From positions 1,550,001-1,614,000 of the forward strand of contig JAMXDE010000010.1 in the NCBI GenBank assembly GCA_026770025.1: a stretch of DNA of 64,000 nt. The letters are read 5' to 3'. Under the pieces are notes generated by a model. It was not told the DNA's origin, searched no databases, and saw only the letters and a program-made list of their open reading frames with translations. The stretch is from Craspedostauros australis. Its lineage: Eukaryota; Bacillariophyta; Bacillariophyceae; Mastogloiales; Achnanthaceae. Made by a program: the position numbers and the translations under genes. Below are positions 1 to 64,000 of the stretch, one piece after another; position 1 is the stretch's first letter, and every line of letters begins with the position of its first letter.

Positions 1-1381
1 AAATGAGAGGCGCATCGTCTTCGGGTGTCGTCGTCGTCGTTGCCGCGGGTGTTGGAGGTGATGCTGCTGTTGATGGAAGGGTTTTGCTGTTTGGCGTGGA
101 TGCGGCCGGTGCTGCTGATGTTACCGCCGAAGCACCAGTCGACGATGCTGCTGTTGGTCCTTCCCATCTGCACGAAGACGGGTGGGTCTGGATGACCATC
201 GGCAGAAGCTGGCGTGGCTTCACGGTGTCGGGTGGTGAGACCTTGAGCTCCTTATCCTCCTTATGAAGCAGGTCATCCTCCATGGGGAATTTCCGTTTGC
301 GAATTCGTTCCAACCGTTTCTGTTCCGCACGGTCCGCGGGCGTGGGGATCTTGACTGTCTTCTCGGCCGGTTTGGTTGCCTTGGATGTGGTAGAAGTTGA
401 TGCAGACGCTGACCCAGAAGCAGCGGTTGAAGATAACGATGACGACGAGGAGGATGCCGTCTTTTCCTTCCCCTTGCCCTTGCCGTTTGTTTTGACTGGC
501 TTTCCATCCTTCGAAGACTGCGCTGGCTTCCCCTTTCCTGCTTTGGCCTCTTTGGCCTTTGCCGCCTTGGCTTTGGCAGCCTTTTGGGCAGCCGCTTCCT
601 TTTTCTTCTTTGCCGCATCTGCTATTGCCTTCGCCTTTTTGGCCGCGGCAGCCTTCTGCATACTGACGAGTTTGGCTTTGGCACTCTTGCGCTTGGCACG
701 ATTCTTATCAATTTGCTTGGTGTGCAGTTTGTACGAGCACTTGATCCTTGCGAAACGCTCGGACTGAAGGCCTTGCTTCAGCGTGCGAGGGAGATGCTTC
801 TTGAATTTGGTCTCATCGACGCCAGGGTGGTTGGCCATGACCCATTTGAGGATGGCTGGTTGCGAACTCCCTGTCCGATCCTTCATCGCGATGATTCCAT
901 TCTCCACCATCTGAATGTACGACACGGACGATGATGATGACGACGATGACGACGACTTGGTCGTAGATTTGGGTTTGGCAGTTGACTTGGCAGTTGACTT
1001 GGCCGGTGATTTGGTGTCGACCTTCTTATTCCCATTGGCCGTCACCTTGTCTTTGCCCTTCTCTTTGTGAGCATCATTTTCATTGACGTCCGAACCGTTG
1101 TCACTGTCAGTGGACGCCTTGGAATCTGGTTTGGAACCGCTGTTGGATGAACCGTTCGTTGCTCCTTTCTGTTTGGATTTTGGACTCTGCGATGACGACG
1201 GTGGCTTTTTTCGCTTTTTGGAGGCAGAGCAGGGTGCGGAAGGTTTGCTTGCGTCTGCATCTGCATCTGCGTCTGCCATGCTCTTCACATTGTCACTTCC
1301 GTTGTCATTGTTGCTGTTGCTGTTGTGCTTATCATCACTATCATTGGCCGTGTCCATCGGTTCCGAACTGGAAGTTGACAT
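1..1381 (-). CDS. Linker histone H1/H5-domain protein, C-terminus cut by window edge
   Basis: The frame is open from an ATG at 1381 to the left edge, 460 codons without a stop. Residues about 148-215 read as an H15 winged-helix domain (SYIQMVENGIIAMKDR, then SSQPAILKWVMANHPG and KFKKHLPRTLKQGLQSERFARIK), the fold by which linker histones bind the nucleosome dyad. The first 145 residues are Ser/Asp/Asn/Lys-rich. The domain is followed by a long Ala-Lys tract (AAAAKKAKA, KAAKAKAAKAKEAKAGKGK) and a Ser/Thr/Pro-rich tail, the composition of an H1 C-terminal arm. At more than 460 residues it is about twice the length of a usual H1, so it may be an H1-like chromatin protein and not the main somatic linker histone. 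No intron is evident. It acts in the nucleus if the domain call is right. The start is the first Met of the frame and precedes the low-complexity arm directly. Confidence 0.8.
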   Translation of the reverse strand, partial: MSTSSSEPMDTANDSDDKHNSNSNNDNGSDNVKSMADADADADASKPSAPCSASKKRKKPPSSSQSPKSKQKGATNGSSNSGSKPDSKASTDSDNGSDVNENDAHKEKGKDKVTANGNKKVDTKSPAKSTAKSTAKPKSTTKSSSSSSSSSSVSYIQMVENGIIAMKDRTGSSQPAILKWVMANHPGVDETKFKKHLPRTLKQGLQSERFARIKCSYKLHTKQIDKNRAKRKSAKAKLVSMQKAAAAKKAKAIADAAKKKKEAAAQKAAKAKAAKAKEAKAGKGKPAQSSKDGKPVKTNGKGKGKEKTASSSSSSLSSTAASGSASASTSTTSKATKPAEKTVKIPTPADRAEQKRLERIRKRKFPMEDDLLHKEDKELKVSPPDTVKPRQLLPMVIQTHPSSCRWEGPTAASSTGASAVTSAAPAASTPNSKTLPSTAASPPTPAATTTTTPEDDAPLI

Positions 1382-4232
1382 GTTTGCAGTTGCTTGTTGT
1401 GCTATTGTCAAGCAGTATTGGTGTATTGCTCTTGTATTTTGGTTGGTGGTCCAATGTCTGTGCCTCTGCATGGAGTGCGGAGAAAGGACAGTGTCGTAGA
1501 TTCCAGGAGCAGCAGATGCAAAACAATGAATCGGCAAGGATTCGAAAACGGAGAAGGTAAGGGATGGAAGATGTGCAAGAGAAAGATGAGACAACACTGA
1601 GGGCAACGACGAGGGCAATGAATCTGGGATTGATCACATGTGCAGATGACCACCACTGACATCAAGAACTGATCGTCGCGGAGATCGATTCATTATTGAA
1701 CCAGCATTGAGGTTGACGGGCAGTCCACGGTATGGCATGTCGTCATCCATGGGTCATTGACCGTCGATCTCATTGTTGCTGATGTCGTTCCTTGTGCAGA
1801 ATGGAGAGAGAAAAGGAAGTGCCGAACGACTGCTGATCAGCCGGTGTGCCACTCCGCTCCATGCCATGCTCCGTGCCCATGCGGTGACATGTTTTGAATT
1901 GCCATGCATGTCTGATGCAGAGTAGCACTATGCCTGTTCCTCTGTACGAGTGCTCTGCGGTGTTGTCGTATAGCATCTCCAACTCACTCACTCTTTCTGC
2001 GTCTGCTCCGTCTGCTGTTGATGTTGGTTGCAGCGCACTCCACGAAGTGTAGTGTTGTGTTGTGTGCAATGCTGTAGGCGATTCCGCTTCGTTTGCGGTG
2101 GCCGGGTTCGTCTCCTCCTGTCCAACACGGTGCTGCGTCTTTGCTGCTGTCGTCACCGCAACGGTCGCTGTCACTCTTTCCTTCCTTCGACTCCCGTCAC
2201 CCTTGCTGAAGATGCCAATCAGCACCACCGAAAGTCGAAGTCACCTCTCGCTGCAACAATCCTACCGACGGCTTCGATACACCCGCAGCACACCTTGTGC
2301 GTGTCGCTTCTTCCCAATCGACCTTGTGCTGTCAGCAGTGTTGCTTAATCCGGTACTCTATGAGTATCGCACTCCTCTTGAATCTAAACGTAATGATCCG
2401 ACTCGTCGCTGGCGTTCGGCAGCGTATGACTTGCGTGATCGCAGTGGCATCGTGCAGGATCGTGTGCCTGCGTGCTTTTTGTGCGCGAGTTGTGCTTGAT
2501 TGGTGACAGATCCTCGTTTTTTCGCCGATTTTGTCATTCTTTTTCAAATGATGATCGGGAATCGATTCATCCGACCGTAGATTCAAACCCGTTTGAGCTT
2601 TGGCGCGAACTCCAAAGTCGACTGGTTCGAGCAAATGCCTTCGGGTACTGTAGTAGTGCCGTGTCAAAAAGTGACAAAAAACACGAGCAGGTGGTCGGCG
2701 TTTTCGGATCGATCCCCAAATAACGCACGATCGAACACTTATGGATGGTGCTCTCGCAGAATCTTCTTGACATGCCCTTGTGACTTGTGAATTGTGCGTA
2801 ATACAAGACGAACAACAGAAGGATCTGGCCTTTTCTGCCCACAATCACGAGCAGCCTGGACAGAAACCGCGGCGTTACCAGTCCCTTCGTGACTGTTGGT
2901 CTTGGAAAATATAGTACCGCGGAAAGGCAGAAAGACAGGCTCAGAGACATGTTGATGGCGAGTAGAAGCACCATACTCTGCTCGTACTCGTGCCATGTTG
3001 GCGCACGCTGCTATTTTACGAACAGGATAGAACAGGACAGAGAAGCGAAGAGCGGAGCGAAGGTGGCGACACTTTCTCTCTGTCTCCTCTTTGTGTTGAT
3101 ACCACCCACGAACAAACACCCAAAGGAAGCCGAGAAGAGAGGGCCAGACACAGCGTGCGGAGTGCAGAACAGCGGCAAAACCGAGGGATGGAATAGACTC
3201 GGAGAGGCAGAGGGAGTGGTCCCTTCGGCAGTCGGAACGATCCCAGCAGGCCCAGCAGAGCACAATCCATGCCAGCTACGACTATACTTATCATCCATAG
3301 TCGTGCGAGTACCTGGCACAAAAGCGCCTTGTAGTAGTACACGTAGATCACAAAAGTAGTTGTACTGACCTGAAGAGGTGTTCACCGGCAGCCGCGGCAT
3401 CTTGGGGCGAGGAGCGACAGCGAAAGGGAGAGATAGGCGGCCAGAGGACCCACTCATAGTTGTACTCTCTGGAGCCTGTTCGCGTGGAGACGTGCCAAAC
3501 GCCACAAAGGTGGCAACAAGACCAAGTGCTCCTGCCAAGAGAGAGAGAGAGACAAGCACATAGTCGTACTGGGGCACCAGTCGCCAGACTTGCAGAAGTG
3601 CAGCGGGTGGTGAACAGTGAATTGTGAACATCAAGAGCATCAGGCAGATCACCAGCTGGTGGGCGACTCAGATCGTACGCTCATATTATTGCACCATACG
3701 ACTACACTCGAAGAGAGCACCCGCACTCGGACGCTGAGGGTGAGGGTGAACAATCCGCTCCGCTCCGCTCCAGTCCAATCCAATCGAGTCCAACTGAAAG
3801 CGCAGCAAGGCAAAACTAGTTTGAAGAAACGCAAAAGCAATCACAACGAAAGAGAGCATCTCTGAATGGACATGTTGTGATCATCGCACTTGGTGTTCTG
3901 CATCGATCTCCTTTACTCCTCGCTCGGTCGTCGCCAACGAATACCCCTGGCTTCCGAGCGGCGCGTCGATTGCCGCCATCAGACCTTCTCCACTCGGGAT
4001 CCTGCGGAGGTTGGATAAGAGAACCCAGGCGCAATTGTCGCACAGGTGCTTCCACCAGCAACGAGGAGGCAGCAGATACCAGGCGGCAGACACCAGACAC
4101 CAGTCAACAGTCAACTCAACCACAACGCCATTCCGTCACTTTGCGCGCATCTGGTCTCCAACACATCAGCCACCCATCGACATACAATCAGCCTTTCATT
4201 GATTTCTCATCAACTGACAATCAACCGCAACC
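1382..4232. other. Intergenic region between divergent genes; nothing firm
   Basis: This 2.85-kb stretch lies between the divergently transcribed H1-like and kinase genes and should hold both promoters. No open frame here has convincing composition or a recognisable motif. The least weak candidate is on the minus strand: an ATG at 3640 opens a frame with one membrane-spanning segment (YDYVLVSLSLLAGALGLVATFVAFG) and meets a good 5' splice site, CAG followed by GTCAGT at 3369. I could not find a supported downstream exon, so it is not called as a gene. Confidence 0.5.
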
Positions 4233-7200
4233 ATGGAGGCATCCACCACCCACAGCAGTAATCACTACAGCGAGTCGGAACACTCCGAGTACACCACCAT
4301 GCTTCTCGACGAAGGCACGAGTCACCATCACCATCCGCAACATCACCATCCGCGGCACCAGCAACATCAGCATCAACATCAACAGCAGCAGCTCCCTGTC
4401 GAGTCTTTCCTTCAGCAGCACCAGCAGCAGCACCAACAATTTCCGCAGCCGCCGCTGTCGACCAACGGCACTGCCCCGATCACCAATGTCCAGATGCAGA
4501 TGCAACTGTTTCTCCTTCAGCAACAGGAAGAACAGCACCGACAACAGCAGCAGCACCAGCAGTTTGCACAATCGCAGTACCCACAGCCTCAGCACCACCA
4601 GTTACAACAACAACAGCAGCAACAACAGCAACAGCAACAGACAACGCAGGTATTCTCGCCACGAACTGGAGACATGGAGTATGCGCCGCGGACCAACATT
4701 GCTACCACATCCATGATGAACAACATGACCAACAACGTGCCCAATTCTTTTCTCAACAATGTGAATAGCTCGGGCGGGCTCGGTGGAATAGATGATGACA
4801 CTGGCTCCCACAATCCGTATGCCGTTAGAGCTGGACTTGAGGCACAGAAACGATGGGATGAATTGCAACACAGCACCAAACTTCCCAAACAAAGACCAAG
4901 ACTTCCTCTCACAAGTACCTCGGCATCAAGCATCTACAATCCGACTACCTCTGCTACCACGTCGTCATCCGCTTCAACACTGTCAACCAACGGCATACTG
5001 CCGTTGACATGGAAAGACATCGACTTCGACGAGCTTCTGGGCGTGGGCGGTTTCGCTGGCGTCTATCTCACCCGGATACCCAAGTTGGCCAGGATTCTCG
5101 ACAGCCAGAACGCGCTCGCCGGCACCAACACGTCTCTCAAATCCATCGCCACGATGGGTAACAGCATGACTTCCTTGTACGGTTCCAACTCCTTCCGCAA
5201 GTACCAGGACACCTCAGCGTTCACCCCGGCTGGGATGAGCGATGAGCATTCTATCGGTTCCTTTGCCTTGTCGGAGTACAGCAGTGCCATGAAGCTGGAG
5301 GTGGAAGATCTGGCAGCGATCCGCGCCGACCCCACCAACTCGACGCATCAGCAAAGAAATACTCAGTCTCAGTCGCAACTGCAGTCACAGTCGCAACACC
5401 GGCAACGGAGAAGCACCACGGGGCAGGACCAGGATATGGATATGGATTCGTACGATGGAGACACGTACGACCGCGACGACGATGACTATGGGGAATACGA
5501 AGACGAGAGCAGCTACTACACGGAGAGCGACATGTTTGACGACGATCAGAGTCACCGGCGACAAACTGCGCAACTTCGGCAACGTTCCTTCTCGTCCCGC
5601 GCCAGCAGCGGCCGATCCAGACACCTCATGCGATCCCGCAGCGCCCAACAGCGTCGCAAACGTCAGCTCTACGCGCTCAAGTTTTTGCATAAGAAAACGA
5701 TGGCCGAAGCGACGTCCTTCCTCACCGGCGCGCGTGACCTGGCTGGAGAGGCCTTCCTGCTGCATCACCTACCGAAGCATGACAATATTATTCGATTGTA
5801 CGGGGCAAGCGATGGCACCCTCCAGGAAGCATTCTGCGAACCTTCCGGATATTTCATCGTCTTGGAGGTGCTCGAAACCACGCTGCAAAAGCTTTTGCAG
5901 AAGTGGATCGCGCAGCAAAAACAGCAGCAGCAACAGCAGCAATCATCATCCGGCAACCGATCCATCCTCAACACGTTCCGGCGGTCATCGCATCATAGCA
6001 AATCAGGATCGGCGTCCAACACCGCGTCGGGTTCGAACGGATTGCTCCAGTCATCATCCTCACCGCCGCCAACATTGCAGTACCGACTTTCGACCATCAT
6101 CATGGGCATCGTGCGGGGGATGCGGCACATGCACAAGCACAATATCGTGTTTCGGGACTTGAAACCGCAGAACTGCGGCCTGGATTCCAATGGGAACTTG
6201 CGATTGTTTGATTTCGGTTTGGCCCGAGAAGTCGTGGTACCTGATGGCCCGTCATCATCGACCATGTTGAACGGAGGCGAGGCGCATGACATGGGCGTCG
6301 ATCCGATGTCTGCCACGGATGACAAGGCATCTGCCGGCGTTGCCAACGGAAACCATGACCACCACGGCGCGGCACCATCGCTTGCTGGACCGCCGCCGAA
6401 ACCCAGGCGACGATCGAGTTTGACTCACATGGTGCGCAACGTGTTAAAGCCATCCGCATCTGCGTCATCCTCGTCGTCGTCGTCGACGAAGCCGCAATCC
6501 AGCGATCACAAGAAAGAATCGTCACCCACAGCCTTGAACACGCAACGCCCTCACAGCAACGCCACACCAAAGCTGTATCAGCCAGGTATGGCAGGAAGCT
6601 GGAAGTACATGGCGCCCGAAACCATGATCCAGAAATTCACATCGTGCGCGTCCGATGTGTACAGCTTTGCCATCGTGTTGTGGGAGGTCGTCACGTTGCA
6701 TGAATTGGTCCCATACGTCCACTACACCAAACCTGAGCAATTCATCAAACGCGTCGGACAGCACAATGTTCGTCCTTCCACGAAGCACATTCCCAAATTG
6801 GAACGCACAGGGCCTGTCGACGTCGTCCCGACATTGTGGACGTCGTCGAACAACAGCTTCAGCAGCGGCAGCAAGACAAAGTCCAAGAAGAATTCAGGCA
6901 TGGTATCATTGACGCTCAAGCAGTTGGTCCAATCGTGCTGGGATCCCAAATGGCAATACCGGCCATCGTTTGACACCGTGCTGCTATGCCTCGAACAGCT
7001 GATGGACAAGTTGAGAACTGACATGCAGATGGCACAGTGCAATGATTCCTTCCTATCCATGGATCTAAGCCCGCTGCCGCCCACTCGCACATCCTCCAAT
7101 CGAAGCTTTGGAAATTCGTCGGCAACGGTAAGGCGCGGGGTCAGCTTGGACCATCCCTCGCCATCCATGAAGAGTTTGCTGTCCACTGGTTCAGCCGCAT

Positions 7201-7949
7201 CGGGCATATCCATGTCGCAACACCAGCAGCAGCAACAGCATTTGCGTGGCCAAGACAGACGCGGAAACTCGCTGAATGGCTCCGCAACCTTCACTCAATG
7301 CCTGCCCGGCGACGGCATGCAAGATGATAGCAAAGATGCAACTACCGGAAATGAAACGGTTGCGGCATCCAATGCCTCCACTGTGCCTGTGAGCATGAAG
7401 CTGGCATCGAATCATTCCGGCCGTCGTCGTTCCAGTGGAGTGTACCGGACTTCATCCGGCAGAAAAGTTAATCGATCTCGCGTGAACAGCGCTGAAAGCA
7501 TCGGCAGCACCAGCACCGCTGGTGGCAACAGGCACACGGCGGCATCCTCGAATCACAAACGTGGCAGGACTATCGGACGCAACTCGTCGGGATCACGTCT
7601 GGGTACCATCCTTCACGTACGTCGCGGAACAAGGGCTGCGGTGCTGGCGCATACCGAAGAGGAAGCGCAGCATGATCCCCAGGAGCTCCAAACACAATTG
7701 TCGCCGCTCCCGACCGCAACTGAATTGGCGCCCGGCATTTCGCCCCTCCTGTTTTCCGATGACAAACTACCTTGTCCGGATCTAAGGAATGCTGGCACGT
7801 CTGCCGACATTTGGCTCAGCGCATCCTGGACGTCTTCCTCATCGCACTCCGACAAACAGGTCGATGGTGGGAACCGTCGAACCACTATATCGGCGACTGT
7901 ATCGAGTCTGCATGAATTGCAGGCACCTGACCTGGGAGCGTTGAGATGA
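4233..7949 (+). CDS. TKL-like Ser/Thr protein kinase with three long insertions
   Basis: A 1238-residue uninterrupted frame; the start has good context (AACCATGG). The first 150 residues are His/Gln-rich, with poly-Gln. Kinase landmarks follow in order: glycine loop GVGGFAGVY (270-278), the ATP-binding lysine in YALKF (K483), a likely alpha-C glutamate (E506), the catalytic loop FRDLKPQN (D642), DFG (D660-G662), the APE motif in WKYMAPE (E796), and the DVYSFAIVLWEVVT helix typical of tyrosine-kinase-like kinases. The HRD histidine is replaced by Phe, as I recall for many diatom kinases of this sort; D642, K483 and D660 are all present, so it should be active. Insertions of about 200 residues (279-476), about 55 residues before the catalytic loop, and about 120 residues in the activation segment are Ser/Asp/Gln-rich and look disordered. 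The 370-residue tail is Ser-rich. Substrate and pathway are unknown. Confidence 0.9.
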   Translation: MEASTTHSSNHYSESEHSEYTTMLLDEGTSHHHHPQHHHPRHQQHQHQHQQQQLPVESFLQQHQQQHQQFPQPPLSTNGTAPITNVQMQMQLFLLQQQEEQHRQQQQHQQFAQSQYPQPQHHQLQQQQQQQQQQQQTTQVFSPRTGDMEYAPRTNIATTSMMNNMTNNVPNSFLNNVNSSGGLGGIDDDTGSHNPYAVRAGLEAQKRWDELQHSTKLPKQRPRLPLTSTSASSIYNPTTSATTSSSASTLSTNGILPLTWKDIDFDELLGVGGFAGVYLTRIPKLARILDSQNALAGTNTSLKSIATMGNSMTSLYGSNSFRKYQDTSAFTPAGMSDEHSIGSFALSEYSSAMKLEVEDLAAIRADPTNSTHQQRNTQSQSQLQSQSQHRQRRSTTGQDQDMDMDSYDGDTYDRDDDDYGEYEDESSYYTESDMFDDDQSHRRQTAQLRQRSFSSRASSGRSRHLMRSRSAQQRRKRQLYALKFLHKKTMAEATSFLTGARDLAGEAFLLHHLPKHDNIIRLYGASDGTLQEAFCEPSGYFIVLEVLETTLQKLLQKWIAQQKQQQQQQQSSSGNRSILNTFRRSSHHSKSGSASNTASGSNGLLQSSSSPPPTLQYRLSTIIMGIVRGMRHMHKHNIVFRDLKPQNCGLDSNGNLRLFDFGLAREVVVPDGPSSSTMLNGGEAHDMGVDPMSATDDKASAGVANGNHDHHGAAPSLAGPPPKPRRRSSLTHMVRNVLKPSASASSSSSSSTKPQSSDHKKESSPTALNTQRPHSNATPKLYQPGMAGSWKYMAPETMIQKFTSCASDVYSFAIVLWEVVTLHELVPYVHYTKPEQFIKRVGQHNVRPSTKHIPKLERTGPVDVVPTLWTSSNNSFSSGSKTKSKKNSGMVSLTLKQLVQSCWDPKWQYRPSFDTVLLCLEQLMDKLRTDMQMAQCNDSFLSMDLSPLPPTRTSSNRSFGNSSATVRRGVSLDHPSPSMKSLLSTGSAASGISMSQHQQQQQHLRGQDRRGNSLNGSATFTQCLPGDGMQDDSKDATTGNETVAASNASTVPVSMKLASNHSGRRRSSGVYRTSSGRKVNRSRVNSAESIGSTSTAGGNRHTAASSNHKRGRTIGRNSSGSRLGTILHVRRGTRAAVLAHTEEEAQHDPQELQTQLSPLPTATELAPGISPLLFSDDKLPCPDLRNAGTSADIWLSASWTSSSSHSDKQVDGGNRRTTISATVSSLHELQAPDLGALR

Positions 7950-8532
7950 CTTGGGTCGCAGAGCACTTGCATTATAGATCGGGGGATGAATGACGACCTC
8001 AGTAGGGACGCAGGATAGCCGTTGGTGATGCGAGCGGGCGGTGCAGGGTGCGGGGAAAGACTCATTGCATTAATGTACTCTGCTTGTATAATACTCTGCA
8101 GGTACAACCTAGGTCACCATGGTCACAGTTTTACATGAAGCGTCCTGTGGTGTGCATCGTACCGGAATAGCTCGCAGACGAGAAGGAATACTCCATGTGC
8201 ATACTATGACTGGCGAAAATGAATGCAATCGTTGTCTATTTTGGGGAGAGTTCTTCGTGTGTGACTACGCGTTGCAGTGGCTACGCGCTACGATCGAGCG
8301 TACCACGCGGACTCGCGGTGTGCGCGCATGGCTTGATGGATGCATGCCCTTCCTACTAGTATGACGACGACTGGTATGCATAAAGCATGATCTAATATAG
8401 TTGCAATCCCCCCAATCTGCAAACTATTACATATTAATATGCATACTGGTACAGATGGTAACAGAGTCGTATGGAACCTGTGCCACGGAAAAGTACCGTG
8501 CCGTGTTGTGACGTCCTCGCACACCCATTGAC
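7950..8532. other. Convergent intergenic region, no gene seen
   Basis: 583 bp between the 3' ends of the kinase gene (+) and the Sec14-DUF6824 gene (-). It should hold both 3' UTRs. I see no coding frame or RNA gene. Confidence 0.6.
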
Positions 8533-10272
8533 TCAATTTCTTTGTCGTTTGGCAGGCACGTTGTGCAATGGAACGGAGAGCGGCGCCAAGCCCAGCGATG
8601 CTCCCGGTGCCAAGCTATCAGCCACCAGATCGTCCATCCCGTCCATGATATCAAGATCGACATCTAGCATATCCAGTTCTTGCAGCGTGGCATCACCAGG
8701 ATTAGTTCTTGGTTTCGCCGGAGGCTTTGGTTGTCGTGACGAGACGATGCTGGGTCGGGAGGTTGGCGGCGTCAGCAGTCTTTTGGTGCTGCCGCTGTTG
8801 CTGCCGCCGTTCGGTGGCTTGGTCATCCTCCTCTGGCTGCGGAAGGATTGGGCAACGCGTTTTCTTGCCACCGTGTCATCAACCTCTGCCCAGAGCCCTT
8901 GCTCCATCCTGAGAAAGCGTCCCTTCCGCTGCTGGACCTTGGAGACGATCAATCGCGTGATAACCGTCTTTTCCGACTTGGAGGCGTTGTCGTACTCTTC
9001 CTTGTGGTCCTCTATCATTTCGTTGAAGTTGTAGTTCCCCAGGTGGGTCGCATGAGCGCGGCCGAACAAGACATCGAACCTGGTCGGGACCGTGACGATC
9101 GTTTGCTCATCCTGGTGTGCCGCGTCCTGCCTGCTTTTGGCGCCGTTCTTGCTGCCGTCATCGCTGGAGTCGTCGTCCGTGACTTGGGGCAACGCGAAGA
9201 TGCAGTTCCCTGCACCTGCCTTCGCCTCCAGACGTTTCATGGCATCGATCCATCTGTGATGATTGTCGGTGAGCAATTCTCCATCCGAAGTTATCGGGAA
9301 CGCGTCGACCGGAATCCCGAACGTCATGAGCTTGTACCGGCACTCCATGTCCGATCCTTCGTGATCACGGAACCTCACTCGGGTGTGGCTGGGTATCAAG
9401 CGCTTCTGCAGCATGACGAAGGGACGGAAGACAGGCGAGCTGTAGCACATGTGCAAACCTGCGAGGCGGAACGGAACGGTTTTCATGAACGTCGACGACG
9501 CGACGATCTTTGTGGGATCGAAGTCGGTGACAGAAAAAGGGCCCACGGTATAGATGATCAAGATGACCCCGTTGCGTTGCGTCGTTACGTCCATGATGGT
9601 CATCCACGCTAGGTACGTGCCCGCGCGGACGTGATTCATCATCACCTTGTACTTCTCGTGGATCGTGGATACCACGATGACGGCCCTGCCCGCCCTGTCC
9701 CTGCTCGGCAGCAGCTGTATGTGACCATTGCGCATGCACTCTATGTCATCGTCATCCAAGAAGTCCAAGCACCAATCCCTGACAAGGGCATGGTCTCCCA
9801 CGAGCACGCGTTTGGCCCAGTAGTGGCCGACGTAGGCCTCCGCCGCGTCCTTGATATCGAAGGCGTGCCCCCGAAGGAACATGAGCGCCAGACGTCGGCT
9901 CGTGACGTAGCTCTCGTCCATGGTCATGGCGAGATCATACGCCTGCTTTCTCTTGTTCCTGGCTGGGAAGGCATCGATGTGTTCCCAAAACTGCTTCAGC
10001 GACGATTTGATGAGTTCCGGCGTTTCTGCCGGCTCCTTCGAGACGCCGTGGATGTCCTGGTAGACCCGCTCCCTCTCATTCACCGAGAGATTGTTCATTT
10101 CGTTCGCCAGCAGGACGTTCACCTCTTCCTCCGTCGTGTGGGATCTCTGCTGCAGCGACCGTATGACGTCGCTATCGCGGTGCTCGTCCATGGCGACCAT
10201 CATGCTCTCCAGTGGAACATCTTGCACCAGGGCCGTGTCCGCGGATGCGCCTTTGTCTTTGCCTGTGCTCAT
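8533..10272 (-). CDS. Sec14/CRAL-TRIO protein fused to a DUF6824-type domain
   Basis: A 579-residue uninterrupted frame. Residues about 60-160 look like the helical CRAL-TRIO N-terminal region. Residues about 165-335 match a Sec14 lipid-binding domain (DRAGRAVIVV near its start, then GVILIIYTVGPFS, FRLAGLHMCYSSPVFRPF and HTRVRFRDHEG), the fold that holds phosphatidylinositol and similar lipids for transfer or sensing. Residues about 397-480 (RFDVLFGRAHATHLGNYNF, then EKTVITRLIVSKV, GRFLRMEQGLWAEVDD and ARKRVAQSFRSQRR) have the layout I know from DUF6824, a domain very common in diatoms whose role is unknown but which resembles a small nucleic-acid-binding module. The tail is Pro/Ser-rich and acidic. 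No signal peptide or membrane segment is seen. Fusion of the two domains in one chain is unusual. The start Met opens a Ser/Lys/Asp-rich leader and no earlier in-frame Met precedes it before a stop. Confidence 0.85.
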   Translation of the reverse strand: MSTGKDKGASADTALVQDVPLESMMVAMDEHRDSDVIRSLQQRSHTTEEEVNVLLANEMNNLSVNERERVYQDIHGVSKEPAETPELIKSSLKQFWEHIDAFPARNKRKQAYDLAMTMDESYVTSRRLALMFLRGHAFDIKDAAEAYVGHYWAKRVLVGDHALVRDWCLDFLDDDDIECMRNGHIQLLPSRDRAGRAVIVVSTIHEKYKVMMNHVRAGTYLAWMTIMDVTTQRNGVILIIYTVGPFSVTDFDPTKIVASSTFMKTVPFRLAGLHMCYSSPVFRPFVMLQKRLIPSHTRVRFRDHEGSDMECRYKLMTFGIPVDAFPITSDGELLTDNHHRWIDAMKRLEAKAGAGNCIFALPQVTDDDSSDDGSKNGAKSRQDAAHQDEQTIVTVPTRFDVLFGRAHATHLGNYNFNEMIEDHKEEYDNASKSEKTVITRLIVSKVQQRKGRFLRMEQGLWAEVDDTVARKRVAQSFRSQRRMTKPPNGGSNSGSTKRLLTPPTSRPSIVSSRQPKPPAKPRTNPGDATLQELDMLDVDLDIMDGMDDLVADSLAPGASLGLAPLSVPLHNVPAKRQRN

Positions 10273-11124
10273 CGTTGTACTTATCGTTATGCTCTGGGAT
10301 AAATGGTATCAATGCAGAGGATATCTCTGTGTGGGAGTATCCGCTCTGTTCTTCTCTAGGCTGTACTCCTCCCTATTACAAGGACTGTGCTGTGTTCCTT
10401 TGGTGACAGCCGGTGGAGGCAACTTTAGCAGCCGTGATTGTTTCCTCTCTGGTCGCCTCGTTTTCGCTGTCTCTGATCCTTTTCTCCCGCGGCGCAACAA
10501 GTACATATAGTACAGCTGCTGCTACAATTGATCGTTGTGGTATTGTGGGAGTTGCGAGCAGTGGGGTTGAGCAGTTCTTTCTTCCATGGGACCTCTTCCT
10601 CCTTGCGTTGCTGCGACAAGGTGATCGCTCGATGCCTTTTTTGTGGTTGGTTTCCGTCTCGCCCCTCCAGTCTATTGCTTCACTCTCCATTCTGTTGTTT
10701 GTCATCCGTGCGTTGAAGCCGCTGCAACCGCCTCCACGATTGCCACCTCACGTCATTCTCCCTCTTGTGTGCTGCCTCGTTGATTCACACGTTGCGAATC
10801 CAGGAAACTGCACGATCTGTCGAAATCATTCTTTTCTCTCCGCACAGTCATCCTGACACGTGATCAACACTGTTATTTCGGAAAAGTCATCAACATGTCA
10901 TGACAGAAGGCCTCGAGATCCAGTGAGGTGTAGACACGTGACCTCGCTATGGTAACATACGACTACGAGTAGTTGTGCATGTGCGGTTGCAGGATATTAT
11001 ACGACCTAAACTCTTACTCCACTGAAACATCCCACCCCATAAGCATTCCAAGGTAGAGGAATGACGTTCTTGATTGTCTCAACTTCCATGTTATGGAGCA
11101 TTACTCCACTAATTTATTCGTGCT
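10273..11124. other. Intergenic region, no gene seen
   Basis: About 850 bp upstream of the Sec14-DUF6824 gene and downstream of P5C synthase, both on the minus strand. It probably contains the promoter of the former and the 3' UTR of the latter. The open frames here are Ser/Leu/Cys-rich, lack motifs, and overlap on both strands, so I take them as chance. Confidence 0.55.
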
Positions 11125-14100
11125 CTACATCAACTCCTTGTGCGTGTACTTCTTGGACGCATCCTCGCCCGCAAACTCGGCGACGATGTTGGTGTCGCCC
11201 GATCGCAGCTGCCACTTGGTGGTGAGCAGCCCTTCGACGCCGACAGGACCACGAGCATGGATGCGACCCGTGGAGATGCCCACCTCAGCGCCCAACCCAA
11301 ATCGGAAGCCATCAGCAAATCGCGTCGAGCAGTTCTTGAACACGCAGGCGGCGTCCACGCGTCGCAGGAACTCCTCACCGACGTCGCTCTTGTCATCGCA
11401 GACGATGGATTCGGTGTGCCCGCTGCCGTGCTTGTGTATCCAGTCGATGGCTTCGTCCATGCTCTCCACGACTTCCACCATGCAGGTCAGGTCGCCGTAC
11501 TCGCATTTCATTTGTTGCGACGCATTCTCACACAGCCCCAGCTGCATGGCGGACGGACCGCCCAGACACTTCACTTTAGCGGCACGAAGTCCCATCAATG
11601 TTTGCTCTGCCACACCATTTGTGATCGTCGCCTTGTGCAACAGCACCGTTTCCATGGCGTTGCATGCGGATGGGTAGTCGATCTTGGCATCCACGGCGAT
11701 CTTCTTCGCAGCTTCGGCAGATGCGGATTCATCCACGTACACATGACAGACACCGTCGGCATGCCCGAGCACTGGGATGCGGGTGTTGGTCTTGATGTAT
11801 GAAACGAGCTGGTTGCTGCCGCGTGGGATCACAAGGTCGATCACGTCGTCCAATGCCAGCATATCCGAGACCTGCGTGCGTGTGTGTATATATGTTGGTA
11901 TGTTGCAGTGGGCGAGTGAGTAAGTGCGCGCGTGTTCGTGTGTATCCGAGAGGGTGCCGAATAAAATTCGTGAGAGATCAATTGCTTTGTCTGTGGTCCT
12001 CGCATGTAAAGAAGAAGCGGCAGCACAAGTCGATGGAGGATACAGTGCGGACTTGCGATCAACGTTCAACCAATCAATCAACCAATCAATCAGTCAATCA
12101 ATCAGTCAATCAATCAGTCAATCAATCAAATAGCATGTACGTGAGGACACAGCCGAGGTTTCATTCCACAACACAACGTACCTGACCGCGGCTGGTGATC
12201 AATGCAATGATGTCACGCTTGATCTTTCCGCCGCTGCCGGACTCAATCGCATCCCCGATGACCTTGTGAATCGCCGCGTTGGAATTCAACGCCTCCTTGC
12301 CACCCTTGAGCAAGAGCCCGTTTCCGCTTGCCAGCGACAGCGCCGAGATCTGTGGCATGGAGTCTGGACGTGATTCGAAGATGACCATCAGCACACCAAT
12401 TGGCACAGTGATGAGCGAAAGCTCCATGCCGTCCGCCAACTCCCGCTTGCTCTTCACGACGCCCAGAGGATCTGGAAGCGCTGCCAGCTGTCGCAGTCCC
12501 GATGCCAGCGTCGACAATTTGGCTTCCGTCAGTTTCAGACGCTTCTTGAGCACCATCGCGACTCCATCCTTCTCGGCAGCCTCCAAGTCCAAAGCGTTGG
12601 CGGCCAGCAATTCATCCTTGCGTGCTATGAGCGCTTCTGCGATGGCGACCAGCACGTCCTGGCGCACCTTGTTCGGCATCGCCTGGAGCTTACGGGCCTC
12701 GGTTCGGGCAGCGGAGGCCTTCGCACGCGCTTCTTCGCACACGTTCAAGGCTGCTTCCTGTTCATCGAGATGTCATTGCATTGATGGTCGCGCAGCGCAG
12801 CGTAACGCATTAACGAATTGATCGAGGAGAGTTTCACATGGAAATTGAGAATGTAGTGGGGTGCGACCAATGTCATTCCACAAGCAGAAATCAGCAAATC
12901 AGCAGAACGGCATTGATGTCCCACTGAGACGCAGGATCACTCAACGGAGTCCTCCATCGAGGTTGCCGTAGTCTCCGACACACAAACTGAACATACGATA
13001 CACAGTGCAGCACACTCACCGATAATTCCTTGATGTCAGCGATGGCTTGCCGTTCCAGCGGACTGTCTGGCGTGACGAACATCGTCCCCTTGCTGCCGAA
13101 TTCGTTGCTGGGTCCGAGGACGGCACGCACGGCATTGAGATCCGCTCCCGACGCGACGACACAGGCCTCGCACTTGGCTCCCTCTGCCACGGCGTTGATG
13201 GCAGCTTCGATCTTGGATGCCATGCCACCACGACCTGCGATTGTTGGTATGATCGTCACACACGTTTGGGTGTGCGAATATGGTGGAAGAGTTCATGGCA
13301 TTGACACGAAGAGAGAGAGAGAGAGAGACGGCGCGCGTGTGTGTGTGTGCATGTGTGTGTGCATGCGTGTGGTGAGTTGATGGGAGGAATAGAGCAAGGC
13401 ATTGGCGTAATAGTGATATATGAGCATCCTACCATAGTATCATCCGCAACGACAGAGAGGGACACAGTAATTTACAACAGAACAGACCAATGCGAGTCGG
13501 AATACGCACCTTGAGCACTCTTGGCACCAATGGCAACCTCAGATGTGTTCTGCATGTAGAGATCGAGCATCTTGGCCCCTTTGTTGGTCGGTGGCTGGTC
13601 GTACACCCCATCCACATCCGTGAGCAGCAGGAGGACCTTGGCATCAAAGCTGCGGGCACACAACGCGGCGAGGGAGTCATTGTCGGAGAAGACATCGTCC
13701 GAGGTGTAGCCAGCGTTGGCCGACACGGCGTCGTTCTCGTTGATGATGGGGACGATGCCGAGACTGAGCAGACGCTCGATGGAGTATTTGAGGTTCTTGA
13801 GACGGATCGGATCCGCAAAGTCGGCCTGCGTGACGAGGATCTGCGACGCCGTGACATCGCACTGGCTGAAGAGGTTGCAGTAGAGGCTCATCATCTCGAA
13901 CTGGCCGGCCGCGGCGCAGGCGGAGTCGTAGTGCTTCTTCTTCTCCTGCGCCGTGTGCGGACGTTCTTTGGCATGCAGCAAGGAATTGAAGCTGAGGCGC
14001 GACGACATGGATACGCCGCCGTACATTGCCGCTTCGGCTGCCTGCTGCGCGGCCTGCGACATGTTGCTCATGTCGTTGAAGGACTTCATCATGTTGTGCT

Positions 14101-14320
14101 GCTTGCCCAGCAGACGCTTGCCCATGCCGACGGCGCCCGAGCTGACGAAGATGACCTGCACGCCGCGGGCTTTGAGCTCGCTGATCTGCTCCGCGATGGC
14201 ACCCACGCGCGTCAGCGATGGTCGCCCATCCTCGTTCGTCACAACGGACGTGCCGGCCTTGACGCAGACGCGTTCGGCACGGCGCAAGGCGGCGCGGGAT
14301 TTCATTTCAGTCGATGGCAT
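11125..14320 (-). CDS. P5CS: Delta-1-pyrroline-5-carboxylate synthase (glutamate 5-kinase + glutamyl-phosphate reductase)
   Basis: Bifunctional enzyme of proline synthesis: the N-terminal half phosphorylates glutamate with ATP and the C-terminal half reduces the phosphate with NADPH to glutamate semialdehyde/P5C. Four exons: 14320-13510, 13234-13020, 12757-12182, 11871-11125. All three introns have GT-AG ends (donors GTGCGT, GTGAGT, GTACGT) and phases that fit, giving 782 residues, the usual size for eukaryotic P5CS. The kinase part shows VCVKAGTSVVTNEDG, VIFVSSGAVGMGKRLL, INENDAVS, FSDNDSLAA, LLLTDVDGVYD and, across intron 1, GRGGMASKIEAA. The reductase part shows IFESRPDSMPQISALSLASG, LKGGKEA, VIPRGSNQLV and the active-site cysteine in KIDYPSACNAME. 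The frame extends 55 codons further upstream to an ATG at 14485; I chose 14320 because the extension is Thr/Arg/Ser low-complexity, though a targeting leader cannot be excluded. Confidence 0.95.
12065..12131. repeat. Short tandem repeat in P5CS intron 3
   Basis: About five units of CAATCAATCAGT (12 bp), with the first units carrying CAACC variants. The array lies wholly inside the third intron of the P5C synthase gene, about 50 bp from its donor site. Confidence 0.9.
13310..13372. repeat. GA and GT microsatellites in P5CS intron 1
   Basis: A run of GA dinucleotides is followed directly by GT/GC-rich dinucleotides (GTGTGTGTGTGCATGTGTGTGTGC). It sits inside intron 1 of the P5C synthase gene; on the coding strand the CT part could add to a pyrimidine-rich intron. 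Confidence 0.85.
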
Positions 14321-15108
14321 GGTGTGACGAGGTTGTGAGCTTCTTCCTCTGCTTCTTCTGTTTCTTCTGCTTCTTCGTCTTGTGCTTTTTATGATTGTTG
14401 TAATTGTTGTTAACGTTGTTGTTGTGAATTCGAGTGCGATCAGTGTGACTTCTGGTCGCAGTGATGATTGTGAGGGTAGCGGCAACGGCGGCGACGATGA
14501 GGAAGGTGGCCGTCAGTATTCCGTTCTGGTTGGAGGTCGCATGGGGACACGCAACGAGGAAAGAGATGACCTGTTGTGCTCTCGGCATCAGTTGCGGGTT
14601 CTTCGTGTGAGGTTGTGTGGTTGTTGTTGTGCGGATGAGTGATGTCTTGTGTCATGTGGGTCGCAGGTTTGGGATACGTTGAGTCCATTCAGTCTAAGAC
14701 GCGTGTCGGACTCGACGGAATCGGAGATACCCACACAGACAAATTCCTATTTCCCACGGGTATTACACACCCGATATGCACTTTCACACAGCCACACAGA
14801 CATGATATCCGTTGGCGGTTGGAAAAATTGCGCGAAAGATTCCGGCAGAGATGAGGAAAGCCATTGTTTGTGCTGGGAAGCCTGATTGTTCATGTCGGCA
14901 GCTCTCTGCCGTTGCCATTGCCATTATTGTCATCTCTCTGCTGTTCTCCCCATTGTCAAATTGGTGAATGAGAGTGAAGCGAAATACGCATAGCAAGGTG
15001 TTGATCACGATAGAAGGGGTGTGTCAAGATTTGCGGTGAGACAAGCAAGATCAGGCGGTGGTAACCCAATCTTGCTGTCACTCTCCACCCGCCACATCTG
15101 CCAGCCTC
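14321..15108. other. Divergent intergenic region
   Basis: 788 bp between the divergent P5C synthase (-) and double-SET (+) genes; it should hold both promoters and 5' UTRs. The part next to P5CS is a Lys/Thr/Asn codon-like low-complexity run that could also be an N-terminal extension of P5CS. I see no separate gene. Confidence 0.5.
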
Positions 15109-18100
15109 ATGACGTTGACAATGAAAATCCCAATGACGATACACTACGCCGCGACGCTGTGCGTGGCGTGCATCCTCGTTTCCACAGCATGCGCGGCATC
15201 CACAACGAACGATCCGATGCAGCAATGCGGACTGTTCCTGGCCGAATCGTCCATCCCCAACGCCGGCTGGGGCGTCTACACGGGCGTGGATCGCGAGGAG
15301 GAGGACGTGATCGATCCGCTGGACATCGTCATTCAGATGGTGGACATGAAGCGGGTGGAGCAGATGCGCGTTCCCAAGATGGATCGACCGGCCGTCATCC
15401 CAAGATGCAAGCTGCGGGAGTACTACTGGTCGGCCGAGACGTCCTTCGCGACGTACGATGCGTTGGAGGAAGTGCAGAGCGTCGTGCCTGGCATGGGGAT
15501 GATGACCAACAGCCATCCCGGGCTCAACAATATCCACTACGAGGGTACCGACATCCGCAACTACGATGGCTTCGTGCTGGACGATGATTTAGCGGAGGAG
15601 GAGGAGGATGAGACTAGTATGGGTACGAATGGCGACAAGCAGCGCGACAGCGACCTGCAGCCACCGTATCGCAACAACGGGGCATACACGCACTACACCA
15701 AGCAGTCCTTTTCCGTGCAGACAAAAATACCGGCGGGACACGAGCTCTTTGTGGGCTACGGCGACGGCTGGTTTCGATCGCGGGGTTGGATGTTCGGCGA
15801 CGACTTTCCACTCGAAAACAACTTCCGAAGCGTGGATTCGCTCACGGCCGCCTTTCGGCAATGCGCGCAAGATGGCAAGGCAACGTACGCGTCCGACCTG
15901 TGGCAAGTCACGAAAGACATCCTGCAGGAATTGGAACTGCAACCGCGCACGCTGCGTGCCATGCCAGACAAGCACGAGGACGCCGTGTCCTTGGGTGGCA
16001 AATCGTCGGCATACCTCAAGGTGCCCAACGCCATTCGCCCGCTTGAGTGGTTATTCGACAATGGCTACTGCATGGACTTCATCCGACCGAAGGTGTCGAC
16101 GATTCCGCATGCTGGCTTGGGTGCATTCGCCAGGCTCGACCTGCCCAAGGGCACCGTCGTGTCACCCGCGCCGTTGGTTCCCATCTCACGGTACCACGTG
16201 GACATGTACATATTAGAGGGCACCACGAATGCCATACTATGGGAAGGCAACCAGCTGCTGCTCAACTACGCCTATGGACATCCTGATTCATCATTGCTGC
16301 TCTTTCCGTCAGGTTCGGCCGTCAACCTCATCAACCACGCGACGCACAACCAGACGACGCCGAACGTCAAGCTGCAATGGAGCAAGTTCACGGCGATGGA
16401 CCATGCCGACGATTTTGAAAGGGCGGTGGAGGATCTGCTGGAGAACAAGACGTCCCTCGTCATGGAGGTGGTTGCCATTCGGGATATCGCGGAAGGCGAG
16501 GAGATACTGCTGGATTACGGCGATGCGTGGCAGACGGCGTGGGATCAGCATCAGCAGCAGTTGCAACAGGAATCCGAAGAGGCTGGACGACAGCGGCAAC
16601 AAGAGGGAGGCTTGTGGATGAGTCACAAGGGAGCGTCGAAGACAACGAATTACACATCCGGCTGGACCTTCCATCAGCTGGAACCGTACAGGACACGGTC
16701 AGATCGTTATCCACGCGAAACGAAGTATCCAGACAACATCGAAGTTCGGTGCGTCGTACCTTTCGATGAAGATGCTGTTGTTCGATCATCATCAGATGAA
16801 GATAATGACGACGATGATGATGACGATGATGAATCAGACCAAGCTGATCCACAGCATGTGAGATGGAACTCGAATCTGCGATGGTGGGATCTCAGAGACT
16901 CGTTGGCATGCACTTTGCTTGTGAGCAAGGTTGACGACGAAGCTTCATCGGATGATCCATTTGGCGAGAGTTACGTGTACAAAGTCAAAGTCAAAGATGA
17001 CGATGGCAACATATGGTATGTGGACGGTGTCGAACCACGTGCCATCCACTTTGTGGATAGACCGTACACGGCACCGCAATACCAACGCGACGCATTCCGC
17101 AAGGAAGTCCAAATCCCCGACGCCTTGTTCCCGGCAAAGTGGAGGGACATCGGACAAGCGAAGTCCAAGTGTGGTCTGTACATGGCCGAGTCCTCCATCC
17201 CCAACAGCGGTCTGGGCATGTTCACGACACGCGAAATCCGCAAGGATACCAAAATATTCTCAGGCGACGTCGTGGTGGTTGTGGAGGACGTGGACGAGAA
17301 CATGAAGTTGCTGGAGCAAAAGACTGGTCGGAGGCCGCAATCCTGGGATGACTCTTCCTGGTTGCTGGATAGCTACTACTGGAACGCAGGCCATGGTCGA
17401 GGCACGCACGAGGCGGATGATGTGGAGTGCATCGTGCCAGGTATCGGCATGCTGGCGAATTCACACACAGGTGCGTCTGAACAATGTGTTGCATGTATCC
17501 GTCGTTTGATGGTTTGTTTGCTGTGTCCGCCATGTGTTCTGATCACGTACTCGTACCTACAACACAAATGATTGTGCAGGCCGTGAGATATTATGCCCCC
17601 TTTTCACATTTCATACCCTCCTCCTCCTGGAACTTGCAACTGCTTCACCTCCCGCTTGCCTCACGCTCATTTCTCTTCTCTCTGTATCTTCACACCCGCG
17701 TGAACGTCACAACCGACCGAACGACTCGTGTTTCTTCGTTTTGGTATCATGCAGGCCTCGTCAACGCGGCGATGAAGGCACCCACGCTGGTTCATCATCA
17801 TCATCACCACGATAATCCCGGATATGGCGCACACACGCATTTCCATGATGTGCACTATCTGGCCACGACCACCATAGAGGCAGGTGCTGAGATCTTTGAC
17901 GAATACGGCGACAGTTGGTTCATCAACCGCGAGCCCGTGCTGGGCATGATCCCCCTCAGTGCCGATTTTGCGCGCTCAGACACCTTCCTTGGGCGGTACT
18001 TGCGTGTGGCACGGCACGAAGACCGCCACGCTCGTGATTTGTGGAATGTCACCAGGAGTCTGCTGGAGGAATGGAATCACAGACCGCGCGTCAACATAGC

Positions 18101-19295
18101 CCTGCCAAAGGACTTTGACGACATTCCACAGTTTGAGAGCTTGGGATCGGCCAAGTGCTCCATCGACCATCGGTTACGTTCCGACGAGTGGCTGGAGGCG
18201 AATGGGCGATGCATTGACAACATGAAACCTGGACGATCCAACAATCCGAATGCAGGCATGGGTGCATTTGCAACGCGATCCCTCAGCCAAGGGATGGTGA
18301 TTTCGCCAGCGCCGCTCATCCATCTCCACCGAGACAACATGAAGGTGTTCTTTTCGAAGGATTCGGACGACCCGGACGCGGACGTGAAGTACCTGCGAGA
18401 ACAGCAGCTTCTGAACTACTGCTTCGGTCATGAATCGTCCAACTTGCTCCTCTTCCCGTACGCGCCCGTGTTCAACTACGTCAACCATGACGGAAAGGAC
18501 TTCAATGCCAGGCTCCAATGGTCCACGATGTCATCGCACAAGACGGCATGGCTGGATCGCTCACCCGATGACATTCTGACGGAGCCCTTCGCTGGCTTGA
18601 TCATGGAGCTTGTGGCCACCCGCGACATCCGGGAAGGCGAGGAGGTGCTGATCGATTACGGACCGCGTTGGGAGTCCGCCTGGCGCAAGCACGTCGACCA
18701 GTGGGACCCGAAGCAGTTCGATTTTCGCTTCCAGGCTGCCCAGTTGAACGACTGGTTGGATTGGATCGAGGTGGACCATGGGCAGTACTTGGTAAGGTCA
18801 GCAGGCGGCGGCAATGGCGGCAGCAGCAACAACAACACCGGTAGTGAAGGCGACGATGAAGTGCAGGATTTGATGGAGAGCGTGTTCATGGCGTGTTACA
18901 TGAGCGACATTGAGCACCGACCCTTCACAGAGTCCGTTGATGTCGTGTACACTCCGACTTACTCGTGGAAAGGCGAGGTAGGGCTGTTCGACCAGATCTA
19001 CGATTTGCTCGGCTGTCGGGTCTTGTCCAGACAGCTGCCACCCGACGCTCACCTCCGCAAGAACACCGTGTCTCCAGCCGAGGTGACGTACACAGTGAAG
19101 ATGTTTGACATCTACGACGACGAGGAGGAAAGCGAGTTTTGGATTGTGGAGGGGGTCCCGAGGAGGGCTATCGAGATGTTCGACTTCAAGTACAAGTCCA
19201 GCATGTTCCGGCCCGGTGCCTTCCGCCACGAGATCGATCTCCCCGACGGTATGATCCCCTCAGCATGGCGTGATGTCGACAAAAGCCAGGTCTGA
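15109..19295 (+). CDS. Tandemly duplicated double-SET-domain protein with signal peptide
   Basis: Two exons (15109-17470, 17755-19295) joined in phase 1 across a 284-bp GT-AG intron (donor GTGCGT, acceptor ATGCAG) give 1300 residues. A hydrophobic leader (IHYAATLCVACILVSTACAA) suggests entry to the secretory route. The mature part is an A-B-C block repeated twice. A units (about 39-220 and 687-842) start CGLFLAESSIPNAGWG or CGLYMAESSIPNSGLG and end in YGDGWF or EYGDSWF. B units (about 324-475 and 945-1095) carry classic SET signatures: GLGAF or GMGAF, then INHATHNQTTPN or VNHDGKDFN, then EGEEILLDYG or EGEEVLIDYG. C units (about 540-685 and 1160-1300) end RDAFRKEVQIPD...AKWRD and PGAFRHEIDLPD...SAWRD. 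SET domains usually methylate protein lysines; the substrate is unknown, and a secretory leader makes histones an unlikely target. Acidic and Gln-rich linkers separate the units. The start is the first ATG of the frame; the leader supports it. Confidence 0.88.
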
Positions 19296-19857
19296 GTGCT
19301 AAAGGGATCACGTGTATAGTACTCGTATTGGTAACTTTGCCGTTGCTGACTGCGCTGCCATGACCACTGCTCCCCTTGGTGGTAATAGTGGTACGACCTC
19401 AACATCCTGGTGTTGTTTGGTCAAGGTTCTCCTCACCCCAGCCGACGGGTTCTCATTCCTTGTTCGAACACATCCAGACGGATGCGAACCCATCAACAAC
19501 CAGAATAAATTAGTCTGCAATCTCTTTTAACCCCAGGCTCCCATATGTGGTTGTTGTAACATTAAAATGGGACACACTGATCGTCCAAAAAGCGTATCTT
19601 TTGTTGTGTTCTGTTCTGTGATGTGTGATGTGTGTTGGCACATCCTTGCGTCCATCGGAACAAACTGAAGCAAACCAAAGTAAAGCAAGACAAACGCTTC
19701 ATCTGTATCCATCACATCTGCGTCGGCACGAACATACAGAGGATCGGCAAACTCGGGAAGAAATCTGTGACAGAAGGATCTCATCGATCCCATCCATCTC
19801 GTTGGAGCGCATTAAAGTGCGTCAGATCTGAGCATCTCCCACCAACCACACGCCGTC
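19296..19857. other. Intergenic region, no gene seen
   Basis: 562 bp between two genes on the plus strand, presumably the 3' UTR of the SET gene and the promoter of the plastid-targeted gene. No coding frame or RNA gene is evident. Confidence 0.55.
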
Positions 19858-20940
19858 ATGTCGCCATTCAGCAGAATCGTGCTTGGCCTGCTGCTCGCAG
19901 CGTCCTCGCCGGCCTCCGCATTCAATGCTCTGTTGGACGTCAAGCACGGGTGCTTCCATCGCACCCATCTCATTCTTCCACCGCGCTTCGCGCCATCCCA
20001 GTCACTCGTGCCGTATGCGACTTCACCAACGACGACATGTCTCCATGCAATGGATGATGGCGATGCAAATGAAGCGGCGCAGCACTATCAAGCACGCAAC
20101 GAGCAGAAACTAGAGAAGGTCGTGCGCAAGTTCCTCCCATCCCGCCAACGACTTGCCAAAGTGTTAATCTGCACCGTGGCCTCATTGCTTCTCCTTTTCT
20201 TCATGTCACCAACCATGACTCCATCCAGCACAGTCGCCAACGCCAGGTTGGACGCATCGACACGATCGGCCGCGAAGGTGTCGCACTTCCTCACCAGCCG
20301 AGGCACGTTGGACATCGGCCGCGCCAAGATGAGACTGGAAGGGCTGCAGTCGTACGGCACCATCTGCGCCCTGCTCATGAACGCCTGCCTGCGGCTGAGC
20401 ACCTCCATCAAGGAACCATCCGATGCGAAGCTCAACACGCGCCGCTCACGATTCCACCGAGCCATCTACGCCATCTTCACGCTTTGCGTCATTTCCAGCG
20501 TCATCTTCGGCAGCTACACGACCATCGTCTTCACCATGATCTCGCTGTACTCGAAGCAAGCCTTGGGACGCGGCCTCGATGAAGGGTTCTTGAACTTCTA
20601 CGAGGCGACGCACGTGTTCCGCGACTCCGGCTTCCGTTCCTTCTTGTACTGCTTGATCGGATTCCAAGGCGCCTTCATTCTGGGCCTCATCCTGCAGCTC
20701 GATCCTGGCACCATCGAGTCTCTTGGCATGTTCAACAAGGATGGCGACAACGACAGCGACAGACGCAGCGATGTCGTAATTACGGATGCCCGCAACAAAC
20801 AGATGAAGTTGCTCCGGCGCATGAACATGCGGAGGGTGGCGATGGTCGGACTAGCGGCAACCGCCGCCTTTGTCTCATTCTGGCGCTGGTCCACGGTGAT
20901 GCAGCTGGCGAACAGATTCATTTACTCCATCCAAGACTGA
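19858..20940 (+). CDS. Predicted plastid-targeted membrane protein, unknown function
   Basis: A 360-residue frame with an ATG start. The N-terminus is a signal peptide (IVLGLLLAASSPASA) cut before Phe-Asn-Ala, giving the SASA-F junction that marks nuclear-encoded plastid proteins in diatoms (ASAFAP motif), followed by a His/Arg/Ser-rich transit-peptide-like stretch. Four hydrophobic segments follow at about 103-120, 201-232, 260-282 and 326-345, so it is likely an integral membrane protein of the plastid. Conserved-looking text lies between segments 2 and 3 (SKQALGRGLDEGFLNFYEAT). I do not recognise a family with a known role. It follows the SET gene on the same strand, but nothing ties the two together. 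Confidence 0.8.
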   Translation: MSPFSRIVLGLLLAASSPASAFNALLDVKHGCFHRTHLILPPRFAPSQSLVPYATSPTTTCLHAMDDGDANEAAQHYQARNEQKLEKVVRKFLPSRQRLAKVLICTVASLLLLFFMSPTMTPSSTVANARLDASTRSAAKVSHFLTSRGTLDIGRAKMRLEGLQSYGTICALLMNACLRLSTSIKEPSDAKLNTRRSRFHRAIYAIFTLCVISSVIFGSYTTIVFTMISLYSKQALGRGLDEGFLNFYEATHVFRDSGFRSFLYCLIGFQGAFILGLILQLDPGTIESLGMFNKDGDNDSDRRSDVVITDARNKQMKLLRRMNMRRVAMVGLAATAAFVSFWRWSTVMQLANRFIYSIQD

Positions 20941-23900
20941 TGTGGCGACACAGACACGCTACTGCATTACATACCTACACAAGTACTCTCCTCTTGGATG
21001 CACGGAATAGCTTGGCCTGACAATGCGATAGTGCGATAGTGCGATAGTCTGAAACGGACTTGCGGGACCCCTGCACTCTACACTGCTCTATTCTACACTA
21101 CACTAGACTCTTCTCGAGTCTGCATTTGTTTGGTCGTGCCTTCAGTGGGCTTTGTGAAGAATGCAGAATATAGTAGTCCAGTTGAATGGTGAGTAGACTG
21201 ATCGGCTGACTGGTGGACATGCAGACGAATGTTTGAGTTCTTCGTGTGATGTTAAGATTCGTTGGATGGGTGACGTCAAACCATCAAGTTGAATTCGGGT
21301 TGTTGCGGTGCTTGCCATTGTTCAACGAACATTCATGAGCGTCGCCATTCTCGTTCCTGCTTGTGCTCGGAGGGACGAAATGCCGGAAGCACGAAGCAAG
21401 GTGGATTAAGGAGAATGCTGTGTTTGGCGTTCTGTTCTTGTCCTACAACAGGTTCCGTGTGCTCCTCCTTCCATTTCGCGCCTCCACGACTGGTCGTGAC
21501 ATCTGGGGAGCGACCAACGCAACACGTGGGTGGATGAGAACATCGCCATGGACAAGATGCCTATCACTTAACAGATCTACAGACCACAAGCCGGACAGAT
21601 CGCCTTGGTGTGAGCTGTGGTACGGTTGTCGCTGATCGGGTGTTTTCGTTTATCGCTCGTGACTACTCGCTGTACAGTTCGAAATGAGAAGCGATAGTTC
21701 GCGTTAGCACCTCGGAAATGATATTCTGGAGAACAAGCCCAACAATCACGATCGTGACGGAACTTACGCCGAGTGACGAGAAAACTCGGGATCACAAAGT
21801 CGGCGCGACGGAGAATCTGCCAGCATTGCATGCGCTTCGCCTTTTTGAGATGTGGCTGCTCGCGGCAGTTCGTCGTTGTTGGCGCAGATCACAAGGAGAA
21901 GCTCGACGCGATGGCGCTCATGATCACTGGTCCACGTGACAACATGGTGTGCCACCTTCGTGGTGGCGTACAAAAGCTACCTATGTGAAGCCGCGTCCCG
22001 AACACGATGGAGGGCGTACATATCCCAATTCATAATAGTACTATATTCGCTCAATGCGAGAGAGCGAGTGGACGTAGTCATCTGCGGCAATACATATACC
22101 TGTTGCCGCTTTGTTCATCAATACTCGTAGAAGTGTGGGGCATACCAATGAACCACTACATCTATACTTGCACCTGTCTCTCTCTCTCTCAGCCAGCTCC
22201 GCAGTTCACACATTGCTTGATGCCTTCACACACAGAGAGAGAGGGAGAGAGAGCGAAGATTGGAGCATCTAGATCGACTGTACGGATCCTTGGGCAACAA
22301 AGTATTTTGTAACAGAGTCGAGCGGGATGAAGACACAATTACCAGCTCTCTGTCCGCGAGTAGAGCGCCGCCATCAGAGCAGAAGCAACTGCATCACATA
22401 CTTGTACCCGCGGAGCAACCCAACTTCCATGCGTGACGATGGATCCAAATTGTGGTTTGCTGCGCGCCTTGTGTTTGTGATCCAGGTGTCACACCGCGCA
22501 CAGGACGCACGATATGCACTAAATGTACGACAGGCTGCTAATTGTTCCATGCTCCCGTTGTACATATAATATATATATCGGTGGAGTATTCTGAACAACT
22601 GCACAAGCCACAACAACGAACCTGCGTGCTTCCTTTTCTCATCCTTCTCGCCGGGCTGTTCGTCCTCCATCAATACCATAGTTGTCAAGTTCGCTCGCGA
22701 ACTCGTGCCCATACTCCGTTTGCATTTTCCCTGCGACGGGTGGCTATTGTGAGGTGCATCCCAAACACGATTTTTGGAAATGATTCGTCCACGGGATCAC
22801 AAACGCATGTGATATAGTAGCTTGGAGTAACAGAAATCCTTCTTGTGTGAATCTTCGCAGAATCCAGCGAGATGTCCACTCCACGAGTACTCGGCTTGCT
22901 TTCCTCCTCTCGTGTTCGTCGGTGCAACGACTCTTCACATTTCAGGTGCTCCACCCTGTTTGTATTGCTATCTGACCATTTTGCGCAGCGCAAGTGTGAT
23001 ACCCTTGCGAGATGGTCGTTCAGGCGTGATACGTTGTGTCGATCTCATGGGGAGGCCCACGGCGTTCCCATGATGTTGACCATCCTTCATAGGCATACTA
23101 TTGTCGATAGTCGGCAGCCACCTCGGCGCTGCCTCGATTTTCGCTTGCGATAATCATCCCCGAATACATGTTCGTCCCCTTCGAACACGATGGTGTTTCG
23201 GTATTGCTCAACAGCAGCTTGGTGGCGCTGGCTGGCACGTGAATCATGGCAGTAGAGTATATATTACGCATGCATAGTACCATGCCCTCCACACGAGCAA
23301 AGTGCTCTTTGCAGCAGAGATTTCTTCGCCTCTCCCTACTCCTATTTTAGTTCATGTTGAGAATCTCCGCTGTGGTTGGTTGCAAAGAAGAGGAAGAAGA
23401 CGATGGACGCACCACTCGACAAATGACGACGAACAATCACTCGAACACAACAACTACCAAACTGTACAAAAGTAAGAGTACACGGAGGAACCTCAACTTG
23501 GACAATAAGGTACTATACCATTTTGGCGCGTTTGTGATGACACGAATATTGGCAATAATAACGCTATTTTCAACCGCTGTCATGTACAACATTTATCAGA
23601 CATGCCAGCCGGGCCAACTTTCTTGACACTGTCTCAGCATGCATGTTCGTGGGATAACCGCAGCCGTTGATCTCCAGTCCGTTTCTCACTTGCTCCTATT
23701 TCAAAATTTGGCTCGCTTGTTTCTTGGTCTTACGATGTGGATAGAAACGCCTGTGCGCGAGTGCGTGCCTGCCACACGACAGAACCAATGCGATGCGATG
23801 CGATACGAGTCGACGTCAGTCCGCATGGAGCCTTCCTGACGTCACACATGGACATTTCTCTCGCTTCTTCTGACATGGCTCAGTGAATGGCCGGCTCTGC

Positions 23901-25074
23901 GAGGGTTCGGAGACGAGTTTTAAAAGCTGTTTGGCCAAGTAATTACCTTTGTGTGTGCCTGACGCTTGTGAATATAGTACCTCGTACAGGTACTAAACAC
24001 GTTGCTGTTGGAATAAAGCATCCATTCTATCGCAAGCGTACGACTACGTGCACTCGTGTACGAGGACACACGTGGTTGCTCAGAGCATCTGTTTTGGGGT
24101 GCGCGCATCTTCGGTCGTGGTTCCAGATTCCCAACGGATCCGCACCGCCTCGATCCCTGCGCTATCGGATGATGAATCACGCCATGCGCTGTCTGCCAGC
24201 ATTGGATTCTTCGTGATTGGCGACGATGATATAATTATAGCAACAAGTATTATTCCGCCCTCCCAAACCTTCATCGCAGCGTTCGTCACAAGTGCGATTG
24301 GGCCCATTTTGCGGAGTATTCTGCTCTGCAGCGTCGTACTCCAGGTCGTAATCCAGCTATCCTTCCCTGCACGAGCTACTTTTGCGTTCGTGTGTGGTGG
24401 CCGTTCTGAAGAATCCAACTTCCGCGTTTGCCACAGATCGGCTCTGCTGGACCTTTTTCGCAAACTTCGACTTGGTGGAACGAGGGAGACTTTGGCACTT
24501 CTTCGGGCAATGGGTGAGTGACTCAACCCAGGGCCCAAACTGCCAAAAAAATAGCAGCAGCATCAGCATGGCTAGGAGAGGGAGAACGTCACGCAGTACA
24601 TGTGCGTTCACGTACTACATAAGCGTAGGCACGCGTACGTACATGTATACGCGCAGAGTCGGGGCGGCAACAAGGCAGATCAAGGGCTGGGCAGTTGTCG
24701 TAGCACAGAAGAACGCAAAGGAACCACACTCCCACACAACCAAAATCCGAGAGGAAGCAACAGGAACCAACACACTAGAGACGAACCCTCCAGCGTGTAC
24801 GTTGCACAGTTCCTGTGGCTTGCGTCAACGTGCTCACCCACGTACGCTGATGGAGTACTACCAGCACTCACACAATCAAATGCACACATGCCAAAACGCA
24901 GAAATGCCCGGTTGTCCTGACACTCACATGCACCAAACGAGGACATCACAGAAGACGAGACCGAGCAACATCCCCTTTCTCACAATTCTAAAACACAGCC
25001 AAACAAACTCCCCATCACCAATCCACACAATTCCATCACACAAGTTTTATATTCTACCTTGTCCATTATCCACC
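20941..25074. other. 4.1-kb gene-poor stretch
   Basis: No frame on either strand has convincing length, composition or motif, and no tRNA or rRNA is visible. Small features: three copies of GCGATAGT near 21026-21048, CT and GA runs near 22180-22250, and AT-rich patches. A long frame running into the TPR-like gene from 24382 is treated as its 5' leader and not as protein, because its composition changes sharply at the ATG at 25075. Confidence 0.5.
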
Positions 25075-26079
25075 ATGTCATCAACAGTCACGACCACTTC
25101 CCCTGCCCACGTCGCGCTCCAGTGCCCACCATCCTCAGTCATGCAATCATCCCATGAAGAGCTGCAGAAACAGCAGATGGAGCAACATCAGGAGGCCGAT
25201 CTTTCGGTAAGCGACCTCAACGACCTTGGTGTGAGCAACCTCAAGTGCGGCAACATTGCCGCGGCCAAGGCCTGCCTTACCGAGGCCGTCGCCGTCATGA
25301 AGCAATCCGTGCGAACCACAGCAGCCGCAACCGCCCAGAACAGCAGCAGTAACAGCAGCAGCAACAGCAGCAACAAGATGAGGCGCCGACCATCCACATG
25401 CGCCTTGCAGGCCGCAACTGAGACTGCCATGATGGATGCCATGTCCATCACCAACCCTCTCTTCCCCAACGACATCGGCTTCGTCCCAACCCAAGCCATC
25501 TCGATCGGAACCAACGACCGCTTCTTCGAGTCTCCCGTCGAGGACACACAGATGAGGACGTCGATCATCATCTACAACCTCGCCCTCACGTTCCAAATGG
25601 AGGCAATGATGTACCACCACCCACAGAGCACAGCTGGACGCGAGCTCTTCACCAAGGCCCACAGTCTCTACGTGAACGCCCACCGCCTGCTGGTCCCATT
25701 TCTCAACAAGCAGGCTGCCATGCAGCAGCAGCAACAACAACAGCCAGCCGACACAGAGGCGGCGCTTCTGGAATGCCTCACAGACATCCTGTACATGGGC
25801 ATCCTGAACAACCTCGCCCAGACCTCCAAGTCCATGCTGCGATTCGAGGAAGCCTACCACCTCATGGACACGCTCATCGTGCAATGCCACGCGGTTGGAT
25901 CCCGGGGCTACTACACGCAGGAGGGTATCCTGAGCTGCCAGCAGGAGGAGTATGCGTACCAACAGGACACCGCTGATGTTTCCGACAACGTCAAGGCCAT
26001 CATGGATTCCTTCCGCAAGTCGGTTCTCCTCAACATCGCCACATCACAACTGCCAATGTCGTCGGCAGCGGCAGCCTGA
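25075..26079 (+). CDS. TPR-like protein of a diatom-type family
   Basis: A 334-residue protein. I start it at 25075 because that ATG has good context (CACCATGTC) and is followed by the conserved part; the frame upstream is His/Thr/Pro-rich leader-like sequence. Helical repeat-like segments include LSVSDLNDLGVSNLKCG-N-AAAKACLTEAV near 45-80, TSIIIYNLALTFQMEAM near 165-180, AHSLYVNAHRLLVPFL near 195-215 and DILYMGILNNLAQTSKSML near 235-260. This is the pattern of the many short TPR proteins I know from diatoms (a NLG...A...L unit, then YNLAL, then NNLA). Ser/Asn and Gln runs separate the segments. TPR units are protein-binding scaffolds; no partner can be inferred. No signal peptide or membrane segment is seen. 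Confidence 0.75.
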   Translation: MSSTVTTTSPAHVALQCPPSSVMQSSHEELQKQQMEQHQEADLSVSDLNDLGVSNLKCGNIAAAKACLTEAVAVMKQSVRTTAAATAQNSSSNSSSNSSNKMRRRPSTCALQAATETAMMDAMSITNPLFPNDIGFVPTQAISIGTNDRFFESPVEDTQMRTSIIIYNLALTFQMEAMMYHHPQSTAGRELFTKAHSLYVNAHRLLVPFLNKQAAMQQQQQQQPADTEAALLECLTDILYMGILNNLAQTSKSMLRFEEAYHLMDTLIVQCHAVGSRGYYTQEGILSCQQEEYAYQQDTADVSDNVKAIMDSFRKSVLLNIATSQLPMSSAAAA

Positions 26080-29000
26080 AATCGACTGCATCGCACAGAC
26101 GGCATTGCCACCAACTTGCACAAATGTCCCATCAATTTTATTACTTTACTCGAACATCTGCAGCAGAAGCAGCATTTACGCATCTGCACATAGGAGTATA
26201 TCACAACCACGCAAATGTTATAGCTATGTATTTTACCCACAAGTTCGCACAATCATTCACACGTTCATCCCTCCATCGGCAAAGAATGGTCTTCATCCGC
26301 AAAATGCCCGCATGTTGTTATTCATATAAAATATAACACAATGCCTATACAGTACCAATGTCATGGACTCTCTTCCAGTTTCCATCAGCAGCTCCATGGC
26401 TCAAGCGTGTCAGCAAACAGGCATCCAGGAGGGGACTTTCAATGGCCGACATTCATCATTACCCACATGCGTATACACAGGAGAACCGTGACAAGTATAA
26501 TATCATGTAATACGACACAGCACAGCACAGCGCATCTGAGCACAGCGCATCACGACGTCATTTTCACGGTGTCCACAATGCCGTCGTGCGCGGCCATGGC
26601 ATCAGATCATCTTCGTCCACGATGGACAAGGGTGCATACCGCAGCGCAATAGCGTGGAGCATTCACGACGCAAGACCAGGGGGAACAACACCATCGAATT
26701 CAGCCGCAAGTTGTTCCCCCCAGCACAGCACCAACAACTGGAGAAACACCGTGCGTCCACCCATACAATCATAAAGGCAGACAAATCGAGCAACAGGCAG
26801 ACATCTGCACTTGATAAAACGAACGAAGGGTGGCTCCCTCCACTGTCCCGGAAGATCCGATCTTTGCTGCTGCTGTGGCTGCACCTGTCGCTGCTGCTTC
26901 TCCTGCAATTCCAACCATCTCCTGCCGATGAGTCGTCGTAGAGTGCCTCCGTCGCTGTCCCTGCTGCGAGGAGCACTTCCACCCTTGCCGAAGATTGTCC
27001 ATTGTCTCTTTTGGAATACGTGATCCCCACACCTCTGTCTCGACGTTCCCTCTGCAACAACTTCTCCCTGTTCGCAAAAAGCTCTCCTCATTTCTTGTCA
27101 TTCGGGTGATTTGATGTGATGCATTGGTGGCTCGGGATGCTGTTCCACCCTCCCTCCGTCCCTTTGCATTTGTTGTTCTGCAGAACTGCGATGGGAGACG
27201 TTCGCAATGCAAAGATATCCGAAATGGTGTGGTGCCCACATCGTGAGGCAGTGGATGGCCATGTTCATGCGTGATGATACTCTCCACCTTCCGGCATTCG
27301 GTGATTCATGATGCTGTTGAAACCTCAGAAGAGGGATTCACGTCCTCGCCTGACCTGCATCTGCAACAACCACAAAGGTCGAGCACGGCAGAAGATGCGG
27401 TCGTGAATGCCGATGACATTGGTGATGCCGTTGTTCCAGGACGAACTTCATCGAACTTGTGCGCGCAACCGCCCACGTACGCGCTATCGCTCTGCCTGCA
27501 CACGAACCCCATGGGCGTCATGATGTATCACTTGCAACCTTCTGTCTCACTAGATCAATATTTGTACCTAATCAAAGGCGTCAAGCGGAAGGCTCATAGG
27601 GAACACGTCTGGCGGACGAAAAAATTCTCCCGATGGAGACACCACTTTCGTCACTCAATAGCGAAAATTATGCCTGCGCTTCACCGAATTCGCACCAGTT
27701 GATGTTCGCCAATTCGTCATATGCCACGCACGCAAACAACAGGAAAGAGGATATCCTTAATTTTGCACCAACATTTTGTTCGTGATTGGAGCGGGCCGGA
27801 TTTGATGTACCATCTCCTTTGTACAGAGGTCATCCAACGTGGTGCACGCAGTGTGTGAACTCGAAAATACAACAGGAGATCAGAGGAGAGTGGAGTGGAG
27901 CAGACCAGAGCAGATCTACAACACAAGCTAGGGGGGCAGTGGAAAATCGTAAAAGGAGCTCTATCCAAAACCGATTCGTAATTTCTATCAGAATTATTCA
28001 TCTTTGTTCATCTTTATACTCTAATTCATCGTGTTTTTGCCATTTTTCTGTTTCGGGATTGCTTTCTACAGCTTTTGTTTTGCTTTGTGTCTGACAGTCG
28101 CTGTCTGCGCCTTCCGTGTGGTTCTGGCCCTCGCAGGTTTGCAGACTCTGTCGTTGTCTTCGCCATTCTTCCAGAAGACTTTTGTGCCGTCCGTCAGGCT
28201 GCGCTGGTTTGTGGTGGCGTTCATTTTTTGTCCATCTTTCCTGTCGGTTGGCTGGGTCTACGCCTTCAGGCAGACAAAATCAATGCCGTCGACTTGCAAT
28301 CGGTGGCCGCATTTCGGGTTTGATGATGGCAAGCCAAATCGATCTTCGCTTTGATCGCGTCCCATCGTCATCTCTCTCTTCTTCTGTGTATGTAGCACCC
28401 TTCTTCGTTCTTGCATTGCTGTGATGCTCGCCCATTTTGGTTTCCTTCATTCATCATCCTGCTCCTCTTCGGTTGCCTTCCATCGATTCACACCATCACC
28501 CCCTCAGCCTGTCGATCAGCAGTTCTGTGAGCCGTCTTCATTCGTCTCTGTATCCTTCACAGGCATCATAGGTGCGATCTTGTTCCCACACATGCACCCC
28601 CATGACAATGTAGTCACCCTTGTGCTAGTCATCTCGCCACTGTTCCTGCCTCTCCCCTTTTGCTCTGTGTGCGGCTGTCGAGCCCAGCGTGCCATCTGCA
28701 TGCATCATTCGTTTCTCCTCGCGGTATACGACTACTTGTATCCTCGGTTGCAGCCATTTCTCACAGCAACTCTACTATAGTGTGTACAACGATTCCTACA
28801 CGAAGATAGCTTCACCAGTCCCATGCACTTCGCTTGCACGCTCCCTTTCTTGGATCCGTTGCACTGGTCTGGTCCAAAGCAACACTTGTCAAGCAGCCAG
28901 ATTGGCTTCCTCCTTGGTGCCTCTGTATTCCTGGGTCCGCACAATGTGAAATCACACCTCCAGTATAGTAGCAGTGGCTCATTCAGCACATGCAGTCTCA

Positions 29001-29292
29001 CAGAATCTCGGCATCATTTCTAGAGACATCGTTGGCAACTACGACTGTGTGGACACAATGCACCATGCACCATGCACATACACTCCTCTGCAATTCTGTG
29101 TTGGTTCACAGAAACATGTGTGCTCATTGCCCAAGCATACCATCGCATTGTTGTGTCGTATCAGTTTTTGGGGTCACCATTCCAGCGCCTCCATGCATCC
29201 CCACGTGCTATCCAAATGGCAAGACACATCACTACAACACCAAGAGCTTGGAATTAAACCTGTATTCTATGAACCAATGTGTTATCTATGCA
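26080..29292. other. 3.2-kb gene-poor stretch before the mobile island
   Basis: It contains the 3' UTR of the TPR-like gene and then sequence without any convincing coding frame. Frames around 26600-27300 overlap on both strands and have Gln/Ser/Arg-rich shadow composition; those around 28030-28420 are Phe/Leu/Ser-rich because the DNA is T-rich. No RNA gene is seen. The last few hundred bases may belong to the flank of the transposase-bearing element. Confidence 0.45.
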
Positions 29293-30361
29293 TTAGCTGT
29301 TCTGCTCTGGATCTTCCACGAGCGAGGCAACCCAGGTTCTCACCTCCATTATGTTTGCCATTGTCTGGTGAATGTCGAACAAGGGGTTTGTGTGCTGCAA
29401 CTCCAGTTGTGTTATTGCAGCTACTGAATACATTGCAAGCTGATGCCGCTTGTGAGCATGGCGCCACTTGTTCTCAAGACACCCCCAATTTTTGAACCTC
29501 TTGTGGACGGTCTCATGGCGGGCACGGACAACTCCATTGAAACGAGTGCGCTCCAAACAACATGCTGCCTCGCCTCTGTAGCCTTTGTCTGTGACGACCT
29601 GCTCACCAGGATCCAGTTGCTGTCTGAGGCATTCACGGAAGATGGTGATGTCTGGGTATTCACCACAAACATAGGGTCCCCGCACCCACACAAGATGCCC
29701 GGTCTCAATGCACACACCAGTTTCATATCGAAGCCCAGCATGTCTGAATTTGTGAGAGTACCAGAGCTTGTTGAATGGCTTTGGTTCAACGATGCGGAAA
29801 TCCGTTCCATCAACAGACATGAGCTGCTTTGCATGAGGCTTGGCATTTATTTTTCGATCGTTTAGGAGTATCTGCAAGTGCAGGGAACAGCATTGGAAGC
29901 AAACATCGGAGAGTTGATGATGATGGTGAGTAAGGATGAGGTGTGGAGCAAATTGCAGCAGTCATCATGGCACATGCATGCCACGGTTGACTTACAATTT
30001 TTGTGCTCAACCTGCCCATCCCTTCCAGCATGATCCATGTCCATTTCATCAATGTTTTCCGATCACGGTTGAGTCTCACAGCTAGTGCATCCCATGAGGA
30101 GTATTGTTTGAGGAAGGCCATGGCCGAGAGCATGTGCTCCATGCGTGCGTTGCTTGGGATAAGGTCGTGGTGGACCAGGCCCTCCCACACCTTTGCTGCC
30201 ACCGTTGCATTCGTTCCAAATGATGTTTGGAAGGTTCTGTGCATCCAGGGAGGGGGAGGATTGCACTGATCAATTGTCACAGGCCGTCCAAGGAGGTGCA
30301 TGCCCTCATGGGCGACATTGGATGTAGTGGCGGCTTCTTGCATTGATGCTTGCGGTTGCAT
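29293..30361 (-). CDS. Harbinger-like DDE transposase, one intron
   Basis: Exon 1 30361-29996 and exon 2 29871-29293, joined in phase 0 across a 124-bp GT-AG intron (donor GTAAGT, acceptor TTGCAG), give 314 residues. The first part has the order seen in this transposase group: FQTSFG-, AFLKQYSSWDALAVRL and RKTLMKWTWIMLEGM, a likely helix-turn-helix. The catalytic part has SVDGTDFRI (D143), VVTDKGYRG (D217) and RARHETVHKRFKN (E242), the DDE triad of DDE_Tnp_4-type enzymes that cut and paste DNA elements. The second Asp and Glu are only 25 residues apart, shorter than I expect for the family, so an internal deletion is possible. The start is the first in-frame ATG; the frame is open further upstream. 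I found no terminal inverted repeats. Confidence 0.75.
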
Positions 30362-30647
30362 TTGGTGAATGGTGCTGGTGTTGCCTGGTGAGTGGAGTTG
30401 TTGTTGGAGATGGCAACAAATGTGTATGGCGTTCGATGCGTGGGGTGCTGTGTTTGATTTTGTTGTGTTCTCCAACTCGCATCTTCCATCGACGCCCTTT
30501 CTCGGTGGATCCTGAAGTGCACATCGCGATGTGTTCCATGATCTTGCTTGGCACAGCAAAACGTTAACACTGTCACAGGGTGAGGCAAACTCGTGGGGGT
30601 GACATCACACACATGCTCTCCGCGCGTTGTTTGCTGCTAACAGTGGA

Positions 30648-30853
30648 TATCAGCACAAAATCGAATAGTGCTAAGTACGTTACTCCCGTAGCCCCCACTA
30701 TCTATAAATTTCACTTGTGTTCGGATCAGCAATCGCATCGCCTGTAGCTCAACGGTAGAGCACCAGTAATTCTAACTGAGATTCCGGGTTCGAATCCCGG
30801 CATGGTACTTTGCTTTTGCTCTCCCCTTGTGATTTTTCGATAGTGCTCTAATA
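30648..30853 (+). repeat. TRIM 5' LTR
   Basis: 206 bp, from TATCAGCACAAAATCG to GTGCTCTAATA; identical to the 3' copy at 31104-31309. Its middle is the tRNA-like sequence at 30739-30809. A TATAAA-like string (CTATCTATAAATTTC) lies about 45 bp upstream of the tRNA-like part and could serve Pol II or external Pol III initiation. Confidence 0.93.
30739..30809 (+). promoter_or_regulatory. tRNA-like sequence with Pol III A and B boxes (5' LTR)
   Basis: D arm GCTC-AACGGTA-GAGC, anticodon-arm-like CCAGT-AATTCTA-ACTGA, short variable loop and T arm CCGGG-TTCGAAT-CCCGG are all recognisable. The A box TAGCTCAACGG (30746-30756) and B box GGTTCGAATCC (30788-30798) match the Pol III consensus fully. The acceptor stem pairs poorly and the loop lacks U33, so it is unlikely to be a working tRNA; a tRNA-derived promoter fits better. 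TTTT at 30815-30818 is a ready Pol III terminator. Confidence 0.85.
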
Positions 30854-30869
30854 GATTAACAGTCGCAGC
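30854..30869 (+). other. TRIM primer-binding site
   Basis: GATTAACAGTCGCAGC directly abuts the 5' LTR. Its reverse complement contains CTGTTAA, the anticodon loop of tRNA-Asn(GTT), so first-strand synthesis may be primed by a tRNA-Asn fragment ending in the anticodon arm, a half-tRNA scheme like that known for copia. Confidence 0.8.
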
Positions 30870-31094
30870 TAGTTCTACATCGCTGAGTTAGGACAACCTT
30901 GCACAACACGCCTTCGTGGGCGCGTTGCGATCACCGGATTTCGACCCAGTCTCACACTTGTCTGCTACGGCAGCACTCCCACTTCGTCTGGCAGTATTAG
31001 CCACCCAGCAATGAGGGTGCCCCGATGTGGGGAGACGCGGGAAATGACAACTTTCCGTCATAGTGCTCTTGAGCAGGTGGTCCACGGTCGTAGC

Positions 31095-31103
31095 GTAGGG
31101 GAG
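31095..31103 (+). other. TRIM polypurine tract
   Basis: GTAGGGGAG lies immediately before the 3' LTR. The GGGGAG end is the same as in the copia elements at 31998-39170 and 45281-52467 (TTTGGGGAG). Confidence 0.8.
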
Positions 31104-31309
31104 TATCAGCACAAAATCGAATAGTGCTAAGTACGTTACTCCCGTAGCCCCCACTATCTATAAATTTCACTTGTGTTCGGATCAGCAATCGCATCGCCTG
31201 TAGCTCAACGGTAGAGCACCAGTAATTCTAACTGAGATTCCGGGTTCGAATCCCGGCATGGTACTTTGCTTTTGCTCTCCCCTTGTGATTTTTCGATAGT
31301 GCTCTAATA
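31104..31309 (+). repeat. TRIM 3' LTR
   Basis: 206 bp, identical base for base to the 5' LTR as far as I can compare. It is followed by the target-site duplication GTGGA. Confidence 0.93.
31195..31265 (+). promoter_or_regulatory. tRNA-like sequence with Pol III A and B boxes (3' LTR)
   Basis: Second copy of the tRNA-like sequence, 456 bp downstream of the first. The A box is at 31202-31212 and the B box at 31244-31254. A Pol III transcript started here would run toward host DNA unless stopped at the TTTT at 31271-31274. Confidence 0.85.
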
Positions 31310-31314
31310 GTGGA

Positions 31315-31997
31315 GGTGATGGCAAGGATCATGATTTCATACAATGGGCTTCTCGGCCAATCAGATCACTTCATTGAGGGCTCAAGATACGTCGGAGCTC
31401 CTCAATGAATTGCAGGTCAACGTCTACATAACGGCATTCCATGATCTACAGAATCTTGCGCTTGGTTGTGAACGCTTCTTGGACGCAGTTCACAATATCA
31501 TGACAAGTTTGATACACAATTCGTTTTGTCAATGGTGTCACAGGATTCGATTCCGTGAAGTCTGGTTTGTAAAAGATCCACACGAATCATGGCTTGCGAT
31601 TTGGGGTGCACCAGGATGACCAGTTATGTAATGATGACCTGTATCGTCAGGACCAGTGTATGCAAGATCTGGTTTTGCTGGTTCGGATTGGCCCTATTGA
31701 CGGTCACAAGTGCTGCCACGTCGGTGGCACTTCGCGAACAATGGAACGTTTCTGCGCGTTCGCAACCACATGGAGGCGCATTCTCCCCCTGTATTTGTTA
31801 GTCATTGCCACGGCTATGCGGTTTGGGAAGCAGTGTTCACGAATATATTCGCTTGTTCCCAAGCCATCTCTAAGTGTTTTTGAAGGAGCGACACATGCCC
31901 AAGCTACAGTACCCGTACGCACAAGATGGGAATGGGGTCATTCCAGGCATGAAACATACTTGCACATACAGCTGAATGGATGGTGGCATTTGCAGCA
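31315..31997. other. Spacer between TRIM and copia element, no gene seen
   Basis: 683 bp that contain overlapping frames on both strands (for example 31594-32040 on +) without motifs. It may be old mobile-element sequence, but I find no boundary, terminal repeat or recognisable protein fragment. Confidence 0.5.
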
Positions 31998-32620
31998 TGT
32001 TAGAACGAAATCAAGGATGGGATTCCGCACCGAAACGTAGAGTGATCAGATCGTTGTTGGGGTGAGGATGAGTGTTTGTTATTGAGTGTTATTCGTATGG
32101 TAGTATGAATGCAGGCGAGCTCACAAGATGGATTCTTGAGAACTGTGAGCATGAGAGAGACATGACAGGTCTCATGCAAATTGCAGGTGAAATTAACACG
32201 GAGACAACACGGCAAATGTGCGTGTTACTGCGTGAAGATGAGGTGCAAAAGTCAATGAACAAAACACCGCGATAGCCCGTGTTGCGAATTACGTCTTCTC
32301 ACGATGTTGCTAGTAGTACGATCACACGATTGATCGTATTCACTTGAGAAGGTCATGGCAAGATTCGCACGTGTCACACCCAAGATCCAAGTCTGTCCTG
32401 ATTGGGCAGATTGGCTCATCTTGGCAAGAAATCAATTTCCGCGACATTTTTGGATCTGTGATTGAGGGAAAACGATTCTTGCGACGCGAAATGCGACACA
32501 AATCTGACACAACGGATTTTCGACCAAAATTTCCGTTCGGAACGGAAAAGGTAAGAAAAGTGGAGATTTCTGATTGGTCGACGGGTGTCGCTATTGTTAG
32601 AGATTTAGCGTGCGCTAATA
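31998..32620 (-). repeat. Copia copy 1, 3' LTR
   Basis: 623 bp, identical to 38548-39170. On the element strand it runs from TATTAGCGCACGCTAAATC to CGTTCTAACA. It contains a palindrome TTCCGTTCCGAACGGAA, a CCAAT motif and an inverted repeat around CGATCAATCGTGTGATCG. Confidence 0.95.
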
Positions 32621-32629
32621 CTCCCCAAA
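32621..32629 (-). other. Copia copy 1, polypurine tract
   Basis: On the minus strand TTTGGGGAG stands directly before the 3' LTR, where plus-strand DNA synthesis of the element would start. Confidence 0.85.
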
Positions 32630-32644
32630 GCGTGTCCCGGACAT

Positions 32645-35600
32645 TCAGGTCTTGTAGGTCGGGGAAGAGGACTCGGTGTGCCCTTTCCAGAAGAGGATGG
32701 GCTTCACGAGGGGCCAGAAGACAGCCCATGGAAGGAACTTCGTCATCACGTCGGCGACGTTCTGCGTGCCGGGGATCTTGATGAAGTAGAGGATGCCAGC
32801 GGCGACAGCGGACCGGACGCGATGGTAGGCCAGTGCGTTGTGGCGCTTGGAGAGCATGCTCTTGGGGACCGTGGAGGAGGTGATGACGGACTGATTGTCA
32901 CCCAGCATCCAGCTGGGGCCGTCGATCGGAATGCCCATTTCACGAAGGGCAAGACGGAGGGAGATGATCTGCTCCGTAGCTTGACGGGCAGCGACGAACT
33001 CAGACCCGTAGGTGGCGGTCTCAACCGTGCCTTGACGCTTGGAGAACCATTCGATGGGTGTCTGGTTGACCAGATGGAGAGCACCGGTAGCGGATCTGCC
33101 AGTGACTTGGCAGTGGAGAAGGTTGGCGTCGACGAACGTGGTGGTTCGGACAGGTTTGCCTTTCGGCTCGGGGATGTCGTCCGGAATCTCCTCAGAGGTC
33201 TTCCCGTAGACGGAGTAGATCCAGTCATGGTTGGGAACCTCGTAGTGAAGATCGAAGCGGGGGACGCAGGTGCGGAAGCGGATGGCAGCATCAGGATGCT
33301 TGCGAAGATATCCGTAGATGCGCTTTGCGCGATCCAGATGACCTTGGCGAGGAGCTGAGCGGAAGCGTGCCAGCGTCATGACGGCGACAGAGATGTCAAA
33401 CCGTCCGAGGGAGATACACCACTGGAGTGCACCGATGAGCGACATGAACTTGCGTTTGTCGGTTTCGCTGAGTTCGGAAGAGGTGTCGAGCTCCGGACTG
33501 TCGGCCTTGTCGAGAGGGCAGCTGATCTTGCGGGGAAGCTCGCCGAACATGCGTTCGTAGTTCTCCATCATCCGCTTGATGTAGGATTGCGGGGAGAGCT
33601 TGAGAGTGCCGTCGGGATCACGGCCGAAGTCAGCACCGAGATGGTACTTGATAGGACCAACTCCCTTGAGCTGGTACCCGTACTTCGAAGAGAGGATGTC
33701 GAAGAAAGCCTTGGGGTCGGCCATCGTCGCGGTGAGGTCATCGACGTAGACGCAGACGTACTCCCAATGGGAGTTGGCGTCACGCATCCAGACGTCGGGA
33801 TCGGAGCGGCATTGGAGGAAACCCATGTCGCGAAGGGTGTCGGCGAGAGCCTCATGGAATCGGGCGCCCGATGTGCGCAGGCCGTAGAGTGCCTTGACTA
33901 TCTGCATGGTATGACCAGCGAAGTCACCGAATTCGTCGCCAGCGATGAAGCAGATGCGTTCTTGAGTGAAGGCCTCAAGATACGCATTGCCGATGTCTCC
34001 AACCCATGTTGGAATGCCGTTGAGTTCACCGGCGAGAAGGGAGAGGCGGAGAGAGCGAAGACTGACCACACCTGCATAGGATGCATCCTTGCAGGGGTCG
34101 GTGAGATGGCCACCAGCGACGCAGCGCGCCTTGTGGCGGAGGTCGTGCTTCACAGCGTAGACCCATTGGAGGCGGATCTTCTGGAAGCCGGAAGGGACAG
34201 GGGCGCCTTTGCCGAGAGACTTGAAGGTGTGGTACCCGAAGAGTTGGTCCATCTCCTTCTTCTCGGCATCGGCCCAGAGAGTGTTGCCGTTCTTATCGTC
34301 GAGTCGCATCGCTTCCTTGTGGTTGCGGGGGACTTGGACGCCGAACTGGAAGGTGGGAGCGTGGTTGAAGGTCTTCGATTTGTTGACCTGGCGCTCAAGA
34401 CGATTGGTGCGGATGGCGAGGCGCTTGAGGCGCTTCCAGCCAGGCTCGTCGAGCAGCTCGTGGCGGCGGCCGTAGGCAGCGCAAGAGACAGGATCATCCT
34501 GAATCATGATGGAGAGGGGTTCGGTGGAGGTGGAGCCGTCTCCCCATTTCACGATGACATTGAAACTGGATCCCTTGTAGGAGGGAGAGGAAGATGAGAG
34601 GGGACCCTCGTGTCCGATGATGGAGTCGAACTCCCACTTGGCGTCGGGGTCGTCGTTGTGCTCCTGTTGCCGTTCGATGATGTCGGCGAGCTCAACGTAG
34701 GAGATGAGGTCATGCGTCTCCCCATCGGCCAGTGCGAGTAGCATCTTGATACGTTGGTGGTTGGCTGCGTCAAGGTCATTGACCTTTTGCACCACCTCCG
34801 CTTTGACTTGCTGGCCATCCTTCTCGTGGATGAAGGTCATCCCAACGAGATCCTCGGGAGAGAACTTCGGGATGTGGACCTTGGCATTCCCCACTGTTTC
34901 AGGGTCTGTGCCGCGGCGGTCAGCCAGGATGGAATCGGCGAGGGAGTGTACGATGGGGTCGGAGTCAGGAGGGACGGAGATGTCGTCGTCTGGCTCCCCA
35001 TTCGCCACATTCATGGCATCAGAGCCATCGTCCTCCCCAACAATGGGGAAGGGGAAGTCCGCACGAAGATTGCGGGTGGCAGAGTCGTCGGCAGGTCGGA
35101 TGGCAGACCGAGGAAGAAGTCGTTGGGTCTCGTCGTCGAGGACCCAGAAGGTAAGATCATCGCCTTTGTGCAGGCAGGGACCGGCCCAGCGTCCACTGCG
35201 CTCCTTGGACTGACTGGGGAAGGTGGGGTTGTCAACCCGGTAGTAGACAGGCTGCCACCATCGGTAGGACAGGAACTTGGAGATGTCCGGTCGCTGTCCG
35301 AAGGCAGCTTGAAGGGGGGTGATGGAGCCAGCGGTGACCTGCGCGATGTGGTTGAAGAGATCAACCACATAGAGCGTGCAGATCAGCCAGAAGCGGTCGG
35401 GAGTACCCGTGCGATCCATCACACCGTTGGTTGTGCGTTTGATATCCTGGATCCGGCGTTCCGCGCCGTTCTGATGCTGGTGTTCCGGCTCACTCTGGTG
35501 ATCACGGATGTGATACTGCCGGAGGATCTCCATAACCTTGTTACCGATCTGTGCCTTGGCGTTGTCGGACATCAGTAGGTCAGGAGCCCCGTGGCGTCGG

Positions 35601-38227
35601 ATGAAGTCACGGAGAGTGTCGGAGATGCGGCTCTCGGATGGCATGGGAAAGCCGGCCGTGAACCGAGAGTCGAGGGCGACGTACACCTGAAGCATGGTGC
35701 AGCCGCCATGGCCGGGAACCCCGTCGTCGTGAGCAGGGGTATCGGAGAAGAGCGTATCCATCGCAACCGTCTCATGAAGACGGTCGACGTTGGCCGCTGG
35801 GAACCGAGACTTGAAATGCTTGCGCATGGAGAAGCGCTCGGCGGTACGGTACCACTGGGAGGTGCACCGAAGAGTGTCGCGAACGCGACGAGCTGGTATC
35901 CAGCCGAAGTGGGGTCGGAGAGCCTCGTAGTCGGCAGGCTTGCGAGTGGCAATGATGCTGCCCGGGTTGTCAGCGATGTCGGCTTGGCGAGCACCAGTGT
36001 AGGCCGTGAGAACGGTAGAGTTGTTCTCGCGGCGCTGGAGTGCTGCGGCGTCATCATCGTCGACGTCGTCGAGGTTCATCTCCTGGTCGAGGGAAGAAGG
36101 GTCCCATTCGTCGTCCGCTGTGAAGTCAACATGCGGATACTGGTCGAGTTCAGAGCGGGTGGGCTTGGCCATGTCCATGTAGGACAGGCCTTGCCGGACA
36201 GCCAGTGGGATGATGTGGCCTCCTGGTGTGATGATGGTCTGGCGACCTCCAGGGAGATTCCGTGGGCGCTCGTTGACATCCATTCCGAAGGCACCAAGCT
36301 GGTTGGATGAATGGATGGTCTTGCCCTTTCCGTAGAGCGCATATTGGTGGAATTTACCAATGATGGGCCCTTCGGTGGTCTGGATGAGACCAGCAACCGT
36401 ACCGATGTCGAGGTTGGCGATGGCAGAGTCACCAATGCCACTGACGTCGGCGGTGTGTCCTGTCTTGCAGAGAACGAGGACGTCATCGCCAGCCAGGCCA
36501 CCATTGGCACCGCTGTCGACGAGAGAGCCAGAGTGGTCCTTGACAAGCTTGTTGAAGCTGTACCGGACCACCGTGGAGTTGGCAAGGCGCCAGGTCTGGC
36601 CCTTGTAGACCAGTTGAGGAGTATCGTCAGACGAAGAGGTGGACTTGGTCTGCGCGAGAAGGCGATCGATGGCAGTGGACTGGTCACCAGCCTTGGAAGA
36701 GTCCGTGTTGCCAGCGGACGGGGTTGCGGAAGGAGTGTCGGTGGTGCCCGAAGATGTGGCAGCGTTGTTGGCAGCTCGGTGGGAGTCAGCCTTGCCCTTG
36801 CCCTTGTTCTTGCGCCACTTTCCCTTTGCTTCGAGGAATGCCTTGCGTTGGTCCTTGGACATCTCACGCCATTCATCATTGGGGATGGAACGACGGTCGT
36901 CCTTGGCATAGTCCTTGCCATTGCCTTTGCCAGCAGAGCCGCCGGTCTTGGCATTGTTGACCTTGCGCCGAGATGTGGTGCGAGGCTGGTTGGCGTCGAG
37001 GGATTGTGCCTCATCTCGAACGAACTCGAGGAGGTCTTCGAAGGAGACACCAACCTTGATGAAGCCGCGAGATTGCTTGTGACGTTGGCGGGAGTTGGAC
37101 TTCACGTTGGTGTAGGCCCGAGTCAAGTCAACATCGGGACCGATGGCGGTGCGCAACCATTGCTGCTTGACCGCCTCATCGACACATGCATCATCGAGCT
37201 CTTCGATGTCATCGAGCTTGGTTTCCCAGGCATCGAGGAATTGCTCGCGGGTCTTGGTCCAAGTCTGGTCCAGACGGAAGGCGACGATGGTGTCTCTGTA
37301 TTTGATGGACAGAGTCTCGCCGACGACACCACTGGTGTAGCTGTCAACGAGGTCGGCGTAGGCCGCACGGCCATCGCAGGACTTCTTGTAGGCACGGATG
37401 ATGCGCCGACTCTTGGAAGTCTTGACATGCTCAGTGAGCACGGCGAAGAGGTAGCGATTCTGGCTCGCGAAGAAGGCCTCGTCCTTGGGTGCTGGCATGA
37501 AGTCCATGTCAAGATGGTGGTTGAGTCCATGAGAGAAGGAGAGAGTCTCGAAGGTCCGCATGAAGGTGAGGAAGTGCTTGTCGTCCTTCAGTGTTGGGAG
37601 CGACAGGCTCTCTCGCTTGGTTGCCTTGCTGAACTCCTTGACGTAGTCAGCCGGTAGCTCCATGGCATGGACACCTTGGAAGTTGGAAGAGGGTGCCATG
37701 GATGGAGTCACAGGTGGTTGCGGGAAGGCAGGATCAGGCACCGAAGCCGAAGGATCGAATGCGAAGTTCACATGCGGAGGTTCTTCAGGCACCGGACGGA
37801 ATGCGGATGCTGGAGTGGTGTGGTGGCCCATGCCCATCGGAGACGGAATGGGAGAGCTTGCAGTCGAATGCGAGTGCGAAGACGGAAGGGAAGGGTTGTT
37901 CTGCTCAGCTGTGAACGCCATGAACGAGGTACGATCGAGATCGTTCCAAGTGTTGTCGTCGAGGATGGCTTGGGTGAGATACCACTTGCCAAGGTTGAGG
38001 ATCTTGCGGATGTGGTTCACTCCGAGTACGGCGACGATGGTCTCGCCATCATCGATCTCATCGCGAAGTTGGAAGCTGCGAAGATCATCTTCGGTGAGCG
38101 AGACAAGGTCAAGAGGGCTGACGATGTCCGCATGGGCGATGATGTCGCGAGGAGTGGAGTCCGAAGGGATGCCGATGACACCGAGGATGTGATCCAAGGT
38201 GGCGAGGTCCATCTCAGGAGTCGACAT
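32645..38227 (-). CDS. Gag-Pol polyprotein of copia copy 1
   Basis: 1860 residues in one uninterrupted frame, so no frameshift is needed between Gag and Pol. Order: Gag-like region with no CCHC zinc knuckle that I can see (Lys/Gly-rich stretch near 470-500), aspartic protease with DSGANGG (D571), integrase core with D824, D888 and E923 (the last two 35 apart), reverse transcriptase with YVDD (Y1494-D1497), and RNase H starting near FVDAN (D1700) with YGSEFVAAR and GDNQSV. Positions were computed on the same-length copy at 46231-51813. All catalytic residues appear present. The first Met follows a 320-bp leader after the LTR. Confidence 0.96.
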   Translation of the reverse strand: MSTPEMDLATLDHILGVIGIPSDSTPRDIIAHADIVSPLDLVSLTEDDLRSFQLRDEIDDGETIVAVLGVNHIRKILNLGKWYLTQAILDDNTWNDLDRTSFMAFTAEQNNPSLPSSHSHSTASSPIPSPMGMGHHTTPASAFRPVPEEPPHVNFAFDPSASVPDPAFPQPPVTPSMAPSSNFQGVHAMELPADYVKEFSKATKRESLSLPTLKDDKHFLTFMRTFETLSFSHGLNHHLDMDFMPAPKDEAFFASQNRYLFAVLTEHVKTSKSRRIIRAYKKSCDGRAAYADLVDSYTSGVVGETLSIKYRDTIVAFRLDQTWTKTREQFLDAWETKLDDIEELDDACVDEAVKQQWLRTAIGPDVDLTRAYTNVKSNSRQRHKQSRGFIKVGVSFEDLLEFVRDEAQSLDANQPRTTSRRKVNNAKTGGSAGKGNGKDYAKDDRRSIPNDEWREMSKDQRKAFLEAKGKWRKNKGKGKADSHRAANNAATSSGTTDTPSATPSAGNTDSSKAGDQSTAIDRLLAQTKSTSSSDDTPQLVYKGQTWRLANSTVVRYSFNKLVKDHSGSLVDSGANGGLAGDDVLVLCKTGHTADVSGIGDSAIANLDIGTVAGLIQTTEGPIIGKFHQYALYGKGKTIHSSNQLGAFGMDVNERPRNLPGGRQTIITPGGHIIPLAVRQGLSYMDMAKPTRSELDQYPHVDFTADDEWDPSSLDQEMNLDDVDDDDAAALQRRENNSTVLTAYTGARQADIADNPGSIIATRKPADYEALRPHFGWIPARRVRDTLRCTSQWYRTAERFSMRKHFKSRFPAANVDRLHETVAMDTLFSDTPAHDDGVPGHGGCTMLQVYVALDSRFTAGFPMPSESRISDTLRDFIRRHGAPDLLMSDNAKAQIGNKVMEILRQYHIRDHQSEPEHQHQNGAERRIQDIKRTTNGVMDRTGTPDRFWLICTLYVVDLFNHIAQVTAGSITPLQAAFGQRPDISKFLSYRWWQPVYYRVDNPTFPSQSKERSGRWAGPCLHKGDDLTFWVLDDETQRLLPRSAIRPADDSATRNLRADFPFPIVGEDDGSDAMNVANGEPDDDISVPPDSDPIVHSLADSILADRRGTDPETVGNAKVHIPKFSPEDLVGMTFIHEKDGQQVKAEVVQKVNDLDAANHQRIKMLLALADGETHDLISYVELADIIERQQEHNDDPDAKWEFDSIIGHEGPLSSSSPSYKGSSFNVIVKWGDGSTSTEPLSIMIQDDPVSCAAYGRRHELLDEPGWKRLKRLAIRTNRLERQVNKSKTFNHAPTFQFGVQVPRNHKEAMRLDDKNGNTLWADAEKKEMDQLFGYHTFKSLGKGAPVPSGFQKIRLQWVYAVKHDLRHKARCVAGGHLTDPCKDASYAGVVSLRSLRLSLLAGELNGIPTWVGDIGNAYLEAFTQERICFIAGDEFGDFAGHTMQIVKALYGLRTSGARFHEALADTLRDMGFLQCRSDPDVWMRDANSHWEYVCVYVDDLTATMADPKAFFDILSSKYGYQLKGVGPIKYHLGADFGRDPDGTLKLSPQSYIKRMMENYERMFGELPRKISCPLDKADSPELDTSSELSETDKRKFMSLIGALQWCISLGRFDISVAVMTLARFRSAPRQGHLDRAKRIYGYLRKHPDAAIRFRTCVPRFDLHYEVPNHDWIYSVYGKTSEEIPDDIPEPKGKPVRTTTFVDANLLHCQVTGRSATGALHLVNQTPIEWFSKRQGTVETATYGSEFVAARQATEQIISLRLALREMGIPIDGPSWMLGDNQSVITSSTVPKSMLSKRHNALAYHRVRSAVAAGILYFIKIPGTQNVADVMTKFLPWAVFWPLVKPILFWKGHTESSSPTYKT

Positions 38228-38530
38228 GATTGGCGATGGATGGATGGAGAGAGTGGATGCGGATGCTGGAGGCTGAAGGATAGCTGAGGCTGGGGTGCAC
38301 TGACTGAATCGTCTTCTGGTGCGGGAGGGTGCTGCAGGAAGTCTTGGATGGCTGAGTGGGAAGGCCCAAACTCAGCAGAGGGACCGAAAGGAGGGCGTTC
38401 TGCGGATGCAAGAAAGCCGAAGGGAAGCCGAAATCACGTCGTCACGTGATGGAAGGTGAAGGGATCGCCCGTGGATGGACGAGGGATGAAGGATGGATGG
38501 ATTGTCACGCAATCAATTCAGTAGGTGAAA

Positions 38531-38547
38531 GCTTGCGACTGTTAATC
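38531..38547 (-). other. Copia copy 1, primer-binding site
   Basis: On the minus strand GATTAACAGTCGCAAGC directly follows the 5' LTR. As in the TRIM, its reverse complement contains CTGTTAA, the tRNA-Asn anticodon loop. Confidence 0.82.
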
Positions 38548-39170
38548 TGTTAGAACGAAATCAAGGATGGGATTCCGCACCGAAACGTAGAGTGATCAGA
38601 TCGTTGTTGGGGTGAGGATGAGTGTTTGTTATTGAGTGTTATTCGTATGGTAGTATGAATGCAGGCGAGCTCACAAGATGGATTCTTGAGAACTGTGAGC
38701 ATGAGAGAGACATGACAGGTCTCATGCAAATTGCAGGTGAAATTAACACGGAGACAACACGGCAAATGTGCGTGTTACTGCGTGAAGATGAGGTGCAAAA
38801 GTCAATGAACAAAACACCGCGATAGCCCGTGTTGCGAATTACGTCTTCTCACGATGTTGCTAGTAGTACGATCACACGATTGATCGTATTCACTTGAGAA
38901 GGTCATGGCAAGATTCGCACGTGTCACACCCAAGATCCAAGTCTGTCCTGATTGGGCAGATTGGCTCATCTTGGCAAGAAATCAATTTCCGCGACATTTT
39001 TGGATCTGTGATTGAGGGAAAACGATTCTTGCGACGCGAAATGCGACACAAATCTGACACAACGGATTTTCGACCAAAATTTCCGTTCGGAACGGAAAAG
39101 GTAAGAAAAGTGGAGATTTCTGATTGGTCGACGGGTGTCGCTATTGTTAGAGATTTAGCGTGCGCTAATA
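38548..39170 (-). repeat. Copia copy 1, 5' LTR
   Basis: 623 bp; no difference from the 3' LTR was found by eye. It is followed on the plus strand by the target-site duplication CAGCA. Confidence 0.95.
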
Positions 39171-39452
39171 CAGCAAACGCGGGGGTTCTACAATTATGTA
39201 TTCACGTTTGGGTGCTGTTCTTTGTCATCCAAGATCTGTGATAAAAGCGGTCTTTCACACTGCAGAAAAGCATGTCTGGCTCCTTCAATGATAGATCCTC
39301 CCACTCGTGTCACCTTCGGTATGCCTAGTCCTTCCTGTACAGAAAGGATTCATCCAAGAGAGCAGGGGGCACATGATGGCAGCGCCAACATTTATCGTTT
39401 GACAATCAGTACATCACAGCCATGGCTTTGCATGGGTACAAGATAGTTTCAA

Positions 39453-39696
39453 ATCGGTTCTCCTCTGACAGATAGTACTGCCTCTCCCTCTACCTTGTGT
39501 TTGCAAAATGCCATCTGCGCCTTTTGGGAGAAACAGAATTATGCGCGAGTATGACCCAAGAGTCCAAATCCTGCTTTGTTTGAGCACTTTGGAAGCATAG
39601 ATGCATCTTTTCGCATTTACCATGCCGATAGAGGGCGATAAATGCATTTGTGTACATCAAAGCCCCAATAGAGGCACTAGCTACCACTTGGCACAA
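39453..39696. repeat. 244-bp direct duplication, copy A
   Basis: Runs from about CGGTTCTCCTCTGACAG to TTGGCACAA and recurs at 42957-43199 with only a few substitutions. On the minus strand both copies keep an open frame (LCQVVASASIGALMYTNAF, then HFANT near the end) that I do not recognise. The two copies bracket the three minisatellite arrays. The sequence from the end of copia copy 1 to this repeat (39171-39452) shows nothing else. Confidence 0.88.
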
Positions 39697-39961
39697 ATCA
39701 ATGTGACAATGAAAGTAGCGTAGGGGTGAGCGTATCTACAAACACTCTATTGGCGGCGGAAAATTGTCATAAATGACATTGAGTGATACAAAGGTATTGC
39801 GAACAAACTACACAGAGCGCAATACATCACTTTGCAATCGTGATAGAGTACTCTGAGTACATGTTATGGCATGTCCTGGAATGATGTATGTATGGATTGG
39901 TGAAAGGTGGTATTAGTATGAATGAAGAAAAGCGTATTTCGCATCAATGTACTCTCTACCA

Positions 39962-40183
39962 AACTCGGTATCGTATTTTTGCTCTCTTTCTCATTGATTG
40001 TTATACAGTCCATGTCAGTGAATGATTGTCCACAAAACTCAGTATTGTTTTGTTGTTCTCTTTCGCATTGATTGTTACACAGTCCATGTCAGTGAATGAT
40101 TGTCCACAACACTCGGTATCGTTTTGTTGCTCTCTTTCGCATTGATTGTTATACAGTCCGTGTCAGTGAATGATTGTCCAGAC
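39962..40183. repeat. 74-bp tandem repeat, three units
   Basis: Three units of about 74 bp built on ACTCGGTATCGTTTT, GCTCTCTTTCGCATTG and GTCAGTGAATGATTGTCCA. It directly precedes the 126-bp array. Confidence 0.88.
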
Positions 40184-40240
40184 AATCAAAAGAGCACGTT
40201 GCAAACAAAAGAATGTGTCATTCTCAACCATCCACAATAA

Positions 40241-41107
40241 GAATTGTTCCACCACAGATGGGATTGTTTGCAAACTTTACTGTTCACAAACCAGGTATTG
40301 TGAGTTTGCGTATGTATGCCAAAACAAAGTTCGGACTGTTCCATGAAGAACAACAATCCACGACAAGAATTGTTCCACCACAGATGGGATTGTTCGCAAA
40401 CTTTACTGTTCACAAACCAGGCATTGTGAGTTTGCGTATGTATGCCAAAACAAAGTTCGGACTGTTCCATGAAGAACAACAATCCACGACAAGAGTTTTT
40501 CCACCACAGATGGGACTGTTCGCAGACTTTACTGTTCACAAACCAGGCATTGTGAGTTTGCGTATGTATGCCAAAACAAAGTTTGGACTGTTCCGCAAAG
40601 AACAACAATCCATGACAAGAGTTTTTCCACCACAGATGGGACTGTTCGCAGACTTTACTGTTCACAAACCAGGCATTGTGAGTTTGCGTATGTATGCCAA
40701 AACAAAGTTCGGACTGTTCCATGAAGAACAACAATCCACGACAAGAATTTTTCCACCACAGATGGGATTGTTCGCAAACTTTACTGTTTACAAACCAGGC
40801 ATTGTGAGTTTGCGTATGTATGCGAAAACAAAGTTCGGACTGTTCCGCAAAGAATAACAATCCACAACAAGAGTTTTTTGCCACAGATGGGACTATTCGC
40901 AAACTTTACTGTTCACAAACCAGGCATTGTGAGTTTGCGTATGTATGCCAAAACAAAGTTTGGACTGTTCCATGAAGAACAACAATCCACGACAAGAGTT
41001 TTTCCACCACAGATGGGATTGTTCGCAACTTTACTGTTCACAAACCAGGCATTGTGAGTTTGCGTATGTATGCGAAAACAAAGTTCGGACTGTTCCGCGA
41101 AGAATGA
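40241..41107. repeat. 126-bp minisatellite, seven units
   Basis: Units begin at 40241, 40367, 40493, 40619, 40745, 40871 and 40995: a strict 126-bp period for the first six, then small deletions. 126 is a multiple of three, and both strands stay open over five or more units: plus 40174-40857 reads a 42-residue repeat (PPQMGLFANFTVHKPGIVS...), minus 40902-40186 another. Unit differences are mostly single bases. I treat it as satellite DNA, not a gene, because neither frame has a plausible start and the last units break the frame. Confidence 0.9.
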
Positions 41108-41627
41108 CGATTGCGTACAAAAAGGCATACACTTTGTAACCTCATGATTGTGTGTTTATGGCTGTTTACTCCAGATTGTTTGTCTGTCTGTGTGTCTGTG
41201 CTGAACTGCCGGTGTCTGTCAGTTGAGGAAACAGTCGGCCCACCCAACCTCCAAAGTTGACACCAACCAAGACAAAAGGGTAGGGATGAACAGGGCTGAG
41301 ATGTTGCAGGACCTCGGGGTTTGCTTGTTTAGCACAGGATCATCATCCAAGCAAGACCGATTTTGAGCGACAACCATGGCTGCAGAGATGGTTTCTTGTT
41401 CTGTGGCTGTTTATGCATATGGCTGTCTGTGTTTGTGTATGTTTGCTTGTGACTACCAAACAATCCACATTTTACTATATTTGTGTCTGTTTGTGTTCTT
41501 ATACAGCCATAGAGTGCAAAAAAGCCAAAAAGAGGCTTGTCACAATCTGTGGTGCATGGTCTGTTTGTGTATCCATTGATTTGCTTGTCTTTGGCTGTCA
41601 GTGTAGCTGTTATTTTTGGAATGGAGG
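41108..41627. other. Spacer between minisatellites
   Basis: 520 bp between the 126-bp and 33-bp arrays, rich in GTTT and TGTCTGT strings and containing no supportable gene. Confidence 0.6.
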
Positions 41628-42725
41628 AATAAAGTTACCCAAAGATTGTAATTGGCGGATAATAAAGTTACGCAAACATCATAATTGACGGAAAATAAAG
41701 TTACGCAAAGATGGTAATTAGCGGATAATAAAGTTATGCAAAGATAGTAATTGGCGGATAATAAAGTTACACAAACATCATAATTGACGGAAAATAAAGT
41801 TACGCAAAGATGGTAATTGGCGGATAATAAGTTATGCAAAGATAGTAATTGGCAAATAATAAAGTTACACAAACATCGTAATTGGCGGATAATAAAGTTA
41901 CACAAACATCATAATTGGCAAATAATAAAGTTACGCAAAGATGGTAATTGGCGGAAAATAAAGTTACACAAACATCATAATTGGCAAATAATAAAGTTAC
42001 ACAAACATCGTAATTGGCGGATAATAAAGTTACACAAACATCATAATTGGCAAATAATAAAGTTACGCAAAGATGGTAATTAGCGGATAATAAAGTTATG
42101 CAAAGATAGTAATTGGCGGATAATAAAGTTACACAAACATCATAATTGACGGAAAATAAAGTTACGCAAAGATGGTAATTAGCGGATAATAAAGTTATGC
42201 AAAGATAGTAATTGGCGGATAATAAAGTTACACAAAGATGGTAATTGGCGGATAATAAAGTTATGCAAAGATAGTAATTGGCAAATAATAAAGTTACGCA
42301 AACATCGTAATTGGCGGATAATAAAGTTACACAAACATCATAATTGGCAAATAATAAAGTTACACAAACATCGTAATTGGCGGATAATAAAGTTACACAA
42401 ACATCATAATTGGCAAATAATAAAGTTACGCAAAGATGGTAATTGGCGGATAATAAAGTTACGCAAACATCGTAATTGGCGGAAAATAAAGTTACCAAAC
42501 ATCGTAATTGGCGGATAATAAAGTTACACAAACATCGAAATTGGCAGATAACAAAGTTGTGCAAACATCGTAATTGGCGGATAACAAAGTTACGCAAACA
42601 TCGTAATTGGCGGATAACAAAGTTACGCAAACATCGTAATTGGCGGAAAATAAAGTTACCAAACATCGTAATTGGCAGAAAATAAAGTTACCAAACATCG
42701 TAATTGGCAGAAAATAAAGTTGGTG
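41628..42725. repeat. 33-bp minisatellite, about 33 units
   Basis: Unit AATAAAGTTACGCAAACATC followed by GTAATTGGCGGAT, period 33 bp, about 1.1 kb in all. Variants alternate in recurring blocks (CATCATAATTGAC, GATGGTAATTAGC, GATAGTAATTGGC), which points to higher-order duplication of blocks of units. A period divisible by three gives a minus-strand frame of 288 codons with an 11-residue repeat (SANYDVCVTLL), most likely a by-product of the period. Confidence 0.92.
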
Positions 42726-42956
42726 TACAATTAATCGTTGTTGCAGAGTAAATCGCATAAAGTTAATCATTGTTGCAGAATAAAGTTACATAAAGTTAAT
42801 CGTTGTCGCTGAGTAAACTTGCATTAACACAGTTATTATAATCATTGCAGAGCAGAGTACACTTTATCACATGGTGGAGCTCAGTGTAGAGTATTGTTTA
42901 CTCTTTGTCAATGATCAATACATCATGAACGTGCTTTCAACATAGACAGCAGATGA

Positions 42957-43199
42957 CCGGTTCCACTCTGACAGATAGTACCGCCTCTCCCTCTACTTTG
43001 TGTTTGCAAAATGCCATCTGCGCCTTTTGGGAGAAACAGAATTATGCGCGAGTATGACCCAAGAGTCCAAATCCTGCTTTGTTTGAGCACTTTGGAAGCA
43101 TAGATGCATCTTTTCGCATTTACCATGCCGATAGAGGGCGATAAATGCATTTGTGTACATCAAAGCCCCAATAGAGGCACTAGCTACCACTTGGCACAA
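42957..43199. repeat. 244-bp direct duplication, copy B
   Basis: Second copy of 39453-39696. The minus-strand frame is kept here too and extends further upstream through a Lys-Gln-Ala-Asn repeat produced by the adjacent microsatellite. Confidence 0.88.
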
Positions 43200-43233
43200 T
43201 TGCACAATCCCATACATACTCCGCAATGCCGTT

Positions 43234-43273
43234 TTTGGTTGTTTGTTTGCTTGTTTGTTTGCTTGTTTGTTTG
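43234..43273. repeat. GTTT/GCTT microsatellite
   Basis: Alternating GTTTGTTTGCTT units, about three repeats of 12 bp. The rest of 43200-43681 shows nothing clear apart from being upstream of the interrupted gene. Confidence 0.8.
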
Positions 43274-43681
43274 GCATACTCCCTTCATCACTGTTGGACG
43301 ATACATGCGCTGTCATGTAGTCCAGGTCGCGGAAAATCGTGATGTTGCTCCTCCCTGGACGGGACTATTTCTCCCATCTTGGAACCCACGAGCATCACGT
43401 TACACCAGTACAACTGGTATGTTGCAATTCTTCCATCTACAGATAACAGTGGATTCATTGTTGTTGGGAAGGTCGAGAGGGCGGTGTAGGCCTGCCCTCC
43501 ATGACAGTAGGGATGGGATGTGATGGTGTTGGAACACTGCTATTTGGCTTTTGTATGGTTGATTCTGTCTTGGTTCGTGTCAATGCCACCCCTCAAGCAC
43601 AGAGATGTAGAGCTTTGGGTTGTTTGGGCATTGCAAATTGGGCAGTCTTCCATCACAAAAAGCAATCTTGCAACATTCATC

Positions 43682-45280
43682 ATGCCACGAAAGAAGGAAA
43701 AGAATCCACGCTTCATGAAGAAGGGCGAGGATGCCAGGCAGCTCATCTACGAGCTTTCAAAGGACAGCACTCTCTGGTTTTGGGAACCAGGCAGACTGCA
43801 GGAGCATTTCGCATTTCTGACAAAATACCCATGCAAGAACTTTGCTGCAGGATGGAAGGAGATTAAGTCACAGCTGCTACAAAATCAGGTCTTTTTTGGT
43901 AAGTTGGAGTGCAATGATGGTGTTGGTCTCTCCGGTGATGTTCATGTGTGTGTGGTGCATCACTTCTCAAATTTTTTTTTTGTTTCCTCACTCCCCTCTC
44001 ATGAATACCAATCACTCCTTGTTGTGCGCAGACAACGGAGAACTCAATCCCGACGTCGACAGCAATTTTCACTTCGACGTGCGCCCATTGGATGCACCAG
44101 ATGGGCTCTATAACGCCATGCTGTCCAAGACTCCCAACAACGAACAATCTCCTCCCACACTCCCAAACACGGCCACTGCCACCTCCAAGGTAGCAGCCAG
44201 ACCCACATCACGAAAGAACAGCCCCAATTGTGCTTTGTGTACTGCTGAACGACAAATGGATGATGGTTTGGAATCATTGAGTCCAGACAGTTCGAAGAGT
44301 TCGCGGAGTTCGCAGTCTGAGAGTGATGATGATGTCTACCACGGTGAAATTGAGGATGTCACTGCCAATTACACAGAGAATCGCTGCAGTTCACCCACAT
44401 CACTGATGATTCGAGACCCGCTAAAAGAACGCTTCTCGCAGTTCTTCGCGATGTCCGAGAAGGACAAGGTGAAAGAGTTTTGCGCTTTCCCCAAGACCAT
44501 CGAGGTGTTCCATACATCGCAAATTTGGACGCCAGTGGGACAAGCATATCGCATGCTGGGCATTGACTTCTACCTACCTGCAGCAGCAACACCAACCGAT
44601 GCTGAGGTGACAATCCAGTACCATGATGTTGATGGAGCACAACAGCCATTTGTGGTGTTGTTGTACACCCCACCCAAAGCGCTTGGTGGACCCGGTGGAG
44701 TCGCGCAAGTCCTTGCATCACATCTTGGTGGCTGGTACGGTGACATGGAGCAGAAGAAGCTCGCGCACGAGGGCCAGTGTAAAACCGAGCCCTTCACAGC
44801 AGACCGACGGTGCAAAATGTTTGTGCCAATGCCGTTCCCAATCGATACTTGGTTCTGTGGCACTCCTTGTCGCACTGTCAAAGGGGCTGCAATCCTGCGC
44901 CACACTGTGAAAGATAACAGTGACCGCGAGCACGAACATCTCATTCTCACTGTTCGTTTGAAGGAGCAAACAACACGTGTGGGCGTAACATGCCGTTTTG
45001 TGGAGGAGGACGACGCCCATGCTCATGCGCGGAAACCTGATTCTGTGGGTGCCAACCAAACCCCCCACAGCAGCATCACATTTCCTCACACAAATCACAG
45101 CACCATCACCATTTCCAACACCAACACTCAACACACGGATACGATCCCAACAGCAGCATCCCACTCCAACAATACTCATCCGCAATGGACCCTTCCACCA
45201 GCCACATTGGCAACTCCAGCACCAGCGCCCACACCAGCGCCCACACCAGCACCCACACCAGCACCCACACCAGCACCCAC
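43682..45280 (+). pseudogene. 5' part of a host gene broken by two retrotransposons
   Basis: Exon 1 43682-43898 and exon 2 from 44032, joined in phase 1 across a 133-bp GT-AG intron (donor GTAAGT, acceptor TGCGCAG). The ATG has a basic start (MPRKKEKNPRFMKKGED) and the frame runs to 45280, where a copia LTR interrupts it inside Pro-Ala-Pro-Thr codons made of a 12-bp repeat; a stop follows 16 bp into the LTR, so the present product would be about 493 residues. Visible parts: a basic, Trp-containing start (DSTLWFWEPGRLQEHFAF), a Ser/Asp-rich acidic stretch near 200, and a folded-looking region (EVFHTSQIWTPVGQAY, then MEQKKLAHEGQCKTEPF, FPIDTWFCGTPCRTVKGAA). I do not recognise the family. The frame continues, phase intact, at 52468-52511 and 60372-61512. 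Confidence 0.75.
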
Positions 45281-45910
45281 TATTAGCGCACGCTAAATCT
45301 CTAACAATAGCGACACCCGTCGACCAATCAGAAATCTTCACTTTTCTTACCTTTTCCGTTCCGAACGGAAATTTTGGTCGAAAATCCGTTGTGTCAGATT
45401 TGTGTCGCATTTCGCGTCGCAAGAATCGTTTTCCCTCAATCACAGATCCAAAAATGTCGTGGAAATTGATTTCTTGCCAAGATGAGCCAATCTGCCCAAT
45501 CAGGACAGACTTGGATCTTGGGTGTGACACGTGCGAATCTTGCCCTGACCTTCTCAAGTGAATACGATCAATCGTGTGATCGTACTACTAGCAACATCGT
45601 GAGAAGACGTAATTTACAACACGGGCTATCGCGGTGTTTTGTTCATTGACTTTTGCACCTCATCTTCACGCAGTAACACGCACATTTGTCGTGTTGTCTC
45701 CGTGTTATTTTTACTTGCAATTGCATGAGATCATGTCATGCCTCTCTCATGCTCACAGTTCCAAGAGGACAATCTTGTGAGCTCGACAGCATTCCTACTA
45801 CCATACGAATAACACAGTAAACAAACACTCTCCTCACCAACAACAACGACTTGATCACTCTACGTTCTCGGTGCGGTATCTTCAAACCCATCTACGATTA
45901 CGTTCTGACA
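45281..45910 (+). repeat. Copia copy 2, 5' LTR
   Basis: 630 bp from TATTAGCGCACGCTAAATC to GATTACGTTCTGACA. CCAATCAG lies near the start, and the palindrome TTCCGTTCCGAACGGAA further on may be a protein-binding or structural site. Confidence 0.95.
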
Positions 45911-45927
45911 GATTAACAGTCGCAAGC
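45911..45927 (+). other. Copia copy 2, primer-binding site
   Basis: GATTAACAGTCGCAAGC directly after the 5' LTR, complementary to the anticodon arm of tRNA-Asn (CTGTTAA loop), the same as in copy 1 and one base different from the TRIM. Confidence 0.82.
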
Positions 45928-46230
45928 TTTCACCTACTGAATTGATTGCGTGACAATCCATCCATCCTTCATCCCTCGTTCACCCACGAGCGATCCCTTC
46001 ATCTTCCATCACGTGACGACGTGATTTCGGCTTCCCTTCGGCTTTCTCGCATCCGCAGAACGCCCCCCTTTCGGTTCCTCTGCTGAGTTCGGGCCTTCCC
46101 ACTCAGCCATCCAAGACTTCCTGCAGCACCCTCCCGCACCAGAAGACGATTCAGTCAGTGCACCCCAGCCTCAGCTATCCTTCAGCCTCCAGCATCCGCA
46201 TCCACTCTCTCCATCCATCCATCGCCAATC

Positions 46231-49200
46231 ATGTCGACTCCTGAGATGGACCTCGCCACCTTGGATCACATCCTCGGTGTCATCGGCATCCCTTTGGACT
46301 CCACTCCTCGCGACATCATCGCCCATGCGGACATCGTCAGCCCTCTTGACCTTGTCTCGCTCACCGAAGATGATCTTCGCAGCTTCCAACTTCGTGATGA
46401 TACCGAAGATGGCGAAACCATCGTCGCCGTACTCGGAGTGAACCACATCCGCAAGATTCTCAACCTTGGCAAGTGGTATCTCACCCAAGCCATCCTCGAC
46501 GACAACACCTGGAACGATCTCGATCGTACCTCGTTCATGGCGTTCACAGCTGAGCAGAACAACCCTTCCCTTCCGTCTTCGAACTCGCATTCGACTGCAA
46601 GCTCTCCCATTCCATCTCCGATGGGCATGGGTCATCACACCACTCCAGCATCCGCATTCCGTCCGGTGCCTGAAGAACCTCCGCATGTGAACTTCGCATT
46701 CGATCCTTCGGCTTCGGTGCCTGATCCTGCCTACCCGCAACCACCTGTGACTCCATCCATGGCACCCTCTTCCAACTTCCAAGGTGTCCATGCCATGGAG
46801 CTACCGGCTGACTACGTCAAGGAGTTCAGCAAGGCAACCAAACGAGAGAGCCTGTCGCTCCCGACACTGAAGGACGACAAGCACTTCCTCACCTTCATGC
46901 GGACCTTCGAGACTCTTTCCTTCTCTCATGGACTCAACCACCATCTCGACATGGACTTCATGCCAGCACCCAAGGACGAGGCCTTCTTCGCGAGCCAGAA
47001 TCGCTACCTCTTCGCCGTGCTCACTGAGCATGTCAAGACTTCCAAGAGTCGGCGCATCATCCGCGCCTACAAGAAGTCTTGCGATGGCCGTGCGGCCTAT
47101 GCCGACCTCGTTGACAGCTACACCAGTGGCGTCGTCGGCGAGACTCTGTCCATCAAATACAGAGACACCATCGTCGCCTTCCGTCTGGACCAGACTTGGA
47201 CCAAGACCCGCGAGCAATTCCTCGATGCTTGGGAAACCAAGCTCGACGACATCGAGGAGCTCGATGATGCATGCGTTGACGAGGCAGTCAAGCAGCAATG
47301 GTTGCGCACCGCCATCGGTCCCGATGTCGACCTGACTCGGGCCTACACCAACGTCAAGTCCAACTCCCGCCAACGTCACAAGCAATCTCGCGGCTTCATC
47401 AAGGTTGGTGTCTCCTTCGAAGACCTCCTTGAGTTCGTTCGAGATGAGGCACAATCCCTTGACGCCAACCAGCCTCGCACCACATCTCGGCGCAAGGTCA
47501 ACAACGCCAAGACCAGCGGCTCTGCTGGCAAAGGCAATGGCAAGGACTACGCCAAGGACGACCGTCGTTCCATCCCCAATGATGAATGGCGTGAGATGTC
47601 CAAGGACCAACGCAAGGCATTCCTCGAAGCAAAGGGAAAGTGGCGCAAGAACAAGGGCAAGGGCAAGGCTGACTCCCACCGAGCTGCCAACAACGCTGCC
47701 ACATCTTCGGGTACCACCGACACTCCTTCCGCAACTCCATCCGCTGGCAACACGGACTCTTCCAAGGCTGGTGACCAGTCCACTGCCATCGATCGCCTTC
47801 TCGCACAGACCAAGTCCACCTCTTCGTCTGACGATACTCCTCAACTGGTCTACAAGGGCCAGACCTGGCGCCTTGCCAACTCCACGGTGGTCCGGTACAG
47901 CTTCAACAAGCTTGTCAAGGACCACTCTGGCTCTCTCGTCGACAGCGGTGCCAATGGTGGCCTGGCTGGCGATGACGTCCTCGTTCTCTGCAAGACAGGA
48001 CACACCGCCGACGTCAGTGGCATTGGTGACTCTGCCATCGCCAACCTCGACATCGGTACGGTTGCCGGTCTCATCCAGACCACCGAAGGGCCCATCATTG
48101 GTAAATTCCACCAATACGCGCTCTACGGAAAGGGCAAGACCATCCATTCATCCAACCAGCTTGGTGCCTTCGGAATGGATGTCAACGAACGCCCACGGAA
48201 TCTCCCTGGAGGTCGCCAGACCATCATCACACCAGGAGGCCACATCATCCCACTGGCTGTCCGGCAAGGCCTGTCCTACATGGACATGGCCAAGCCTACC
48301 CGCTCCGAACTCGACGAGTATCCACATGTCGACTTCACCGCGGACGACGAATGGGACCCTTCTTCCCTCGACCAGGAGATGAACCTCGACGACGTCGATG
48401 ATGATGACGCCGCAGCACTCCAGCGCCGCGAGAACAACTCTACAGTTCTCACGGCCTACACTGGTGCTCGCCAAGCTGACATCGCTGACAATCCGGGCAG
48501 CATCATTGCCACTCGCAAGCCTGCTGACTACGAGGCCCTCCGCCCCCACTTCGGCTGGATACCAGCTCGTCGCGTTCGCGACACTCTTCGGTGCACCTCC
48601 CAGTGGTACCGTACCGCCGAGCGCTTCTCCATGCGCAAGCATTTCAAGTCTCGGTTCCCAGCGGCCAACGTCGACCGTCTCCATGAGACGGTTGCGATGG
48701 ATACGCTCTTCTCCGATACCCCTGCTCACGACGACGGGGTTCCCGGCCATGGCGGCTGCACCATGCTTCAGGTGTACGTCGCCCTCGACTCTCGGTTCAC
48801 GGCCGGCTTTCCCATGCCATCCGAGAGCCGCATCTCCGACACTCTCCGTGACTTCATCCGACGCCACGGGGCTCCCGACCTACTGATGTCCGACAACGCC
48901 AAGGCGCAGATCGGTAACAAGGTTATGGAGATCCTCCGGCAGTATCACATCCGTGATCACCAGAGTGAGCCGGAACATCAACACCAGAACGGCGCGGAAC
49001 GCCGGATCCAGGATATCAAACGCACAACCAACGGTGTGATGGATCGCACGGGTACTCCCGACCGCTTCTGGCTGATCTGCACGCTCTATGTGGTTGATCT
49101 CTTCAATCACATCGCGCAGGTCACCGCTGGCTCCATCACCCCCCTCCAAGCCGCCTTCGGACAGCGACCGGACATCTCCAAGTTCCTGTCCTACCGATGG

Positions 49201-51813
49201 TGGCAGCCTGTCTACTACCGGGTTGACAACCCCACCTTCCCCAGCCAGTCCAAGGAGCGCAGTGGGCGCTGGGCCGGTCCCTGCCTTCACAAAGGCGATG
49301 ATCTTACCTTCTGGGTCCTCGACGACGAGACCCAGCGACTTCTTCCTCGGTCTGCCATCCGACCTGCCGACGACTCTGCCACCCGCAATCTTCGTGCGGA
49401 CTTCCCCTTCCCCATTGTTGGGGAGGACGATGGCTCTGATGCCATGAATGTGGCGAATGGGGAGCCTGACGACGATATCTCCGTCCCTCCTGACTCCGAC
49501 CCCATCGTACACTCCCTCGCCGATTCCATCCTGGCTGACCGCCGCGGCACAGACCCTGAAACAGTGGGGAATGCCAAGGTCCACATCCCGAAGTTCTCTC
49601 CCGAGGATCTCGTTGGGATGACCTTCATCCACGAGAAGGATGGCCAACAAGTCAGAGCGGAGGTGGTGCAAAAGGTCAATGACCTTGATGCAGCCAACCA
49701 CCAACGCATCAAGATGCTACTCGCACTGGCTGATGGGGAGACGCATGACCTCATCTCCTACGTTGAGCTCGCCGATATCATCGAACGGCAACAGGAGCAC
49801 AACGACGACCCCGACGCCAAGTGGGAGTTCGACTCCATCATCGGACACGAGGGTCCCCTCTCATCTTCCTCTCCCTCCTACAAGGGATCCAGCTTCAACG
49901 TCATCGTGAAATGGGGAGACGGCTCCACCTCCACCGAACCCCTCTCCATCATGATTCAGGATGATCCCGTCTCTTGCGCTGCCTACGGCCGCCGCCACGA
50001 GCTGCTCGACGAGCCTGGCTGGAAGCGCCTCAAGCGCCTCGCCATCCGCACCAATCGTCTCGAGCGCCAGGTCAACAAATCGAAGACCTTCAACCACGCT
50101 CCTACCTTCCAGTTCGGTGTCCAAGTCCCTCGCAACCACAAGGAAGCGATGCGACTCGACGACAAGAACGGCAACTCCCTTTGGGCCGACGCCGAGAAGA
50201 AGGAGATGGACCAACTCTTCGGGTACCACACCTTCAAGTCTCTCGGCAAAGGCGCCCCTGTCCCTTCCGGCTTCCAGAAGATCCGCCTCCAATGGGTCTA
50301 TGCTGTGAAGCATGACCTCCGTCACAAGGCGCGCTGCGTCGCTGGGGGTCACCTCACCGACCCCTGCAAGGATGCATCCTATGCAGGTGTGGTCAGTCTT
50401 CGCTCTCTCCGCCTCTCCCTCCTCGCCGGCGAACTCAATGGCATTCCAACATGGGTTGGAGACATCGGCAATGCGTATCTTGAGGCCTTCACTCAAGAAC
50501 GCATCTGCTTCATCGCTGGCGACGAATTCGGTGACTTCGCTGGTCATACCATGCAGATAGTCAAGGCACTCTACGGCCTGCGCACATCGGGCGCCCGATT
50601 CCATGAGGCTCTCGCCGACACCCTTCGCGACATGGGTTTCCTCCAATGCCGCTCCGATCCCGACGTCTGGATGCGTGACGCCAACTCCCATTGGGAGTAT
50701 GTCTGCGTCTACGTTGATGACCTCACCGCGACAATGGCCGACCCCAAGGCCTTCTTCGACATCCTCTCTTCGAAGTACGGGTACCAGCTCAAGGGAGTTG
50801 GTCCTATCAAGTACCATCTCGGTGCTGACTTCGGCCGTGATCCCGACGGCACTCTCAAGCTCTCCCCGCAATCCTACATCAAGCGGATGATGGAGAACTA
50901 CGAACGCATGTTCGGCGAGCTTCCCCGCAAGATCAGCTGCCCTCTCGACAAGGCCGACAGTCCGGAGCTCGACACCTCTTCCGAACTTAGCGAAACCGAC
51001 AAACGCAAGTTCATGTCACTCATCGGCGCACTCCAGTGGTGTATCTCCCTCGGACGGTTTGACATCTCTGTCGCCGTCATGACGCTGGCACGCTTCCGCT
51101 CAGCTCCTCGCCAAGGTCATCTGGATCGCGCAAAGCGGATCTACGGATATCTTCGCAAGCATCCTGATGCTGCCATCCGCTTCCGCACCTGCGTTCCCCG
51201 CTTCGATCTCCACTACGAGGTTCCCAACCATGACTGGATCTACTCCGTCTACGGGAAGACCTCTGAGGAGATTCCGGACGACATCCCCGAGCCGAAAGGC
51301 AAGCCCGTCCGAACCACCACGTTCGTCGACGCCAACCTTCTCCACTGCCAAGTCACTGGCAGATCGGCCACCGGTGCCCTCCATCTGGTCAACCAGACCC
51401 CCATCGAATGGTTCTCCAAGCGTCAAGGCACGGTTGAGACCGCCACCTACGGGTCCGAGTTCGTCGCTGCCCGTCAAGCTACAGAGCAGATCATCTCCCT
51501 CCGTCTTGCCCTTCGTGAAATGGGCATTCCGATCGACGGCCCCAGCTGGATGCTGGGTGACAATCAGTCCGTCATCACCTCCTCCACGGTCCCCAAGAGC
51601 ATGCTCTCCAAGCGCCACAACGCACTGGCCTACCATCGCGTCCGGTCCGCTGTCGCCGCTGGCATCCTCTACTTCATCAAGATCCCCGGCACGCAGAACG
51701 TCGCCGACGTGATGACGAAGTTCCTTCCATGGGCTGTCTTCTGGCCCCTCGTGAAGCCCATCCTCTTCTGGAAAGGACACACCGAGTCCTCTTCCCCGAC
51801 CTACAAGACCTGA
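46231..51813 (+). CDS. Gag-Pol polyprotein of copia copy 2
   Basis: 1860 residues without interruption. Protease DSGANGG (D571), integrase D824, D888 and E923, reverse transcriptase YVDD (1494-1497), RNase H D1700. It differs from the copy 1 protein at only a handful of residues (for example near residues 21, 56-59 and 430), consistent with recent common origin and purifying selection or little time. No CCHC zinc knuckle is visible in Gag, unlike the element at 52512-60371. The stop is 24 bp before the 3' LTR. Confidence 0.96.
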   Translation: MSTPEMDLATLDHILGVIGIPLDSTPRDIIAHADIVSPLDLVSLTEDDLRSFQLRDDTEDGETIVAVLGVNHIRKILNLGKWYLTQAILDDNTWNDLDRTSFMAFTAEQNNPSLPSSNSHSTASSPIPSPMGMGHHTTPASAFRPVPEEPPHVNFAFDPSASVPDPAYPQPPVTPSMAPSSNFQGVHAMELPADYVKEFSKATKRESLSLPTLKDDKHFLTFMRTFETLSFSHGLNHHLDMDFMPAPKDEAFFASQNRYLFAVLTEHVKTSKSRRIIRAYKKSCDGRAAYADLVDSYTSGVVGETLSIKYRDTIVAFRLDQTWTKTREQFLDAWETKLDDIEELDDACVDEAVKQQWLRTAIGPDVDLTRAYTNVKSNSRQRHKQSRGFIKVGVSFEDLLEFVRDEAQSLDANQPRTTSRRKVNNAKTSGSAGKGNGKDYAKDDRRSIPNDEWREMSKDQRKAFLEAKGKWRKNKGKGKADSHRAANNAATSSGTTDTPSATPSAGNTDSSKAGDQSTAIDRLLAQTKSTSSSDDTPQLVYKGQTWRLANSTVVRYSFNKLVKDHSGSLVDSGANGGLAGDDVLVLCKTGHTADVSGIGDSAIANLDIGTVAGLIQTTEGPIIGKFHQYALYGKGKTIHSSNQLGAFGMDVNERPRNLPGGRQTIITPGGHIIPLAVRQGLSYMDMAKPTRSELDEYPHVDFTADDEWDPSSLDQEMNLDDVDDDDAAALQRRENNSTVLTAYTGARQADIADNPGSIIATRKPADYEALRPHFGWIPARRVRDTLRCTSQWYRTAERFSMRKHFKSRFPAANVDRLHETVAMDTLFSDTPAHDDGVPGHGGCTMLQVYVALDSRFTAGFPMPSESRISDTLRDFIRRHGAPDLLMSDNAKAQIGNKVMEILRQYHIRDHQSEPEHQHQNGAERRIQDIKRTTNGVMDRTGTPDRFWLICTLYVVDLFNHIAQVTAGSITPLQAAFGQRPDISKFLSYRWWQPVYYRVDNPTFPSQSKERSGRWAGPCLHKGDDLTFWVLDDETQRLLPRSAIRPADDSATRNLRADFPFPIVGEDDGSDAMNVANGEPDDDISVPPDSDPIVHSLADSILADRRGTDPETVGNAKVHIPKFSPEDLVGMTFIHEKDGQQVRAEVVQKVNDLDAANHQRIKMLLALADGETHDLISYVELADIIERQQEHNDDPDAKWEFDSIIGHEGPLSSSSPSYKGSSFNVIVKWGDGSTSTEPLSIMIQDDPVSCAAYGRRHELLDEPGWKRLKRLAIRTNRLERQVNKSKTFNHAPTFQFGVQVPRNHKEAMRLDDKNGNSLWADAEKKEMDQLFGYHTFKSLGKGAPVPSGFQKIRLQWVYAVKHDLRHKARCVAGGHLTDPCKDASYAGVVSLRSLRLSLLAGELNGIPTWVGDIGNAYLEAFTQERICFIAGDEFGDFAGHTMQIVKALYGLRTSGARFHEALADTLRDMGFLQCRSDPDVWMRDANSHWEYVCVYVDDLTATMADPKAFFDILSSKYGYQLKGVGPIKYHLGADFGRDPDGTLKLSPQSYIKRMMENYERMFGELPRKISCPLDKADSPELDTSSELSETDKRKFMSLIGALQWCISLGRFDISVAVMTLARFRSAPRQGHLDRAKRIYGYLRKHPDAAIRFRTCVPRFDLHYEVPNHDWIYSVYGKTSEEIPDDIPEPKGKPVRTTTFVDANLLHCQVTGRSATGALHLVNQTPIEWFSKRQGTVETATYGSEFVAARQATEQIISLRLALREMGIPIDGPSWMLGDNQSVITSSTVPKSMLSKRHNALAYHRVRSAVAAGILYFIKIPGTQNVADVMTKFLPWAVFWPLVKPILFWKGHTESSSPTYKT

Positions 51814-51828
51814 ATGTCCGGGACACGC

Positions 51829-51837
51829 TTTGGGGAG
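51829..51837 (+). other. Copia copy 2, polypurine tract
   Basis: TTTGGGGAG immediately before the 3' LTR. Confidence 0.85.
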
Positions 51838-52467
51838 TATTAGCGCACGCTAAATCTCTAACAATAGCGACACCCGTCGACCAATCAGAAATCTTCACTT
51901 TTCTTACCTTTTCCGTTCCGAACGGAAATTTTGGTCGAAAATCCGTTGTGTCAGATTTGTGTCGCATTTCGCGTCGCAAGAATCGTTTTCCCTCAATCAC
52001 AGATCCAAAAATGTCGTGGAAATTGATTTCTTGCCAAGATGAGCCAATCTGCCCAATCAGGACAGACTTGGATCTTGGGTGTGACACGTGCGAATCTTGC
52101 CCTGACCTTCTCAAGTGAATACGATCAATCGTGTGATCGTACTACTAGCAACATCGTGAGAAGACGTAATTTACAACACGGGCTATCGCGGTGTTTTGTT
52201 CATTGACTTTTGCACCTCATCTTCACGCAGTAACACGCACATTTGTCGTGTTGTCTCCGTGTTATTTTTACTTGCAATTGCATGAGATCATGTCATGCCT
52301 CTCTCATGCTCACAGTTCCAAGAGGACAATCTTGTGAGCTCGACAGCATTCCTACTACCATACGAATAACACAGTAAACAAACACTCTCCTCACCAACAA
52401 CAACGACTTGATCACTCTACGTTCTCGGTGCGGTATCTTCAAACCCATCTACGATTACGTTCTGACA
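51838..52467 (+). repeat. Copia copy 2, 3' LTR
   Basis: 630 bp, matching 45281-45910 with no difference seen by eye. Confidence 0.95.
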
Positions 52468-52511
52468 CCCACACCAGCACCCACACCAGCACCCACACCA
52501 GCACCCACACC
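52468..52511 (+). repeat. Host-gene fragment between two retrotransposons: 12-bp repeat
   Basis: 44 bp of CCCACACCAGCA units, coding Pro-Thr-Pro-Ala. It begins with the second CCCAC target duplication of copia copy 2 and ends with the first CACACC duplication of the next element. It is the only host sequence left between the two insertions. Confidence 0.92.
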
Positions 52512-53306
52512 TGTTGGCAAGTTCCGCTCACGGTAACCTACGATCGTGGAAGATGGTATTGGTTGATAGTCGTTCGTTTGCTATTTCATTACGTTGGCAC
52601 TCCGATACTCTCGGTGTCCGTTCGTTCTCTTGCCCGATGCTCTCGGCGCTTCAATCTGTTTCGTAGATTCGGTCTCCGACTATGAGTCGGTACGCGAGAT
52701 CCTCTCTCGCTCCTCTCTGTATTCTCTCTCTCTCTCTCTCTCAACATCGTGTGCTCGTGCTACACGATCCTCCGTGTTTGATGCGTGCTCCGCATCCGAC
52801 ACTCCGTTCATTCAGTACTGGCTTCTACTCCATGAGTACTTACCATTTGAAGTTCACCTTCAGTATCCATGATCTTCATGAGTCATCGTATCTTCGCCTC
52901 CTGCTCTAACTTGGAGACAGCTGTCGACGTGGTGACATGTTGACATCCTGTCGACGTCAGTAGGCGTCCTTCTGCTCTCCAGATGTCACGTTCCATTGGT
53001 GATGCAGTAGTCTGTCAGATGATATCGTCATCTGAGGTTTAGTTGGGAAGTACCTCGAGATTCTCTTGGTACCATTGATGCATGGACGGACGATTTTCTG
53101 ATTCTTCCAGAAATCGTTATTTGCAAATTTCCTCCAGAAATCTTGCCCCTTTTTGTGTGTTCCATTTCCCCTGTAATTCTGACGAATCACAGCATACTAT
53201 CGACACGAGTATAGTTATACCGTCCAAGTGCGTATGAGAGAATAGCGGGTGAACGATGCACATATACACGTACATCTTGATATATACTCACATGTACATC
53301 TCGACA
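52512..53306 (-). repeat. Second-family copia, 3' LTR
   Basis: 795 bp, including a (CT)n run near 52725-52742. The minus strand shows AGGAAGGG just before it (53307-53314), a polypurine tract. Confidence 0.94.
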
Positions 53307-53326
53307 CCCTTCCTGTGTGCATTCGG

Positions 53327-56300
53327 TCATTCGAATGTTCTCGATGTGTCAAGGTACGACTTCTCATGTTCACGTTGCAAGTCGGCCTTGATGTTCTTGG
53401 TGAATCCGTCGCTTGTGTTCTGCTCGGATTTGACGAAAATGATTTCGATGGTTTTGTTGATTACCATGTTCCTCACGTAGTGATGGCGCACGTCGATGTG
53501 CCGCGATCGTTGGGATGTTGATGGGTTCTTGGCGATGAAGATCGCCCCGATGTTGTCCACGCGGACCTTGATCGGTGTCTTCACTGGGACGCCCACACTT
53601 TCGAGTAGCTGCATGACGAAGAAGATCTCCTTTGCCGCTTCGGAAAGGGCAACGTATTCTGCTTCGGATGAGCTGAGTGTGACGGCCTTCTGTGCCTTGG
53701 ATCGCCAAAGGATTGGTACCTTGCACAGGTATAGGATGAATCCCCCTACGCTGATTCTTGTATTCTTGTCTCCTGCATATTCGCTATCGCAGAAGAGCTC
53801 CATGTCCCAGCCGTCGTCATCTGGACGCGCTGGATGGATCTTCAATCCATAGTCCTTTGTATCGATCACATACTTGATGATCCGATACATCTCCTTCATT
53901 GCAGCCTTGGTGGGCCCGATCAATACCTTGGAGAGTTCCCTCACAGGGTTCGCGATATCCGGTCGCGAGTGCTTGATGAGGAAGAGTAGCATACCGACGC
54001 CTCGGCGGTATTCGGCATGTTCTTCCGGTCCGACCTTCTGCAGTCCGTTGTCTTCGGATGGTCGTACGATGATTTGACCCGGGGTTCCCGGTGTCCCATA
54101 ACGTTGCATCTTCTCAACCTTGGCTCCGAACTCTTCGATGAGGTGTCGGATGAGATGTGGTTGACGCAATGTTGCTCTAGTCTTGTCATGGTTCAATTCG
54201 ATGTTGCAGCTGAGGTAGTCTCCGAGTCCGCGCTCGATTGTTACCTTGAATTTGCTGCCTTGGATGTCCTTCAGGAATGTCTCCAGTGCCTTGGAGTCTC
54301 CGCAACAGAAGCAATCGTCCACGTAGATGGCCACGATCATGCTTCCTTCGTTCGTCTTCCTGTAGAACAGGCACGGGTCTGCTGCGCTCTGTTCGAAGTT
54401 GATATTCTTGAGGGTCGATACCAACATTTTGAACCATTGCCTGGCGCTCTGCACAAGTCCGTAGATTGGCTTGTGTAGGGTCAGGGCTTCGTCTGGTTGA
54501 TGATCCATCCCGTTGGGACAGTTCATGTAGATCTCCTCGTCGAGGTCTCCATGTAGGAATGCCGTTACGACATCGACGAGTGCGCAGTCCATCTTCTTGA
54601 TTAGCATGATCACCATCATGACCCGATAGGTCACGTCATGGATGACGGGTGAGTAATGCTCTTGGAAGTCTACTCCTGCAACTTGTGAATAGCCACATGC
54701 AACGAGCCGTGCTCGATGTGTGCCGTCACGCTTCAGCTTGAAGACCCATTTGCACTTGCAGCATCTGCGGCCGCGTGGGATGGCGTCTCGTTTGATCTTG
54801 CTATACACCTTGCGTGTATCCATGGAGTCGAACTCCTTCTTGATGGCTGCTCGATATCCCTTCCGATGGATAGGATCTGGGTGATTGAAGGCTCCGTCGA
54901 ACGTTGTAGGTTCGATGTGCTTCTCTGGTTCCTTGTTCTCGTCCTGCATCGACAATCCGATGTCGATCGCTGGTGATTCGGTAATGATTGCATTCATTCC
55001 GTATAGTCCTGTTGTGCTATGATGAGTGATCTCGATCTCTTCATTTTCGTCTTCGATTTCTTCATCATCTGTAGTTTCGTTGTTGGAATCGTCGATCATC
55101 TCGTCGCTGAGTTCGTCACTTTCCTCATTGGATGATGGATCACTCTCATAGCCTTCTTCCTTTCGACCTCGTTCGTTGAAGTCTTCGAGCTCGCGCAGAG
55201 CTCTGGGAATACTCTTCCCTGCGGTTGGCTTGGGATTAGCTTCTCCCTTCCTGCCTCGTGCTTCGTGACGTCGGATCCTCTCCTTTCTAGCTATGTCACG
55301 CTTGTTTGGTTTGCTTGGTGGAGATCTAGATGGTGTGTCATGTGTAGACCTTGCTGGTGTGTTCGGAGGAGTGACACCTGTCTCGTCATCGGCTTCGTCG
55401 CCGGAGGGTAGGATTTCGTCATCCTCATGATTGGATTCGTTCCGATCTTCCTCGTCATTCTGGATTAGTTGAGTCACTACTCCGTCGTCCTCATTATCCT
55501 CGTCATCATTGTCTGATAGGATGTAGTACCTGTTGCTGTCAGCGAAAGATACTCTCTTCGCTTCCGATGTTTGACGCGTTGCCGTTCTTGGCGTTGCTCC
55601 CTTCCGTCCGATGGTTGTGAAGCCGTCTGCGTCCGTTGTTCCTGTTTCGTTGGATATGTTCGGTGCTGGTGCCCAGCCACGGAACTGTCCGTATGATTGG
55701 TTGAGCCACTTGATGTCCCGTGAACAGATGAGTGACTTGGTCGATGGTCTATACATGTTGTAGACTCCTGATGCATGTTGGTGTGCATATCCGATGAATA
55801 CCATCTCTTCTCCTCTGTTCTTGAGTTTCGCGGTAATCCCGCCGTAGGTAGTCTTCACAACACCCACCTCTCCAAATGTGCGGAGCGCGTCCGCATATGG
55901 TGGATCGTTGCCGAAGAATTGTTGATGTGGTGACTCTCTCTGGTTCTTCGCTACGGTGATGTTGGCGATGGCGGTGGCAGTGCTAGCAGCTGCTGCCCAC
56001 AGGCCATGCCTATACTCTTCATCGAGCTGTGCTCCGTTGAGCATGGAGCGAATCTTGGTGTAGAGGTACGCGAACTTGCGTTCCACTCTTCCGTTCTGTT
56101 GCGGCGTGTTCGATGCCGTGTATTCGAATTTCACGTTGAGTCCTGCATCGATGAGAATATCCTCCGTGGATTTGTTCTCTCCGCTGTTGTCACCTCGGAA
56201 GATGATCTGTTGGTCACCAGTCTGTGACTTGATCGTCTGGATGAATCGTTTGATGTATCCTGGTTGATCACTCTTGTTCTTGAGAAAGAAACTCCAGCAG

Positions 56301-59300
56301 TGATCCGTGCAGTCGTCCACGATCAGGGTCCAGTAGCGTTTATCTCCGAAGCTTATGTGTTTAGTGTAACTAATGTCAATGAAGAACCGTTCGCCGCGGC
56401 GAGTAGCTCTTGGAATAGTTGCCTTCGGAATATTCTTCACTCTTGCGTTCGCGACCGCGCAGTCACGACACACCGGCATCTCGCCGATGATTTTCCATCC
56501 GTACTGAGCGGCCGTCCGCTTCATGGTCTCGAGTGGCGCGTGGCCGAGCATTCGGTGCAGGTTCACCGCGCTGATTTCCTTGGATGGATTCTTGACGATG
56601 GCTGTGCAAGCCTTGTCGTCGTCTGTTGGCATGATGGGATGCATCTGCACTCCCGTGATGAACCCGTTGGATGTGGGGAAGACTCGGTCGAATACGATCT
56701 TCATTCCGGATCCGTTGATGATGTCCATCAGAATGCCGTTGTTACCAAGCTGGTAACCGTTGTACAGAGCCTTGTTCGTGGAGAAAAGGTTCACCACCAT
56801 TTTTGGTGTGTACTTCACGTCATCGAGCCGGATGATGTGGCCAGTGTTGTCTCGCTGCTTGACCTTCAAGCGAATGGATCCCATTTTGGGAGAGTCCAGT
56901 TTCGTGCTGTCTCCCACTTGGACGAAGGACTTGATGTGCCGCACGTTGAAGAGAGCGGCATCCGAGTTGACGATGTGACACGAAGCTCCGCTGTCGGCGA
57001 GCCAGGTGTCCTTGTTGACCTTGTCCTTGTACTTGGTGCTCAGCTCGTGGAGTTGCTCCACAGCTGCCGCAGCTATCTCGTCGTTGAAGCTGCCGTCATC
57101 ATCGTCTTCGTGGACTCCATCTTCGTTGTATGGAGGATGATGATCTCCGTCATCCATGTCATCGGGTAGTTGCGCGTAGTCCGATGGAATCGTACTGTTC
57201 CGATGAGATCCTGTGGCTGGATCGTATGGATGGACCCGTGGACGTTCGCGTAAGAGCACGCGCATACATCCTCCAAGGATGTAATGAAGATCCGTCTCTG
57301 GGATTGTCTCTGTCTCGGCTGCTTCCAGTATGCGATTGATCACAACTGAATTGGCGAGAATCTCTTCAATTGATCTGAAGTTCTCGGATAGGATGGATCC
57401 CATCATGTTGACCCATATCGGTCTGAGCACTCCTTGTGCAACTCCTGGGAACAGGCTCACTCCTGCTTCCATCACTGCATCGAATATGAGTTGCTTCTGG
57501 ATTACCAATGCTGTCTCTGTTGCATATGGGACGGTGTCATGACGATGGAGATAGTTGGACCTGTTGGGATCATCGATTGGTGGGAAGTCAATATTCCCTG
57601 GGTACACGACACGCTCGTTTGGATTGAAGCTGTCGTCTGGATGATTGCCGTCCTCGGATTCGTCGCTGTCATCCTCATCGAAGATGCCCGATCTGTTGTT
57701 CCCCGCTACTGGAGGAGGAGGCGCCGCGCCGCGGTCCGCCTCATTGTCTTCGTCTGCGCCGTCCTCGTCGGCGTCGTCGTCGTTATCGCTCATGGCCTCT
57801 TCGATGTCGCTATCGTTGGCCTCGTCGTCCATCTCAGCTTCGTCGCCGTATGAACCGATCAGGTCGTGCGCGTTGAAGCAGCATTCGTAGCTCACTTCGC
57901 GTCTTGGATCCACCTCGTGGATGATTGGCTCCTCGCTGAGCCACTCCGGGATGATCTCATCATCCTGTACTTCGTCGTCACTCCCGACGTACTCGAAGTT
58001 ATCGAAGAAGGAGTCTTCGATGTAGTCGTCGGACACCAACATGCAGAGCGGCATGTCCTTTGCAGAGAGTACCATCTCGTGCCCGCTCTTGTCGTGTCCT
58101 TCCGTAGCCGCGTTGGCTTGTTCGTTGTTCTTCTTCTCGTTGAACTTCTTCTTTCGACATTCCGCCTCGCGATGTCCGAAGATGCCGCAGTAGTTGCACT
58201 TGCCCTTGAAGCCGCTTCCCTTGTTGCGCTTTCCGTTCATCTTGTTGTTGTTGTTGTTGTTTTTCTTGTTGTTCGGTTTCTTGCGTTCTGGGCAATCGGC
58301 GGATCTATGGCCATACACGCCACAGTTGTGACAAGTACCCTTGAAGTTACCGGTGCTTGTGAAGCCGGTGTCGTTGCTCTTCGTGTTGCTGTCTTGGAAG
58401 TCGTCGACGTATGCCTTGCCTCCTCTGTGGGTGGCGTATGCAGTACGGAGTACTCCTCTGATCGCGTTGATGGTAACCAGTTCCGGATTGAACGTGAGTT
58501 GGTGTTGGAAGTTCACGACGTGGGTTTTGTATTCCACGCTCACCGTGCTGAGGATTTGCATGATCATTTCCTCGTCTGTGATCTCGTACTTGACATCGTG
58601 GAGACGCGATCGTAGACTCTCGAGTTGCGTGATGTAGATGTCGGGGTCCGTGTCTCTCTTCATCTTTTCGTTGTTGAATTGACGCTTGAGTTTGATCTTC
58701 GTTACTGCGTCGGATGGTCGGAACTTCTCCGCGAGAACGTTCCACGCTCCGTGTGCGTCTCCTTCAGGGTAGTCGACGGAGATGCATTGGTTGATGTACT
58801 GGATGGCTTGCTTGCCCTTTCCTTTCTCTGCATCCATCATGAGGATCAGATCGCTGAAGCAATCGCATCCCAGCTCGTAGATCTCCTCCATCGCTTCCTT
58901 GTCTTCATCGGCGGCTGCCGCGATCTCGCTCACTGTTGGCACCTTGGTCTTGCCCAACATCACGTCTCTCGTCTTCTGTGCACGAGCGTATGCCTTCGCT
59001 TGGGACTCCCATGCGCTGTAGTCTTCCTGTTCACCGCTGAACATCGGCGCCTTGATGCGTCGCTTGTTCACGTTGGCTGATGTCGCCATGTTGATTCGTT
59101 GTTTCGTCGTTGGTGCGCTCGCGCCCTTGATTTCCGTCTGTTTCTGTGTTGTCGATTCTTCGATTTTCGCCTGTTGTTGCGCGGAGATTGTTTTCGTCAC
59201 AAATTCTCCTCCTGGTGGTGTCTCACTTTTCCCACCCTGTTTGGCTGTGCGAATGCTCTTCGTCACACCAGTCTCCTCTTGCTTGATCGCCTTGAGAATC

Positions 59301-59494
59301 CTCTTCTCCTTACGATGTAGTCTTGCAGACCGTTCTTCTTCGGTCTCGTCGATCGCGCTTGCGTCTGCGCTTGATAGGACAGTAGCCGCGGCTGCTTCCT
59401 TCTCTTTTCGTGGTGGAGTCTCACTCGCACCTTCTTCTCTCTTGATAGTCGGATCGGACAGAGGGATGTCTTTCAATTCCTCTTCCTCGCTCAT
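53327..59494 (-). CDS. Gag-Pol polyprotein of the second-family copia
   Basis: 2055 residues in one frame. Two CCHC knuckles near residues 386-400 (CHNCGVYGHRSADC) and 428-442 (CNYCGIFGHREAEC) should bind element RNA. A 390-residue acidic linker rich in Asp/Glu/Asn separates them from the protease motif LADSGASCH near 833, much longer than usual. Integrase follows, with its zinc motif (H...H...CRDC) and DDE residues in FFIDIS, RGDNSGEN and NGRVERKF; then a second acidic linker; then reverse transcriptase with YVDD near 1722; then RNase H (LFCDSEYAGD, SSSEAEYVAL). All catalytic motifs are present, so the element looks autonomous. Confidence 0.96.
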   Translation of the reverse strand: MSEEEELKDIPLSDPTIKREEGASETPPRKEKEAAAATVLSSADASAIDETEEERSARLHRKEKRILKAIKQEETGVTKSIRTAKQGGKSETPPGGEFVTKTISAQQQAKIEESTTQKQTEIKGASAPTTKQRINMATSANVNKRRIKAPMFSGEQEDYSAWESQAKAYARAQKTRDVMLGKTKVPTVSEIAAAADEDKEAMEEIYELGCDCFSDLILMMDAEKGKGKQAIQYINQCISVDYPEGDAHGAWNVLAEKFRPSDAVTKIKLKRQFNNEKMKRDTDPDIYITQLESLRSRLHDVKYEITDEEMIMQILSTVSVEYKTHVVNFQHQLTFNPELVTINAIRGVLRTAYATHRGGKAYVDDFQDSNTKSNDTGFTSTGNFKGTCHNCGVYGHRSADCPERKKPNNKKNNNNNNKMNGKRNKGSGFKGKCNYCGIFGHREAECRKKKFNEKKNNEQANAATEGHDKSGHEMVLSAKDMPLCMLVSDDYIEDSFFDNFEYVGSDDEVQDDEIIPEWLSEEPIIHEVDPRREVSYECCFNAHDLIGSYGDEAEMDDEANDSDIEEAMSDNDDDADEDGADEDNEADRGAAPPPPVAGNNRSGIFDEDDSDESEDGNHPDDSFNPNERVVYPGNIDFPPIDDPNRSNYLHRHDTVPYATETALVIQKQLIFDAVMEAGVSLFPGVAQGVLRPIWVNMMGSILSENFRSIEEILANSVVINRILEAAETETIPETDLHYILGGCMRVLLRERPRVHPYDPATGSHRNSTIPSDYAQLPDDMDDGDHHPPYNEDGVHEDDDDGSFNDEIAAAAVEQLHELSTKYKDKVNKDTWLADSGASCHIVNSDAALFNVRHIKSFVQVGDSTKLDSPKMGSIRLKVKQRDNTGHIIRLDDVKYTPKMVVNLFSTNKALYNGYQLGNNGILMDIINGSGMKIVFDRVFPTSNGFITGVQMHPIMPTDDDKACTAIVKNPSKEISAVNLHRMLGHAPLETMKRTAAQYGWKIIGEMPVCRDCAVANARVKNIPKATIPRATRRGERFFIDISYTKHISFGDKRYWTLIVDDCTDHCWSFFLKNKSDQPGYIKRFIQTIKSQTGDQQIIFRGDNSGENKSTEDILIDAGLNVKFEYTASNTPQQNGRVERKFAYLYTKIRSMLNGAQLDEEYRHGLWAAAASTATAIANITVAKNQRESPHQQFFGNDPPYADALRTFGEVGVVKTTYGGITAKLKNRGEEMVFIGYAHQHASGVYNMYRPSTKSLICSRDIKWLNQSYGQFRGWAPAPNISNETGTTDADGFTTIGRKGATPRTATRQTSEAKRVSFADSNRYYILSDNDDEDNEDDGVVTQLIQNDEEDRNESNHEDDEILPSGDEADDETGVTPPNTPARSTHDTPSRSPPSKPNKRDIARKERIRRHEARGRKGEANPKPTAGKSIPRALRELEDFNERGRKEEGYESDPSSNEESDELSDEMIDDSNNETTDDEEIEDENEEIEITHHSTTGLYGMNAIITESPAIDIGLSMQDENKEPEKHIEPTTFDGAFNHPDPIHRKGYRAAIKKEFDSMDTRKVYSKIKRDAIPRGRRCCKCKWVFKLKRDGTHRARLVACGYSQVAGVDFQEHYSPVIHDVTYRVMMVIMLIKKMDCALVDVVTAFLHGDLDEEIYMNCPNGMDHQPDEALTLHKPIYGLVQSARQWFKMLVSTLKNINFEQSAADPCLFYRKTNEGSMIVAIYVDDCFCCGDSKALETFLKDIQGSKFKVTIERGLGDYLSCNIELNHDKTRATLRQPHLIRHLIEEFGAKVEKMQRYGTPGTPGQIIVRPSEDNGLQKVGPEEHAEYRRGVGMLLFLIKHSRPDIANPVRELSKVLIGPTKAAMKEMYRIIKYVIDTKDYGLKIHPARPDDDGWDMELFCDSEYAGDKNTRISVGGFILYLCKVPILWRSKAQKAVTLSSSEAEYVALSEAAKEIFFVMQLLESVGVPVKTPIKVRVDNIGAIFIAKNPSTSQRSRHIDVRHHYVRNMVINKTIEIIFVKSEQNTSDGFTKNIKADLQREHEKSYLDTSRTFE

Positions 59495-59576
59495 TCAGCC
59501 TGCTGCTCTTGAATGATGTTCGTCTTCCTCGCACGATACGATTCGCGGGCTCGCCCTGATCTATCGTTTATAAACG

Positions 59577-60371
59577 TGTTGGCAAGTTCCGCTCACGGTA
59601 ACCTACGATCGTGGAAGATGGTATTGGTTGATAGTCGTTCGTTTGCTATTTCATTACGTTGGCACTCCGATACTCTCGGTGTCTGTTCGTTCTCTTGCCC
59701 GATGCTCTCGGCGCTTCAATCTGTTTCGTAGATTCGGTCTCCGACTATGAGTCGGTACGCGAGATCCTCTCTCGCTCCTCTCTGTATTCTCTCTCTCTCT
59801 CTCTCTCAACATCGTGTGCTCGTGCTACACGATCCTCCGTGTTTGATGCGTGCTCCGCATCCGACACTCCGTTCATTCAGTACTGGCTTCTACTCCATGA
59901 GTACTTACCATTTGAAGTTCACCTTCAGTATCCATGATCTTCATGAGTCATCGTATCTTCGCCTCCTGCTCTAACTTGGAGACAGCTGTCGACGTGGTGA
60001 CATGTTGACATCCTGTTGACGTCAGTAGGCGTCCTTCTGCTCTCCAGATGTCACGTTCCATTGGTGATGCAGTAGTCTGTCAGATGATATCGTCATCTGA
60101 GGTTTAGTTGGGAAGTACCTCGAGATTCTCTTGGTACCATTGATGCATGGACGGACGATTTTCTGATTCTTCCAGAAATCGTTATTTGCAAATTTCCTCC
60201 AGAAATCTTGCCCCTTTTTGTGTGTTCCATTTCCCCTGTAATTCTGACAAATCACAGCATACTATCGACACGAGTATAGTTATACCGTCCAAGTGCGTAT
60301 GAGAGAATAGCGGGTGAACGATGCACATATACACGTACATCTTGATATATACTCACATGTACATCTCGACA
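59577..60371 (-). repeat. Second-family copia, 5' LTR
   Basis: 795 bp, three apparent differences from the 3' LTR. Directly inside it, the minus strand reads CGTTTATAAACGATAGA, the likely primer-binding site, which differs from that of the CoDi-like family. Confidence 0.94.
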
Positions 60372-61512
60372 CACACCAGCACCCACACCAGCACCCACAC
60401 CAGCACCGGCACTGGCAACAGCGCCAGCCCCAGCCCTGGCACCAGTACCAGTACCAGCACCAGTACGAGCACCTACGATTGACATGACAGACATCCACTC
60501 TGTCATGTCAGAGGCAACTTCTATTCTGCAGTCAGAGCTGGAAGTGCAAGAAATCCGACTTGCGGCTGCAGAGGCGAAGCTGGCGCTCCATCGACAGGAA
60601 CGACGAGAGAAGAGGCTCCGCGAAACAGGAGGCCAACCAAGCTCCCCATGGAAGAGACCTTTCCTCCACTATGGTTCGTTGATCAAAATTTTGGACAATT
60701 CTGCTGATGGCAATCACCATCACAGCCGAGCAATCGACTATGAGGATTTGACGCTTGATGGGGAGCTGGGAAACGTTCCCCTCCTATCTCAGATCATCCC
60801 AACCGCGGGCACACCTACTGCAGGAGGAGCAAGAGCATCCAACATGCCACCTCCGCCAGCACGAGGAGCAGGAGCATCCAATATGTCACCTCCTCCACCA
60901 CCACTGATCACAACTGGAGCGGCAGCAGGAGGAGGCCGAGTTTCTGGAAACGCGCCACCACCACCACCAGCAACCACAGCAGCAGCAGGAGGAGGACAAG
61001 TTTCCGGAATCACACCACCACCACCAGCAGCAACCATAGCAGGAGCAGCAGGAGGACGAGTTTCCGGAATCACACCGGCAACCACAGCAGGAGCAGGAGC
61101 ATCCAATATGCTACCTCCTCCACCACCACCACCAGCAACCACAGCAGCAGCAGGAGGAGACCAAGTTTCTGGAAGCACACCATCACCACCAGCAGCAGCA
61201 ACCACAGCAGCAGCAGGAGTATCCAATATGCCACCTCCACCACCACCACTGATCACAACTGGAGCGGCAGCAGGAGGAGGCCGAGTTTCTGGAAATACAC
61301 CAGCAGGAGCAACAATCACGGAAGAGACAGAATTGGGGCGAGCAGAGAAAGTCGATGGAGAAGTCACTACCATGCATGAGGGCACCGATGGGATTGCTCC
61401 AAATGTACTGGGAGATACCAATGACAACACAGAAAGCCATGGAGAAACTTCAACAGTGCCAACATCAGGATCAGGTGCACAGGCTAATCACAGTAGCAAC
61501 AGCAGCAGTTGA
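60372..61512 (+). pseudogene. 3' part of the host gene broken by two retrotransposons
   Basis: It continues the 12-bp repeat and the same reading frame as 44032-45280: Pro/Ala/Thr/Val codons, then a coiled-coil-like segment (SILQSELEVQEIRLAAAEAK and HRQERREKRLRE), then a long Pro/Gly/Ala repeat region (PPPPPP, AAAGGGRVSGN) and an end rich in Thr/Asn/Ser. With one copy of each target duplication removed, exon lengths 217 + 1249 + 39 + 1135 total 2640 nt, exactly 880 codons including the stop. An ATG at 60484 could start a 342-residue product on its own. Downstream bases 61503-61640 look coding in another frame, so the ancestral end may lie further on. Confidence 0.72.
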
Positions 61513-63743
61513 AAGCCGAATCATCAGGTGAACACGAAAACGGAAGCAGCAGTACTGGCACCCCAATCGCAGGAGGTGAGGAAAGCACAACAAGCAAACA
61601 GCATCTCATACACCTCAGGGAGGAAAGGGCGATGCCATGAAAACACCATGTGGAAGACAGAGAGGACCCCAGCCTGGCACAGTTGCATGGGCACCATGGA
61701 AATTAATAGGAATATTACCGAACAATGTGCGAGTTTGTGTCGCACTACCAACTTTAGCAATCAATTCAGAACAAATCGAAAATCCTGTGTTTTCTTCAAA
61801 AGTTTGAAAGAAGAAGAGGCATATTCTGTGCAACAACGACATTTTAGCATCCCTTGTAGCTTCCCACTGTGTCGTCTACTGTGTACATTGTTCTACTTTG
61901 GGTGTAGAATAAGCTAAATGTCCAAAACAAGGCATATTGACGGATAACTTTGGCACACTTTGTTTGGTTTACGCAAATTTAGTGAAGTTTCCATACTTCG
62001 GATAACCCTCGATTTTCCGTTCTCCCCCCCCCCCCCCCCCCCCCTAGAGCAGAGATGGAAAAAGAGCACTCAGAGCATGGGCACTTGTGTTTCCAATTTC
62101 CTGTCTTCACATTTGATTCCATTCCATCCCATTTTGTTGCTTTGGATTGCATCGGATCGGCAACCAGCTTCTTCTGTCCGCCTGATCTTGTGAGTAAAAG
62201 AGTGGATTCCAGGGAGAAATGGTTGCCAGTACCTCTTTTTCTACCTTGACCTTTATCATGTCTCTGTGAGCGTCGATGCAATGCTATGCGATGAGATGTC
62301 TCCCTGAGGCACAACCTACCCTCTTCGTACCGATTTTCCGATCATCGTCTTCATCATGTTCCGGAAAGTTGGAACATGGGAAGTGATCAGACGAACAGCT
62401 CCAAACAAGTTCTGGGACTCTTCGGAGAGCAGAGCCCTGCACATAGCTCGTACGCTGCGATCATGACCAATGCTCACAAAGCAGATCTTTCTCCAACTCG
62501 CCCCTCTGCCCTCACAGAGGCACTTCTATACCTCAACGCCGTTGTTGGCCTGACCGCTCCATCCACCTCCACGTGAACGGAAAGAAAGGGACAGAAATGA
62601 AACAGAGCAGTCCAAACATTCCGTTGAGATCGAAGATGGAGAAGAAAAACGAGAAGATGATAAAGTCCCCTCGCACAGATTCGCCCCGTGCAGCTATGAA
62701 AGCCGATGATGACTTTCTCCCTTGTAGAATGGTCGCAACGTATTCATGGCATCTTCATGATTGAAGTCCGAGAGGCAATGTGTAAAAGGAGCACGCAGAG
62801 AACCAATGGAGTGCCCAAGAGTGGTCTACGCTGCGACCGATGCTCTGCGCATTGTTTGTTGGACCACATCACGAATGGGATGTAGGAGCATCGCAATCCC
62901 ACAAACATGATTCGCAACAGCAAGCGGTTCCTTGGGTTTGTTCTGGAAGCGCGAAGACACTCAGTTCATCTCCCAGGGGCGCCCACGCAGAACGTTGCTG
63001 GACACCCCTGCCAGGCTCCGCGCTTGAACTGTCCTGTCCTGGTGACAGACGATCGACCAGTATGGTACCGTCCATTCTCATCGTACGCAATCTATCGAGA
63101 TTAGAGTCCAAGCGCAAGTGATCGCAGTGTCAACTCTTCTGGACCAGTATGACAGCCGCGTTCATGCCTGACATCTCATGCAAGTACGTGGAGTGTGCCG
63201 ATAGCACGAGCAGATCATATGCCATGGTTGAACATCAGAGCCCGATACTCTGCGACCTACAGATCTTTTCCTCCAATCTTCCTGGGTGTGAGAGGTGTTC
63301 ATTGCGCGATACCACTCTGTCGGACGCTGCTCGTTCGGTACGGCATTCTGTCCACCTACTCTACCGCGTGTGAAGGCAATGCGCTCGTGCTGTACCCATT
63401 CCTCGTGGATCCTTGTGCTCGTCGTTGTCGTGTGAAGACAGCTTTGCACGCACCAAGACAATGAGAGACTCTGGTCTCTTCTTCATGTTCTGTGGCCGAA
63501 CATGCATGATGATCATTGTTCCACCGATGAAATACGCTACCATCCTTTTGTCCGATTTGCTAAACACGAGGAGACAGATGATTGCAAGTCTGGAATCTTC
63601 GCGCTCTCCACCAAGAACGCAAGAATCAATCCACACAACAGCTCTCCATCCATAGAACCCTTGGAGTGGAGCACTCTACCGCTCTCTCTCTCTAGATTGA
63701 ATTGTTACTCTATCTTGAACCCTTCTACCTGGACAGAAACAGG
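61513..63743. other. Stretch with possible decayed coding remnants
   Basis: From 61503 to 61640 a frame shifted from the host gene reads LKAESSGEHENGSSSTGTP-like text, and from 61637 a third frame reads GTVAWAPWKLIGILPNN before a TGA. These could be frameshifted remains of the host gene or further exons; I cannot decide. From about 62060 to 63743 I see only short frames without motifs. No RNA gene is visible. Confidence 0.4.
62024..62044. repeat. Poly-C tract of 21 bases
   Basis: An uninterrupted run of C after TTCCGTTCT and before TAGAGC. Such a run is slippage-prone in sequencing and replication, and its exact length should not be trusted. Confidence 0.9.
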
Positions 63744-64000
63744 TCATGCTGCGACGGCCGTTGTCGGTTCGACAATGTCCTGAAGAAAGACATTGAGCAA
63801 GAACGTGTTCGTCTGCTCACGAACGTACTCGGCCTGCCGGTCATCGTCGTACTGCCGACAATGCAGACGCAGCACGAGCTGAAGGAACTGGATAGACACG
63901 GCCTGGGCCCGCCCGCCGAGCCGTTTCCGTATCTGACCGAGATGCGTGAGGTTGTTCCATGTGCATACTTGGATCCATTCGAACACGAAGCAGCTCTCGT
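63744..64000 (-). CDS. Possible last exon of a gene running off the right edge
   Basis: The minus-strand frame is open from the edge to a TGA at 63744 and reads plausible, high-GC3 helical text (TWNNLTHLGQIRKRLGGRA, then HCRQYDDDRQAEYVREQ and LLNVFLQDIV). There is no ATG inside the window, so it would be a 3' exon. The opposite strand is also open from a TAG at 63695 (a possible splice acceptor after a CT run) to the edge, with an equally reasonable frame (DIEQERVRLLTNVLGLP). One of the two is probably real; I lean slightly to the minus strand. Neither is recognised. Confidence 0.3.
   Translation of the reverse strand, partial: ESCFVFEWIQVCTWNNLTHLGQIRKRLGGRAQAVSIQFLQLVLRLHCRQYDDDRQAEYVREQTNTFLLNVFLQDIVEPTTAVAA

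Follow-up and report, generated by a model that had tools for sequence, protein, structure and literature searches.

The element at 30648-31309 of the window (the whole 64-kb stretch of DNA analysed) is proposed, with a probability of about 85%, to be a non-autonomous Helenus-type TRIM (TRIMp3) in which a decayed tRNA gene within the LTR serves as the promoter, and which Copia elements resident in the genome mobilise in trans. The 662-bp element is bounded by two 206-bp LTRs (TATCAGCACA...GCTCTAATA) at 30648-30853 and 31104-31309, which were 100% identical in the self-comparison, and is flanked by the target-site duplication GTGGA at 30643-30647 and 31310-31314. All internal features are on the plus strand. 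The 250-bp internal region (30854-31103) begins with the primer-binding site (PBS) GATTAACAGTCGCA at 30854-30867 and ends with the polypurine tract (PPT) GGGGAG at 31098-31103, directly before the 3′ LTR as in Copia elements. No protein was found in this region, and no stop-to-stop ORF of at least 200 aa was present in the element. Each LTR contains a tRNA-like block (30739-30808 and 31195-31264), which in the 5′ LTR comprises an A box TAGCTCAACGG (30745-30755) and a B box GGTTCGAATCC (30787-30797), both intact, followed at 30809-30817 by TTTGCTTTT, a probable Pol III terminator. A second T run, TTTTT, lies at 30833-30837, and a TATA-like CTATAAAT at 30702-30709, 30-36 bp upstream of the block, may be either a Pol II element or an upstream Pol III element. 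The initial annotation had described this same arrangement, including the boxes with a T run behind them, and every part of it was recovered at its coordinates, as was the lack of a protein at the 200-aa cut-off.

The internal region was found at 21 loci in the 74.8-Mb genome. Eighteen of these were identified by script as uninterrupted full-length copies of 661-664 bp, every one with an LTR pair and a 5-bp target duplication (in a few copies the script included a chance sixth matching base), which bears out the earlier suggestion of LTR-style integration. The two LTRs were identical in 16 of the 18 copies and matched at 199/207 and 200/206 positions, ungapped, in the other two; most full-length insertions therefore look recent. 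The remaining three loci are a copy split by an insertion on contig C13, a composite on C40 and a chimera on C5. The split copy (C13:1591130-1597188; L020/L022) is interrupted by 5.4 kb with inverted ends of about 25 bp (junctions read by eye), and CGTGG is present on both of its outer flanks.

A 22-base LTR word outside the tRNA block matched 114 genome places (at most 3 mismatches) and a 20-base A-box word 127 places (at most 2 mismatches), against 1 for each reversed control. Dozens of solo LTRs are present in the genome, and 5-bp duplications flanked 10/10 in the first batch. The second batch of 59 places, made up of 52 of the 114 LTR-word places and 7 with the A-box word only, yielded a complete LTR in 52, of which 37 had a 5-bp duplication at the edge and 15 did not; 32 duplications remained once same-flank copies were removed, and mismatched flank pairings gave 3/1806. 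The LTR 3′ ends, mostly AATA or TTCA, separate subfamilies. Five LTRs (L135, L137, L144, L145 and L146) lie in different places with nearly identical flanks and are probably carried inside another repeat. For the alignment, 85 LTRs were collected and 9 with the same flanks as another were dropped, leaving 76, to which two elements contribute both their LTRs; 7 places where the LTR was incomplete or interrupted were kept out. The A box was intact in 66 of the 76, the B box in 69 and both in 62, using patterns longer than the Helenus ones. The initial annotation had held that a single genomic copy, or an eroded tRNA-like part elsewhere, would tell against its reading, and neither proved to be the case.

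Helenus elements (TRIMp3; Kojima 2024, PMC10886601) are TRIMs with tRNA-like LTRs from fungi, animals and Selaginella. The main text of that paper describes them as short LTR elements of 311-1263 bp without protein, with a PBS similar to that of Gypsy or Copia helpers; 5-bp duplications are given for the fungal and plant members, and an anticodon-arm PBS for most fungal members with Copia helpers, tRNA-Asn-GTT being among the primers. The present element agrees with this description in its size and lack of an ORF of at least 200 aa, in the tRNA-like sequence of both LTRs (the Helenus A-box motifs TRGCY and YGG and B-box motif GGTTC falling within the 66 and 69 intact boxes), and in the PBS and PPT that bound the internal region. 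It further agrees in its solo LTRs, in duplications that are 5 bp in 18/18 copies where 4 or 5 bp are expected, and in an anticodon-arm PBS, which is shared here with the presumably autonomous Copia elements A and B. The tRNA-like block is, by eye, not complementary to the PBS, again as in Helenus. The likeness is one of description rather than of sequence alignment and, unlike in Helenus, the host is a diatom. The element is Helenus-type, and is new to diatoms as far as the literature search reached: no diatom Helenus/TRIMp3 or other diatom TRIM was among the literature matches listed (most subscription papers and Repbase being outside the scope), and the words diatom and stramenopile are absent from the main text of PMC10886601. 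The earlier statement that no TRIM with a tRNA-type promoter had been described was thus incorrect, Helenus being exactly such a group, while the statement that none came from a diatom agrees with the matches listed.

Three other systems were compared. The plant TRIM Cassandra likewise has a Pol III-type promoter and terminator in its LTR, but this promoter is derived from 5S rRNA rather than tRNA and the PBS is TGGTATCAGAGC, as described in PMC7215508; the Rfam gathering scan of the window gave two tRNA matches only, with no 5S rRNA in the LTRs. The diatom Copia elements (CoDi) are, by description, of the helper type, being Copia elements with LTRs of 153-844 bp, and they differ from the TRIM in being protein-coding and full-length (PMC2806351, the main text of which contains neither tRNA nor non-autonomous as words). 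Exact-pattern scans of viral and bacterial/archaeal collections gave no match. The A/B-box promoter-type sequence also resembles that of tRNA-derived SINEs, which have such a promoter internally, lack LTRs, PBS and PPT, and are integrated by LINE machinery. The LTR pair, PBS, PPT and fixed 5-bp duplications of the present element do not fit target-primed insertion of this kind.

The PBS is one tie to Copia; it is exactly complementary to tRNA-Asn(GTT) over nucleotides 27-40 and corresponds to a half-tRNA primer. An extended PBS-complement word occurred at five genome loci, all read as tRNA-Asn and two drawn so by ARAGORN. The PBS complement itself was matched 293 times in the genome, its reversed control not once, and 178 matches remained when CTNNNA was required in front; among the first 100 listed of these 178, the preceding bases were CTAACA (43), CTATCA (23), CTATTA (18), CTAATA (11), CTTTCA (2), CTGACA (2) and CTCACA (1). 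The same PBS is found in two Copia elements with intact ORFs at 0.7 and 14 kb from the TRIM, element A (about 31998-39171, minus strand) and element B (45281-52467, plus strand), which are candidate helpers. Each has a 1908-aa ORF with RVT_2 and an identical LTR pair (624 and 630 bp aligned), and the two belong to one family in opposite orientation, with 97% identity over 7195 aligned bases. Besides the PBS, both have the PPT GGGGAG and the LTR start TAT in common with the TRIM. From their open frames, A and B are presumed to be autonomous. In a Copia relative (L167), the LTR end GCTCTAATA and the PBS are the same as in the TRIM, with 23 bases identical. No Rfam tRNA was found at E 0.5 in L165 (CTATTA), L166 (CTATCA) or L167 (CTAATA), 331 bases each. 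At the level of sequence, the evidence tying this TRIM to its likely Copia helpers appears unusually direct.

Elements A and B are flanked by TGCTG and CCCAC duplications, respectively, as read by eye. A third Copia element of a different family (52509-60372) adjoins element B; its 799-bp LTRs are 99.5% identical, and its 2055-aa frame contains gag, BBD and RVT_2 domains. Tandem repeat arrays were also revealed by self-comparison of the window, at 40225-41104, 41628-42721 and 60864-61305. A SET-domain protein is encoded at 15040-17571; among 120 listed of its 182 homologues, most of them without an organism name, the named ones are from diatoms such as Phaeodactylum, Seminavis, Cylindrotheca and Nitzschia, in agreement with a diatom host.

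At three loci (on C40, C5 and C14), TRIM sequence meets Copia-type sequence where LTR and PBS adjoin, with a different family involved each time. The order at C40:418210-426665 is TRIM LTR, PBS, non-TRIM sequence, PPT, 710-bp Copia-X LTR, PBS, TRIM internal region and TRIM LTR, with about 4.8 kb of the middle outside the sequence examined. Towards its 3′ end the non-TRIM sequence resembles Copia pol (71% to Copia A/B), TCCAG is present on both sides of the composite, and its outer LTRs differ at positions 204 and 205 only. Copia-X is abundant, 40 matches having been scored among 212 candidates, and on both C32 and C22 it forms LTR-like pairs spaced by about 7.7 kb. At the C5 locus (L021), which was seen without its left end, an LTR end with 73-77% likeness to the Copia A/B one is joined to the TRIM internal region and 3′ LTR; this chimera was deduced to be older since its TRIM part is just 83% like the window copy. 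At C14:1572067, a TRIM LTR for which no target duplication was found precedes internal sequence of a third family. This sequence is 98% like a copy located 9.6 kb further along, and the LTR belonging to that copy ends CTATCA. The family was called Copia-type from its PBS and from a 63-aa open stretch that is 34% like the Copia B N terminus over 47 aa (E 1e-4) and also resembles the N terminus of P0002, a 1885-aa protein with RVT_2.

These loci are read as recombinants of the TRIM with its likely helpers, formed at the LTR/PBS junction. Such physical Copia/TRIM chimeras are not described for Helenus in the parts of PMC10886601 consulted. Template switching in shared particles would be their simplest, if unproven, cause. 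Not far short of an even prospect is that the joins are instead products of DNA recombination, through Copia circles or ectopically at a short common sequence, in which case they would be silent on co-packaging. This is favored by the PBS being the sequence common to both sides of the junctions and by the C40 composite keeping the outer LTRs of one TRIM and a single duplication, but the common stretch is short (14-16 bp) and three different families take part. Furthermore, the 5′ TRIM LTR at C40 ends ATCA like Copia-X while its partner ends AATA, so the junctions are not simple reciprocals, an argument for template switching that is weakened by a solo TRIM LTR (L121) also ending ATCA. A more extended proposal, doubtful as a whole, is that the TRIM and several Copia families swap parts during reverse transcription of co-packaged RNAs at their common half-tRNA-Asn PBS. 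TRIM LTRs with their Pol III promoter would be grafted before Copia internal regions, as at the C40 and C14 junctions, giving hybrids with a tRNA-type promoter in which the four-T stop might act as a switch between an ~80-nt and a full-length RNA.

Which polymerase makes the genomic RNA was considered from the terminator. A four-T stop follows the tRNA-like block of each LTR at a distance of six bases, and CTTTTG was present in 74/76 aligned LTRs. The surrounding TTTGCTTTT was invariant in 76/76 and is the longest invariant stretch in the alignment; a run as long was obtained anywhere in 721/20000 shuffles and at that place in 8/20000, the window edges for this test having been set after TTTGCTTTT had been seen. 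The first downstream T run of the tRNA genes of this genome was 4-6 in 22 of 25 (near-identical copies included), exactly 4 in 12 and missing in 3. The T runs of the LTR match these, and the LTR consequently has the look of a tRNA transcription unit complete with terminator. Since the same T run is present in the 5′ LTR, most Pol III transcripts would be expected to end at around 80 nt, and either Pol III must read through or Pol II makes the template.

The latter reading, in which Pol II makes the genomic RNA from the TATA-like box of an otherwise ordinary TRIM with a tRNA relic, is a serious contender, if on balance the lesser one; the tRNA-like block would be a passenger, or the source of a short Pol III RNA ending at the T run. 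In its favor are CTATAAAT within the LTR and the four-T runs in both LTRs of all 18 uninterrupted full-length copies, and the helper Copia elements are themselves presumably Pol II-driven. It is also in keeping with three of the four diverged LTR loci scanned no longer scoring as tRNA: L021 gave 30.5 bits, while L117, L130 and L148 had no Rfam tRNA match at E 0.5. Against it, most of the 76 aligned LTRs keep the A and B boxes and every one keeps the T run. The TATA-like box is no mark of Pol II, because TATAW was also found upstream of 5 of 20 real tRNA genes. In the view of PMC10886601, TRIMs of this layout have several origins; Pol III transcription of Helenus is presented there as an inference only.

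The tRNA-like block gave an Rfam tRNA match (RF00005) of 34.8 bits, above the gathering score of 29, in both LTRs (30743-30802 and 31199-31258); ARAGORN with the bacterial code found no tRNA gene in the 64-kb window. Among the 76 aligned LTRs, the D stem was paired in 302/304 cells and the T stem in 367/380, whereas the acceptor stem was largely unpaired (284/532) and the first anticodon-stem pair was formed in only 2 LTRs. From the unpaired acceptor stem, the block was deduced to be a promoter relic rather than a working tRNA. That the LTR holds a functional tRNA gene, with the family spreading working tRNAs, is very improbable: the Rfam score and the D-stem pairing are in its favor, but the acceptor and anticodon stems are not, and ARAGORN, relaxed setting included, called a tRNA in just 10/76 LTRs (four Glu and one SeC among the five printed). 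An assembly artefact, the other doubt raised initially, or a chance repeat is effectively ruled out: the copies are numerous, lie on separate contigs and differ in their target duplications, from which it follows that the repeats are not an assembly duplication.

Selection to maintain the tRNA-like block is weakly supported by the comparison of variable non-CpG sites, which make up 24/59 in the block and 72/120 elsewhere in the LTR (Fisher P 0.017). No difference between block and rest was seen for shared versus private changes (non-CpG P 1.0), or at all sites for changes in at least 4 copies versus single ones (P 0.33). CpG positions were more variable than others (21/22 variable), as expected if cytosine methylation acts on TRIM copies. 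Apparent compensatory changes in the T stem (138/152 and 139/151) were rejected because both pairs lie in CpG dinucleotides and one-sided changes outnumber two-sided ones (8 vs 2, and 11 vs 4 plus 2 non-pairs). Two loci, L110 and L122, were likewise rejected as pre-capture ancestors without the tRNA block, since each is interrupted at LTR position 58, the two insertions being related and 86% alike over 462 bases. The block is present beyond the insertion at the L110 locus (L156, C28:3900-5150); the 1461 bases of the L122 locus (L157, C14:1338900-1340360) end before it would come. The L156 insertion has inverted ends CCCTTCATGACCCA and is, from these, probably a DNA transposon. For the parent tRNA, the best of the 22 loci compared were a tRNA-Arg on contig C90 (L161; 56) and tRNA-Arg(TCT) (L089; 53), scores too similar to choose between them, with many further tRNA genes lying outside the comparison.

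For the Helenus-type TRIM mobilised by Copia, the following life cycle is proposed. Transcription would start near the tRNA-like block of the 5′ LTR and end at the T run behind that of the 3′ LTR, and R would accordingly be about the tRNA-like block. The RNA may be packaged in a Copia particle, where the 5′ half of tRNA-Asn(GTT), with its end at nucleotide 40 as the complementarity predicts, would prime reverse transcription, and the second strand would be primed at GGGGAG. Copia integrase would insert the product, generating the 5-bp duplications observed. Recombination between LTRs would leave solo LTRs, and template switching between co-packaged RNAs could yield the TRIM/Copia joins.

With these results, TRIMs with tRNA-like LTRs gain a diatom host, in line with the multiple origins proposed for them in the literature. 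At 662 bp, and with recent activity indicated by identical LTR pairs, candidate helpers nearby and natural chimeras, the element is a tractable case, in which the passage of a Pol III transcript past the stop in the first LTR is directly testable.
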